From: Corallium rubrum
Lineage: Eukaryota > Cnidaria > Anthozoa > Scleralcyonacea > Coralliidae
Direction: 5' to 3'
NCBI GenBank assembly: GCA_964035015.1
Contig: OZ036010.1
Coordinates: 3,543,604 to 3,607,603 of the forward strand
Length of the DNA: 64,000 nucleotides
Position numbers and translations under genes: made by a program. Every line of letters begins with the position of its first letter. Position 1 is the stretch's first letter. The notes beneath the pieces are model-generated. The model was not told the DNA's origin. It was given only the letters and a program-made list of their open reading frames with translations, and ran no database searches. Positions 1 to 64,000 of the stretch are shown in pieces.

Positions 1-1948
1 GGGAGAGATTTTTCAACAGTAGCTTCTTATCTGAGCCCATCAAACTTGTGCAATCATATTTCCCACTTCCCCCTCCATCAGCATTTTTTTTCTCCCAGAT
101 GGAAAAGCACACACCACAGCTTCTTACAGCAGATAAAAGAGCATCTACATGCTTGGTTGTTCTTTGGTTGGGTGACTTCTTCAGATTATCTTTTGCATCT
201 GATGCAATGGCTCCTGTCACCAAGTTGTTCAGCAAGACATCTGTGTGTGAAAGTTAACAATGTGAATGAATTGTGGATAACTTTAATATTAGCTACTGGT
301 TATAATACAGGTGAAAACTATCCTTACCAGTTACCCTCAGCATCAAATGCAACTCATCAAGAACAATGTTGTGTACATCAATATTCAGTAATGGTGGATG
401 AACGCATGAATATGTTTGTTGCCTGACACATTTGATAATGTCTTCTAATGATCTCACTAAAGGTATTTCCCAGTAATAATTCTCACATTTTGACATGTCG
501 TGCCTAAAATATATTTAATCAAATGAAAATTATAACCAAACTGTTATTCAAACAGACTTTCCACCCCTGCATTTTGTTATGACTTGTCTGTGTTGCTTAT
601 GAAGTTTACACCAAATGCACGAATAGTCAGATGTGGCACCTTTCATTCCACACATTTCCAAGAGAAACTGAAAGGTTCAATTATTTGAAATTTATTAGCC
701 GAGTTGGGGAAGAAGCCAGACTTGGTAAGAATGGGTTATGATATTTAATCACGACCATTGGCATGCATGTAAAACATTGTAATTATATAAATTATTTAAT
801 ATTATTGTTAATTTTAATACCTTGTAATCACCACCAAGAAACATTTCTACCATTATGTCATAATCATCCACATTGATTTTTCCATTTCTTATTATCTTGT
901 TGATGGATTTAAATAACTGACAGCAAGAAGACTTCAGAAGCTCATAGCTCTCTTGCCCTTTGATCACAGCAATTGTGTGGTTTCCTGTGAGTGAATGAAA
1001 GGGAAAATATGTATAATGGGATAAACAAGCACACACATATACAGGCAGTAAATGTCAAGTTAGTTTTAAGTTAAATTACCTTTTGATGACATAACATCAT
1101 CACTGTCAACTAATGAAAACGATATAACGACAAAGCTAGTCTGGCGGGTCATGTTAGCCCCATCTCCACTAATCTTCACCTTCACTTTGTCATCACTTCC
1201 ACTTTTAATTTCACCTTTCTCAATCTATTAAACAAAAGCAAAGATTCATTTTCAGGGCTATTGAGAGGATCTTGGAAGCTAGAAGGGGAGAAGTTGCCCA
1301 AAATTGGGGTATTTTTGACAATGTTCCCTTCCAGCCAGCTATAATGGGGTTGGGGGTTGGGGGTTGGGGGGGGGGGGGGGTAATGATCGAGGATCTACCT
1401 CAGAAAAGCTCACTAATATGTATACTGAACTAACCTTGTTTCTTAATACATTTGTCAGCTCAGTCTCAAAATCTAGTTGTGCTCCTTCAGCTTCACCTGG
1501 TGTCTTAGTGATATGAACTAGACTATTTAAATCCTTCTTGCATTGCTTTATAAGGTATGATCGAGGTAAATCTGCTCCATTTGACACCATTGTCAGCTCA
1601 TGATAGGCAGCTTCTCCGATACAGAACTTGTCGGTGATAAACACTACCTGCTTGACCAAATCTTGTTCTGCTTCAGGCAGCTCCTGGAATGATCTGCTTC
1701 CCTTTCCCTTTCCAGCAGTGTAATTCAGCATGTGGTACACACCAGCATCATCTTTAACTTCTACAGACGACAAGCTTAAGCCAAATGTCCTTGCAAACCA
1801 CAATGATCTCTCAATTTTGGTCTTTAGGTCCTGCAGCTTTCGGTACTGGTGCCTTCCCCCAACCTCCCAAATTGATTTCCCCTTATTTACCATGTCATGC
1901 AAGTCTTGCACTTCCTCCACATACTGAAGCAAACGTTCCTGGCTTTTC
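1..1948 (-). CDS. Multi-copy GDG/GGDYK-family gene, downstream part (3' end beyond window)
   Basis: Continuation of the exon that starts at 15057, beyond the inserted transposon. Exons read on the minus strand: 1948-1435 (begins SQERLLQYVEEV after the split, ends RNK before a gttagt donor); 1224-1080 (contains KVKISGDGANMTRQ, ends phase 1); 984-821 (GNHTIAVIKG to FLGGDYK); about 667-584 (GATSDYSCIWCKLHK, donor uncertain); 503-328 (DELHLMLRVT); 240-1 (FSIWEKKNADGG), running off the window. Phases agree at all junctions except 584/503. I remember this family as a large uncharacterised one in cnidarians and other invertebrates. The acidic residues in GDG, GGDYK and DELH and the CxxC pair resemble an RNase H-fold transposase with a zinc insert, somewhat like RAG1/Transib. 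That fold is inference. Intron 1434-1225 contains a poly-G tract at 1367-1380. Confidence 0.75.
1941..1948. repeat. Left 8-bp target-site duplication GGCTTTTC
   Basis: Identical to 14544-14551 directly outside the other end of the transposon. It lies in a coding exon. Keeping a single copy restores the exon frame. Confidence 0.85.
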
Positions 1949-3322
1949 GGTTGTTGCGCTGTGTAGCAGAGCACAGAGTGCGTCACAAATGATCTATTAT
2001 TGATCATCACAATCATCAACATGACACATTATATATTACATGCTTCATTGTTCAGGATGACAAATTAACTTATCTCGTTATTATCATGAAATATATTTTT
2101 GAACAGTTTCAAGACACTCTCAAGAACTACAGAGAATACACCCTTATAGCGCCAGTTTTCCAGAGCATTAGCAAAGCGCCAGAGCGCCAGTTTGCCAGTG
2201 TAAAATTATACACTGGCTGCCAGAGCGCCAGTTTGCCAGTGTAAAATTATCCACTGGCTGCCAGAGCGCCAGTTTGCCAGTGTAAAATTATCCACTGGCT
2301 GCCAGAGCGCCAGTTTGCCAGTGTAAAATTATCTACTGGCTGCCAGAGCGCCAGGAAAAGTGTTCAATATCTCGTAGCGGAAACTAAAGAAATAACGCGA
2401 CCCTTAGTGCCAGGGCGCCAGTTTGCCAGTGTATTAAAAATTATCCATTGGCTGCCAGAGCGCCAGGAAAAGTCTTCAATATCTCAAAGCGAGAAACTAT
2501 CTACAGAAATAACGCGATCCTTAGCGCTAGAACGCCAGTGTAAAATTATATCCTTTCATTCCCGTGACTGTGGCTATATATACATAAGACGCACATATAA
2601 GACGCATGTTACGTTGGGGATGTGAAGTTTTTCGAAAGATAAGTTTGTGTGTGTGTTATCTCTCATACACAAACGGCCCTTTTATCTCACAGTATAAAAC
2701 TACTAGGTAAAGAACAGTTTGCCATGGCTGTTATTTTATATTAGCTATTAGTTAAGTGATCAATAATAGTTCAGTTCCTATTAATGGCTAATTTCGAGTT
2801 GGCCAGCGATGAGGATTTTTATGAAAAATTGCGATAGGAACAAATATAAAACTGTCAAAATATTTTAGAAGAAGACTGGTTAGCCCTACATGCACTTCAG
2901 AATCTAACAAAAGACAATGGGTGCACATAAAATAAGCTCATACATATTGCGGCATACAAGATGAGTTAGAAATTTGAACTATGAAGGATTCATGGGCTCG
3001 GAAGTCAGATTATAATTTCTTGTTTCCTTTCATGTTAAAAGTTTTATGCTAATTGGCTTTCTTTGTCTAAGCTTCTTATCAGATACTCAAAAAGGTGTGT
3101 CGGTTTGCGCTAAAATAACCAAAGTCCAAGGTATAATTAATTATTGAACGTAACTGAATACAAGAACACTGTTTAAAATAACATTTTTATTTTCCACATT
3201 AATCAATATATAAGCGTTACTAGTTTGAGACTTAACTTGTCGTGTCAATCAGGATAATCAAACAAAAAAGTAAAATTAGAATATCAGCAATTATAGGCCT
3301 AATATATTTTGTTCTCTATTCA
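1949..3322 (+). repeat. Left terminal inverted repeat (about 1.37 kb)
   Basis: Reverse complement of 13066-14543. Over the inner ~770 bp I see only about four substitutions and one short indel between the two arms. The outer part differs by minisatellite copy number. Homology fades just after GTTCTC at 3311-3316, immediately before the stop of the leftward gene. Confidence 0.9.
2175..2555. repeat. Subterminal minisatellite of the left TIR
   Basis: About four copies of a ~41-bp unit built from CTGGCTGCCAGAGCGCCAG and CCAGTGTAAAATTATCC. Two longer variant blocks containing AATAACGCGA follow. CTGGC/GCCAG words occur on both strands within each unit. Such repeated subterminal motifs could bind transposase; that role is inference. 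Confidence 0.8.
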
Positions 3323-3327
3323 ATTGT

Positions 3328-3720
3328 TCATTCTTCTCCATCATTGGCGCTATTCAATATACGGGAAGCGATTTCGTTTGTTGCTATTAACCGTTCGCGA
3401 ATCCTGTTTGAGACATCCATGTTGGTCTTAAAGAAAGACTTGCGATATGCATCCATGGACAAGCCAAGTCTAGCTAGACTACTTTCATCTACTTCATCTG
3501 GAGTTTCTTTCACGAAGGCAATGGTTGCGCCATTTCTTACCACATAACCAAGACGTTGGCTTTCAAGTGTAACCATACTTTCTTGCACGTCTGTTGGGGA
3601 AGGTCTTGTTCCCGAGCTGAATCGCTCTCTCAACAAATTGGTCACGACAAGTGGACCATCGTAGTTGATGATTTTCTTCGCAATCTTTGCTGTCGTTTCT
3701 TCAGCGGTGCCTGTCAAGTG
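3328..3720 (-). CDS. DUF3987-like gene, last exon
   Basis: Acceptor cttatatcacag in phase with the previous donor. Reads HLTGTAEETTAKIAKK to ILNSANDGEE and a stop, adjoining the TIR. The segment looks like a small helical C-terminal domain; I do not recognise it. Confidence 0.6.
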   Translation of the reverse strand, partial: HLTGTAEETTAKIAKKIINYDGPLVVTNLLRERFSSGTRPSPTDVQESMVTLESQRLGYVVRNGATIAFVKETPDEVDESSLARLGLSMDAYRKSFFKTNMDVSNRIRERLIATNEIASRILNSANDGEE

Positions 3721-3907
3721 CTGTGATATAAGAAAACACAGTAAGGACAATAGAAATGGAAAATGTTAGAATTTAACGTAGATATAAGTATAAAAGAGTT
3801 TATTATTTTTAAATAAAATACGTGTTGGTTTAAGGAATGTTGCTTATATGTTGTTTAATCCCCAACGGCTTAGAACCGCTTACCAGTCAAAACGTCCTCA
3901 TATGTAA

Positions 3908-4226
3908 TGTTTACAACACGAGCGGCCGTGTTGTATTGAATATACAATCACGAGCCGAAGGCGAGTGATTGTATATTCAATACAACAAGGACGCGAGTGT
4001 TGTAAACAACTTGTGAAATGAATGAATAGTAAAAATCCCTTTGGGATATTAAGATGCTAATTAGCTACAAGCACTGGTGGTTGTATCAGAAGAGTATACA
4101 TCCACCAGTGGTTGTAACTAATTAGCATCATTGGTTTTAGTTTGTATGGGGTTTACAGGGGTATACATGTGACGTAATTTCTGAAATTGGATTGGCTGCA
4201 AAACTCATGAATTAGTAATGAATTTC

Positions 4227-4230
<4 letters not shown>
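3908..4230. mobile_element. Palindrome-headed MITE in the DUF3987 intron, copy 1
   Basis: About 320 bp, nearly identical to 18120-18443. The head is a hairpin with ACAACACGAG...CTCGTGTTGT-type arms around GAGCCGAAGGCGAG. A second inverted pair follows (GCACTGGTGG / CCACCAGTGG at about 4073 and 4101). An (AT)n tract follows at 4231-4256. Confidence 0.75.
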
Positions 4231-4261
<31 letters not shown>

Positions 4262-4693
4262 CATTAATTACAATTATATTTTTTTAGTTATGCAGGACTG
4301 AATGCATGCAAGGGGACATACTTTTCACATTTCTATCAAAGAACACAAGAACTAAACGTTTTCCCGACTTTTTTTTGGGGGGGGGGAAGACAGAATCCGC
4401 GAGGGATGGGGGGGGCAGTATCCGCTGGTAGTGTCGTGGGGGACAATTTCAGCAGGGGACACTTCCCCTTTCTTCGGAAAATATTTAATTCTAAAGTATA
4501 AAGTTGTATATCGAAAGTATGTTTTGCGGTTTTGTTATGAAACTGCACTCGATTAAATGCAGCAAATAGCATTTAAAAGCCCAGAAAAAAATAAATTCAG
4601 AGAGCATGCCCCCGAACCACACCTACGACTTTGGGGTTCGCTAAGTTAATTAACCCCCTTTTTTAAGAAATTCATTTCTGGATGCAACTTTAC

Positions 4694-5196
4694 CTTTTCG
4701 ATTATGTCTTTTTGTTTTTTGAAATATTCATTTAACTTGATGGCCTGTTTCACGTATCTCCGTGGTATTGTTCTTGAAATTGGCCCGTACGCTTGAAACA
4801 GAGCCCGCCGAGTATACTGGTATAGGTGATGTACAATATCACCGTCCAGCGCAAAACATGGCGACGTTCTTTAGTTGCCCTAGTAACTAAGTTGCCAGCC
4901 TGCCAACTAGAATTGAGTTGAAGACAAACTTGTTCGTCAAACTTGTCAAATTCAGCTAAAGCTTCGTCGTCGAGACGATATTCGATGGCCATATCGTCAC
5001 CGTGGTGATTGCAGTAAATGGCGTTGAACAAAGCGTTGAGGTCTTGCAGGTTGGACCGTCTCAGCGCAACCCCGTATTCTGCGCTTTCTTTGCGTGTCAA
5101 AGCTTCAGGTTTGACGATGGCGACATTAAACCTCGCACCAAAACCATCTTGGCCTGCAGACATTAAAGGATAGAGATCCACTAAGAAATTTTTCAC
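4694..5196 (-). CDS. DUF3987-like gene, third exon
   Basis: Acceptor aattatag, then VKNFLVDLYPLMSAGQDG. The open frame is lost near 4829 by what looks like one missing base after RWTVILY. A second frame then continues HHLYQYTRRALFQAYG to KKQKDIIEK and a gtaaag donor (phase 0). Confidence 0.6.
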
Positions 5197-5417
5197 CTAT
5201 AATTAACAAACAAATACATATCTATATTGCTATCAATATATATTAATTTAGCACCTCAGTATACAACTTCGTACCCAGGAAATGCATGGCCTAATACTTA
5301 AGTAATAGGCATATCTTTGGTCAGACAAATTTCAGCATACTATACACCGTGAAACTGATTATAGCGACAATAAAATGCTATAGTACTAATAAATAATAAG
5401 ATAATAAATAAACGCAC

Positions 5418-5650
5418 CTGAACAAACCCTCCGAGAGCAATGCTTGTTTTGTCAACGCCGACTGGACTCGAGTTGGAACCAGTTGACACAAATAAGGAAT
5501 CTCCGTCGTACAAACGGCACAACGTTCCCATTTCTTTCTCGCTTAAAATTTGTTTTAGCGTTTGGTACATCTCGTCTTTAACGATGACTGCTGTGCCATT
5601 GTTTTCGAGGTCCTGACTGAACCTTGGTGTGACCCAATCGAGATAAGTAG
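5418..5650 (-). CDS. DUF3987-like gene, second exon part
   Basis: Reads LDWVTPRFSQDLENNG to ALGGFVQ, followed by a gtgcgt donor. The upstream edge is the 5' end of the LINE (about 5648-5657). Confidence 0.6.
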
Positions 5651-8414
5651 TGATGATATTAATAATCAATTCTCCCTTAGTGACTTAAACAATTTGAAAG
5701 GGTTAAAAATTGCATGCTTAAATATTAATAGCCTCTTAAAGCACATTGATGAACTTCGAGTAATGATGTTAAATAATCCTTTAGATATCTTAGCTATCAA
5801 TGAATCTAAAATTAATGAGTTAGTTTCGGATGATGAAATAAGCGTTAGTGGTTTCCATCTAATTCGAAAAGATCGCAATAGATACGGAGGCGGAGTGTTG
5901 ATGTATATTCGGGAGACTATTCCTTTTAGCGAACGGAAAGACTTACGAATGGCATGCTCGTTGGAAATGTTATGTGTAGAAATTAGTAGACCATGCAGTA
6001 GGCCATTCTTAGTAACTACATGGTATAGACCCCCTGGCTCAGATACTCGCCTGTTTGACGATTTTGAAAATTTTCTTAGTAGATGTGACTTGGAAAACAA
6101 AGAATTATTACTTATGGGTGATCTAAATTGTGATGTTAGTAAGTTTCCCCCTGATGCTCACACGCGTAGACTGCAATTTCTTTCATGCATCTACCAGCTT
6201 GAGCAGTTAATTAACGAACCCACAAGGGTAACGAGAACGTCAGCAACCTTGATCGATTTGATTTTTACTAATAAGAAAGAAAATATTGTAAAATCCGGAG
6301 TTGTTCATCTTGGTATATCCGACCATAGTTTGATCTTTGCCGTTAGAAAATTTTTTACTCCAAAATCTCAACAAAATGTTAGATATGTCCGTAACTTTAA
6401 AAATTTTAATGCTGCGGACTTTCTTAATGATCTATCACAGATGCCATGGGATAACGTGGCTCAATATGAAAATGCAAACTCTTGTTGGCAACTTTGGAAA
6501 TCTTTTTACTTGCAAATACTTGATCGACATGCACCATTTATACGTATGAGAATCCGTGGCAACTCGCTTCCTTGGATTACTCCAAACATCAAAAATCTGA
6601 TGAGAGCAAGAGATTTTCACAAAAAGAAAGCGGTAAAATTTAATTCTCAATTACATTGGGCGAAGTACAAAGACATTCGCAATAAAGTTAACTCTGAATT
6701 GTACAAAGCCAAAAAGAGCTATTTTTGCGACAAATTTGAGAATTGTGCTCAGACTAAAGATCCTAAACAAAGTTGGCACCATATTAATCACCTCTTGGGT
6801 AAGAATTATAAATCAAACAACATTCCCCAATTAAAAATAGGTGACACTATTATTTCTGATAATTTAATGATAGCAGAGGCCTTTAATGATTTCTTCGTGA
6901 ACATTGGGCCAAAACTATCTGCTGAAATTGACCATGTCGCTCTGGACTTGTCAGAAAATCTCGTTACTGGTCCAGTGACTCTATTTACTCTGTCTGAAAT
7001 AAGTGAATACGAAGTATTTCTTTTGTTAAGTAATCTTAAAACATCAAAATCGACAGGCATTGATTCTATCCCCGCAAGGGTACTTAAAATCTCAGCTGAA
7101 ATAATTAGCCCTTCTTTAACTTGGATCTTTAATCTCTGTATAAAAACCGGAGTCTATATAGATGATTGGAAGAAGGCTTGGGTTGTTCCTATCTATAAAT
7201 CAGATGATAGGAAAAAATGTGAAAATTATCGGCCAATATCAATCTTACCGATTATTAGTAAAATTTTCGAGAGATCCGTTTTCAATCAATTGTACGAATT
7301 TCTGAACGCTAATTCTCTACTTTCTAAACATCAATTTGGGTTTCGCCCAAAAAATTCTACTCTGGCAGCACTCATTCAGATGTGCGATGCATGGTATGAG
7401 AATATGGATAATGGTGAATTGAATGGTGTAGTTTTTATTGATATTCGAAAAGCTTTTGACTCTATTAATCATGATATTCTTTTACGCAAAATGAAAGGAC
7501 AATTTGGGATTTCAAATGTTGAATTAAAATTGTTTGAATCCTATCTTTCTGATAGGGAACAAGTGTTATTTGTTAATGGCGCAATGTCAGCACCAAAAAG
7601 GATTGTTTGTGGGGTCCCTCAAGGATCTATATTGGGTCCCTTATTGTTCTTACTCTACATTAATGACTTACCTGATTGTCTTGAGAAGTCAACCCCATGC
7701 TTATATGCTGACGATTCACAGATATATTCATCTGTGAGCATTGAGCATTTATAATGCTCTGATACAGCCTTACTTCGATTACTGCTCTCCCCTTTGGGGA
7801 GTCTGTAACAAAACACTGAGAGATAACTTACAAAGGTTTCAAAATCGGGCTGCCAGAATAATAGCTGGCGCCAGTTACGAGATCAGATCTGCTGACGTTC
7901 TTCGATCTCTTGATTGGGAAAATTTGGAAACAAGATGGTACTTAACCAAGGCGACATTCTTATATAAAGTCTTGAATAGTAGTGCTGCACCGACTCTGAA
8001 AGATTCATTCATCAGTAGGAATATTTTACTAAATAATTATAATCTTAGAAATTCTCAAACTGATCTGTCCCTTCCAAAGCCAAATAGAGAATTTCTCAAA
8101 AGAAGTTTTAAATATAGCGGTGCTTATCTTTGGAATAACCTTCCGCTTGAAGCTAAGCAAGCTCAATCAATTTACTCATTGAAAAGTTGTATCAAACAAA
8201 ATATTCGATGTTAAAAATCGAGTCTGGATTTTTTTTTTAATCATATCTTTATCTGGGTCACACCATCGTAAATTATAGTAGTGATGTACATATGGTAGTA
8301 GACTTAGTTTCCTTCCTTTTTATATTCTCTGTAATATATTTTATATGGACGCCCCCCGTGGAAATCAGCTTTTGTAGTTGTTGGGGCTAGCGTCGTTAAA
8401 TAAAGTGTAAATAA
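5648..8414 (+). mobile_element. CR1/L2-like LINE, 5'-truncated with internal deletion
   Basis: The first open part (to 7754) has an apurinic-type endonuclease: LNINSLLKHIDELR, MGDLNCDV, SDHSLIF. A reverse transcriptase follows: WVVPIYKSDD, YRPISILP, FIDIRKAFDSINHD, GVPQGSILGPLLF, and the catalytic LYADD at about 7707. At about 7740 the frame jumps from YSSVSIEHL straight to IYNALIQPYFDYCSPLWG in another frame (7741-8217). Roughly 100 residues normally lying between are missing, so the enzyme is inactive. The 3' tail is a short (TAAA)n stretch at 8396-8414. ATAAG at 5643 and 8415 is a weak candidate target duplication. It lies inside an exon of the DUF3987-like gene, in opposite orientation. 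Confidence 0.85.
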
Positions 8415-8838
8415 ATAAGATGTTGGCGTAGCCCAACTTCAGTGAACTTGTCGATCGTCAATCTTACGTTATTCTCCCGTTCGACAAAAGACATTGGGAT
8501 TTTTCCTCCATGATTGTTAGCTGGAGATTTTGCAGCATCAGGAGGAGCCAAACACAGAACGAAACATCCCAAACTTTCATGATGACCCTCCGACAACTTG
8601 AGGCGTGTTTTAGAGCCTAACAAACCAGCTATTCGTGGAATAATGGCTGAAAACATAATCTCCTTTACAACACCTTGAGCACGAGCAAACGTTTGCAGCC
8701 AATCAGTGAAATAAACCGGGGCAACATCATCCCATTCTATAGTATTTTCACTTGCTTCTGTTGCCAAGGCCTTTATTGTATCGTCAACGTCGCTGACTTT
8801 TCGCTTTCGCGAGAATTTCCAAGCATTGTGATTTGTGA
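8415..8838 (-). CDS. DUF3987-like gene, first visible exon
   Basis: Reads VTNHNAWKFSRKRKVSDVDD through IEWDDVAPVYFTDW to DKFTEVGLRQHL, then runs into the LINE tail. A stop lies just upstream in frame at the possible acceptor ggttataag, so translation must start in an upstream exon or at a non-ATG codon. Confidence 0.6.
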
Positions 8839-9850
8839 CTTATAACCTGTCTCACAACAAGCGTTCGAATGATTTGGTGATTGTCAAACTTTTTATTTAT
8901 ATGTTCAGTTCAAATTTGCGCGCTTTTTCTTTTCCTAATTTGATTATTAAACAGATTAAATCAGATATCACATAACAACCAATAATGTTCGACCGATCTC
9001 ACGCGTATATCACTGTTCAAGGTGATCTAATCTACAACGTCATTTTTCTTTGTTAAACTGAGCCAATTTTCTATACCATATGAACATTCAGTTAACTCTT
9101 TCCTGTCTGCATAGGTACTTAGTATTTTATTCTGGATAACGCTAGATGATTTTATTATCACTTGGGGAAAGCCCTAGACAGGAATGCGGTTATATATAGA
9201 TCTCTCTAAACAAAACAAGTTACAGCGGTAATTTCAGGTGATTTGCGCCCACCGGATGTAAAAGTTCTTGGCGCCAATGTTTTTGACATGAAGTGGTCAC
9301 TAAATAACAACGATATTTAGTATATATTATCTTATTAAACAGCCTATATTCTTATTCAGATCTCGTTAATGTTGGTTTAAAACAGCCTCGATCTTCTTTC
9401 AGACATCGGTGGTGTCGGTGGTTTTGTTATTCCGTGATTTGGTAACCACTCCTTTATGTCAAAAATGACTATTGGCGCCAAGAAATTGTACATCTGGTGG
9501 GCGCGAATCACCTAAAACTGCTGTTGTAATGACTCGATCGCGCGAGTCTATGTGAAAGAAATGTACGCACTTTTTTGTGTGCTAGCGGAATGTCTGGCTT
9601 ACTGAGCCGGACATTGCTAATTTTTGGCGTGGTTTTGCAAAAACACTTGTAAAACGGAGATTATATAGACATACTGCATGAAGACCGCAAATACTTGAAG
9701 ATTTTACGTTAATCTCATTTTATCTATTTATTTGGCGGTCATTTTCTATTGGAAAAACTGATAACTGTTATGACAGCAGTTACGTATAGTACTATAAGTA
9801 TGTAACTCTGTACACGTTTACAGAAGTATAGATATACATCACTCTAAACA
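8839..9850. other. Central divergent region of the transposon
   Basis: No convincing coding. It separates the two outward-facing gene blocks and should hold their promoters or first exons. A nested MITE at 9220-9528 may have split the original promoter. No clear TATA box could be assigned. Confidence 0.5.
9220..9528. mobile_element. MITE nested between the transposon genes
   Basis: Arms 9220-9292 and 9456-9528 are inverted copies sharing AGGTGATTYGCGCCCACC and CTTGGCGCCAAT. The spacer is ~165 bp. No coding. Confidence 0.65.
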
Positions 9851-11840
9851 ATGGAAAGATTTATTCGGCATATTGTAGTATTTTTATTTTCCGCAATTCT
9901 ATGCGGTGAAGTAAATTGTGTTCCTCAAAGAGAACGTCATCACGAATACATTGCGAAGATTATTCAACAATTTCAAGATTCTCCAGCTGCTCTCTACGTC
10001 TATCCACCTATCCCGATGATACAGTCATCAAATCCACCGCTTCCTAACCCTAGCGAATACATGCGTCCAGTTTTGATGTTTTGGGATCCACTCAATCAAC
10101 TTGCATGTCTAAAAGGTATTATCAGGTGTCCTCGATCGGAATGTAAAGCCAGTTCTGACATTCGTTTTCTTCGGGCTGTTCACTGGAAGGATTGTCACAA
10201 TCAACGAGAAACCTGTAGACTCTTACATGGAGTAAACGGACCTGTCTACTTAATCAGCCGAGTTTATAGATGCACAGCGCAACATGCAGAGATAATTGCA
10301 CACGACCCAGCCATCGTCAATCTGATACCAGAATCGCGAAGGCCGTTTATTTTGTCGCATATTAACGGAGTAACTCGTGAGCTTCAAGACAATTGTGTCG
10401 TATATAATCTCAGGTTTAAAAATGGAAAACATACATTTAATGATGTCTCAAATATTCATGGAGTCATACACGAGAAAACGTGTTTCTTATGAAGAAGATT
10501 ATCAATATTTTCTGTCCGCAACAAACATCACACAAGGTGATCGTGAATATGAAGTGTTCCCTCCTGACATTCCAGATGATTATAAAGCACCAAGTATAAC
10601 CGTCATTCGAGACTGTTTCATTTATGATTTCGAGAAAAAACAGTGCATGTACACTCTTAAAATGATTGAACAATCGGCCGAGTGGATTTCAATTGATCAC
10701 ACTTTTAAAGTAGCGGCAAATATAGGTACAAACAGAAAATGTGATTCACGATGGGAAAAACAATACGATTCCATGTTCTGTGTTATGAATGATATAGGAT
10801 GTGTAATCGCATGGCAATTGACTTTTGGGACAGCTTTTGCTAAAGTGGAAGATCTCCTGAAAGGATTGCAAAGAAGGTTTGAACGTCAAGGTAAAAATGT
10901 TAACTTGTGCTTTACAGACAACTGTTGTTCGTGGAGAAGCAAACTTCAATCAGTGTTTGGTGTTGGTTTTTTGGTAAAACTAGATATTTTTCATACAGTA
11001 CAAAGAGTAGTTAAAAAAATCCCCAAACGTCACCCGTTTAGCTTTCGCTGTGCCCAAGCATTTTCTCTTATTTTCCGTCGTCCACATGACCACGGAGACA
11101 ACCGCAAAAATTCTACTCCAAGTTCTGAAATAATGAATAAGCAACTAGATGAGTTCGTATTACAGTAACATGGAAAGATGTACTGTTCGAAGAAAAATCA
11201 GTTTTGACCTTAGACGCACTGAAAGAAATCGTCAATTTAAGGAAACACATAACGAAGGGGTTACTTGTCAGATATTCCTCCTGGATGTGGCACTGAGCGT
11301 AATGAAAACCTTCATAAATGTTTACGTAAAAGTGCCTGTAAAGTTCGAATTGGCGTACATCTAGCCGTTGCCCTTTTTACAACATTTCTTTATGTATGGA
11401 ATGAGAAACGAAAATCAGGAGCTGCTGGCAAAAAGCTCAAAGTAGTTCCTGTAATTGATGCATGCGAAAATATCAAATTTAAAACTTTCGACAAGAACAA
11501 GGCTGAAGAAACTTTCGGTGTATATATAGGTGTTTCAAGTGAAAGAAATTTTAATGCTCATGACGATACCATCCCGTTATCATATTGTGGTTTGTTTGCA
11601 GACTGCGAATGGGACGCCAAGGAACACGATTTAGAAGATATTCTAGAGAATTCGGATTTTATTTTGGAAAAAGAAGACGTTAGAAATATTTTAGATAGGG
11701 CAACAAATTTAGCTGGAGTTGTGGATAGTTTGGAAAGAAGTAATGGTCGCAATCGCATGTTGAATCATAACCACCTAAATTTAATGTCAAATCCTTTTTG
11801 CTTTTGCTTTTGGAACTTGTATCGACAAGAACGCGAATGA
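9851..11840 (+). pseudogene. DDE-type transposase region of the transposon (frame-broken)
   Basis: From ATG at 9851. Residues 1-23 are hydrophobic and odd for a transposase, so the true start may differ. Then a Cys/His-rich block (IRCPRSECKAS ... YRCTAQHAEI) of the zinc-binding type I associate with DUF6729. Frame changes near 10455 to VSYEEDYQYFL onward. The transposase core holds SIDHTFKV (Asp at 10695), LCFTDNCCSW (Asp at 10917), VKLDIFHTVQRV, and IPPGCGTERNENLH (Glu at 11295 or 11304). These fit a D-D-E catalytic set on an RNase H fold. Further single-base breaks occur near 11165, 11257 (GGGG run) and 11797 (TTTTT run). Correcting for the last, FAFGTCIDKNANEVV joins directly to the OTU part, so the ancestor probably made one long protein. 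The exact superfamily is uncertain. Confidence 0.7.
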
Positions 11841-11841
11841 A

Positions 11842-13017
11842 GTGGTTAACGCAGAACGCTTGCAAAATACATTAGCTTCATATAACATGGAGGTCGTGAA
11901 GTCTCAGCCAGATGGCAATTGCTTCTTTACTTCTGTTATTTTTGGTTTGAAACAAATAATTTCTTCTGAAAAATATGTAAACTATCGTGAGTATTTATAT
12001 AGTTTGAATTTATCCTTTAAGCAACTGGAAACAACTGTTCTTCAGTTGCGCAAACTTTTGGTTGAAGAATGGCTAGCAAATATGTCTGAGTATGCTAATT
12101 TCGTTACAAATAAAGATAGGTCCTTTCAAGAGTTGGCAGATCTCTACAGGTTACACGGTGTCTTTGCAGGCGAATTGGGAAACATCATGGTCGTTGGACT
12201 AGCAAACGTTCTTCGAATAAATGTTGTGCTCTTTACATCCATGCAAAGAATGGAAACTATACCAATTGTCCCAAGAGGAAAAGTATTAATAACGTGTCCC
12301 ATTTACTTAGCGTTCAATCATTCTGGATGCGGGCATTACGACGCTGTTATTGAATCCGTAGGCGTAGATACGGAAAAACAAGAACAGACAGCAAACGACT
12401 CACACGTCAATGAAATTCCAAAAAGTTTGAAGCAAAGCAGTTCGGAAGAAAAAGGCTGTCGTTGTGGTAGAGGAGCGGCAAAGCAAAATAAGGAAAGGAA
12501 ATTTTGCTTCCAAGCACCAGGAGAGCGTCGTACGCAGTGTCCTTGTTTCCGTGATCTGAAAAAATGTTCGCAAGCATGTCACTGTTGGAATTGTAACAAC
12601 CCTCATGGCATGAAATTCGACAATTCTGAGACAATCAAGAACACTCAAGCTGCGAGGCCACGAATACGGGAGAAACACAGTATGCACGGTTTGCGAAAAA
12701 CTAGTCTAGACTATATGCTAGAGTGTGGAGAGAAACCAAAAGATCCCAATTGGAATACGATGGAAAAACATGTCCTAACATCACTTGTTGGCCACACTAT
12801 CGAAAAAGGAGAGGCGCTAAATGAGGATAACATCACGATGTTATACAACGAGCTGGTAGACATCGTAAATGAACTGCCAAACGTTAATTTAATTCTGAGC
12901 AAAAAAGAAAGTAAAGTGATAAAGCAAATGCTCAAAAAAACATCCCAGGAAGCAGAACTATTTCGGCAGATATATTTGCAACAGGTTGAAGAGAATATAG
13001 GCACTGATAATTTTTAG
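11842..13017 (+). CDS. OTU cysteine protease plus CXC zinc-binding region (transposase C-terminal half)
   Basis: Open frame of about 390 codons. The OTU domain shows SQPDGNCFFTSV, with catalytic Asp (11911) and Cys (11920), and GCGHYDAV with the His (12334). The spacing, about 140 residues, is usual for OTU deubiquitinases. A Cys-rich segment follows at about 12457-12610: CRCGRG, CPCFRDLKKC and CHCWNCNNPHG, matching the CXC pattern of tesmin/MSL2-like and transposon proteins. The last ~130 residues are helical and charged (LNEDNITMLYNELVD-type); I do not recognise them. The frame has no natural ATG near its start and continues upstream in frame as GTCIDKNANE, so it is probably the C-terminal half of the transposase. 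OTU proteins remove ubiquitin; a role in stabilising the transposase or blunting host silencing is inference. Confidence 0.75.
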   Translation: MVNAERLQNTLASYNMEVVKSQPDGNCFFTSVIFGLKQIISSEKYVNYREYLYSLNLSFKQLETTVLQLRKLLVEEWLANMSEYANFVTNKDRSFQELADLYRLHGVFAGELGNIMVVGLANVLRINVVLFTSMQRMETIPIVPRGKVLITCPIYLAFNHSGCGHYDAVIESVGVDTEKQEQTANDSHVNEIPKSLKQSSSEEKGCRCGRGAAKQNKERKFCFQAPGERRTQCPCFRDLKKCSQACHCWNCNNPHGMKFDNSETIKNTQAARPRIREKHSMHGLRKTSLDYMLECGEKPKDPNWNTMEKHVLTSLVGHTIEKGEALNEDNITMLYNELVDIVNELPNVNLILSKKESKVIKQMLKKTSQEAELFRQIYLQQVEENIGTDNF

Positions 13018-13065
13018 TTAATTATACATATATACGTCATTATAGGTCTTCAAACTGATCATAGG

Positions 13066-14543
13066 TGAATTGAGAACAAAATATATTAGGCCTATAATTG
13101 TTGATATTCTAATTTTACTTTTTTGTTTGATTATCCTGATTGACACGACAAGTTAAGTCTCAAACTAGTAACGCTTATATATTGATTATTGTGGAAAATA
13201 AAAATGTTATTTTAAGCAGTGTTCTTGTATTCAGTTACGTTCAATAATTAATTATACCTTGGACTTTGGTTATTTTAGCGCAAACCGACACACCTTTTTG
13301 AGTATCTGATAAGAAGCTTAGACAAAGAAAGCCAATTAGCATAAACCTTTTAACATGAAAGGAAACAAGAAATTATAATCTGACTTCCGAGCCCATGAAT
13401 CCTTCATAGTTCAAATTTCTAACTCATCTTGTATGCCGCAATATGTATGAGCTTATTTTATGTGCACCCATTGTCTTTTGTTAGATTCTGAAGTGCATGT
13501 AGGGCTAACCAGTCTTCTTCTAAAATATTTTGACAGTTTTATATTTGTTCCTATCGCAATTTTTCATAAAAATCCTCATCGCTGGCCAACTCGAAATTAG
13601 CCATTAATAGGAACTGAACTATTATTGATCACTTAACTAATAGCTAATATAAAATAACAGCCATGGCAAACTGTTCTTTACCTAGTAGTTTTATACTGTG
13701 AGATAAAAGGGCCGTTTGTGTATGAGAGATAACACACACACAAACTTATCTTTCGAAAAACTTCACATCCCCAACGTAACATGCGTCTTATATGTGCGTC
13801 ATATATATAGCCACAGTCACGGGAATGAAAGGATATAATTTTACACTGGCGTTCTAGCGCTAAGGATCGCGTTATTTCTGTAGATAGTTTCTCGCTTTGA
13901 GATATTGAAGACTTTTCCTGGCGCTCTGGCAGCCAATGGATAATTTTTAATACACTGACAAACTGGCGCCCTGGCACTAAGGGTCGCGTTATTTCTCTAG
14001 TTTCCGCTACGAGATATTGAACACTTTTCCTGGCGCTCTGGCAGCCAGTGGATAATTTTACACTGGCAAACTGGCGCTCTGGCAGCCAGTGGATAATTTT
14101 ACACTGGCAAACTGGCGCTCTGGCAGCCAGTGGATAATTTTACACTGGCAAACTGGCGCTCTGGCAGCCAGTGGATAATTTTACACTGGCAAACTGGCGC
14201 TCTGGCACTAAGGATCGCGTTATTTCTCTAGTTTCCGCTACGAGATATTGAACACTTTTCCTGGCGCTCTGGCAGCCAGTGGATAATTTTACACTGGCAA
14301 ACTGGCGCTCTGGCGCTTTGCTAATGCTCTGGAAAACTGGCGCTATAAGGGTGTATTCTCTGTAGTTCTTGAGAGTGTCTTGAAACTGTTCAAAAATATA
14401 TTTCATGATAATAACGAGATAAGTTAATTTGTCATCCTGAACAATGAAGCATGTAATATATAATGTGTCATGTTGATGATTGTGATGATCAATAATAGAT
14501 CATTTGTGACGCACTCTGTGCTCTGCTACACAGCGCAACAACC
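13066..14543 (-). repeat. Right terminal inverted repeat (about 1.48 kb)
   Basis: Partner of 1949-3322 and about 100 bp longer, because it carries an extra subterminal minisatellite block (about 14200-14330). It starts about 50 bases after the stop of the OTU-CXC gene. Confidence 0.9.
13840..14345. repeat. Subterminal minisatellite of the right TIR
   Basis: Reverse complement of the left array. It has about five contiguous 41-bp units near 14029-14212 plus one more block to about 14330. The copy number exceeds the left end, which accounts for the different TIR lengths. Confidence 0.8.
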
Positions 14544-14551
14544 GGCTTTTC
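14544..14551. repeat. Right 8-bp target-site duplication GGCTTTTC
   Basis: Second copy of the duplication, directly after the terminal CAACAACC of the right inverted repeat. Confidence 0.85.
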
Positions 14552-15057
14552 TGCAGTTCTGTGTTGATGTTAAGTTGCTTTTCTAACTTTTCTTCTGCTT
14601 GACGTCTTTCTGCTTTAACACTAGTAAGACTATCAGTCAACTCTTCACAACATTCCGCAATACGTATATTTTGCTCTTGAAGCACTTCCTTCTCGGTGCT
14701 GAGGTTGTCAAGCTCTTCCTTAATCTCGCTTACATGTTGGATTTCACCTCTGCATATAGCAATTCTTTTAACGCTGTTTGCACAAAGCATATATGATCGT
14801 CCACGTTTTGTTGACAACTTGTTATTCGTCGTTGAAACCAACTTTCTAACGTGGTTTTCAACTCTAGCACAATTTTCTTTGAGAAGCACGACATACCTTT
14901 CGGCTAAGAAACAATTGATGATCTGAACGAACGATACATCTGGTGATTTCTTCTTAAGGTCATACCAGCTTTTCAAACACTTGTCCCCGAGCCGGGCGTA
15001 AGGGCCGAAGGCCCGGAGCCCGGTGAGGGTGCTAATCTCGACATGCGTGGAGTCCAT
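14544..15057 (-). CDS. Multi-copy GDG/GGDYK-family gene, 5' exon, cut by the transposon
   Basis: Open frame from ATG at 15057 (MDSTHVEISTL) through GLRAFGPYARLGDK and a conserved block around KSWYDLKKKSPDVSF. A long Lys/Glu-rich stretch with heptad-like spacing (EELDNLSTEKEVLQEQN onward) is probably coiled coil. The frame reaches ELQKS at the 8-bp target duplication (14544-14551). Beyond it the frame runs into the transposon repeat and stops. The codons continue in frame at 1948 once the transposon and one duplication copy are removed. I chose this start because the sequence around the ATG, including the upstream bases ACACGCGTGTAAAATGGAC, recurs at 60851. As it stands the allele is disrupted. 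The frames on both sides are otherwise open, which suggests a recent insertion. Function unknown. Confidence 0.75.
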
Positions 15058-15939
15058 TTTACACGCGTGTTAAAATGCGAATCAGTTTGAGCGATCTGAA
15101 TATTTGTATATATATATGTGTGGACGGACCACGCGCTGTGAAGATTGTAGGGCACTGGAAACAATATAGTTCTTGACAAAAAAGATTTGAAGTAATATAT
15201 TCTTGACAAAAAGACTTGAGAAAGGAGTTTTGGAGATACGTACATTCATTTCAAAAGAACAGAAACAAATCAACGTCTTGACTAAAGGAAACCCGTCAAA
15301 CCGAACCTCGAAAGAGGGAAAAAGATATAGAAAACCAACGATGATATACAAGGCCGAAAAGTTTAAGCTACGGTAAAAATATAGAGCAGTCGCTCTCAGT
15401 AATCACGAACACTTCGTAGCAAAACTGTTCGAGTTTCCCTGTTTACATCTATGACTGTTAATTTTGTTTTATATTATGACATTTTGTGTGTCCTTGAAGT
15501 CCGTTTTAAACGTATCATATCCATAATTGCATGTTTTTTCTTGCCGATGCCCGTTGTATTTTTTACCTGTGGCTGCCGTCTTATCTTCTTTTAAATAGTT
15601 TTCTTTTTGTAAAACTACTTAATATGACTTAGCGGTTGTTTATAGTTTAGCATAAAAAATGGAAAAGGAATTTTTTTAAAACGTACAAATGCTGTTGAAA
15701 TATTTATTAAGGCCCATTAACATGTATGTGAAAATATTTTCAGCAATTCAGATTTCGAAATGAAAAACTGTTTTTGTTATATTTGTTTAAATAAATTTAA
15801 AATATCATAAATGAATATCAGCCAGGCAGTTTGAGTAGTTTTCAAAATGCAATATATTTAGATACCAAGCAATGGTCTTTGTAAACATGGAAAGAAAGAA
15901 CTGTAAAGTATAACCCTAATGTTTTGATAAAATTCTGAC
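15058..15939. other. Upstream of the family gene; no gene seen
   Basis: A short TA-rich stretch (15105-15118) sits about 50 bases upstream of the ATG and could serve as a promoter. No coding or clear repeat beyond that. Confidence 0.5.
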
Positions 15940-16013
15940 GCCTGCTTCAGTAGCGTGGTGGTAACATCGTCGGCTTGCACGCGAACGAGATCGAGTTCGA
16001 AACCTGGGAGGCG
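15940..16013 (+). repeat. Degenerate tRNA-like sequence (SINE head or tRNA pseudogene)
   Basis: A-box-like AGTAGCGTGGTGG and B-box-like GAGTTCGAAACCT are at the right distance. The acceptor ends GCCTGCT and GGGAGGC pair at about six of seven positions, allowing one G-U. The anticodon stem pairs poorly, so it is not a functional tRNA gene. Confidence 0.45.
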
Positions 16014-16019
16014 ACATGC

Positions 16020-17127
16020 AATTTTTTAATCTCAATATATTTTACGAAATATCATCCTTAAATTTTTCTTTGTTTTTTGTTGCATTTTTCTTTAAAAAAA
16101 TAGAGTTTTTGTTTTTTATTTCAAATATTCTACCAGAATTAAATCTATATTTTCATTCCGACAGGAGTAGCTATTTCCAGGCCTCCAATAAAAAAAGAGC
16201 GGAAGGGGGGTTGCTGTAAAAGGGGGCGAGGGGTTATTGCATTTATGCATTTCTAGTTATGGACAGTAATTGTGAACGATATTTCATTTTTCTCAGTAGC
16301 GGATTGACCATTACCATGGTTTATAGAAAAATTGTTTCGATATTTGGCAAAATCGTACAACTTATGAATATTTATGACCATGGCAAGTCATATACTGATA
16401 TACATGTACATTATGTACATGCCATTTTCAATTCCGCGCGTCTTTCCGCGGAAATTTTTAATCATACCCAGTCTGTCTCGGACAAAATAGCGAAGCAAAA
16501 TAAACTGCTGACCTCAACAACTGCAGATTCTAAAAGCTAATCTTTCTACGATTGTTTTGATACCAAATGTGCTTATTTATGGTCATGTTTTCCTTAAAAA
16601 TGAACGTGTGTTTTCAACAGTTTTTCAAACCGGACATTGAAGATCATAACAACTTTGGCTTGCGAAAACCTTGCAAACTACTCGTTTTCAACAGGATTTT
16701 GGAACAACTTTATTTCACTGCCCGGATAATAATTATTTGGATATGGGTAGAGGTAAGATTGAACTACGACACTCCGCCTTGGCAAAATCAAATTTGTTTA
16801 TTTGTTGCGTATAATTCTCCGTCAAATATCGCGTTTAACGTCTGTTTGAGCGTATTTACTAGGCTGGAATAAAGGGCGAAGTTGCCGTGACAGGCATCTC
16901 CAATGGAACAAGTTAACGTTTACTTCTAAACAAAATTTTTGCATTATTATAAACAGAAACTGGACTAGAATTAGAAACTATCTTGGCAAATTGGATAAAA
17001 TACGCTGTTTAAGTTCATGTTGTCATTATTTGAACGCTCTCTATGTAAATCCTTCTGTATTATTTGCTTGAAATGTTTTGCTTTTGTGAATGACCGCTGG
17101 CGTGGCGCGGGCTCAATGTCCGAGTTT
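16020..17127. other. No gene recognised
   Basis: AT-rich sequence with only short frames. A fragment at 17128-17184 (reverse complement of CCGAAACAGAGAACGTAGGA) belongs to the repeat family also seen at 23620 and 48396. Confidence 0.5.
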
Positions 17128-17200
17128 TCTGGCGATGTCGAAACGTTAGACTCCTACGTTCTCTGTTTCGGCAGTTATCTAACCTTACTCTATTTTCGGT

Positions 17201-17519
<319 letters not shown>

Positions 17520-17572
17520 TAAGTCCCTACATCACTTTTCTCACATCCAAAAAAAAAACATTCCTTAATTCA

Positions 17573-17849
17573 TAGTCCCTAGAATTATATTGTCTGGAGA
17601 CGCGGCGAACATCAAAGCGGTTAACAATGAGATACAATTTAGGTTGAGGGTGGCAAATAAGGTGCACAATCTTTTGTTTTACGTTCATTAATATTTATAA
17701 GGCAACGCTGCCATTGGTTGATTGCTTCATTATACCAAAAATACAATGCGTTCAGCAAGCGTTAAGGTGAAATAAGGTGCACAGACGTGAACAAAAACCT
17801 AGAACAAAGACTTCTGCCGCGTTTCCAGACAATTTATTTCTAGGGACTA
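17573..17849. mobile_element. MITE with TAGTCCCTAGAA ends
   Basis: Ends share TAGTCCCTAGAA, TTGTCTGGA and CGCGGC as inverted repeats of about 37 bp. No coding. Confidence 0.65.
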
Positions 17850-18119
17850 TGCTTAATTAGAACGCCACAATATTGGATATGTTATTCATATTCTTTTAAC
17901 TTGGCAGGAAACTTTGAAACTCAATAGAGCACGAATTCCTAAACTGCGCACTACAGCCACTAGCAAGGACCAAATGATAGATTCCTGCACAGCAAAAGAA
18001 ACACTGGTTTCGGACAAAGAAATTGAAGTATGTAAACTGTCAGTGTATGCTTGATAAGTACAAAACAATTAATTAATTCTTTGAAAGTTTTCATGGCGAT
18101 ATGTATTATAACATAAGTA

Positions 18120-18443
18120 ACGTTTACAACACGAGCGGCCGTGTTGTATTGAATTATACAATCACGAGCCGAAGGCGAGTGATTGTATATTCAATACAAC
18201 AAGGACGCGAGTGTTGTAAACAACTTATAAATAGTAAAAATCCCTTTGGGATATTGAGATGCTAATTTGCTAATTAGTTATAAGCACTAGTGGTTGTATC
18301 AGAAGAGTATACATCCACTAGTGGTTGTAACTAATTAGCATCATTGGTTTTAGTTTGTATGGGGTTTACAGGGGTATACATGTGACGTAATTTCTGAAAT
18401 TGGATTGGCTGCAAAACTCATGAATTAGTAAAGAATTTCACAA
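18120..18443. mobile_element. Palindrome-headed MITE, copy 2
   Basis: Same orientation and almost the same sequence as 3908-4230. Small differences include the CACTAGTGG arm and one base in the hairpin head. Confidence 0.75.
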
Positions 18444-18480
18444 GATGTAATACAACGGCGTTTCTGATTGGTTACCGTGC

Positions 18481-19468
18481 GTGCTCCATTTAACAATTAG
18501 ACAACGAGGGACGAGTTGTCTAATTGTTTTAGTATACACCCTGTACCTACTCTAAAGAATACAGTTTTTCTAGTGCAAACTGACGAAAATATTGTGTTAC
18601 TTAACCAATCGTGAGCGGCAAGTAAAAGCAGATTTATTAATAAATACGGTTTAATTGTATTTCGTTCCTTACCATTAAAAATCTTCATGCCATATTTTGT
18701 AGCGTTTTTAGTTTTCTCAGGGATAGAATTTTCTATCAAACTCTCAAAAAATTCCTCCGAAACGTCTACAAAACGAGAGTTTACTGCCATATTTTTTCAG
18801 GTTTGTTTTCATTTTTCTCAAACGTTGTCCATCACGAATAGACAACGGTTGAGTAGCCAATCAGAACGCAGGATTTGTAATAGACGATGGTTGGGTGTCT
18901 AAAACTTGATGGAGCACGATAAATTCAGACGTAATGAGAAACTCATTTTTAATCAGCGAAATAAATATTGTTTTCCGTTGTTTTGTGTCTGATTCTCTGT
19001 TATAAAAGAAAAGGTTCATGGTTAGGCGTGCTCCATTGAGTTTTAGTATACACCCAACCATCGTCTATTACAAATCCTGCATTCTGATTGGCTACTCAAC
19101 CGTTGTCTATCCGTGATGGACAACGTTTGAGAAAAATGAAAACAAACTTGAAAAAATATGGCAGTAAACTCTCGTTTTGTAGACGTTTTGGAGGAATTTT
19201 TTGAGAGTTTGATAGAAAATTCTATCCCTGAGAAAACTAAAAACGCCACAAAATATGGCATGAAGATTTTTAATGGTAAGGAACGAAATACAATTAAACC
19301 GTATTTTATTAATAAATCTGCTTTTACTTGCCGCTCACGATTGGTTAAATAACACAACATTTTCGTCAGTTTGCACTAGAAAAACTGTATTTTTTAGAGT
19401 AGGTACAGGGTGTATACTAAAACAATTAGACAACTCGTCCTCGTTGTCTAATTGTTAAATGGATGCAC
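18481..19468. repeat. Inverted pair of a ~425-bp exon-bearing repeat
   Basis: Arms 18481-18905 and 19041-19468 are inverted copies around a 135-bp loop. Each arm holds, outermost, a short hairpin (ACAATTAGACAACGAGG / CTCGTTGTCTAATTGT type) and, inside, an open frame beginning MAVNSRFVDV. That frame ends NATKYGMKIFNG directly before GTAAGG, a good splice donor (right copy 19158 onward, left copy from 18790). The motif resembles the N-terminal part of DUF3504/Crypton-type or ZMYM-like proteins; this is a weak match from memory. The right copy reads PEKTKNATKYG with few differences from the left. Confidence 0.6.
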
Positions 19469-19680
19469 GCGGGAAGTTGGAGAGCACTAAAACTTTCGCG
19501 CTCTCCGAACTTCCCGCATGCATCCATAACTCGAACGGAGCACGCCAAACCATGAACCATTTCTTAATTGCTCAGCTTTCGGCCTGTTGACTCTCATGCC
19601 TTCATTGCTCTGATGAAGGCCTGAGGCAACAGGCCGAAAGCTTAGCAAAAAATATTTTACGTGGTGTTTCCACAAAACAT
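19469..19680. repeat. Two hairpins and a TTTTACGTGG repeat
   Basis: 19469-19525: GGGAAGTTGGAGAG / CTCTCCGAACTTCCC arms. 19569-19645: TTTCGGCCTGTTG / CAACAGGCCGAAA arms. 19651-19680 shares ATTTTACGTGGTGTTTCCAC with the hairpin at 26403-26471. Confidence 0.7.
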
Positions 19681-19984
19681 ATCTATATATCAGTATGAAA
19701 TAACTAAATACAAAACGAAAATAGATTCAAAAACAGTATGAGTTCAGAAAAGAGGGGGGTGGGAGAGGAAAGAGAAGGCGGGAGAGGAGAGAGGGGACAG
19801 GAGAGGAGACGGGAGGGCCTGTTCACAGGCTAAACTCATCGTACATTAAAAATAATCTGCTCCTTTCCAGATGCAACTGCAACGAAAGAATCCAACAAAG
19901 TTAAGTCAAGGTGCTTTACGGACATTAAGCCTTGAAAGACGAGACAGAGTTCCAAAGGTATATAATTAGTTAATGACTGGGATA

Positions 19985-20675
19985 CACAACCTCGTCCCCA
20001 GGGCATTTTGCCTCCACGTTGGGAGGTCGGCGAAAATGGCCCTGGCATCGGCTGGTCACGTGACACCCAGAATTTTGGGGTGTTTTGGCAAGAAAATTTA
20101 TGCGGTCTTTGTGTTTCGTTTTTGTATAATACGTATAGATCGTTTTCATCTGACGTCACGGTGGCATATTGGTGTACCAAAACAATGAAATGGCGGCCAT
20201 ATTGGTGTACGGCATGGGAATTAGCTCTTTCTTATTCAAATATTTTGTATTGTTTCACCACCCCAATGGGGCCACTGATCACGTGAGTGAAAACGATCTA
20301 TACATGAATATTAAATAAGAACTATTTAACGCTCTGCCGAATCACTCATGTGAACCTTTATCATAAATACAACTGGCTAGCATTATTCATCATGATACTC
20401 CCCACGATTATCCAGGATACATTTAAATGTCGGGAAGAAACATATATCTAATGTTGTTCTTGACTTTAACCAAAGCTATCGTTACAATTCTTTGGATGAA
20501 CTTCGCAGAGTGGATTTATTGCAATTCATATTTTGATGAATAAATTACACTGTATCTGAATTAATCAAGTTTTGAAACCGGCCAATCCGATTATAGAATC
20601 GACCAGCCGATGCCAGGGCCATTTTCGCCGACCTCCCAACGTGGAGGCAAAATGCCCTGGGGACGAGGTTGTGGG
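19985..20675. mobile_element. ~690-bp element bounded by inverted ACCTCGTCCCCAGGGC repeats
   Basis: About 75-bp inverted ends: 19988-20062 and 20602-20673 share CCTCGTCCCCAGGGCATTTT and GGTCGGCGAAAATGG. The interior near 20160-20215 holds two units of the GGTGTACCAAAACAATGAAA repeat that forms the array at 55.9 kb. No coding. Confidence 0.65.
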
Positions 20676-20828
20676 ATACATAAACCATCCTATTATTCTC
20701 CTGATATAATAACAAAAACTCTTGAGAATCGTTTTATGTTTGTGAATAGTCAGAACAGTAGGAAAAAGTAGTATATAAAGCACACAACTATAATTAATGC
20801 ACTAATACAAGTCAAACATACATGTATT

Positions 20829-21330
20829 AAGACCGGTCTCGAATTCGTCTTATTTCGCCGTGTAAACAGGCGGAACGGTACGAATTCGAGACCGCTTCCG
20901 AATTTGCCCGGTACCGTGTAAACGGGGTCTTGGGGTCTGTTTATACAACATGTCCTCTCACTTGAGTATCATGATAATCATCATTTCTTCACACAGTCGA
21001 ATATGATGATTATCATGATGCTCAAGTGAGATTCTGTCCCACATGCGGGATGTTAAACTAAATTGCATATAACAAAAGAACCATTAGGGGTGTTGTGGTC
21101 GGGGTCTGAGTGGTGGGACTTCTTTCCGGAGGGTTGTGGTTAGGGTTAGGTCCAACGGGGGGTTGTAGTTAGGGTTAGAGTTGTCAGGGGGGTTGTGGTT
21201 AGGGTTAGGTTTAGAGGTGGGGGTTGAGTTGGGGGTTTGGGGGTAGGGAATTCTTTTTTTTAAATGATGATTATTGTTAATTCAACGGCATCTCACAAAT
21301 GACGATAATCATCATTTCGAAATGAGAGGA
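20829..21330. repeat. Small inverted repeats and telomere-like TTAGGG stretch
   Basis: GGTCTCGAATTCG is inverted at 20836 and 20889. TCACTTGAGTATCATGATAATC is inverted at 20956-20977 and about 21008-21029. 21085-21240 contains several GGTTAGGGTTAG words in a degenerate G-rich stretch. No coding. Confidence 0.55.
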
Positions 21331-21331
21331 T

Positions 21332-21656
21332 ATGCTGGCTTATATGATCCCGGTGTACCGGGACGGGATGGCAGCCGGGATGATTTTGATGTATTGAAAT
21401 AAGTCAACACGTAAAACAGAAAAACCACGCGATGCCTGAAGAAACTCAGATTTTGTTGATCTGATCCTAAAGTTAAAAGTGAATGACTGTGGCAATTGAA
21501 AATGGCTTTTGTTGAAGTTATTTAGTAATCTACGCCTTGAAACATGTAGGCGAAAGCTTTCCGATGCACATAATCAAAGACCGTGACTTATTTCAATACA
21601 TCAAAATCATTCCGGCTGCCATCCCGTCCCGGTACACCGGGATCATATAAACAGGC
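21332..21656. mobile_element. MITE with ATGATCCCGGTGTACCGGGA ends
   Basis: Inverted ends 21338-21403 and 21588-21648 share ATATGATCCCGGTGTACCGG and GGGATGGCAGCCGG. CCGGTGTACCGG is itself palindromic and recurs at 51484 and in the 52.25-kb array. Confidence 0.7.
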
Positions 21657-22007
21657 CCTTAGATTAAGTTTTTGTCCTGTGAGTGTTTTATATAATCAGA
21701 GTTTCTCTAAGCATGCAGGCAAACTAAACTGAGCAAAGTGAAAAGCCGGTAAACTGTCGAGCCCACATTTGATAACGAAATACTGACGTTTCGAGTGGAG
21801 CTCTTAATAGCTTTGGATAACTGTTTTCTTTCATCTACTGACATATATAGGCAGTTTTACGAGACGCAAAACAACTTCGAGCCAAATTAAATCCTGACGT
21901 TTCCTTTTCTGATAGTTCAAAATTGTCCAAGGTAAGTTAACCCCTTGGTGACTGACAGCTCTTCTGTTTAACCCTTTACCCAGATTACCATGCACGAGGC
22001 CTAGTTC

Positions 22008-22352
22008 TCACTTGTAAAAATCGTAAGAATCGGGTTCAGTTCTATCCCCAATTGTCGGCGATTCTTAAGCGTGGTTTCCATTAGATCATCTCGATCGCCC
22101 CAATCGTCCCGATTGCCTGAATCCATCCAATCAGATTGGGCGATTCGAAATATCTCTATTCTGATTGGAGAAATTTGGGCAACCAGGGCGATCGAGACGA
22201 TCGTATGGAGACCAGGCTTTACGACAGCCACGTTCACACGTGATTCGGATTCTTGCTATGCTTCCGATCAGATCGGCGACTGTCTGTAACAATCCCAGAC
22301 TATCTGGGAAGGAAAAATCCCCAATTCTTACGACAAGTGAGAACCAGGCTTA
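22008..22352. mobile_element. MITE with TTCTCACTTGT...ACAAGTGAGAA ends
   Basis: The ends pair across about 25 bases with a short gap (TTCTCACTTGTAAAAATCGTAAGAAT against ATTCTTACGACAAGTGAGAA). The interior has further CGATTGGGC-type inverted words. No coding. Confidence 0.65.
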
Positions 22353-24025
22353 AATCGTCTGGAGTTTAGACAGTCTATTAAGACGGAGTAAACTATCTAA
22401 GTTGCCAAATGGCAACACTACTGGCTAAAGAGTTAAGAAGTAAATAATATATCGTCTGACATGCATTTAATAGCAAGAAAAAATACTAAAGTCTGCACTG
22501 CAAAAACAGTACTTTTGCGTTTGAGTTAATTTACTCAATTTTTGAGTAAATGTGAAGCTACACTCGTTACAATGAGTAAATATTACTCAAAACGAGACTT
22601 AATTAAGAAGTTTCTACTGACCACTCAATCACTTTAGTTATGATTTACTTCTTGATCTTGTTTGAGCAGTAAGAATATTTAACAATTTGTCACCGAAGAC
22701 GAGGTGACTATTGGTGAATATTAGTAAATACACCGATAGTCACCGAGACTGAGGTGACTAATTGTTTTAGTATAATTTCAGAGGTTGATAAAAAACCAAT
22801 CACACTGAAACAAAAACTTTTAAACAACTGCTTTCATTTTAGCAGTGGTGATTCTGTTTATTCACAGACGATGTTAGCAAGCCACAGGCTTTGTCAGTAA
22901 ATAATTTCAAAAAAAGAGTAAACAACATCCTACTTTGGAATTGAACTTGTACATACATTCAAATATATGCTAAACAGACTTTTATTCTGGTGTTTTGCAT
23001 CCTGTGTTACAGACGTTTTGCACTTAATTCATGTTCAATATGTTCTTCACTCATGACGAAGTTTTCGAAAACATCGCTACGACCAAAACCCAACCAAAAC
23101 TTTACTAGAAAATACGAAGAATTCTAGAAAATATACGTCCTTACCTTTACAAAGTTTTGTTTTTACGATATTTGATATGTACAACATCTCAGTGATAAAT
23201 ATTTTCAGTATTATGCTCTTTTGTTTGTTTCAAAAACTGACTGATTCTGACATTCTCTCCTATACAACTATTCCAAAGCTGTTGGAATAATTATTTTGGG
23301 ACAGCGAACACAGGTGGAGAATAATGATATTGGGTGAGCAGAGAAAAACTCTACTTGATCGAGGCTGAGATTTCGTGAACCCGTGACTTTCGGCAACCTC
23401 GTACCCAGGCTCTTTCGCTGAGAAAAGAGCCTGGGTACGAGGTTGGCATTTCGGTTTATTAGTCCAACTCTACCAACTGACTACTAAGCTATCTACACTG
23501 TATTCTATTACGGTTATCTATCCTATCTAGTATTGGTCGACCGTAGTCGGAGGAGCCAGAGGAGAGCTCCTCTTTCATTAGCTACTATACCGGTACCCTA
23601 AGGCAGGGGTAGATATACTGCCGAAACAGAGAACGTAGGAGTCTAACGTTTCGAGCGAAGGCCCTTCGTCAGAGCGAAACGCCAGTGTGTGCCCTTAAAT
23701 ATTAGGAGCCCTGAACAAATTTGAAAATGAGCAGTTCTAAATTTTTCTTAGGATGACCCCTGGTGTGTTGGTTTTGCTTTGACTGAACTCCGAGCTAGTG
23801 CGTTTTATGCCTGGAACTTATTTTTGTTTGGGTATTTTAGATATTGAGTACTAAAGGATACTACGTGAAAGGTTCGAAGAAACTGCAACCAAAATTAAAG
23901 CAGTCACTGGCCAAACTATCATTGAATTCTTCACAAGTACGTTACTAGAAACTAATATTATCCTCATCCTAATCGGTAGAAACTTTCCAATTATATTCAT
24001 AAAATCCTCGTCCAAAACATATATT
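22353..24025. other. No gene; short hairpins
   Basis: 22690-22770 has GGTGACTA / TAGTCACC hairpins ending AATTGTTTTAGTATA. 23395-23452 is a near-perfect palindrome with AACCTCGTACCCAGGCTC arms. 23618-23690 carries the CCGAAACAGAGAACG and CGAGCGAAGGCCCTTCGTC repeat. Nothing else recognised. Confidence 0.6.
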
Positions 24026-24029
24026 GAAC

Positions 24030-24140
24030 AACACCACCACCGACAACACTAACACTGACACTAACACTAACACTAACACTAACACTAACACTAACAATAC
24101 CAACACCACCAATAATACTAAGACCACCACCACCACCACC

Positions 24141-24171
<31 letters not shown>

Positions 24172-25340
24172 TCACCACCACCAACACCACTACCACCACC
24201 AACACAACAATAACAATAACAACAACACTAGCACCGCCAAAAACACTAACACCACCACCACTAACAACACCCCCACCACCACCACCACCAACATCATCAT
24301 CATCACAACCACCGCCACCAACAACAATAACACAACACAACCACCACCAACTACCACCACCACCACCAACTACCACCACCACCACCAACTACCACCACCA
24401 CCAACTACCACCACCACCAACTACCACCACCACCAACTACCACCACCACCAACTACCACCACCACCAACTACCACCACCACCAACTACCACCACCACCAA
24501 CTACCACCACCACCAACTACCACCACCACCAACTACCACCACCACCAACTACCACCACCACCAACTACCACCACCACCAACTACCACCACCACCAACTAC
24601 CACCACCACCAACTACCACCACCACCAACTACCACCACCACCAACTACCACCACCACCAACTACCACCACCACCAACTACCACCACCACCAACTACCACC
24701 ACCACCAACTACCACCACCACCACCTACCACCACCACCAACTACCACCACCAACTACCAACTACCAACCACCACCACCACCACCACCACCACCACCACCA
24801 CAACCACCACCACCACCACCACCTACCACCACCACCAACTACCAACTACCAACTACCAACTACCAACCACCACCACCACCACCACCACAACCACCACCAC
24901 AACCACAACCACAAACACAAACACAAACACAAACACAAACACAAACACAAACACAAACACAAACACAAACACAAACACAAACACAAACACAAACACAAAC
25001 ACAAACACAAACACAAACACAAACACAAACACAAACACAAACACAAACACAAACACAACCACCACCACCGCCGCCAACACCACCACCAACACAACCACCA
25101 ACACAACCACCAACACAACCACCAACACAACCACCAACACAATCACCAACACAACCACCAACACAACCACCAACACAACCACCACCACGACCACCACCAC
25201 CACCAACACAACCACCACCACCACCACCACCACCACTACCACCACCACCAAAACCAACACAAACCACCAACACTACCAGCAACAAGAACACCACCAACAC
25301 AACCACCAACACCAACACCAACGCCAACAAATGCTATATC
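24030..25340. repeat. 1.3-kb compound CA-rich satellite
   Basis: Blocks in order: ACTAAC-type hexamers; CCA/ACC triplets; a 16-bp unit CAACTACCACCACCAC at about 24350-24735; ACAAAC hexamers at 24905-25062; a 12-bp unit CCACCAACACAA at 25080-25190; mixed ACC. One strand has almost no G. Long frames through it (for example 24024-25466) are low-complexity and not genes. Confidence 0.95.
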
Positions 25341-25469
25341 AAATGCTATAAGACAGCAAGTATAAGCATACACTTTTATTACAAAATCCCATGGATTTAC
25401 ATTCAAAATTATTTCATTCTACTAATATTCATTATTCATTTTATTATTCGCATGCAATTCACATAATTG

Positions 25470-26170
25470 GACTGCTTTGCAGTGGCCAAAATATTTCTAG
25501 CTATTTTACAATAAAAACAATTTAACTCCCTTCCTATCCAAAGCGTTCAAGATTTATGTTGGACAATAAGTTAAATTCTTTTGTTATATAGCTGGTTTTC
25601 GGTGGATGTAACTAGAACTGTCATTGGTTCATTTAAGGTCACGTGGTATGAGACAAACGAAATGTTTCTGGCGCGGACAATAAGGGCGACATTTCTGACT
25701 GGGTTGCTCGTTTGGGCTGCAATTACTCAATGTAAATGCAGCTAAACGGCTTGAATCTGGTGAAAACTCCAGCTATGCAACAAACACATAAAGTGTCTAT
25801 GAAGCAAAAAAAATTTAGCGGTTTTGAACAGATCAGCATGACAGGTGAAAATTTCAAGCAAATCGGCTGCATAGTCTTTGAGCTATAAACTCTCAAAGTT
25901 TGCCATGACTTATTTATTTTTGAAGAAATTAATCCCTTGGTTAGACCGTATGCAGTTAGACAACTATGCATAACCAGAATGGATTTTAATATTCACAATC
26001 CAACGGCGTACGACGTCCCTATATATTTAATCCTAGTCTTTCCTTATTTTGTAATATCAAGAAGAAAAGTTTGGCACCTACTGATATCTCAAAAAGTACA
26101 TACCACATTTTAATATTTAATTTCTTTGAAAATGGGCTATTTAAATTATGAGCTTCAAATTTTTTCGTAT
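25470..26170. other. No gene recognised
   Basis: AT-rich sequence with no coding signal and no repeat I can name. Confidence 0.5.
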
Positions 26171-26178
26171 GTTTTTGC

Positions 26179-26339
26179 TGTACAAGCTGTCGTTAGTTAA
26201 ACTCACAGAAAAACTCTGAGCTCCAGAGGGGACTCGAACCCACAACCTTCCGAATGCCAGCCGGACGATCTCACCATTGAGCCATTGCATGCATGTAACT
26301 CAGATGGTACACTGAGGTTGTTTTACGACAGCTTGTACA
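26179..26339 (-). mobile_element. Short element with inverted ends and a tRNA-like core
   Basis: Ends TGTACAAGCTGTCGT (26179-26193) and its inverse (26325-26339). Read on the minus strand, 26290-26226 is tRNA-like: GGCTCAATGGTGAGATC A-box region, a five-pair anticodon stem TCCGG/TCGGA with one G-U around loop CTGGCAT, and B-box GGGTTCGAGTCCC. Confidence 0.55.
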
Positions 26340-26402
26340 TTAAAAACAAACGGAAAAACTAATTCTTTGAACGTTTTCATGGCGATAGAGTAATATAAAT
26401 AA

Positions 26403-26690
26403 GTTTTGTGGAAACACCACGTAAAATATTTCTTAGCAAAGAAATATTTTACGTGGTATTTCCACAAAACTTATTTATATAAACGGAAAAACTTCGCAAA
26501 CTTCAAGCTGAAAACATTACTCACACTTCAAATTTGTTGTATCAGAAATTTTCATTTCACAGACGCTTTAATGTTTGATCTCTTGGGAAACTATGTGTAG
26601 TTAGTTTTGTTTTCCCTCAATCTCAATGTTTTCCTCGACTTCGTCCGGGGAAACATTGAGACTCTCGGGAAAACAAAACTAACTGCCCTT
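26403..26690. repeat. Two long hairpins
   Basis: 26403-26471: GTGGAAACACCACGTAAAAT arm against its near-exact inverse. 26598-26690: TTAGTTTTGTTTTCCC arm with apex CTCGACTTCGTCC. Confidence 0.8.
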
Positions 26691-27036
26691 ATCCAATTCA
26701 TTAATATTTATGAAGAAAATTCAAAAGAAATAGGAATGTTAAATCTGGTGTTTTAATTGGATACCAATTCGTCCTGATTTACATAAACTTTTCGCTTGAT
26801 TTTCTCATCTTAGACAGCTTATATCTTACAGATTGTTGATAAACCAGAACATTTAGATGTGTGAATTGGATAAGTGCTTTGTGTTGTAAATGCCCTTCTC
26901 AAACTCATTAATAATTCATGAGGAAAACAAAGGAAATCAGTACTGAACTGGAAACCCGGTCTTAATTAGCAAAGAATTTTGCCAACTTTCAACCTGATTT
27001 TTTCATAAAATACTGATTTGTTTGAGAAGCTAGATC

Positions 27037-27450
27037 AAACACTCGAAAGAGTGTTTCATCCTCTATCCAGTCACCTCGAAATTGGTTAAAAAACTCGGCC
27101 TACGGCCTCGTTTTTCAACCACTTCTCGGTGACTGGATATCGGATGAAACACTCTTCCTCGTATTTTATCTATTACTTCTCAAACTCATTAATAATTCAT
27201 GAGGAAAAAATAATCAGTTACCGAGACGTTGTTGTGAAATGTGGTAATAAACTCCCATAAATTAAGACAAGTTTTACCTCAAATTTCTCTTTAAATACTG
27301 ATTTGTTTGAGAAGCTATATCATACACTCGAAAGCCGTTTATTATCTGATTTAAAAACACCTCGAAGTGAGTTAAAAAACTCGGCTATCGCCGACACTTC
27401 TCGGTGTTTCCAAGTTAGATAATAAACGGCTTCTCGTGTATGATATATAT
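27037..27450. repeat. Two hairpin MITEs with GCC-GGC apices
   Basis: 27037-27165: GAGTGTTTCATCC and TCCAGTCACC arms around CGGCCTACGGCCTCG; a relative sits at 38941-39068. 27321-27450: CCGTTTATTATCT arms around CGGCTATCGCCG. Confidence 0.75.
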
Positions 27451-27582
27451 ATTACAGTTCGGTCGCCCATATTGCATATATATTGCTTATAACAACACTG
27501 CTTACAAATGTTTGCGCTTGCATGAGCTTTTAAAGAAAAAAACTCCACAAAAGATGTGGAAACTACACGTAAAACCACACAA

Positions 27583-28109
27583 CTTAAAGTGCCACTAACC
27601 CCCCCAAAAGTTTTTCGCAAATCTAAAAGCTCTTATTGAGTGGATTAGTCCAGTGAATAAATTATTGGTATTGGTTTCTTTGGTCTTCTGCAGACCACCA
27701 AAGTTGCAAAAATTGGCATATACATGTCCCATGGCGGAGAAGGAAAGGGAATGGGTATATTCCTGGTGTGACGTCAGACAAGCCAAACAAGGAACTCATT
27801 TGAGCTCTGTCTGCTGAATGCATAGAATTTTTACATTGAGTTAGTTGGGAAAATGAATTTTCAACCCAAAAAATTCTATGTATTCACCAGACAGAGCTCA
27901 AAGGAGTTCCTTGTTTAACTTGTCTGACGTAACACCAGGAATATACCCATTCCCTTTCCTACTCCCCCATGGGACATGCAGATGCAACTTTGGTCGTCTA
28001 CAGAAGATCAACGAAACGTCCAATACCAATAATTTATTAACTGGCCTAATCCACTCAATAAGGGCTCTTAGATTTGTGAGAAAATTTTTTGGGGTTAGTG
28101 GCACTTTAA
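27583..28109. mobile_element. Fold-back element, arms ~245 bp, TTAA-flanked
   Basis: Arms 27583-27833 and 27868-28109 are inverted copies. The outer ends are TTAAAGTGCCACTAAC and its inverse, suggesting a TTAA or TTA/TAA target. No full-length frame. Confidence 0.8.
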
Positions 28110-28482
28110 TTATCACAAATTAAGCAGCATTGTTCCAACAGCCGATATCAGGATGTGTTCGCACTTCTTGTTCCTATATAGTTGTTTGAAGTCTGGAACA
28201 AGTTGTTAGCATCTTGTAACAAGGTTGATTACTTCATCAAGCTTGTACAAGATGTCTCTACCGCAAGTCTGATATCACCTGCACGTAACAAGTTGCTACA
28301 CGACCGTTGGCGACAACAAGCTAATTGTAGCAGCTTTGATGAAATAACAATAGACTTCACAAGCCTGTTGCGAACACATCTTGTTGACAAGCTGTGAGAT
28401 TTTTCCTGTGTAGTCGTGACAACAACAACCAGACAGTGACACAGCAAACTGATGAATAATAAGGCTCAAATAGAGAGACATT

Positions 28483-29118
28483 AGGGCGTTTTATACGGGG
28501 CAAAATAAGCCACCGCTTAAATAAGTCGCGAACAGCTCGTATAAACGGTCTCGTGTAATCAATAGACCACTTTCATAATGGCCACCATTTTAAATATTCT
28601 TTTATGTGCATCTAAATGAGCCTTATGAAGCAAAGATTCTTTTGAATTACAAACACACAAACGAGGCCAGAAAGGCTTAAATGCACATAAAAGAATATTC
28701 AAATTAGTCACTATTATGAAAGTGGTCTATAAGCCGCGACTAAAATAAGTCCAGGGTTGAATCTACAATCAGTACAAAAAATTTGAAACGAAAGGTAATT
28801 CAACTAGTGTCCCCCTCCCCAATTCAATGTTGGTCTGAGCTTAATTTTCCATTTTCATATCTTCAAGAAAAGGCATATTCTTACATTGCTATCAACATAG
28901 CAACATTGAACAGGGGGGGGGGGGGGGGTTAGAAAATATTAAATTAGTAAGGAACTGAAGGATCAATTGTATGAAGCGTTTCAACGAATAAATGCACTGA
29001 TTGTAGTCCAAAATAAATCGCGGCTTATTCAAGAATTTACCGTTTATACGAGCTGTTCACTTATTTAAGCCGCGTTTTATTTTGCCCCGTATAAATTTTG
29101 CCCCGTATAAAAGACCCT
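28483..29118. mobile_element. MITE with AGGGCGTTTTATACGGGG ends, hosting another MITE
   Basis: Inverted ends about 65-80 bp: 28483-28548 and 29038-29118 share TATACGGGGCAAAATAA and CGTATAAACGGT. The MITE at 28562-28730 lies inside it. Confidence 0.7.
28562..28730. mobile_element. 169-bp MITE with ATAGACCACTTTCATAAT ends, copy 1
   Basis: Inverted ends ATAGACCACTTTCATAAT / ATTATGAAAGTGGTCTAT. The second copy is 62113-63012, split by a LINE. Confidence 0.8.
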
Positions 29119-29800
29119 ATTGGGAAGTTCTCTAAACCGTAATACCGAGAATAAAACAATCAGAAAAACCCGCAATACCGTGTCGAAAATTCACAGAATA
29201 CCGTGTCGAAAATTCACAGAATATCGTGTATACCAAAGCTAAACGAATTACTGAAATGCCCGTATACGAGAAGCATCACAACACCGAAAATTCCAACGTG
29301 TCCTTCCAAATATTCCGTTATGTTTTCAAGAAAAGGGACTGATATTACTGAGAATATTTTACAACAATTTACAATAAAGCTATACAACGGTTATCTACCT
29401 TAATTTTTCGCTTGTTATCCGTTGTATATTGAGAAAACGTCTGTGACCATTCTGTGACCTTATATTAAAACACTCTACAATTTTCCCGCTCTTCTTTGAA
29501 GTTACGAGAATTGAGCCCACGCATGTGTATCACATTTGACAACGGTCTGGCATTTTTTTGCCTGACTATACTTCAAGTTAGGTCCACATAAATACTTTAG
29601 GTTCAGGCATGTTTTGTTAGCCCTACCACAATTACGAACTACCATACAATATCTTACACTATTTAAACTATTATGTGGACCTAACACGAAGTACTTACCT
29701 TTCTTTGCTTGCTCGTTAATTGTTATGTCTGCTTGAAAGTTTTTCTTTTGTTTTTGCGTTTATTCCACATCTAATATTTCTTCGTCTTATTCCGCACCAG
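29119..29800. other. No gene recognised
   Basis: An inverted pair TTAGGTCCACATAA at 29579-29592 and 29671-29684. Nothing else. Confidence 0.45.
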
Positions 29801-30013
29801 CAAACAAGTTCTTCAACTTCGGTCTCGCCACCAAGTCACGACGCTACACAAACACATCCATCAGCAGTAGACGACCGTGAGATTTCGACAGGGACCATGG
29901 GAAAGACGACGGACTCCGAGGACAAGAAACGAAGATCGAGAAAAGACCGACGAGGTCTGGTCGTATTCCCAAACCACCAAATCGCCTCTATCTTTAAAAG
30001 CGTAAAAAAATAA
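29801..30013 (+). CDS. Possible terminal coding exon, unrecognised
   Basis: After the acceptor-like TCCGCACCAG an open frame reads QTSSSTSVSPPSHDATQTH, then a very basic KKRRSRKDRRG, and stops after SIFKSVKK. Base composition is richer than its surroundings. No family recognised and no partner exon found, so it may be chance. Confidence 0.2.
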   Translation, partial: QTSSSTSVSPPSHDATQTHPSAVDDREISTGTMGKTTDSEDKKRRSRKDRRGLVVFPNHQIASIFKSVKK

Positions 30014-30274
30014 ATACTTTAGAGTAAAGTATAGTAATACGACCAACCTAACCAAGTACTATGTCTAGAATATTTACAGAATAGAAGAAGTATAGAATAT
30101 AATTTAAAAAGTAGTTTCTGTATCTACTTGCGAAGTTCAAGAATACCTTATTCGCCAAAATTTGAACCGTTAAGACCCAACTTAACCTACCAGATATCCG
30201 CTGTTTTTATCTTCGTATAATTCCAGATCTTGCTCTTGACCTATAAGGAAAAGTTGTTATAGAATATAAGTAAG

Positions 30275-30615
30275 TTGTACTGTACTGTACTGTACTGTAC
30301 TGTACTGTACTGTACTGTACTGTACTGCACTGCAATGTACTGTACCGTACCGTACCGTACTGTACTGTACTGTACTGTACTGTACTGTACTGTACTGTAC
30401 TGTACTGTACTGTACTGTACTGTACTGTACTGTACTGTACTGTACTGTAAACTGTACTGTACTGTACTGTACTGTACTGTACTGTACTGTACTGTACTGC
30501 ACTGCACTGCACTGCACTGCACTGCACTGCACTGCACTGCACTGCACTGCACTGCACTGCACTGCACAGCACTGCACTGTAAACTGTACTCTAAACTGTA
30601 CTCTAAACTATACTC
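30275..30615. repeat. Pentanucleotide array (GTACT)n then (GCACT)n
   Basis: About 65 units: TGTAC up to about 30500, then TGCAC, then a few ~14-bp CTGTACTCTAAA units to 30615. It begins 15 bases beyond the ELOA stop codon, so it would be in the ELOA 3' untranslated region. Confidence 0.95.
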
Positions 30616-30629
30616 TAAACTGAAAACTG

Positions 30630-30691
30630 TCAATGAACCAACCTTGCTACGTTCCCCATTTGTTTAACCTTTTTCATTAAAGCAGTTTGTT
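30630..30691 (-). CDS. ELOA: ELOA exon 12 (stop)
   Basis: Acceptor tatcgttcag; QTALMKKVKQMGNVARLVH, then TGA. Sits between two simple-repeat blocks. The match to the Elongin A C-terminus and the fitting phase support it despite its small size. Confidence 0.8.
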
Positions 30692-33600
30692 CTGAACGAT
30701 AAAATAGAAATTTAATAATCAACTGTTCGATTGACTAATCAATCAGTACTGATCATGATCGTCAAACGAAACCGTTGATTAACGTATAAGAATAAAAGGT
30801 AGAGAAAGAGAAGGATGAAAAAAACTGGGAAAGAAGGAATGAATGAAGGAAGGAAGGAAGGAAGGAAGGAAGGAAGGAAGGAAGGAAGGAAGGAAGGAAG
30901 GAAGGAAGGAAGGAAGGAAGGAAGGAAGGAAGGAAGGAAGGAAGGAAGGAAGGAAGGAAGGAAGGAAGGAAGGAAGGAAGGAAGGAAGGAAGGAAGGAAG
31001 GAAGGAAGGAAGGAAGGAAGGAAGGAAGGAAGGAAGGAAGGAAGGAAGGAAGGAAGGAAGGAAGGAAGGAAGGAAGGAAGGAAGGAAGGAAGGAAGGAAG
31101 GAAGGAAGGAAGGAAGGAAGGAAGGAAGGAAGGAAGGAAGGAAGGAAGGAAGGAAGGAAGGAAGGAAGGAAGGAAGGAAGGAAGGAAGGAAGGAAGGAAG
31201 GAAGGAAGGAAGGAAGGAAGGAAGGAAGGAAGGAAGGAAGGAAGGAAGGAAGGAAGGAAGGAAGGAAGGAAGGAAGGAAGGAAGGAAGGAGGGAATGAGG
31301 GAGGGAGGGAGGCAGGGAGGGAGGGAGGGAGGGAGGGAGGGAGGCAGGGAGGGAGGCAGGGAGGGAGGAAGGGGGGGAGTGAGGGAGGGAGGGAGGGAGG
31401 AAGGAAGGAAGGAAGGAAGGAAGGAAGGAAGGAAGGAAGGAGGGAAGGAAAGGGGAAAAGAAAGGAAGAAGTAGAAATGGAAGAAAATAAGAAAATCGAC
31501 ACAGTAAACAATGTCATACTTGTTCTTTTTGGAGCGACTATAATAGGTCGTGAAGGTCGTGAGGGTCGTGAAGTGGATGACGTCGAAGCCGGAGTCCTAA
31601 TGTTCAGAGGAGGCGTAATAACAACACCATGACCAGTGCCATGTTTCATCTGCTTTCTTCTTACTTGAGGCGGTGCTTTAGCTTGTGTTTGTACAAATGC
31701 CAGTTTCACCTGACGAACTACAAAACATTACTACAATCAATGCTTTCTCATCAAAATACATAACTACAATCAATGCTTCTCATCAAAATACATAAAAGTC
31801 TTTTATAAGTACAGTAATACGTGACAAATTTACAAACCTGGAGTCCTGGACGCTTGGGAAGCGTTTATTTTTGCGTTAATTAACTTTAATCGTTTCTCTC
31901 TACCTTCATGCTTTTCCTATGAAAGTATCAAAAAACAGTCAAGACGGAAAATTACCACGACACATCAAAGACATCGCGTTAAGGTCTTGTTACACCATAC
32001 AGGTTTTTATACGACTTGTCTCGCAATAGCAGCATAGTCTCGCAACGGCGTTCGCGTAATTGTGAGACAAGTTGCATGAATTATTGCAGTGTGTAACATG
32101 CTGTGCAATGATCAAGATCATTGTAAGACAAGTTGCACGAACCACTACAGTGTGTAACATGCTGTGCAATGGCCAAGATCATTGTAAGACAAGTTGCACG
32201 AACCACTACAGTGTGTAACATGCTGTGCAATGGCCAAGATCATTGTAAGACAAGTTGCACGAACCATTGCAGTGTGTAACATGCTGTGCAATGATCAGGA
32301 TCGTTGTGAGACAAGTTGCACGAACCATTGCAGTGTGTGACATGCTGTGCAATGGTCAAGATCGTTGTGAGACAAGTTGCACGAACCATTGCAGTGTGTA
32401 ACATGCTGCACAATGGTCAAGATCATTGTGAGACAAGTTGCATGAACCATTGCAGTGTGTAACATGCTGTGCAATGGTCAAGATAGTTACAAGAACCATT
32501 GCGGTGTGTAACATGCTGTGCAATGGTCAAGATCGTTGACAAGTTGCATGAACCATTGCAGTGTGTAATATTCTGTGCAATGGTCAAGATCGTTGTGAGA
32601 CAAGTTGCACGAACCATTGCAGTGTGTAACATGCTGTGCAATGGTCAAGATCATGCAAGACAAGTTACATCAATCGTTGCACAAAATAGAACGAGTTCTA
32701 TTCTGTGAAACGCCTGCAGCAACTTGTCTCGCACCATCTTTGGTCATTGCACACGCTACACGCTGCAATGGTTAGTGTAACTTGTCTGACATGCAACGAT
32801 CACGTCAATGTCGTTGATTCGTTGGCATTGCGAAACAAATTGCATGGGAAATTGCATCGCGTAACAAGGCCTTTACGAACATTAAAAATATACATTCAAT
32901 ATATTTGTCAAATATGAAAAATAGAGAAAATGTTTGCTCTGTCGAAATAAAGATACAGATCCGAGAAACTAACTGATCAAATTCGAGGGTAATAGCACTA
33001 ATGGGAATGTATTTCTTGGTTTGTTTACCAGATAAAGTGACCGCCAATCGTCGTGTTCCTCAGGAACTGTTCCTTTGAAATCTCTGTGGAAATGAGTTTT
33101 CCACAGGGGACCAGTGTCTTCTATAAAATACTAAAAGAACAACAAAATATCATAATAGTTAGGGAGGAAAAAAGACAGAAAGAAGGAAGGAGGGAGGAAA
33201 AAAAGAGGGAGGGAGGAAGGGACGGAGGGAGGGAGGGACGGAGGGAGGGAGGGAGGGAGGGACGGAGGGAGGGAGGGAGGGAGGGAGGGAGGGACGGAGG
33301 GAGGGACGGAGGGAGGGAGGGACGGACGGATGGAGAGAGGGAGGGAGGGAGATAGAGGAGGAAGGGAGGAAGGGAGGAAGGGAGGAAGGGAGGAAGGGGG
33401 AAGGGAGGGAGGGAGGGAGGGAGGAAGGGAGGAAGGGAGGGAGGGAGGGAGGGAGGGAGGAAGGGAGGAAGGGAGGAAGGGAGGAAGGGAGGAAGGGAGG
33501 AAGGGAGGAAGGGAGGAAGGGAGGAAGGGAGGAAGGGAGGAAGGGAGGAAGGAAGGAAGGAAGGAAGGGAGGAAGGGAGGAAGGGAGGAAGGGAGGAAGG

Positions 33601-36600
33601 GAGGAAGGGAGGAAGGGAGGAAGGGAAGGGAGGAAGGGAGGAAGGGAGGAAGGGAGGAAGGGAGGAAAGAAGGAAGGAAGGGAGGAAGGGAGAGACGGAA
33701 GGAAGGAGGAAGGGAAGGAAGGAAGGAAGGAAGGAAGGAAGGAAGGAAGGAAGGAAGGAAGGAAGGAGGAAGGGAGGAAGGGAGGGAAGGGAGGAAGGGA
33801 GGGAGGGGAGGAAGGAAGGAAGGAAGGAAGGAAGGAAGGAAGGAAGGAAGGAAGGAAGGAAGGAAGGAAGGAAGGACGGACGGACGGAGGAGGAAGGAAG
33901 GAAGGAAGGAAGGAAGGAAGGAAGGAAGGAAGGAAGGAAGGAAGGAAGGAAGGAAGGAAGGAAGGAAGGAAGGAAGGAAGGAAGGAAGGAAGGAAGGAAG
34001 GAAGGAAGGAAATGAAGGAAGGAAAGCAAGGAAGAAAAAGGAAGAGAGGGGGGAGGATGGAGAGAAAAAAGAAAGAAAGAGAGAAAGGAAGGAAAGTAGA
34101 AAGAATAGATAGAGAAAAGAGGGAGAAAGAAAGAGAGAAAGAAAAGAAGAATGATACTGTATAGCTATATATAATTTAGCGGGAAATGTAGTAAGACTAA
34201 CAGGATTATAGTCCTCTAAATTCCACAGTTGTGCTGGGGTACATCTAAAAAATAGAAACAGTCAAATAGTAAATATTCGACAGTAAAGTTTGATAACTGA
34301 CAAACTGGTTTACCAACAGTATAGATTTGCTTTTCTTACTTAGATAGGACAGGTTCAAGAATATCGTACGGAACACCACCAGTGTCATACAAAGCTAATT
34401 AAAAAAACAAACAATTCTTAGTGTGTAGGAATATCTTAATCGAGTGCAATATTTCTCAATCTACATAGATTGAGATCTAGAGGATGGAACTTAAAACTTA
34501 TTTGGAAAACAGGGACGCGTCTTTGGGGCAAGATATTTATTTTTATACAATAATTTGAATAGTACGTGCGTTTTTATTGGTCGATAGCCATAATCTATAA
34601 ATGGACCGTCACTGACGTGGTCTGATTTCTCTAAACCAATCACAGATCTCACTGCAACATCACGAGCCAATGACGTTGCTTGATTTGTATAGATCATGGA
34701 TCACGTCAGATGAAGTGATTTATCTTTTTCAATGCCCCAGAAATTTGCCGGGGAAAATTAGTAAGTCTGTTAAAACATAATTTTTCTATTTTCTATTTAT
34801 TGTATAAAACAAATAGATTCCATTTTTTTAGTTCAGTTATAGATGCACAAAGGATGTCACAACGTGGCAAGAACATCAGTGACCCACTTGGCTGCATTGC
34901 GTCTCGTGGGCCACTTTTTTGTTCTTACCACGTTGTGACGTCATACAATATAATACAATACACTTTATTTAACGTGGTCGATACACTTAGCGTCATCTGT
35001 GCATTTTAACTGAATGTCGTCATCTGTGCATTTATAACTGAACAGACAACGGCAAAATGGAATCTATTTGTTAAATTGATGTCACAGAAGGATCTGCCGA
35101 GAGATCATATACAATGTATTGCTACTTTACAATTCTTAAAAAAAATCCTTTTAGGTTGGGATTTAAGTTCGGATTGGGGATGTCTGAATGATCTATCTTG
35201 GATTTACTAGACAGCTGGGTTAGATACAAAAAATGTTTATTTTATTGCTAGTCTTCGTACAAGTGTTGATGGGTGGAACGAGTTGTCAGTGCGCTGTGTT
35301 TCACCGCTGAAGTTAGGCCATGTTAATTTTGGTTACTACTTGGATGGGTGGCCGCCTTAGCTCTCTCTCCTCCGCAGAGGTTCTCTCGATGATCAGAGAA
35401 TTCGGGGATCGTCGGAGACGTGTCGGAATTGTCAGCTGGACATAAGTAATGCGGTGCAGCTGGTTGTCCAGCTGACTATTCTGACACAGCTACAACGATT
35501 CCCAAAATCTCCGATCTCCGAAAGAACCTCTGTGGAGAAGAGAGGCCTTCGTGTGAGAAGAACTGTTGAATACCCGAGGAAAACGGGTTTTTTTTCATCA
35601 TTTATCATACTACTTCGTAGCAAATTTCAGATGCCCTATGTAATTAATGGGCCTGAAAAAAGAAAACTCACTAATTGGTTTATACGACGCACAACAATCG
35701 TCGCACTTAATTCGGACGAATTTAATTCATCGGAATTAAATGCGACGATTGTGCGACGTCTAATACGGTCTGGGGAGTTAATTAAGGCGGTTTTCCACTA
35801 TAGGCGACATTTGTCGACCGATTCGACATTTTTCTTTTGTCTTGGCTAATTAGTTCCACTCGAGAGCGTGCGAGACAAAAGAAAATGTCGCTTCGCGCGA
35901 CATTAGTGGAAAACCGCCTTTAAAGACGTTGTATCCGTCATGATCAGACGGATACAACGTCTGAAATGCGTGTTCGTTTTATCTACGAATGTCGTGTTTT
36001 GAGGTGCTCAAAACAAAGATGGTAGATCATGTGCAGAACGCGTTGGATATCACCTTTAAATTGCTTATAAAACCAAATATGATATTACTGCATATGGATT
36101 CTATTTAATGTGTATAGTTGAATGCCAAAATATTTTTTGATTTGAACTTTTATTTGTTGTTATATTGAGATTTGTATTTCCAAAATGGTAATGAGGATGA
36201 CGTCTATGTAGGCATAATTTGCATACGAAGTGTTCTGTTACAGCAGAAATATTACCCAATTCACATGTTAACGAATACTTGAATAGTATATTCTATATTT
36301 TATCATTTTTTTCATTAAAATCTTTGTAGACGAGTTCTACATACGAATCATGGTTCACGTAATTTATTAAAATAAGAAATATAATAAGAAAATAATAATA
36401 ACAAAATACGACACATACCTTCAATATTCTCAACTAAAATTTTGATACACATTTCATGCAAGGAAAGAACAACTAAAAAGAAAAGATATTTATTTTATTT
36501 TATTTTATCAGTAAAATGCATGTAAAATCTATAAAAGAATTGAATGAAAGTATACAAGTATACATATATTTATGTTATAAATAAAATGCATGTGAACTCT

Positions 36601-39600
36601 AAAAAGAATTGAATGCTAGTACCGTAGAATCCCGAAAGTAGCGGCCCCCCTTACTTTCGGTTTTATCCGCTGTTGGGGGCCGCTACTTACGGGGGGCCGC
36701 TACTTTCGGGGGGCCGCTACTTTTTTGGGGGGCCGCTACTTTCGGGAGGCCGCTACTTTCGGGGGGCCGCTACTTTTTTGGGGGGACGCTACTTTCGGGG
36801 GGCCGCTAATTTTTTGGGGGGCCGCTACTTACGGGGGGACGCTACTTACGGGGGGCCGCTACTTTTTTGGGGGGCCGCTACTTTCGGGGGGCCGCTACTT
36901 TCGGGAGGCCGCTACTTTCGGGGGGCCGCTACTTTTTTGGGGGGACGCTACTTTCGGGGGGCCGCTACTTTTTTGGGGGGACGCTACTTTCCAGGGGCCG
37001 CTACTTTTTGGGGGGGCCGCTACTTTCGTGGGGCCGCTACTTTTGGGGGGACGCTACTTTCGGGGGGACGCTACTTTCGGGGGGCCGCTATTTACGGGGG
37101 CCGCTACATACGGGTGGTAAAATACGTTAACATACCGTGGGAACATTCTTCTTTGTTCTTTCCTATTTACCACATTTAATATGCTTTAGTTTTTCCTTAT
37201 GCCATTTCAACTCTGACTGTATAGCTTTGGTACGTTGATAGTTGAAACTTAACACTTTCGAGTTAATCAAGCGATGACTTGGGGGCCGCTACTTACGGGG
37301 GGCCGCTACTTTCGGGATTCTACGGTATACAAGCAAAAGATTGACTAACCTCCAGATCTGTTGGCTGATCGTCTTCCAGAGAAAACTTGTGTTTTGGATT
37401 TTCGTGATGACAGTAAGTCAGCGGCAATATCTGCTGATGTTGAAACTAAAAGGAGCACATATTAAATATAATTTATATTATTATACATTCAAACTTCATT
37501 CTTGTTTCGCACTGGTCAATATACAGTATACTCTAGTTAATTATCAATGTACGGTAGCTGTGACGTCATTTCGGTCGGATACTGAAAATTGTTGGACGGC
37601 TGTGACGTCATTTCCGTCGAATACTGAAAATTGTTGGACGGCTGTGACGTCATTTCCGTCGAATACTGAAAATTGTTGGACGGAGGTGTCCAACCCAGTG
37701 AGCTCTATATATAACTGGAGTGATATCTGCTGTTCATTGACGGGCAAAGATTGAAGCCAAACATGGCGGACACGTGGGCCTGAAGTACGGTCTTTTGACC
37801 AAATCAGACTTGACCAGACCGCATTTCTGTCACAAAGATATCACTCCAGTTAATTTATATATATAGAGCTCACTGGTCCAACCATGGAAGCTGATGACGT
37901 CACTACGAGAAAGTGCGCGAAAATCACATAAAAATAATTCGCCAATAGACGTCATTACACGTATTATAAGCGCGCGCAAAACCAGTCAAGCTAAGACCAC
38001 GCTGACAAGACTTTGATGAGCGATGAGATAATCCCGCCCATTATAAATAAGTGATCAATGACCAAATATCTAATAGATAGATAGCGCGCGGAGACCAGTC
38101 AAGCTCAGACCATGCTGACAAGACTTTGATGAGCGCTGAGATAATCCCCATATATTATAGTGAGTGTCTGCTGACTAGCATTGTCTCCTTTTTTACCTTG
38201 CCTAAATTACATTTAGCCACATAAATAAAGTCTATTTTGCAAGATTAATCGCACGAGTCTTTTTACTGCCAGACATTTCTGGCATCTTAGTATGACTATT
38301 TTGAATGTAAAATAAAACAATGATTGGATTCGGCTTACGCCTGATATCAAGAATTATCCTGACCTCGGTTATTGTTATCCACCTCAGCCTACGGCAGACA
38401 ACATTGACCTCGGTCGGGATAATAAGCAATTATTGGATGACGCTTGTTTGATATCAAGAGTTATCAAGGTCGAAGTCTGTGTTATCTGCCGAAGCCGAAG
38501 GCTGAGGCTGACAATGCGGTCTGAGACCATGATAATTCTTGATATCTAAAAAGTCGAATTCAATAATTGTTTTATTATACATTTTCAGTTGAAAATGTAA
38601 AGAAAATCACTCGGGTTTTGTCTTTTTTTTGAAAAAACGGAATTCAAAGACAGTTGTTTCTTTCCCGCTCTCTTCTTCGGTTTGCCTAGCTGGACAGGTT
38701 CACGTCAGCACATGCTAAGTCCTTTTTCCTACATATAATACATCCAGAAACTACAGATAATAGCATTGTGGGCTCAGAATCTGACAATTACAGCGGCAAA
38801 TACAGATATCGAGAATTCTCATCAATTTTCTGACCAATTACAATCAAAGATTTATTAGATGTAGAATTATTAGACATTTTTTCTAAATCCTTGATTATCT
38901 GCACTCTTTTAGTCGTATTTGCTGCTGACATGTAATAGATCAAACACGAGGTAGAGTGTTTCATCCGATATCCAGTCACCGAGAAGTGGTTGAAAAAACG
39001 AGGCCGTAGGCCGAATTTTTTAACCAATTTCGAGGTGAATGGATATCGGATGAAACACTCTTTCGAGTTTAAGACTGGGTGCTAATTAAGACCGGGTTTC
39101 CAGTTCACCGTCTCGGTACTAATTTCCTTTGTTTTAATCTTATGAAATATTAATGAGTTTGAGAATGTCAGATTCTGAGCCCATAATGCTATATTATCTG
39201 TAGTTTCTGGAGGTATTATCTGTAGCCAAAAGGACTTGTGCTGGCGTGATCTGTTCAGCTAGGCAAACTGAAGAAAAGCGCAGGAAAGAAGCAACTATTT
39301 TTGAATTTCGTTTGTTGTTTTTTTGTTCTGAGGGAGTAATTTTCTTATTTTCTATAATAAAACAGTTATTGAATTCAACTTTTTTGATATCAAGAATTAT
39401 CAAGGTCTCAGACCGCATTACCAGCCGTTTCGACAGATAACACAGACTTCAACCTTGATAATTCTTGATATCAAAAAGGTCTCATCCCGTCAACACTCAA
39501 CAGCAGTACTTTAGTTACCAACCTCTCTTCTTTCTTGGCGAGGATTCATCAAGAGGGTCTGGAAATCTTTGTGGGATGTAGTCGGGTTGGATATCTGGTA

Positions 39601-42600
39601 ACAATGACGCTCCAAGCTCTTCCGAAGTAAGAGTAGAGGGTAACATGACTGAAGGTGTTTGTACAGAGGTTGGTCTGTTTTTGACTTTAGGTTTTTTGAC
39701 TTTCTTCACATGATTTGCCTCCTCAGAAACGAACGACAGATCACAAAGTTGCATGCTTGCGGCCTAGTAAGGACACGAGAAACAGATGAATGGAAAATTA
39801 TAGTAAAAGCAATCACACTGACACAAATATGGACACTGACTGGACACTGGTCAATCGATGGACACTAGTACTGACACTGGTGCTGACACTGACACTGGTA
39901 CTGACACTTGCACTGATACCAGCACTGGCACTGGTGATGACACAGACACTGGTGCTGACATTGACACTGACATTGGTGCTGACACTGACACTGGTGCTGA
40001 CAGTGGTGCTGACACTGACACTGGTACTGACACTGACACTGGTGCTAACATTAACACTGGTGCTGACACTGGTGTTTGCAGTGACACTGACACTGGTGCT
40101 GAGTGACACTGGTACTGGCACTAACACTGGTGCTGACACTGGTGCTGAGTGACACTGGTACTGGCACTGACACTGGTGCTGACACTGGTGCTGAGTGACA
40201 CTGGTACTGGCACTGATACTGGTGCTGACACTGGTGCTGAGTGACACTGGTACTGGCACTGACACTGGTGCTGACACTGGTGCTGAGTGACACTGGTACT
40301 GACACTGACACTGGTGCTGACACTGGTGCTGAGTGACACTGGTACTGACACTGACACTGACACTGGTGCTGACATTGGTGCTGACACTGGTGCTGAGTGA
40401 CACTGGTGCTGACACTGACACTGGTGCTGACACTGACACTGGTACTGGCACTGACACTGGTGCTCACACTGGTGCTGAGTGACACTGGTGCTGGTACTGA
40501 CACTGGTGCTGAGTGACACTGGTACTGACACTGACACTGACACTGGTGCTGACATTGGTGCTGACACTGGTGCTGACACTGACACTGGTGCTGAGTGACA
40601 CTGGTACTGGCACTGACACTGGTGCTGAAACTGGTGCTGACATTGGTGCTGACACTGGTGTTGAGTGACACTGGTACTGACACTGACACTGGTGCTGACA
40701 CTGACACTGGTACTGGCACTGACACTGGTGCTCACACTGATGCTGAGTGACACTGGTGCTGGTACTGACACTGGTGCTGAGTGACACTGGTACTGACACT
40801 GGTGCTAACACTAACACTGGTGCTGACACTGGTGTTTGCAGTGACACTGACACTGGTGCTGAGTGACACTGGTACTGGCACTAACACTGGAGCTGACACT
40901 GGTGCTGAGTGACACTGGTACTGGCACTGGTGCTGACACTGGTGCTGAGTGACACTGGTACTGGCACTGGTACTGGCACTGGTGCTGACACTGGTGCTGA
41001 GTGACACTGGTACTGGCACTGACACTGGTGCTGACACTGGAGCTGACACTGGTGCTGAGTGGCACTGGTACTGACACGGACACTGGAGCTGACACGGACA
41101 CTGGAGCTGACACTGGTGCTGAGTGACACTGGTACTGGCACTGACACTGGTGCTGAGTGACACTGGTACTGACACAGACACTGGTACTGGCACTGACACT
41201 GGTGCTGACACTGGTGCTGAGTGACACTGGTGCTGGTACTGACACTGGTGCTGAGTGACACTGGTACTGACACTGACACTGGTGCTAACACTAACACTGG
41301 TGCTGACACTGGTGTTTGCAGTGACACTGACACTGGTGCTGAGTGACACTGGTACTGGCACTAACACTGGAGCTGACACTGGTGCTGAGTGACACTGGTA
41401 CTGGCACTGACACTGGTGCTGACACTGGAGCTGACACTGGTGCTGAGTGACACTGGTACTGGCACTGACACTGGAGCTGACACTGGTGCTGAGCGACACT
41501 GGTACTGACACGGACACTGGAGCTGACACTGGTGCTGAGTGACACTGGTACTGGCACTGACACTGGTGCTGAGTGACACTGGTACTGACACGGACACTGG
41601 TGCTGACACTGGTGCTGAGTGACACTGGTACTGACATGGACACTGGAGCTGACACTGGTGCTGAGTGACACTGGTACTGACACGGACACTGGTGCTGACA
41701 CTGGTGCTGAGTGACACTGGTACTGACACGGACACTGGTGCTGACACTGGTGCTGAGTGACACTGGTACTGACACGGACACTGGCACTGACACTGGTGCT
41801 GAGTGACACTGGTACTGACACGGACACTGGTGCTGACACTGGTGCTGAGTGATACTGGTACTGACACTGACACTGGTGCTAACACTAACACTGGTGCTGA
41901 CACTGGTGCTTGCAGTGACACTGACACTGGAGCTGACACTGGTACTGACACTGACACTGGTACTGACACTGACACTGGTGCTGACACTGGTGCTGACACT
42001 GGTGCTGAGTGACACTGGTACTGGCACTGACACTGGTGCTGACACTGGTGCTGACACTGGTGCTGACACTGATGCTGTGACACTGGTACTGGCACTGACA
42101 CTGGAGCTGACACTGGTGCTGAGTGACACTGGTAGTGACACTGACACTGGTGCTGACACTGGTGCTGAGTGACACTGGTACTGACATGGACACTGGTGCT
42201 GACACTGGTGCTGAGTGACACTGGTACTGACACTGACACTGGTGCTGACACTGGTGCTGACACTGGTGCTGACACTGGCACTGCCACTGGAGCTGAGTGA
42301 CACTGGTGCTGACACTGACACTGGTGCTGACACTGACACTCGTGCTGACACTGGTGCTGACACTGGTGCTGATACTGACACTGGTGCTGACACTGACACT
42401 GACACTTGTGCCGACACTGGTGCTGGTGCTGGCACTGACACTGGCACTGGTGCTGATACTGGTGCTGACACTGGTGCTGACACTGGTGCTGACACCGACA
42501 CTGGTGCTGGTGCTAACACTGGTGCTGACACTGGTGCTGACACTGGTGCTGACACTGGTGCTGACACTGACACTGGTACTGACAATGGTGCTGACACTGG

Positions 42601-45600
42601 TACTGACACTGGTGCTGACACTGACACTAGAACCTTACACCAGCACTGATGCTAACATCAGCACTGACACTAGTACTGACCAGCACTGGTTTGTATATTT
42701 ACACCATGCAGCATGATCCTCCTTACTTTTTGTTTTTTGTTTTCCCTGTTGTCGAGCACACCAGAAGAGTTGACTAATTGTTCATGATTTAAACTGGACT
42801 TTGATAAATTTTCAGGGTATACAATGTCATCTGTCTCCTTATTACATGTCAACAGTACTGGCTCCTGTGTAAAATCTGAGTCTGATCTGTTCAATGGTGA
42901 ATGTTTCTTTTTTGGACTGTTATTGCCAGGCACTAAATCTTTCCATTTCTTAATAAGAGCTTTGGATAACACTCCAACATTTCCACCTCTTTTCTTTAAA
43001 TTATTCACTGACTTGCCTATTCCAGTTGTCTAAAAATGACAAGAAAAAAATACATTAGAACTTATTTAATTTTAACACTTACTTATTAATTTACAGGGTC
43101 CCATATCACGGCTCACAAAAGCTCCATTCAATATTCCAATGCAACTAGATATTTTCATTAGGTACATGTAGTCCTTAACCCTTTGGCTCCGGTACAGAAT
43201 GATTGTCGTGTTGAATTTCACCGCCACTTCTCCCAGAACATGACATTTGTTGTGTTTTGGACCATGTGATAAACTATTGCTCATTGGTCAATGCCTTACC
43301 TAATATGGAAATATGACATGTGCAGTTGAAGAGCTCATTAAATTCTGCATATGAAAACAACTTCGTACAAGCAAGTTATCAAAGTGAAATTTCGATCTTA
43401 AAAGGCTGATACACAGTCAATAAATTTTTGTTGCATTCTTCTGATAAATGTGATTGAATATACTGACTAACAAATGTATTAGATCAGGAACACTAAATGA
43501 ACCAATAGTCCACTTTGGAAAAGGCTGGTGTAAGCAAGAGTAGCCATATGGTACAGTTTGGGGGGACATTGAAACTTCCATGTGTTAAAATCACTCTCAA
43601 AGTGTGGTCTTTCTATTATTTTATACTTCACAATCTTACATTCACAATCTCTTGATGTTTTTAATCATGATGTTTCATCTGATTTTTGCTTCAATATTAA
43701 AGTTCATTGTCCCCCCAAAATGGTCCTTCACCCTGGTCATCCTGGCCCGGGCCATCACTTTCTTTCAAAGTCACCTATATTTTCATCACAGTATAAAGAT
43801 CAACCAGAAGTCCAACTCACCATCTTAGTAAGTTCCACAGCACTTACGACGATCAAATCTGTCAGTGGAACTTATCAGCAAGGATAGTGTGAGATGACAG
43901 TGATGGCAACATCATGATGATGACTGACTGATGTCAGGAAGGTAAAACGTACTGGTGGAACTTACCAGGATGGTGAGACAGTGTAGAATGGCAAAGTTTG
44001 ACATGCACAAGGCAACATTTTTATTCTGTGCTTTTATGAGTCATCCACTCAATTGCATGCATTAGGAGGAGTAAAATCACAGCAAAGGTCACTGAGTTAG
44101 GTAACCACATTTTTGTGTTGCATACTGTATCAGTGAATTCCAGCTGTGCCTATGGGGGCCCCCCCCCCCCCAGGCCACTCATGGGCATCCACCATTTTTG
44201 CTAATCCCAGGGGTAGGGCTACCACCAAAATTACATAACCCAGGGATTGAGACTTGGAACATTCATACTTGCTATGCACTGTGGGAAAATCTACCAAATT
44301 TTACCACGGATGGCCCAAGCTAATGGAAATACATTTGAAATATAAGGTTTCAAACTTCCAAGTAAATAGGACATTAAAGGAGCTGAAATACGACAAATTT
44401 TTCAATAAAATAGCGTTACCTTGAGTTTGTGATGTGGTCTTCTATTTGTATGCTTCTTGAGTTGATTTGAAGTGATTTATGCATGTTTTTATTGGGGGTT
44501 TAGACCTGAATTTGTTGCCCAGGGGTGGGGCCTTGGCAAACTATGTCTTTCCCCACGATAGGGACAATCATGGTCAATGTTTTTCTCAAAATGCCAAATG
44601 CTGGGTATTGGCCTGGGTATTGGGGAGGGGAGATAGGCACAATTGGAATTCACTGGTGCACTATCTGACAGGTAACCACTTCTGATATAGGCACTTACTT
44701 TCAGTAAATCAAATCCAATTGCTATGTCATCCAATGCTCTCAAGTATTTTAAAACCTAAATTAAAAAAAAAGAAATAAATTAGTAGAAATAAAGTTAATA
44801 TTGCAGAAATTAAAATTATAATGAGAACAGTATAATACCATTGGTGTAAGATTGTGAATGTGTATCATCAAATTAGATATCTCTCGATGTATATGTTATG
44901 TTTCTCAACATTCATGTAATATCATTTTAGTTATTAAATGCAAGTCGATTGTCTTTGCAGTGTAAAACTAGTTAGTAATTTCTAGCTCAGAATGTTTTCT
45001 TGTGATTGGGAGAAGATCAGTTTCATTATCAAAAAGTTGTTTTCAATGACAGGCTATTGCATGCCCCCCTTTAAAAATCCTTGTGTAGCCATAGTCAATC
45101 GAGATATGGTCTGGAAACTCAGCTAAAGTCTTTGTTCTATCTTTTTGTTGGCCTTTATGCATTTTTGTGCACGGTACACAGTCACTGAACACATTGTATT
45201 TTAGTATAATGAACAAATTGTCCAATAACAATGTTTCAGTTCAATCACTCAACCGTGCTATTTAAATATTAATAAACTTAAAACAAAGGACGTGCACGGT
45301 GTAAGGTACGGTTCAACATAAAATCACAGCTCATTATATTCCAGACCATATCTCGATTGACTATGGTGTAGCTATGCTCCTGAAGTTGACCCTATTGTCA
45401 ATTAAAATACTCATTAATAATTGATGAAGAAATTTGAAAACAAATTATTGTTTTAAACTCACTCCTGTCTGAAGGCTTCCCCAGATGTGAAAATCATCTG
45501 GCAATTTAGCCAGATGATTTTCACCTCTCTCCACCACTAATAAAAGTGATAATCTCACATGTGCGATTATTTATGATAATCGCACATGTGACAATTATCG

Positions 45601-46449
45601 CTGAATCAGCATTATAGTTTAATGCAATTTTTGAAAGGCAATAGGACAATTTTTTATATATTAATAAACAGAACAATACATGGATGCTTGGAAATATGAA
45701 ATTTATTTCCATGTATCATTTGATACAGAATACTAATAGAGTCAGACTCTGACCTCTAATCTAGCAGATCACACATGTATGCATGTCAGGGCTATCTTAA
45801 CTCTCAATCAGTGAAACTGAGTTTTTTTCTAACCAAATCCAAACAAATATTACTTTTTAAGCCATTTAAAATGTTCGTGTCCATGTTGCATTGGATATTA
45901 CAACACAGCCACTTCTTAATTTATTTTAAAATATTATAATTATCCGGTGTTGAGAACTAGTTCAAGTAAGCCACGTATTACAAAGAAATATCGTATATAC
46001 GAAGTACCATAGCAAGCGTAAAATTCACTTCAATATTAAAAGTCAAGCTACATATGTTGTTAACACATTAGACTTAGTACACATCTAGCTTTCAAAAACT
46101 CCCTTGGTAACACACAATGAACCGTCAACAATTTATTCTTTACCGCAGCACTTGTATAAACTACGATAGAAACGAAATAAACTTCACACAAACGTACTTT
46201 CTAACACTACAACTCCTTATAAAATTAGGATTATCAACCAGCAATAATCCCACATATCCTACTACAGCATATTAATTGACATGACAATTGCACATCCGAC
46301 CTGTGAATATAGTGAAATTGGTTGGCTTAATAAAAAACAGCGTCACTTTATATAGCACTTTATTCTTTGTAGATTACCTTCGTGTCATCAAGTGTATTGC
46401 TATCAAGTCTCTTCTTTACTTTGAGAATACACGACTGTACTCCGTCCAT
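30630..46449 (-). CDS. ELOA: Elongin A (transcription elongation factor SIII subunit), complete gene, 12 exons
   Basis: Exons, 5' to 3': 46449-46378, 44755-44699, 43030-42727, 39763-39523, 37445-37350, 36472-36419, 34394-34340, 34244-34202, 33130-33029, 31916-31838, 31717-31520, 30691-30630. All have AG/GT borders and compatible phases. About 453 residues, shorter than the human protein (roughly 770) through a short linker. Domains: TFIIS N-terminal (LW) domain, residues 1-75 (LKYLRALDDIAIGFDLL, IGKSVNNLKKRGGNV, LIKKWKDLVP); a low-complexity linker; LLPDIQPDYIP; SKTQVFSG; BC box SLHEMCIKIL that recruits Elongin B/C; GGVPYDILEPVL; CTPAQLWNLEDYNP; RDFKGTVPEEHDDWRSLYL; AKAPPQVRRKQ; C-terminal ALMKKVKQMG. 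Nuclear; stimulates RNA polymerase II elongation and with B/C forms a ubiquitin ligase (family knowledge). Exon 3 has one extra base near 43020-43022 in a TTT run, which breaks the frame; an assembly error is the simplest reading. Confidence 0.92.
30839..31470 (+). repeat. (GGAA)n / (GGGA)n homopurine block, ELOA intron 11
   Basis: About 440 bases of nearly uninterrupted GGAA (about 110 units), then GGGA and back to GGAA. Fills about three quarters of the 828-bp intron. Long frames here are repeat artefacts. Confidence 0.95.
31520..31717 (-). CDS. ELOA: ELOA exon 11
   Basis: Acceptor gttttgtag; RQVKLAFVQTQAKAPPQVRR to PIIVAPKRT; donor gtatga, phase 1. Confidence 0.88.
31838..31916 (-). CDS. 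ELOA: ELOA exon 10
   Basis: Acceptor tttcatag; EKHEGREKRLKLINAKINAS to RTP; donor gtttgt, phase 1. Confidence 0.88.
31979..32877. mobile_element. MITE expanded by a ~60-bp minisatellite, ELOA intron 9
   Basis: Ends AAGGTCTTGTTACA (31981) and GTAACAAGGCCTT (32860) are inverted. Between about 32060 and 32660 lie about ten copies of a ~60-bp unit containing GACAAGTTGCACGAACCA, CATGCTGTGCAATGG and CAAGATC. Covers about 80% of the intron. Confidence 0.8.
33029..33130 (-). CDS. ELOA: ELOA exon 9
   Basis: Acceptor gttcttttag (the frame excludes the next AG at 33121); YFIEDTGPLWKTHFHRDFKG to WRSLYL; donor gtaaac, phase 0. Confidence 0.9.
33161..34140 (+). repeat. Homopurine GGGA/GGAA array, ELOA intron 8
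   Basis: Nearly 1 kb of mixed GGGA, GGAAGGGA and GGAA units with a few GGAC. Fills about 90% of the 1071-bp intron; transcribed as polypyrimidine in ELOA pre-mRNA. Confidence 0.95.
34202..34244 (-). CDS. ELOA: ELOA exon 8
   Basis: Acceptor ttttttag; CTPAQLWNLEDYNP; donor gttagt, phase 0. Only 95 bases of intron separate it from exon 7. Confidence 0.9.
34340..34394 (-). CDS. ELOA: ELOA exon 7
   Basis: Acceptor ttttaattag; LYDTGGVPYDILEPVLS; donor gtaaga, phase 2. Confidence 0.9.
34808..35072. mobile_element. MITE with AACAAATAGATTCCAT ends, ELOA intron 6
   Basis: Inverted ends about 20 bp plus inner inverted words CACAACGTGGCAAGAACA / TGTTCTTACCACGTTGTG. Confidence 0.7.
35255..35358 (+). 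repeat. 5S rRNA-like fragment (SINE3-type or pseudogene)
   Basis: GAAGTTAGGCC, then GGTTACTACTTGGATGGGTGGCCGCC, follows the internal control region and 3' half of 5S rRNA. The 5' half is poorly conserved. Confidence 0.5.
35360..35965. repeat. Cluster of hairpins, ELOA intron 6
   Basis: 35370-35550 inverted (CTCTCCTCCGCAGAGGTTCT against its partner). 35665-35760 (CAATCGTCGCA / TGCGACGATTG). 35784-35922 (AAGGCGGTTTTCCACTA / TAGTGGAAAACCGCCTT). 35928-35963 (GACGTTGTATCCGT / ACGGATACAACGTC). Confidence 0.7.
36419..36472 (-). CDS. ELOA: ELOA exon 6 (BC box)
   Basis: Acceptor cttttctttttag; VLSLHEMCIKILVENIE; donor gtatgt. SLHEMCIKIL fits the Elongin B/C-binding S/T-L-x3-C-x3-hydrophobic pattern. 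Confidence 0.88.
36620..37328. mobile_element. Element with TACCGTAGAATCCCGAAAGT ends and ~20-bp internal array, ELOA intron 5
   Basis: Inverted ends of about 31 bp (36620-36650 and 37298-37328). The interior to about 37115 is about 20 irregular units of GGGGGGCCGCTACTTTCGGG or a variant with TTTTTT. Occupies about 80% of the intron. Confidence 0.85.
37350..37445 (-). CDS. ELOA: ELOA exon 5
   Basis: Acceptor ctccttttag; STSADIAADLLSSRKSKTQ to ANRSG; donor gttagt, phase 1. SKTQVFSG corresponds to the conserved SKMQVYSG. Confidence 0.85.
37556..37690. repeat. Three ~43-bp repeats each with TGACGTCA
   Basis: Unit holds GCTGTGACGTCATTTC and ACTGAAAATTGTTGGACGG. TGACGTCA is a perfect CRE/ATF site. 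An inverted pair GAGCTCTATATATAACTGG lies around 37699 and 37850, enclosing a MITE-like stretch. Confidence 0.75.
38320..39485. repeat. Nested palindrome filling much of ELOA intron 4
   Basis: Outer inverted words GATATCAAGAATTATC and AATTCAATAA (38330-38592 against 39350-39480). Middle arms about 150 bp (38632-38785 against 39169-39320, sharing GTCAGATTCTGAGCCCA). Centre hairpin 38941-39068, a relative of 27037-27165. Looks like successive insertions of palindromic elements into each other. Confidence 0.75.
39523..39763 (-). CDS. ELOA: ELOA exon 4
   Basis: Acceptor cttactag; AASMQLCDLSFVSEE to LDESSPRKKR; donor gttggt, phase 1. Contains the basic KKVKKPKVKNR and LLPDIQPDY. Confidence 0.85.
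39805..42690. repeat. 2.85-kb hexamer-derived satellite, ELOA intron 3
   Basis: Built from GACACTGGTGCT and GACACTGGTACT 12-mers with inserted GAGT (GCTGAGTGACACTGG) giving longer higher-order units. Fills about 96% of the 2963-bp intron. All long frames across it are repeat artefacts. Confidence 0.95.
42727..43030 (-). CDS. ELOA: ELOA exon 3 (one-base insertion)
   Basis: Acceptor catttttag; GKSVNNLKKRGGNVGVLSK to NKKQK; donor gtaagg. The length is 304, one more than a multiple of three. The expected TTGIGKSV is obtained only if one T of the run at 43020-43022 is dropped. Confidence 0.85.
43031..44698. other. ELOA intron 2
   Basis: No repeat dominates. Poly-C at 44159-44171 and a GGTAAGTTCCAC-like inverted pair near 43830-43970. 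Confidence 0.5.
44699..44755 (-). CDS. ELOA: ELOA exon 2
   Basis: Acceptor ttaatttag; VLKYLRALDDIAIGFDLLK; donor gtaagt; 19 codons, phase 0 at both ends. Confidence 0.9.
45084..45600. repeat. MITE and two hairpins in ELOA intron 1
   Basis: 45084-45370 has CATAGTCAATCGAGATATGG inverted at both ends. 45484-45525 CCAGATGATTTTCAC-type hairpin. 45555-45595 CACATGTGCGATTAT / ATAATCGCACATGTG hairpin. Confidence 0.7.
46378..46449 (-). CDS. ELOA: ELOA exon 1
   Basis: ATG, then DGVQSCILKVKKRLDSN to LDDTK, donor gtaatc, phase 0. First helix of the LW domain. Confidence 0.85.
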
Positions 46450-46561
46450 GTCGTTTTCAATCACCAAATGATAATATATTAAAATTATAAAAGAAAAGAT
46501 CCAGCTTCGTCCCTTTCGCGATCAACAAAACATTTTATATGCAACTCTTCCTATAAACACT

Positions 46562-46599
46562 ACTTCCGGTAAACATTTCCGGTAAACACCACTTCCGGT
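46562..46599 (-). promoter_or_regulatory. Three ETS-like sites upstream of ELOA
   Basis: ACTTCCGGT at 46562 and 46591 and ATTTCCGGT at 46575 (ACCGGAAGT on the gene strand), 113-150 bases upstream of the start codon. No TATA box is seen. Clustered ETS sites are typical of TATA-less housekeeping promoters. Confidence 0.6.
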
Positions 46600-47144
46600 A
46601 GGGTTACATTTTCAAGAAATAAACAAAACCAATTATTTTTTTGGAAATAACCAAAAATTAGATTTTAGCATAATTTTGACTGAAAGGTTTCAGTATTTTT
46701 AGGACATTACTACCAAAATCCCTGTCTTCTCCAGAAGAAAAAAGTTGTTTGGAAAGCGGTTATTTTTTTTTTTAATTGATGGCGTCAATGCAAGTTCAGG
46801 AATGCAGCGTTGCATGTGAACGAATTTAACGAAATAAACGACATAAGTTGGACGAGATGTAAAATGAATGTATCTGGAAAGCGCCGCTCTGATCTCGAAA
46901 GAGGTCATCTTTTATCGAATTCCAGTGTGAACGGAGTTCGAAATCGTTTCGAAGTAAATTAATAGAATAGCGCGGTAATTGGTTGTATCGCACAGCATAA
47001 TTATTTGTTTCGTGCCGAGTCTGTTCACACTTACCCTGGTCCCAGAGGTCCTACGCCCCCCTCCCCGAGTTCACACTAGGCCGGATAGGTTTTAGTGCCG
47101 GCACTGAGGTCCGGCTGATTTTAAATTGCCCATGAAACGAAAAT

Positions 47145-47477
47145 TGAAGTGCCTATCACCTCTACAGGGATTTAATAGATTTATGCTATTTGGAACATTC
47201 TAAGAAGAAATGTAATACATCTTCTCAGACAAGAACTTCATCATCTTCATGGACTTTTTCACTGTTATTACCGGATATGACGTCACCAGAACTTGCAAAC
47301 CGGTTTTCTTTTGTTTCAATTTCACAAGTAGTCCTGGTTGACATCACATCCGGTAACTTTGACAGAGAAAAAGTCCATGAAGATGAGGTTTTTGCCTGAG
47401 AAGATATATTACATTTCTTCTTAGAATGTTCCAAATAGCATAAATATATTAAATCCCTGTAGAGGTGATAGGCGCTT
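47145..47477. mobile_element. Fold-back element, arms ~130 bp
   Basis: Outer ends GAAGTGCCTATCACCTCTAC and inverse. The arms continue through GATTTAATA, GGAACATTCTAAGAAGAA and TCTTCATGGACTTTTTC. Confidence 0.8.
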
Positions 47478-47499
47478 TAAGTCAGTCTTATTAAACACT

Positions 47500-47850
47500 A
47501 TATTTTGCGGCTTTTCGTTTCGCCTCTTGATATGTTAGTTTGTTTGATATGCAAATTAAACATTTTGACGTCACACGTGCAGGAGTTATCGAAAGTTATG
47601 AAATATAATCACTTGAAATCTACATGTTTAGTGTTGTGGGCGGAACACACCAACATGCTTCCTAATCTTCCCAGATAACTCGATCATTACGCACGTACGA
47701 CATCAAAATGTTGAATTTGCATATCAAAAAACTGAAATATCTCAAGAACGGAGCAAGGAAACGAAAAACTGCAAAACATGTTACTCCAATATCATTTTAT
47801 TTTTTCTTTCAAATAAAACATACACATTTTTTGTTTCACAGGCATTTTAA
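47500..47850. repeat. Repeat with GAAATATCTCAAGAAC and GACGTCA words
   Basis: Shares CTGAAATATCTCAAGAACG and GGAAACGAAAAACTG with 61040-61100, and related inverted words with 55760-55800. A dispersed non-coding family. Confidence 0.55.
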
Positions 47851-48275
47851 AGAGACTTTGAGTTTATAACTCATTCCTGTCCGAGGGCTTCCCCAGAGGT
47901 GAATAAAATCGTCTGGAATCGCCAGAATAAAATACTAAAGACCAATTCGGACAGGACAGAGTTAATGCTTCCACCCTATGTTGTTCAGTTTTACTTTTCA
48001 CCAGCTGCAAAAGGTGTAACGTATAGACGCATAAAACGTTTCAACATTGAAGACGGGGAAGGGGTTGATAAAATAGATTCAAGTGTTCCAACGACTTTTG
48101 TCTGAGGTTGTAGTTTCGTATTAGAGTTACATAGATATCAAGATAAGTTACTGTGTTAGATTTCGTTGCAAAATCGATACGTGGAGAACGTTTACCCGGC
48201 AAGAACCATTTCCACGCATGCGCGAATCTTCAGTTAACTGAAGCACTATGTTTTTTTGCCAGTCGTATTAAACAG

Positions 48276-48480
48276 TGTTACCCTGCGAGTCAGAGCCCTT
48301 TTCCGACCGACCGAAGCTTGCGTAAGTCGGAAAGGGGCTCTGACTCGCAGGGTAAAGCAGTGTTGAAACAACAATCGAAATATGGTTAGGTTAGATGTGC
48401 TGCCGAAACAGAGAACGTATGAGCCTTCGTCAGAGATCGAGAAGGAAGGGCCTTCGCTCGAAACGTCGAACTCCTAACTA
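48276..48480. repeat. Hairpin and GAAGGGCCTTCGCTCGAAAC repeat
   Basis: 48276-48355: ACCCTGCGAGTCAGAGCCC arm against its exact inverse. 48400-48475 is a copy of the CCGAAACAGAGAACGTA / CTTCGCTCGAAACGTC family. Confidence 0.75.
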
Positions 48481-50300
48481 CATTTCTTAAAAAGATGTGA
48501 CTCTAAGACTCTCCACTCTTTCCAAAAGTGTTGTTCCAAAAAGCTACGCGGTAAACCAGATTTCTGACCCAGAAGATTGCTAAAATCTTGAGACTCACTA
48601 AAACTTGGCGACAAATTTGGAAAAACAAATTTGACGACATATTTGAGAAAAGCCGCGGAAAGATGCAAGGGTCCTTTTGAGTCATCTTTTCTTAATAGAG
48701 ACGACTTTTTTGCGCAAGCAATACCGTACAATGAAAACAAGAATTTGAATATCACTTTTACTTGGTTCAATTATCTTTTGAAACTCCAGTTCATGAAAGA
48801 TAAACGAACAAAAATTGCTCTTCTCTTTTCGTCTCTTCCCCTTTTTTCTTGGATTCTCTTCCCTCTTCCTCTCTCTGTTTCATTGTTTTTTCTTTTCTTT
48901 TCTATCCTTTCCTTTTCTGGTAAGAACGAATCTTCCTTTTAGATAGATGTCGGTTTCTGCTAATAATCTCATGTCTAATTTAGCGGATAAAATTTAGTAA
49001 AACAACTCATTTTAATTTACAATACAAAGCTTCATTTTCTAAACGGTTTAATCTTGTCGAAGTCCGCTTACACCCATGTGATCAAACTTTGCTGTGATCT
49101 CGGACGCAAACCTTTTGAAAACCATACCTTCCCACTTCCGCTCAGTAGCGGCGCCACGGGGAGGACTGGGGGGAACTCGCCTTGAAATCTGGCTCATGGG
49201 AACTACTGGCATAAGGGCAGGCAACCTACCTAAATAAACTTTTGAATATAAGAATGAAGACAAGTAATAAAACACCTCAAAATTATTGTGATTTTATTTC
49301 TTTTTTAATATCGATGATTCGAAATAGAATGGCTCTGTTAGATATCTCTCTTAATTTTTTGACAGTATCTAGAAATTGTCCATGAAACATCCCATACAAA
49401 GACCTGAAATGTGTAGTTTTTAGTGTTTTTTATGACGTTTTATAATTTTCAAAATTTTGAAAAATCTCCCTCTAGATTTCAAAATTTTCCGGGGGAGCAT
49501 GCCCCCAGACCCTCTAGTCCTCGCGCCTTCGGCGCTCGCATTGCCCCCCCCCCCCCCCCCACTTCTCGTACCCTGGCGCCACCACTGCTTCAGCTTCTGT
49601 AGTTGGTGGTGTATTACTGTAATTCTGTAACCGCTACTGAAGCATGAGGAGAGTCTAGCGATAAAAGTCGCCAATTATTGATGTATATATAGGTCTGTTG
49701 GTATCGATTTGGGACAAACACCCATTGTATTATGATTAAATGCCATTTAAAGCTAAATTATACTATTTATGTACAGTTTTCAACAAAAAAAGTTTCTCAG
49801 GCTTCGGTAGCGGCTACAGAAATACAGTAATACGCAACGAACTACAGAAGAAGTGGGAAGATATTTCCATTTTGACTGTAAGATATCTGCAGATTAAAAA
49901 TCTTCAGTTACGATGCTCGATCAGACACGTTTGAGAAACGCTGGATCCATATCAGCTAATTTCGCTGAGTAAAATGCAAGAAGAGCGAGAATAACTTCAT
50001 GAATGTTAGGAAAGTCGATCACCTGAAAAGAAATAGTTAATCATTTAAATTATCCAATCTTAATAATTCATAAAGAAAATTCAAAAGAAATGAATGATTA
50101 ATCAATATCTGTAAATCCCTTCAAAAACTCATTAATAATTCATGAGGAAAACACAGAAGAAAATCATGACCGTATCGTATCTTTATATGTGATAAAGCTT
50201 TCTCCTGATTTACATAAACTTTAGCTTTGATTTTCTCGGCTTGGACAAGGTTATTTTTCAAACTAACTCCGCCAGTCAACTTACCAAGTGGTTCGTGTTT
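48480..50300. other. No gene recognised
   Basis: Short frames on both strands (for example 48474-48770 minus) show no family I know. Poly-C at 49546-49560; inverted CTGTAACCGCTACTGAAGC-type words at about 49627 and 49800. Confidence 0.4.
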
Positions 50301-50307
50301 GAAGCCG

Positions 50308-50636
50308 TATAATAAACTCACAGTTCGTGTTTTATCAGATATAAAAACACTCGGCTTCGCCTCGTGTCTTTATATCTGATAAAACACTCCTGCTCGTTTA
50401 TTATACAGTACATACAGATTCGTCTTGATTCACATAAACTTTATTTTCCTCAATTTACTTAGCGAAAATCACTCCAACTTGAAAAATAGTTTGAAAACAT
50501 GATGGCTATTTAGATGCGTCCATTTGATAAGTACGATAAAGCATTCGCAGCCGATCTGTATCTGATTTACTACGGCTTGCTTGCCGCTCGCCTTGTAAAT
50601 CAGATACAGACTTGCTGCCCATGCTTTATCTATTAC
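50308..50636. repeat. Two hairpins with GC-rich apices
   Basis: 50308-50406: GTTTTATCAGATATAAA arms around CACTCGGCTTCGCCTCGTG. 50527-50636: GTATCTGATTTAC arms around CGGCTTGCTTGCCGCTCG. Confidence 0.75.
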
Positions 50637-51007
50637 ATAAAGAAAATTCAAAAGAAATAAACGTTTAAACAAGTGTTGTAAATCGGATACAAAAATCGCG
50701 TTGATTTACATAAAGGTGAAGTAATACGAGCAACAAATTGCTGCAACATTGAATTGCGTTAACTGTTGCGCGTACTACCACCACTGACCTCTATATAACT
50801 GGACTGCGGTTACCCCACGAAAATATGGCCCAATTACACGCCATCAGGCGCCATCTTGTTAGGTCTGAGCCGCGAAATTGACCAATCACAGATGACCCTG
50901 ACAGGACGCCATCTTGTTAGGTCTAAAATTAACCAAATCGAAAATCAGAAAATCAAAGATGGCGCCGTTCAATTGGGGATATTTCATCTAATACAAAAGT
51001 ATCGGGG

Positions 51008-51152
51008 TACCACCCACTTTAAACATTGTCACGCAACAATGATTTTGTTGCAAGTTGAAACAGCATGTTGCAGCAAGTAGAACTGGAGTCAACAAATTTT
51101 TTCAACTCGCAACAAAATCATTGTTGCATGACAATGTTTAAGGTGGGTGGTA
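51008..51152. repeat. Fold-back with TACCACCCACTTTAAACATT arms
   Basis: Arms ~55 bp share CAACAATGATTTTGTTGC. The words TTGCAAC/GTTGCAAC recur nearby and at 28.2 kb. Confidence 0.75.
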
Positions 51153-51790
51153 ATACGTGCAACAACGCTTTTCAACTTGCAACGCAACAAAGTTGAAGTT
51201 GAAGAAAAATGTTGAAGAAAAAAAGTTGAAGAAAAATGTTGCCCGTATCACTTCACCTTAAACTTTCCAATCAATTTTCTCAAACATTTTGATAAACCTG
51301 AACAATTAGATGTGTGAATTAGGTAAGTCGTATACAATATTCACGTCCGAATTGTCATGTTGGATTTACAACGCTCATATTGTGTATACTAAGTATATAA
51401 AAAGTAACATTATCTGGAAGAGAACAAGAAACTGATAATTGTAATGATTTCAAAAAGAAGTTAGAATAGTGTCTTGGGGCCTTGTTTATATGATCCCAGT
51501 ATACCGGGATGTCCCGGTTGCCCGGGATAAATTTCATCCCGTTTCTAAAAGCGCGGAAATTTAAAGAAATGGAGCAAAAAAGCAAAAACTCATCCTAATT
51601 CTATCATGATAGAAATTATTTCACTTTCATTCCGTGTTTTGTCTCTAGACCTAACAGTTTGGACGAAATTCTGATCGTAATAATCAAAGTTACAAGCATT
51701 GCAGTTCAGTAAACTTCATTTCGGTCTATAGAGACTATAGGGTATATTATAAGTAATATTGGGCATTTCACTCGATTACATAGCATGTTC

Positions 51791-52152
51791 TAAGGATTTT
51801 GGGTGAAGGAAAATCCGAGTATAGAATATATACATTTTAAGACCAAACCGGGACCAGTTGGGAAAAATGCAACTACACAGGCCTTCCGGCAGGAATTGAA
51901 CCCACGACCAATATCACTTATAATATACCCAATTCTCTCCTGGCATTACCACACTATATATACAGAACTCGCGATCAGGCTCTCGGCAACGCCCCCATGG
52001 CTCAGTGGTCAGAGCATTGCACTAGAATCGCAAGGTCGTGGGTTCAATTCCTGCCAGAAGGCCTGTGTAGTTGCATTTTTCGCAACTGGTCCCGGTTTGG
52101 TCTTAAAATGTATATATTCCACACTCGAATTTTCCTTCACCCAAAATCCTTA
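51791..52152. mobile_element. Two tRNA-derived SINE copies head to head
   Basis: Right copy (+, 51996-52152): tRNA-like head with ATGGCTCAGTGGTCAGAGC A-box and GTGGGTTCAATTCC B-box, then a tail ending CACCCAAAATCCTTAG. Left copy (-, 51908-51791) is the inverse of everything from GGTCGTGGGTTCAATTCCTG onward, its head lost. Confidence 0.7.
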
Positions 52153-52253
52153 GAATATAGAGATTATATTGCGTTTATATGGACAAACATTTGTCCCGGT
52201 CTCCATATAAATGTAACTTGGAAAACAACAGTAAATTATCTACAAGCCGAGAG

Positions 52254-52346
52254 CCTGGTACACCGGGACATCCCGGTACACCGGGACATCCTGGTACACC
52301 GGGACATCCTGGTACACCGGGACATCCCGGTACACCGGGATCATAG
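52254..52346. repeat. Five ~18-bp units GGTACACCGGGACATCCY
   Basis: Contains the palindromic CCGGTGTACCGG-like core of the 21.3-kb MITE, as if a MITE end had been amplified. Confidence 0.85.
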
Positions 52347-52564
52347 AATCAGGTCCTTACTATTTGTTCTAGAGATCCTTCTTCCGGTTGAAGCAGAAGT
52401 GTAAGTTTGTTAAAACCATCGTCAGATGATCCACGAAGTTGAGAGAATCTGTAATGCCACAGTGGAGTCTAGGAAGAGTAGGAGAACATCTTCCAGTAGT
52501 GGTTTTGGTGAGAAGAGAAAAAAGAAGCGTTTGGGGGAGAAGAGATAAAAGGAAGAAGTGGAAA

Positions 52565-52875
52565 AGTAATAAAAAAGGAATGAAGGGAGGAAAGGAATGA
52601 AGGAAGGGAGGAAAGGAGGAAGGAAAGGCGGAAAGGAGGGAGGAAAGGAGGGAGGAAGAAAAGGAGGAAGAAAAAGAGAGGAGGGAGGAAGAAAAGAAGA
52701 AATAAAGGAAGGAAGGAAGGAAGGAAGGAAGGAAGGAAGGAAGGAAGGAAGGAAGGAAGGAAGGAAGGAAGGAAGGAAGGAAGGAAGGAAGGAAGGAAGG
52801 AAGGAAGGAAGGACGGACGGACGGACGGACGGACGGACGGACGGACGGACGGACGGATGGACGGACGGAAGAAGG
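52565..52875 (+). repeat. (GGAA)n then (GGAC)n microsatellite
   Basis: GGAA at about 52709-52812 followed by about 14 units of GGAC, preceded by mixed GGAGGAAA. Confidence 0.95.
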
Positions 52876-53512
52876 AAAAGTACGTAAGTAAAAATGACAA
52901 ACACCTTATCGTCACCAGTAAATAATTGCAATCCTTCGTCAATATCCAAATGCAATCGTACTCTTGTCCTTTTCCACGATCCGGGGTAAGTTCTTACCTA
53001 TGAAACAAATGTTGAATTTGATCAATAAAAGCCAACATTAAATGTACAAAAAAAACAAAATCTCACATAAAAACAAAGAAAAGATAAAAGAGGGAAGGAG
53101 TAAAAAACCCACATAAGAAAAAAACAATCAGAAAAAGAATGAAAGAGTGGATAAAATGGAAGATGCGGAGCTAGGCCCTGGTTACATGAAGCGGATTGAG
53201 TGTTCAGGTCAAATCTCGCATGTTGTTTCTCCTTGCTGTGTTTATATGAAGAAGATTGAAAGTTTTCGATCTGATCGAAGCGAATGGCTGAAGTCAATCC
53301 ACGCAGTGGAGTGGATTGACTTGAGATTCAAGCAAAAGGATCGACTTGAATGTCTCCAATCTGATTCATCTAAACACGGTCTGACTTGAAAATGACTTGA
53401 ACGCATGAGTGAAGTTGGTGCATGTCGTGCTAAATGGCAGACATTGAGGGAAGCACAGAAAATAGTGTTCCAAAACCGAAAACAATGTTCCAAGCAGATC
53501 GGATTCTCCTCG

Positions 53513-54066
53513 ATCAAAATCAAATCAAATCAAACTTTATTTAATCAGGGTAGTCACGTCAGTTCAAAAGAACTGTTATCAATGTGAGCCCTGAATAACT
53601 TAATACAATATTAATACAATATTAATTTACTCGATATATTATTATTACTTGTTACATAGATAGAAAAAGAAATTGACAAAACAAATTATTGAAAGAGTTA
53701 TAGAAATAGAATAAGTTCAAATTAGTTCCTTAATATTCACTAAAGTATTTGTAGACATGTGTCCTGAAATGTGAGAACAATTTTTCATCACGAATATACG
53801 TTGGTAAACTATTATAAACATGCGGTCCTCGATAATAAAAACCGTTACTTCCAATAACAAGTTTAACCTTTGGTATAAAACACTTAGATTCACAGTTTCT
53901 AGTTACTCGTCTGGGGTTAGTAAACGAAATATAGTTTTGTAAAAAGTAAGGCACATTATTATTTAGACACTTAAAAACCAAGATAGCTGTATGCATTTTC
54001 CGACGAAGATTTAAAGAAGGCCAGTTCATATCCAATAAGTAGGGTTGATTCATAGTAATTATCATT
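53513..54066 (-). mobile_element. 5'-truncated CR1/L2-like LINE (3' end)
   Basis: Minus strand, from 54065: LNLRRKMHTAILVFKCLN, FYYRGPHVYNSLPTYIRD and FSHFRTHVYKYF, the usual C-terminus of such LINE proteins, then an untranslated part ending in a (TTTGA)n-type tail at 53513-53535. No catalytic part. Confidence 0.8.
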
Positions 54067-54440
54067 CATTTCGTTTCTATCCCGCATTCTGATTGGTTAA
54101 TGTACCTGCAAATAACTGAGTGCAAATAATTTTCTGCAAGCAAATAATTTTATGAGCATGCGCACCAGCGATAACGCTGCTGACGGCAAACAATTTTCGT
54201 AAACATGGCGGCTAGTTCTTCAGCTATCCGAGGAAATAATCGAGCGTATTTGGAAGCATCCTTAACGACAATGTACTTCAGAAAAGAAATAGTGAAAAGG
54301 AAGTTTTAGTGAGATAAAAAGCAAGAATCGTGCCAACAGAAAGTAAGTTTTACGAAGATTTTAGTATGCCGAAGACAGAGAGAAGAGTGGCGATCTCTTA
54401 CTTCAGGCATTTCAAATTTTTAACTATTTTATGAATGATA

Positions 54441-54592
54441 AATCAATTATTGAACTCGTCTATCGCAAAATATCATGATTTGTCAGTGTCTCGCTACTAG
54501 TTATTTGCCTCTGCCTTCGGCATCGGCAAATAACTAGTAGCTCGCCACTGACAAATCATGATATTTTGCTCCGACTCGTCCAATAATTGATA
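54441..54592. repeat. Long hairpin around CTGCCTTCGGCATC
   Basis: Arms ~65 bp sharing GCAAAATATCATGATTTGTC and CTACTAGTTATTTGCC. Confidence 0.85.
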
Positions 54593-54847
54593 AATATTCG
54601 TACAATCCGATTGGAAATGCAAACAGGGCCTAAATAAGTGGGAGAAAAGCAAAATAATAGCACGACCAAACCTTGACTGTTTCAACAGCCATACGAACTG
54701 AATTATATATCTTCGCCGTCCAGTCGAGTAAATCAGCATGGGTATCTACGAATGATACATATAGATTACTTTTAAAATAGTTTCTTGAAGTTTTGCGCTT
54801 GCTAAACCAGCGATAATGGAAGGGGAACTGGATGTCTGGATAGGAAA

Positions 54848-55383
54848 CTTAAGCCATGTTTACACGGCCAAAATTTAAGCACGCTTAAGTTAAGCGTGCT
54901 TAAAATGCGCCACCTTGGTGCGTTTACACGGTCATTTAATAATCACCCTTACTAAAACACATACACCATTATTCAACATGGCAGACGAGCTATATTTTTG
55001 GTTTTGGAAGCTTCGTATGGGTAGCGTGCGTAAAAGAACAATGGAAGACATCGGTACACGAGAAAGAGTAATAGCTAAAAGAAAGAAAGAAACAAAGGAA
55101 CAAAGAATAGCGAGATGGAAGCTTCTACAGCAGGGCAAAAAAAAAAAAGCATTTTATCGTATTAATAACACCGTATTAATAGCAAGTGTTTTTCAATCCC
55201 GTTGCGTTTACACGACCAAGTTAAGCGCGATTAACTAATCGTGCTCAGTTTAATCCACCTCCTTGAGGTGGTGCAAAGTAATCGCGATGTATTTACGCCG
55301 ATCTGTTTACACGGACATTTTAAGCCCGCTTAAAGTCAGATGTAGCTCAGATCCCGCTTACATTTTGACCGTGTAAACAGGGC
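54848..55383 (+). mobile_element. Small DNA transposon with GTTTACACGG ends and an ORF remnant
   Basis: Ends TTAAGCCATGTTTACACGG and CCGTGTAAACAGGGCTTTAA are inverted and abut TTAA, compatible with PIF/Harbinger (TTA/TAA) or Kolobok (TTAA). Inside, 54978-55170 reads MADELYFWFWKLRMGSV and a basic KRKKETKEQRIARWK stretch, then loses homology. No transposase core, so non-autonomous. Confidence 0.55.
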
Positions 55384-55599
55384 TTTAAAGTGGCTATGAA
55401 ACGAAAATTAGAATTTATTAAATTTGCCACTTAACGTGTGGCAGGAGAGAGGAACAGAACTTTCGTCCCAATTGACGCCAAACTCCTATGTGTAGACAAC
55501 TAAGACCTAGGTGTTGATTTTACGGAGGGAGGAAAAACGGAGAACCCGGCGAAAAACCTTCGGAGCACAGGAGAGACCAACTAAACTCTACTCACATAA

Positions 55600-55728
55600 G
55601 TCCCAAGCTGGCGGAGTACGGGGTTATTCCCAAACGGTCACCCATCCAAGTACTAACCCCGTCCGACCGGGCTTAACTATTGGTGAGAGGCAGCGCCCTA
55701 ACAGCACACGCCACCCGTGCTCCCCCAT
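55600..55728 (-). repeat. 5S rRNA-like sequence
   Basis: Minus strand: TAGTTAAGCCCGGTCGGAC, then GGTTAGTACTTGGATGGGTG, ACCG and TTTGGGAATA follow 5S rRNA closely in the internal control region and 3' part. The 5' end diverges, so pseudogene or 5S-derived repeat. Confidence 0.6.
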
Positions 55729-55929
55729 TTGAAAGAACACTTAAAATGATAGAGTAACATCTTTTTGTAATATCTCGTTCTTGAGATATTTCAGTTTGTT
55801 TGATATACAAACAAGACGCCCGCTAGGCGTGAACTCGGGCTACTGTGGGCTGGCGCCTTGCAAAATAATATAACAACAGCAGTGCTGTTTGGAGTTAATG
55901 GTTGAATTTGATGCAACTTTCAGTCAATT

Positions 55930-56486
55930 GACTGTGAGTATACTGGTGTACCAAAACATTGATTTGGCAGCCATACCGGTCTGCCAAAACATTGAAATGG
56001 TGGCGAATCAGCCATATTGGTGTACCAAAACAATGAAATAGTGGCAATACTGGTGTACCAAAACATCTAAATGGTGTCCATAATGGTGTACCAAAACAAT
56101 GAAATAGTGTGGCCATACCGGTGTACCAAAACAATTAAATGGTGGCCATATTGGTGTACCAAAACAATGAAATAGTGTGGCCATACTGGTCTACCAAAAC
56201 AACGAAATAGTGGCCATACTGGTGTACCAAAACAATGAAATAGCAGCCATACTGGTGTACCAAAACAATGAAATAGTGGCCATATTGGTGTACCAAAACA
56301 ATGAAATGGTGGCCATATTGGTGTACCAAAACAATGAAATGGTGGCCATACTGGTGTACCAAAACAATGAAATGGTGGCCATATTGGTGTACGAAAACAA
56401 TGAAATAGTGGCCATATTGGTGTACCAAAACAATAAAATGGTGGCCATATTGGTGTACCAAAACAATGAAATGGCAGCCATACTGG
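55930..56486. repeat. 33-bp tandem array, left part
   Basis: About 16 units of TGGTGTACCAAAACAATGAA plus ATGGTGGCCATAT. Being 33 bp it keeps an 11-residue periodic frame on both strands, which is not a gene. It resumes at 57473. Confidence 0.9.
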
Positions 56487-57472
56487 GTCGGCACTAGATC
56501 ATGGTCGAGATACGGACAAATATGCGCCTGCTAGCTTTCAGTACAGCGGAGAACCTGCACAACAATAACACTCAAGTCCTGTTCTGATTGAAAGAACGAA
56601 CTAACATTTTGAAAATTTGAAAATATATATTATTAATTGAATTTTTGGAGATATGCTCAGTGCTATTTTACAGAGGATTTCACATAACGTTTGCCAAATG
56701 TGTTCCGAAGTTCGTTCGTTATTTTTTAAGTGCGAGATTGCGAAGTTCGTTGTTCACGGCATCATTTCAATGTTCCCTGTTGGACGTATAGACTCAGTAC
56801 ATATTCGAATAACAACGGGTCTTAATACTTTCGGTAGACAAAACCTATAGTGCTGGATTCGGCAGATTCAAGCGATCATTTTGATATAAAATTTATTTAA
56901 ATCGGGCAAACAGAAAATATTGAAACATGTTTTGAAACACACGTCTCCCAATGTAAGTACGACACACATTGTCATGGTTTACTTTTATATTCATCGAATT
57001 CTGCCAGAATATCATCTTTAGAATTACACATCGCGGGAAAAGAATGATTCGAACGCCTTTGAATCCAGAGCTATGTCACAGAATAGTAATACAACCAGAA
57101 GTCCAACTCGCGTCGGAACCTTTGAAGTTTATGTCCTCGCGCATGTCGCCTCGCGCATCTAGATTCCTCGCCATCCTACGCCATCCTACGCCATCCTGGC
57201 AAGTTCCCCCGGCAGTTTGGTCCTTCAAAAGAAGGTTAAAACTGCCGGGGGAACTTGCCAGGATGGCGTAGGATGGCGTAGAATGGCGTCGGATGGCGTA
57301 AAATATCGCGCCTGCGCATTGAAGAAATGCGGACAAGTTTTCACTTGAGTTGGACTTCTGGTTGTATTACTATTCTGTGGCTATGTTATGGTAATGAAGC
57401 GCAGGTTCTCCGCTGTATTAAAAGCTAGCAGGCGCATATTTGTCCGTATCTCGACCATGATCTAGTGCCGAC
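56487..57472. mobile_element. 986-bp element inserted in the 33-bp array, with inner fold-back
   Basis: Ends GTCGGCACTAGATCATGG and inverse, arms ~70 bp (to CTAGCTTT...). Inside, 57071-57384 is a second palindrome with CAGAATAGTAATACAACCAG arms and a CGCCATCCTACGCCATCC / GGATGGCGTAGGATGGCG core. Confidence 0.75.
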
Positions 57473-57535
57473 CGCCATCGCCATACTGGTGTACTTAAAC
57501 ATTGAAATGGTGGCTATATTGGTGTACCCAAACAA
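57473..57535. repeat. 33-bp tandem array, right remnant
   Basis: CATACTGGTGTACTTAAACA and a second degenerate unit continue the array after the inserted element. Confidence 0.7.
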
Positions 57536-57889
57536 TAATACACACTTGATGAAAGTAATGTATAAACTGTTGAATAACATCGACTTTTATTTGCAAGACA
57601 TCAGTACAATAAATCAATAATAAACAATACAAGCAAAAATGAAGCAAACCACAAATATTAATACAGTTTAAACCTCAATACATTTAAGTTACATACAGCA
57701 TTCACAGACACAATTCAGTTCGGCTAAATGTCAACCTCGAATCGATGAAGATGTAAAACATAGCATGTTTACCTTTCACTTGCAAGTTGGCTTTATCAAC
57801 TTTCTTTGTTCTTTGATTTGCAGCACTTGAGCAACATTCTTCAATAACACATATGTATAAAATTGATCGAGAACACATTGATCGAGAGT

Positions 57890-58215
57890 TGATCGATTTG
57901 AGTACTACACCGTTTCAGCGTACGGTTATCGAGATCGCCGACCAACCCAGGTCTACTATGATCTACTGTAAGCATTGTGAGCGTGTTTATCATTAAAAAA
58001 CAAATTCACTTCGAACAACACAACCAAAGGCGTCAGAAGAAAAAACTCGCTACTCCTGCATGAAAATCCGCCATGATGAAACATCAGCATTTGAGCTGTG
58101 ACGTCATGCCTGCAGTTTCGCAAAGCCTGTTGGGGCAATATCGCGACCCCAAAAAAACAAAAAAATAAATAAAAAAAATAACACGACCGAAACCTAGACT
58201 CGGCTACCTGCGGTA
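57890..58215. repeat. Dispersed duplicate, copy 1
   Basis: About 300 bp nearly identical to 59395-59690 in the same orientation (GTAAGCATTGTGAGCGTG, CACTTCGAACAACACAACC). A related pair is 56820-56950 and 58785-58920 (GACAAAACCTATAGTGCTG). Confidence 0.7.
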
Positions 58216-59394
58216 GCCCGAGTAACTAGGAGTTCTTTATATCAGAATGACAGAAGTGAAATGCTGCCTGACGACTGACACAGGAGCAGTGGATACGAGC
58301 TTGCCCGTAGAAATGTTCAGGATTACGTAATATTAAAATAACATACGGTAATCATATGGCGCGTTTATAATGTCAAAATTCAATGTGACCATTTGAACGC
58401 CATACATCTAATTCGAACAACATTCACTTGAAACGAGCAAGCCTCGCGACTATAATTTTTCCATTCAAGCGACACGTTTGCCTAATCGAACTTCACGTTT
58501 TGTAATATTTGCGGCTGACTAATCGAGCGGTCATATTTCAAATCGAACTAACGAACGGGAATGCGGGATCAACGTTGTCAAAAACATTGAGGTTAATTAT
58601 TGAGACGCTGTATTCTCATAATTCGTTACAGCATAATTTTATGTTTATAAAGCAATCTTAATTCACCATCTATTCATCTATTGCTCCACATGCGTCGAAC
58701 GCATTTATATAATAAAGTACTGGAGCCGTCGAGGACGATTACAAACAAGGTAGAAGCCCGTTTAGCCGAATAATTAAACGATCTTAACCGACTTTCAGTA
58801 GACAAAACCTATAGTGCTGAATTCGGCAGATTCAAACGATGGTTCCGATATAGAATTCATGTAAATCGTACCAACTGAACAGAAATATATAGGTTTTGAA
58901 ACACATTTCCAAATCTTCATGGATAAACTCACAAATATTTACTAAATAAGACGCCTGCTTAGGCGTTCACTCGGGCTACTGATATTAAAGCGCTAGCGAT
59001 TGCTGGAACCTTGGCATACCCGTGTACAGAACAGCGCGCATATAATAAACCGTTTGGTAATGATATAAGTTTTGGACGCAATGTAGTTATGCAATGTAGA
59101 ACCGCACTGAGACCTTGAAAGCTGTTGATTGTACGGTGAGACGTCCTTTTAATTTTCAATTTGCGAGTATTAAATGACAAATCGAAGTATCGAACGATCG
59201 ATTTAAAAGCGTTCGCTGATGCATGTATTTGCCTTTGGCCAAAGTGTTGGTAGGTTTTCCAAGTAAGTTGCTTATATGGTTGATCAGCGATGCGCTTGAC
59301 ACAACCACAAAATAGGCATGACTTCATCGACCAATTTCAGTCGAAGTGATCGCAGATTCGAAGCGTAAGCAAAGTTTGAACGAGTACTAACGCA
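58216..59394. other. No gene recognised
   Basis: A 123-codon frame on the minus strand (58959-59327) has no family I know and overlaps repeated sequence (GACGCCTGCTTAGGCGT, also near 55815). Confidence 0.4.
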
Positions 59395-59690
59395 TTTTCA
59401 GCGTACGATTATGGAGATCGCGAACCAACCCATGTCTACTATAGTCTACTGTAAGCATTGTGAGCGTGTTTATCATTAAAACACAAATTCACTTCGAACA
59501 ACACAACCAAAGGCGTCAGGAGAAGAAAAAACTCGTCACTCCTGCTTAAAAATCCGCCATGAGAAGTCAGCAGCATTTGAGCAGTGACGTCATAACTCCC
59601 GTCTACCGACACAAATAAAATTAAAAAAAAATAATAACAGAGCCGAAACCTAGACTCGTCCGACCACAGGTCGCCCGAGTAATTAAACAT
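59395..59690. repeat. Dispersed duplicate, copy 2
   Basis: Same orientation as 57890-58215, starting-point offset about 1.5 kb. Small indels. Confidence 0.7.
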
Positions 59691-60850
59691 TTTGACGTCA
59701 CATGTTCATAATGAGTTATTGAAAAAAGTTATACATCTTTGCTATTATCAAACTACTAAAAATACATGAACGCAACAACCCCTCGCCCGCTTTATACGCA
59801 TTTTTTAACCTCCCTTCTTCCCCCCCCCCCCCCCCCTCTAATTTCTGTTTTTGTTGTATTAATGAACACTTGCACAGATCAGAAAACATCCAGAAAATTA
59901 GCTAGGTTCATCTGTAGTCGTGTATTATTTCTATGGTATTGACACACCGAAAGGACATGCAATGTCAATATTAAAAAAAAACCAACAAAACGAGATGAAC
60001 CAAATGACAAATTTTCATTCAAAAATATATATAAACAGTGGCCAAGAAAAGACACAAATCACACAATGTCAACGTCCTAGCGTTGAAAGACAATTCTGGA
60101 CAATATATTATTTATATTAATTTTCATTTTCAAGATTTCTTCTGTTTTAACTCAGCTAAACTGTTTAATACGAATCTCCTACCGTTAAACTTTCTTCTGC
60201 TTTTGTGACCACAAACACTGCCAATTCAGTCTACTCTTTTCGGATTGCTTTTCTCGTTCGTGGTTTCTTACTTTTTTCGTTGTTGACACATAAATATGAC
60301 AAGGCATCATTCAGTTCTCTTCATGATCTAAAAAGCCGTTTGTTTCAAAATTTCTTCATCGTTCCCTCTCGAGTTATGTAGAATACACCAGAGCAAAATT
60401 CTTTACCGGCTTTGAACAGTTTCAGGACACATCCTTCTTCTTTCAGTCACATTTCGTTCGGCATCGTTTTCTGTCTTTATCGTATTAGTTTTTTCCAGTG
60501 GTTTTAAGTCGTATTTATTGTTGTCTTTTTCTCGCTGCCACATCTCTTGTTAGCCTTCTTTCCTTGGTCTTTTTTCATAGTAATATTAATGTACATTTTA
60601 GCTGAAACCATTTTTTTCTGGCAAAGATTTCTTTCGTCATGATCGTTGAAAAACTATTTTGTAATCCAATTATAAATTATAATTTGCTGACGTAAATTTA
60701 AATAATTTGAATAATTTAACGGATTAGTTACCAGTGCCCTGCTATTCGAACTGCGCAAGTTGTGGATTTGATAACATATATATATAGATATATATATATA
60801 TAAACATCTCGCAGAATTTCTTTCCCACTTGCGTGTAATTTCGCGTGTAC
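59691..60850. other. No gene recognised
   Basis: Poly-C at 59820-59836, short TA runs at 60775-60802. No coding signal. Confidence 0.45.
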
Positions 60851-60906
60851 TACACGCGTGTAAAATGGACTCCACGCGGCCTTCGGCCCGTCGCCCGGCT
60901 CGGGGA
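60851..60906 (+). pseudogene. Deleted 5' fragment of the GDG/GGDYK-family gene
   Basis: ACACGCGTGTAAAATGGACTCCACGC matches the region around the start codon at 15057. It then jumps to GGCCTTCGGCCC and GCCCGGCTCGGGG, the codons for AFGPYARLG, with about 35 bases lost. Homology ends after GGGGA. Confidence 0.7.
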
Positions 60907-60999
60907 AAATAATTCGAAGGAAGCATGTGCGTTTGTGTAGATTTTCCAGTGATTATATTTGACAATAGCAAACATATATAACTTTTTTCGATAACTTAT

Positions 61000-61170
61000 T
61001 ATGCACGCGTGACGTCAAAATGTTTAATTTGCATATCACACAAACTGACTGAAATATCTCAAGAACGAAGCAAGGAAACGAAAAACTGTAAAAAATGTTA
61101 CTCCATCAGTTTAAGTGTTCTTTCAAATAAGACAAACTTAATTTTCGTTTCATACGAAACCGGAAACGAT
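61000..61170. repeat. Copy of the GAAATATCTCAAGAAC repeat
   Basis: Shares GACGTCAAAATGTTTAATTT, GCATATCA and AGGAAACGAAAAACTG with 47500-47850; GACGTCA words also at 59695. Confidence 0.55.
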
Positions 61171-61338
61171 GTTTGCACAACTTGCTACCTAATGGGTGGT
61201 CCACATGGTTAAAATTAGACACTACTGAACTTAAGTGCCATTACACTATTGTTTAATTGCAGCAATAGCTGATCGTGGCCATGTGGGACCACCCGCTAGG
61301 TACATTAGCCGCTTATAAGTGTATAATTACCATATATT

Positions 61339-61938
61339 ACCAGGGTTAAGTCACGTTGGCCTGAAAAACAGAGAAAAATCTTCTCGACGTTTCGAGCGAA
61401 GGCCCTTCGTCAGGAGAAATTAGTAAACAACTCGCATGTGGTCACGCGTATTTATAGCAGAGCTACAATGGGAATCACGTGAACACATGTAAGCCAATAA
61501 AAACAGTAAACAAATAAACTAATATGTAATTTTAGCCTGTGTGCAGGTGCTGACCCAATTTGTGGGTCAGCTACCTGCAAATAGGCAAAGAAACAGGTTA
61601 TAAATCACTATTTACACCACCATATTCCACACGTTTTCCTTAACCTTTTCCTGATGACGTAAATAGTGATTTATAACCTGTTTCTTTGCCTATTTGCAGG
61701 TAGCTGACCCACAAATTGGGTCAGCACCTGCACACAGGCTAAAATTACATATTAATTTATTTGTTTACTTTGATTTTATTGGCTTACATGTGTTCACGTG
61801 ATTCCCATTGTAGCTCTGCTATAAATACGCGTGACCACATGTGAGTTGTTTACTAATTTCTCCTGACGAAGGGCCTTCGCTCGAAACGTCGAGAAGATTT
61901 TTCTCTGTTTTTCAGGCCAACGTGACTTAACCCTGGTA
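61339..61938. mobile_element. 600-bp fold-back element, arms ~280 bp
   Basis: 61339-61615 and 61659-61938 are close inverted copies with a 43-bp loop. The arms carry CGACGTTTCGAGCGAAGGCC and GTGCAGGTGCTGACCC. No frame. Confidence 0.9.
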
Positions 61939-62112
61939 ATATTTGGATTTCAACCGTGGCCGACGCTGTCCTAGAAGCCTTTAACTATAATTACCATAGC
62001 AAGTTGTACAAACATCGTTTCCAGTTTTGTAACATCGTTTTTAAGTTTCTTATCCAGTTCCCCTTCCATTATCTATATGACTAAACATGCATCGCTCACA
62101 TTTTTCAAGACA

Positions 62113-62876
62113 ATAGACCACATTCATAATGGCCACCACTTTAAATATTCTTTTATGTGCATATGAATGAGTCTTTTGGGCCTCGTTATGAAGCTTCTTA
62201 AAGATTCTTTTGTACAGTATTGCAGATAGATTTATTCTGTCATTGCCATTTAGATCATTGCCATTAATTCGGTCATTGCCATTTAGATCCGACATCACCT
62301 ATCAGGATAGACTCGTAAAATCTACCTCTGTCCTACTGGCAAGAGTACCTTGACTTAGTATACCTCTTTAAACGTTTATGTATTGCAAGTGACCCTTACA
62401 TTTCTGTTAAGTCCTCTAACCGTGTAACCAGGCGCTCTAACCAAAAAATGAAATTATTTTAAATATTCCTAAAGTAAACACTCTAACTTTTCAAAACAGC
62501 TTTTATTGTAGAGCAACGCGAATTTTCAACTCCTTGCCATCACATTTGCGAAATGTCAACCTCTCTACTAGTCAATTTAAATCTAAACTATTAGAATACT
62601 ACCAACACGCAACGGAACACGTATACAATGTTGAAACTCCACAAACTTTTAAAACCGTCTGTGTAAAATGTCACTCGTGCCGTCCTCTGTCCGGTCTTCT
62701 TGTAAAATGTGCTGTTAATTTATGTATATTCACGAGTCTTAGGTGAGAAGTTACTTTTAATATTTATGTTTTAATGTTTTTCATATAAATGTTGTATTTG
62801 GGGGATCCCATACTAGTAATGGAGCCACAAGCTCTGTGGGACTTCCCTGCCATTTTCGCAAAGCTTGTAAATAAAA

Positions 62877-62923
<47 letters not shown>

Positions 62924-63012
62924 AATACACAAATGAGGTCAGAAAGGCTTATTAAGATGCACATAGAAGAAAAAGAATATTCAAATTATTCACTATTATG
63001 AAAGTGGTCTAT
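62113..63012. mobile_element. MITE copy 2 (ATAGACCACnTTCATAAT ends), split by a LINE
   Basis: The left half to about 62215 and right half from about 62928 correspond to the 169-bp element at 28562-28730. Confidence 0.75.
62216..62927 (+). mobile_element. 5'-truncated LINE with (TAAA)n tail
   Basis: C-terminal LINE protein traces: YLDLVYLFKRL near 62350, then FYCRATRIFNSLPSHLRN and FKSKLLEYY (62500-62610), with frame breaks. The 3' untranslated part ends at (TAAA)n 62868-62927. Inserted in the MITE around it. Confidence 0.75.
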
Positions 63013-63145
63013 TTAGATAATACATAATGAGAGAAAACACTTGTCTGCATACCAACTCCAAAATAATGTTTTTTCTTTTGTGCATTCTGTATTGTAAAGC
63101 ATTGCTTCCTTTTGTCTAGTAAATCGTCTTGCTGAAAAGAAAAGA

Positions 63146-63257
<112 letters not shown>

Positions 63258-64000
63258 AAAAAGACATTTATAAGTTTGCCCACATGAAGGGAACTGCGGG
63301 AATATGTAGAGATGTGTACAATCTCGTATCCATAGCCTTCGCCAGCACGCAAACGAAGGTTCTGCAGGGCTTAATGTGACCGGTCAAATTTGTACCACGC
63401 CGGTCATTTTGACCAGTCATATTACTTGCAATTAATTTTATTACTTCCCTTTGAAGGAACTTAAAATGATTGTTGTTGTGCTATTGTAGACCTGTTTTAT
63501 AATGTCTGATATATATTGAAGTGAACTATGCATGCATTTCCTTTTTATGACAAACGTTCATATCAGTACTAGCTTATATGTACAGCGTAGAATATACTTT
63601 ACATGTTTTTTTGTTGTGTTGTGTTGTGTTGTGTTGTGTTGTGTTGTGTTGTGTTGTGTTGTGTTGTGTTGTGTTGTGTTGTGTTGTGTTTGTTTTAGTT
63701 GGGGTATTTTTGGGTTGTTTTTTTTGTTGTTGTTTGTTTGTTTGTTGTTGTTGTTGTTTGTTTGTTTGTTTGTTTGAGGGGTATTTTTTTTTTTGGGAGG
63801 GGGGGGGGGGGGAGGGGGGGAGGCGTCATGAAATTCGACCGGTCAAAAATCGCCTGACTGGTCACAATAGACCTTTTCGATAATTACGTCACGCTGCATG
63901 AAAACGAGGCTCCCAGGCCAAAGTTTCACAATTTTGATTATCATAGTAAACCCGTCATATCTGTTTATGGACGAAGATGGTTAATAACGTCCAAACTATA
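63258..64000. repeat. Simple repeats, no gene
   Basis: (GTGTT)n at 63614-63690, TTTG/TTG runs at 63718-63776, poly-G at 63796-63820. Short inverted GACCGGTCA words near 63378 and 63836. Confidence 0.8.

Follow-up and report, generated by a model that had tools for sequence, protein, structure and literature searches.

Several described transposon groups share part of their features with the element reported here. MuDR/MULE elements, in particular the cnidarian MuDR-6_HM, have target-site duplications (TSDs) of 8-11 bp and long terminal inverted repeats (TIRs), and Table 1 of a survey of the group gives an 'Ovarian Tumour Gene' for MuDR-6_HM (group 14) (PMC6446971). However, MULE TIRs measure 14-500 bp in the text of that survey and up to 613 bp in the table, compared with 1.37 and 1.48 kb here, and the word 'helicase' is absent from its main text (PMC6446971). 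Mutator-like elements also share the C/DxxH motif (PMC9587614). Ginger1 is likewise an animal element whose DDE transposase has a C-terminal OTU domain, but it differs in its Gypsy-type integrase core, its 4-bp CCGG/CCGT TSD, its TIRs of 40-270 bp and its length of 2.6-7 kb (PMC2836005). Kolobok and KolobokH encode C/DxxH-group transposases and, in some lineages, a helicase (RecQ), which in one red alga lies on the complementary strand; in contrast to our element, the TSD is the 4-bp TTAA, the helicase is RecQ instead of a DUF3987 ATPase, and 'OTU' does not occur in the main text of the source (PMC9587614). Zisupton/KDZ elements share the 8-bp TSD (PMC12730594). Further, bacterial mobile elements encode helicase-like proteins with Pfam DUF3987 and Walker A and B motifs, which are predicted helicases because they replace RepA, DnaB or MCM beside mobile-element primases (PMC5862659). 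Those proteins are fused to primases, whereas here DUF3987 is a separate spliced gene with an extra C-terminal exon, and no primase was found. Among the open-access papers listed in our searches, none dealt with a eukaryotic transposon that carries DUF3987, and DUF6729 was not mentioned in any of them.

We analyzed a stretch of 64,000 nucleotides from Corallium rubrum (hereafter, the window). Positions 1949-14543 are a DNA transposon of 12,595 bp, a decayed copy of a two-gene lineage that is probably of the DDE type and equipped with a replicative-type DNA motor. Its ends are as follows.

1941..1948, no strand: left TSD GGCTTTTC, from TSD comparison and the empty site
1949..3322, plus strand: left TIR (1,374 bp) with the tip GGTTGTTGCGCTGTG, from inverted-repeat alignment
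2178..2354, plus strand: subterminal array in the left TIR, 4.3 units of 41 bp with the motif GCCAGAG[CT]GCCAG
13066..14543, minus strand: right TIR (1,478 bp), from inverted-repeat alignment
14030..14207, minus strand: counterpart of this array in the right TIR, with 41-bp units in mirror orientation, likewise subterminal
14544..14551, no strand: right TSD GGCTTTTC, from TSD comparison and the empty site

The initial annotation had proposed inverted ends of about 1.4 kb, an 8-bp duplication and gene blocks ending near the TIR edges, and each of these was borne out. The TIRs are 99-100% complementary in their longest ungapped pieces and 91.8% across the entire gapped alignment; the TSD is identical on both sides (8/8); and the DUF3987 reading stops at 3328 (TIR edge, 3322) and that of the transposase at 13017 (TIR edge, 13066). 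When the flanks were joined with a single TSD copy, an open frame of 200 codons resulted. Five other genomic places matched this joined sequence across all 600 bases at 99%, and a sixth at 78%. At these five places the target sequence is uninterrupted, which demonstrates the empty site directly and rules out chance. The motif GCCAGAG[CT]GCCAG was confined to the terminal arrays in all six copies examined and was absent from the retrieved portions of their flanks; the arrays are possible transposase-binding sites.

As in TIR DNA transposons generally, TIRs and a TSD of fixed length recurred at independent insertions. Among eight TIR-to-TIR copies, in some of which the TIR match extends only about 0.7 kb, the 8-bp TSD was perfect (8/8) in five and matched at 7/8, 6/8 and 4/8 in the remaining three. 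The occurrence of both genes together in full-length copies had been set beforehand as a test, and all four coding copies contained both between their TIRs (TSD 8/8 in three and 7/8 in one). In the other four, neither gene was matched, and these copies appear to be non-autonomous. One sister copy, C25 (C25:6456202-6469508), has an open transposase-OTU-CXC frame of 1,061 codons and a three-exon DUF3987 gene whose reading is open and gives a protein of 502 aa. Over 12,306 bp it shares 99.35% identity with copy C12, which is oppositely oriented and has different flanks, suggesting recent mobility. No ORF of more than 109 codons was seen in C25 besides the two genes, and a polymerase or primase is therefore not apparent in the element. 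Copy C52 contains a nested tyrosine-recombinase-like ORF.

The transposase gene of the window is intronless and reads as follows.

9851..10492, plus strand: N-terminal part with a hydrophobic N-terminus and a weak DUF6729 match (E=0.02), from ORF and profile scan
10377..11168, plus strand: predicted catalytic part with DHTFK (first D), TDNCC (second D) and D-x-x-H (here DIFH), from motif alignment
11265..11840, plus strand: part with GTERNE, the probable third acidic residue, from motif alignment
11842..13017, plus strand: C-terminal part with an OTU protease-like domain at about 11905-12261 and a CXC domain at about 12442-12621, from profile scan

The acidic pattern is conserved, namely D (DHTFK), D (TDNCC), DxxH (DVFH in C25, DIFH in the window) and E (GTERNE), and this pattern would fit a DDE transposase with an RNase H-fold core, for which D291, D365 and E489 or E492 are the candidate residues in C25. 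The C-terminal part appears to combine an OTU protease-like domain with a CXC domain of the DNA-binding type. Matches to OTU, Peptidase_C65 and MSL2-CXC in 11842-13017 were all below the Pfam gathering scores in scans of window pieces; in the window and C25 scans, OTU (PF02338) scored 17.4 and 17.7 bits (cut-off 23.3) and Peptidase_C65 21.6 (cut-off 24.3). Both the window and C25 contain DG(N/D)C and GHYD, which we take to be the catalytic Cys and His motifs of OTU proteases.

Scanned against Pfam at E<=1, the C25 transposase (its C-terminal 1,012 residues) yielded OTU and MSL2-CXC alone and none of the transposase models. At this profile level, which leaves room for remote kinship, hAT and P were rejected. 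The 8-bp TSD and the long TIRs agree with MULE/MuDR elements; PF10551 had no match at E<=1 in the same residues, and none of 98 MULE loci overlapped a transposase locus, and membership was therefore rejected. Zisupton/KDZ was rejected likewise, with no PF18758 match and no overlap between transposase loci and the 30 KDZ places (27 clusters). The varied 8-bp TSDs also differ from the CCGG/CCGT of Ginger1 and the TTAA of Kolobok. The weak N-terminal match is a likeness to DUF6729 proteins. In three ORFs with DUF6729 (528-540 aa), the match to the window catalytic part either overlaps the DUF6729 domain or comes immediately after it, and all three rank among the four weakest matches to that part; however, these ORFs are half as long and, as compared by eye, have no DUF3987 or OTU-CXC match within 15 kb. 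By Pfam models and published descriptions, the element is best read as belonging to an unclassified DDE lineage in the C/DxxH group, whose conserved partner gene would encode a DNA motor, most likely a helicase of the replicative type.

The second gene lies on the opposite strand and is interrupted in the window.

3328..3720, minus strand: last DUF3987 exon, encoding a conserved C-terminal domain with no Pfam hit, edges from comparison with C25
4694..5196, minus strand: middle exon, the C-terminal half of DUF3987, from profile scan and C25 comparison
5418..5608, minus strand: first exon downstream of the LINE, with the Walker B region VKDE, from C25 comparison
about 5609..8414, plus strand: non-LTR retrotransposon (LINE; endonuclease and reverse transcriptase) in the DUF3987 gene, missing from copies C23 and C18
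8415..8826, minus strand: first exon upstream of the LINE, with APPDAAKS as an altered Walker A and a start codon set from C25

The limits of the LINE (about 5609-8414) were set by comparison with C23 and C18, and its domains lie in an ORF at 5562-7754. The initial annotation had overlooked both the LINE and the scattering of the window's transposase reading over four ORFs in three frames. The broken transposase frame and the LINE splitting the DUF3987 gene mean that the window copy is dead and not autonomous; the frame of its first DUF3987 exon is also disturbed close to the start codon. Thus, of the distinct autonomous family that had been suggested, the family stands, with both genes in the coding copies, and the autonomy of this copy does not.

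The pairing of the two genes extends across the genome. A transposase or OTU-CXC locus lay within 15 kb of 38 of the 59 DUF3987 loci (these census counts are lower bounds, the genes being intron-split), leaving 21/59 without such a match nearby. For the transposase alone, the count was 36/59, where uniform placement predicts 0.34; many of these pairs are near-duplicates and not independent. Control transposases lay equally near to only 2/59 (MULE, 98 loci) and 1/59 (KDZ, 27 clusters). These counts dispose of the idea that DUF3987 is a host gene captured only here. The pairing is kept at 22-49% DUF3987 identity and with altered gene orders, where the distant families are known by proximity and not from TIR-bounded elements. 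This last point, the location of many loci on short repeat-rich contigs and the frequency of nested insertions, as in the window LINE and in C52, would fit an origin of the pairs by nesting of separate elements. We regard this as extremely improbable, given the controls, and the four full-length coding copies disprove it in their own case, because both genes lie inside the TIRs between matching TSDs. The DUF3987 pairing is a property of the transposon lineage.

Both genes are under purifying selection, which is stronger on DUF3987, as indicated by dN/dS values of 0.066-0.093 for DUF3987 (four comparisons) and 0.141-0.172 for the transposase (five comparisons). Between the close copies C25 and C52, dN/dS was near 0.6, suggesting little constraint after copying. 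DUF3987 matches lay within 15 kb of only 36 of the 92 transposase loci, which counts against the pairing, as do the 21 solitary DUF3987 loci; some lineages may do without DUF3987, as the other 56 transposase loci suggest. DUF3987 could accordingly be accessory cargo against host defence or silencing, acting outside the transposition reaction, and the OTU domain suggests host-directed functions too. This explanation is quite improbable, because DUF3987 is kept in all coding TIR-to-TIR copies and in families with a different gene order, selection on it exceeds that on the transposase, and PADLOC gave no match for three proteins, two of them DUF3987 proteins.

In the window, the Pfam DUF3987 match (4750-5196) is below the gathering score, but the spliced C25 protein passes PF13148 (57.4 bits, cut-off 27, E=1.8e-15), as do all six relatives scanned (E down to 1.4e-33). 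The C-terminal exon is common to the window and five relatives at 23-29% identity; among five such exons searched against Pfam, three matched no family and two had weak matches below the cut-off. By eye, the domain is perhaps winged-helix-like. The P-loop had been called degenerate, which applies to the window subfamilies (APPDAAKS) and, differently, to relatives on C3 and C5 (AESGSNKS), but not to others with canonical P-loops (APPGAGKT, GPSGIGKS and APSGAGKT). The Walker A Lys, the Walker B Asp-Glu and one Arg are invariant in 8/8 aligned rows, those of C3 and C5 being near-duplicates. Because the P-loop glycines are lost in the window subfamilies, ATP use there is uncertain.

PHROG profiles of DNA helicases and primases matched all four distant DUF3987 proteins scanned, a set that did not include the C25 protein. 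The protein may instead be a regulator ATPase like MuB, TnsC or IstB, which would bind target DNA, stimulate the transposase and steer or restrict insertion, and would not be a helicase. Many prokaryotic transposases need a dedicated ATPase (PMC11208146). The retention of DUF3987 with the transposase under strong selection agrees with such a role, and the altered glycines of the window subfamilies fit binding better than processive unwinding. Against it stand the helicase/primase matches, the conserved extra C-terminal domain and the five perfect TSDs, which show no target preference by eye. Further, the MuB, TnsC and IstB families are AAA+ proteins. On balance, we consider a regulator unlikely and a replicative-type motor the better reading.

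Other searches returned little. Single-sequence pattern scans, which see close relatives only, found no viral or prokaryotic relatives. The C25 transposase had no match in viral contigs, genome contigs or phage records. Viral contigs and phage records, each scanned with one DUF3987 protein, likewise gave none, nor did viral contigs scanned with the catalytic part of the window. Sequence searches of the PDB gave no match for DUF3987 and nothing useful for the C25 transposase (MtrR, E=0.23; MSL2, E=0.45). NCBIfam, searched with three proteins, gave two SecA matches to one of them, far below the cut-off (E 0.011 and 0.031).

With a replicative-type motor, transposition may proceed as follows. The subterminal GCCAGAG[CT]GCCAG arrays, which are oriented, are probably bound by the transposase, which would cut at the GG...CC tips and insert the ends into the target with a stagger of 8 bp. 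The spliced second gene encodes a P-loop ATPase of the DUF3987 type, extended by a C-terminal domain. This protein is most likely the motor, which may unwind or copy the element or help restore the element at the donor site. Its action would ensure that the long element is neither lost nor truncated during transposition. A bolder version, possible but doubtful, is an undescribed superfamily-level eukaryotic DDE lineage whose own phage/plasmid-type replicative helicase copies the element, and whose transposase has a built-in deubiquitinase and a CXC reader.

Eukaryotic cut-and-paste transposons are mostly thought to depend on host replication and repair beyond cutting and joining. A lineage that maintains a helicase-type ATPase and constrains it more strongly than its transposase would imply a directly testable motor step in transposition. 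DUF3987 is known from mobile elements of bacteria and phages, and the finding adds to it a family of spliced genes in eukaryotic transposons. Transposase and DUF3987 together form a marker pair for annotating such long elements. If it is real, a self-copying lineage bearing its own helicase would be a eukaryotic counterpart of replicative transposition systems.

The element reported in the initial annotation, a DNA transposon carrying a transposase-OTU-CXC gene and a DUF3987 gene, proved to be real, as indicated by its inverted arms, a flanking 8-bp duplication and an empty site. Subterminal 41-bp tandem repeats were present in both arms, and the target site duplication (TSD), GGCTTTTC, was found at both element ends. 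The features of the window copy are as follows:

1949-3322, left inverted arm
9851-10492, transposase ORF
10377-11168, transposase ORF
11265-11840, transposase ORF
11842-13017, transposase ORF
13066-14543, right inverted arm

When the flanks were joined with a single TSD copy, a 200-codon frame without interruption was obtained, and the 600-bp joined-flank sequence matched whole at five other places in the genome at 99% and at one more at 78%. This empty site confirmed both element edges and the 8-bp duplication. The transposon was thus inserted into a repeated, apparently coding sequence, which lies on the minus strand (1339-2022 and 14500-15057). Elsewhere in the window, at 24024-42627, the listed long ORFs (at least 190 codons) resemble artefacts of simple repeats (poly-FLPS, VPVS, TQ) rather than genes.

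When the left end was used as a DNA query, 123 matches were obtained, from which 20 stretches were taken, yielding 13 regions besides the window. Both tips were recognised in eight regions, the window included, and one tip in six, five of which had coding matches.

Copies of the element
Both tips recognised (TIR-to-TIR):
Window, 12,595 bp, TSD 8/8, both genes, divergent
C25 (C25:6456202-6469508), 13,307 bp, TSD 8/8, GAATGTTT, both genes, divergent
C12, 12,440 bp, TSD 7/8, both genes, divergent
C1a, 13,723 bp, TSD 8/8, TAAAATCT, both genes, divergent
C23s, 3,087 bp, TSD 8/8, GAAGAAAT, neither gene matched
C8, 5,912 bp, TSD 8/8, TAAGTTAC, neither gene matched
C1b, 3,964 bp, TSD 6/8, neither gene matched
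C15a, 4,343 bp, TSD 4/8, neither gene matched
One tip recognised:
C52, both genes
C2, both genes
C18, DUF3987 plus fragments of the C-terminal half of the transposase
C23, DUF3987 only
C1c (begins with N), transposase only
C15b, no coding match

The two genes occurred together in other full-length coding copies: all four coding TIR-to-TIR copies (window, C25, C12 and C1a) possessed both. C25 was the only one of these read as open in both genes, its transposase forming a single frame of 1,072 codons from stop to stop (1,061 from the first Met); C1a was broken at several points and C12 in the transposase N-terminus. In the window copy, the transposase reading was split over the four ORFs in three frames, and the DUF3987 gene was cut by a LINE, with matches to an endonuclease domain and RVT_1 (E=2.4e-28) in its ORF. 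C23 and C18 lack this insert, which in the window separates positions 5608 and 8415. Autonomy is thus lost in the window copy. Further, C25 and C12 have different flanks and share 99.35% identity across 12,306 bp, and thus the family was probably mobile in the recent past. In C52, a 480-codon ORF between the DUF3987 exons (C52:6354162-6355601) appeared by eye to be tyrosine recombinase-like, which suggests a nested Crypton-like insertion.

The tip pattern GGTTGTTNNNNNGTGTAGCAGAGCACA was common to three subfamilies, with single copies departing at one or two positions. In each of the six copies examined (window, C25, C12, C1a, C23s and C8), every end held between 6 and 36 occurrences of the motif GCCAGAG[CT]GCCAG, oriented forward at the left end and reversed at the right, and the flanks fetched for these copies contained none. 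These arrays are putative binding sites.

Using the counting method NG86 with C25 as the reference, dN/dS of the transposase was 0.145 (window), 0.141 (C1a), 0.158 (C1c), 0.156 (C2) and 0.172 (C18), and that of DUF3987 was 0.066 (window), 0.093 (C2), 0.091 (C18) and 0.074 (C23), ratios that are imprecise at the dS of 1.3 to 2.2 in the comparisons. For DUF3987 of C1a, saturation of dS precluded a ratio. The ratios between C25 and C52 (0.635 and 0.607) fit copies that drift once inserted. Because the decay of dead copies raises such ratios, the true constraint on the genes would, if anything, be higher.

We searched the 474-Mb genome with the catalytic part (110 matches), OTU-CXC (108 matches) and DUF3987 (38 matches by protein, 56 by Pfam model); our own 4-kb clustering rule gave 92, 95 and 59 loci, respectively, all counts being lower bounds. 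Of the 59 DUF3987 loci, 36 had a transposase locus no more than 15 kb away, compared with 0.34 expected under uniform placement, a value too low for repeat-rich contigs. The better controls, MULE (98 loci) and KDZ (27 clusters) transposases, lay that close to 2/59 and 1/59 DUF3987 loci, respectively. When OTU-CXC was also accepted as the neighbor, the count was 38/59. Several pairs (e.g., C13, C79, C61, C8) were near-duplicates by score and hence not independent. The 36 pairs were divergent (17), convergent (13) or codirectional (6), indicating that the partner was retained though the arrangement varied; DUF3987 of distant pairs was 22 to 49% identical to the window exon. OTU-CXC was found within 5 kb of 77 of the 92 transposase loci, and 12 of its 108 matches lay within open frames of 997-1,088 codons also matched by the catalytic part. 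Conversely, 56/92 transposase loci had no DUF3987 match nearby, and 21/59 DUF3987 loci had neither transposase nor OTU-CXC nearby, one of which (C23:15215350) belongs to a copy of which one tip was recognised. The pairing is genome-wide yet not universal, and in the distant families it is read from the proximity of the loci.

Pfam matched MSL2-CXC and OTU in the C25 transposase, each under the gathering score; among the 1,012 C-terminal residues scanned, no match to a transposase family reached E<=1. Its motifs were ordered D (DHTFK) 291, D (TDNCC) 365, DxxH (DVFH) 387 and E (GTERNE) 489 or 492. The transposase readings of the window (9851-9920), C25, C1a and a distant C23 family open with a hydrophobic stretch resembling a signal peptide and then a Cys, which is odd in a nuclear enzyme; the start codons are presumed. 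MULE and KDZ membership was rejected, as neither set of Pfam loci overlapped with the transposase loci. DUF6729 matched the window transposase N-terminus weakly. In three DUF6729 ORFs, which gave three of the four weakest catalytic-part matches, that match overlapped or directly adjoined the domain, and no OTU-CXC or DUF3987 match lay beside them. DUF6729 had 17 Pfam matches across the genome. A group of these proteins, at C141:203687-394417 and C1:54441417-54451720, may represent a shorter cousin of the transposase, with no match to DUF3987 in the vicinity. An OTU domain, as in the transposase here, is known in Ginger1 (PMC2836005) and one MULE group (PMC6446971, Table 1). KolobokH carries a RecQ helicase (PMC9587614), whereas the present element has DUF3987, for which we found no report in a eukaryotic transposon in the open-access papers searched.

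In C25, the DUF3987 gene is split into three exons by GT-AG introns and encodes 502 aa (Pfam DUF3987 E=1.8e-15; 1.6e-14 to 1.4e-33 in six same-genome relatives). A separate C-terminal DUF3987 exon was conserved in five relatives (23-29% identity to the window exon). The Walker A Lys, the Walker B Asp-Glu and one Arg were invariant in all eight aligned rows. The P-loop, which had been described as degenerate, has lost its glycines in C25 (APPDAAKS) and some of them in the relatives on C3 and C5 (AESGSNKS), but other relatives retain them (APPGAGKT, GPSGIGKS, APSGAGKT). The main rival explanation makes DUF3987 a MuB/TnsC/IstB-type regulator. In a PHROGs scan, the four distant DUF3987 proteins included all matched DNA helicase or primase families, and DUF3987 has been predicted as a mobile-element helicase (PMC5862659). 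The best-supported reading of these sequences is that the transposase would act on the element ends and the DUF3987 ATPase would serve as a motor, most probably to unwind or copy the 12-14 kb element with its long TIRs.
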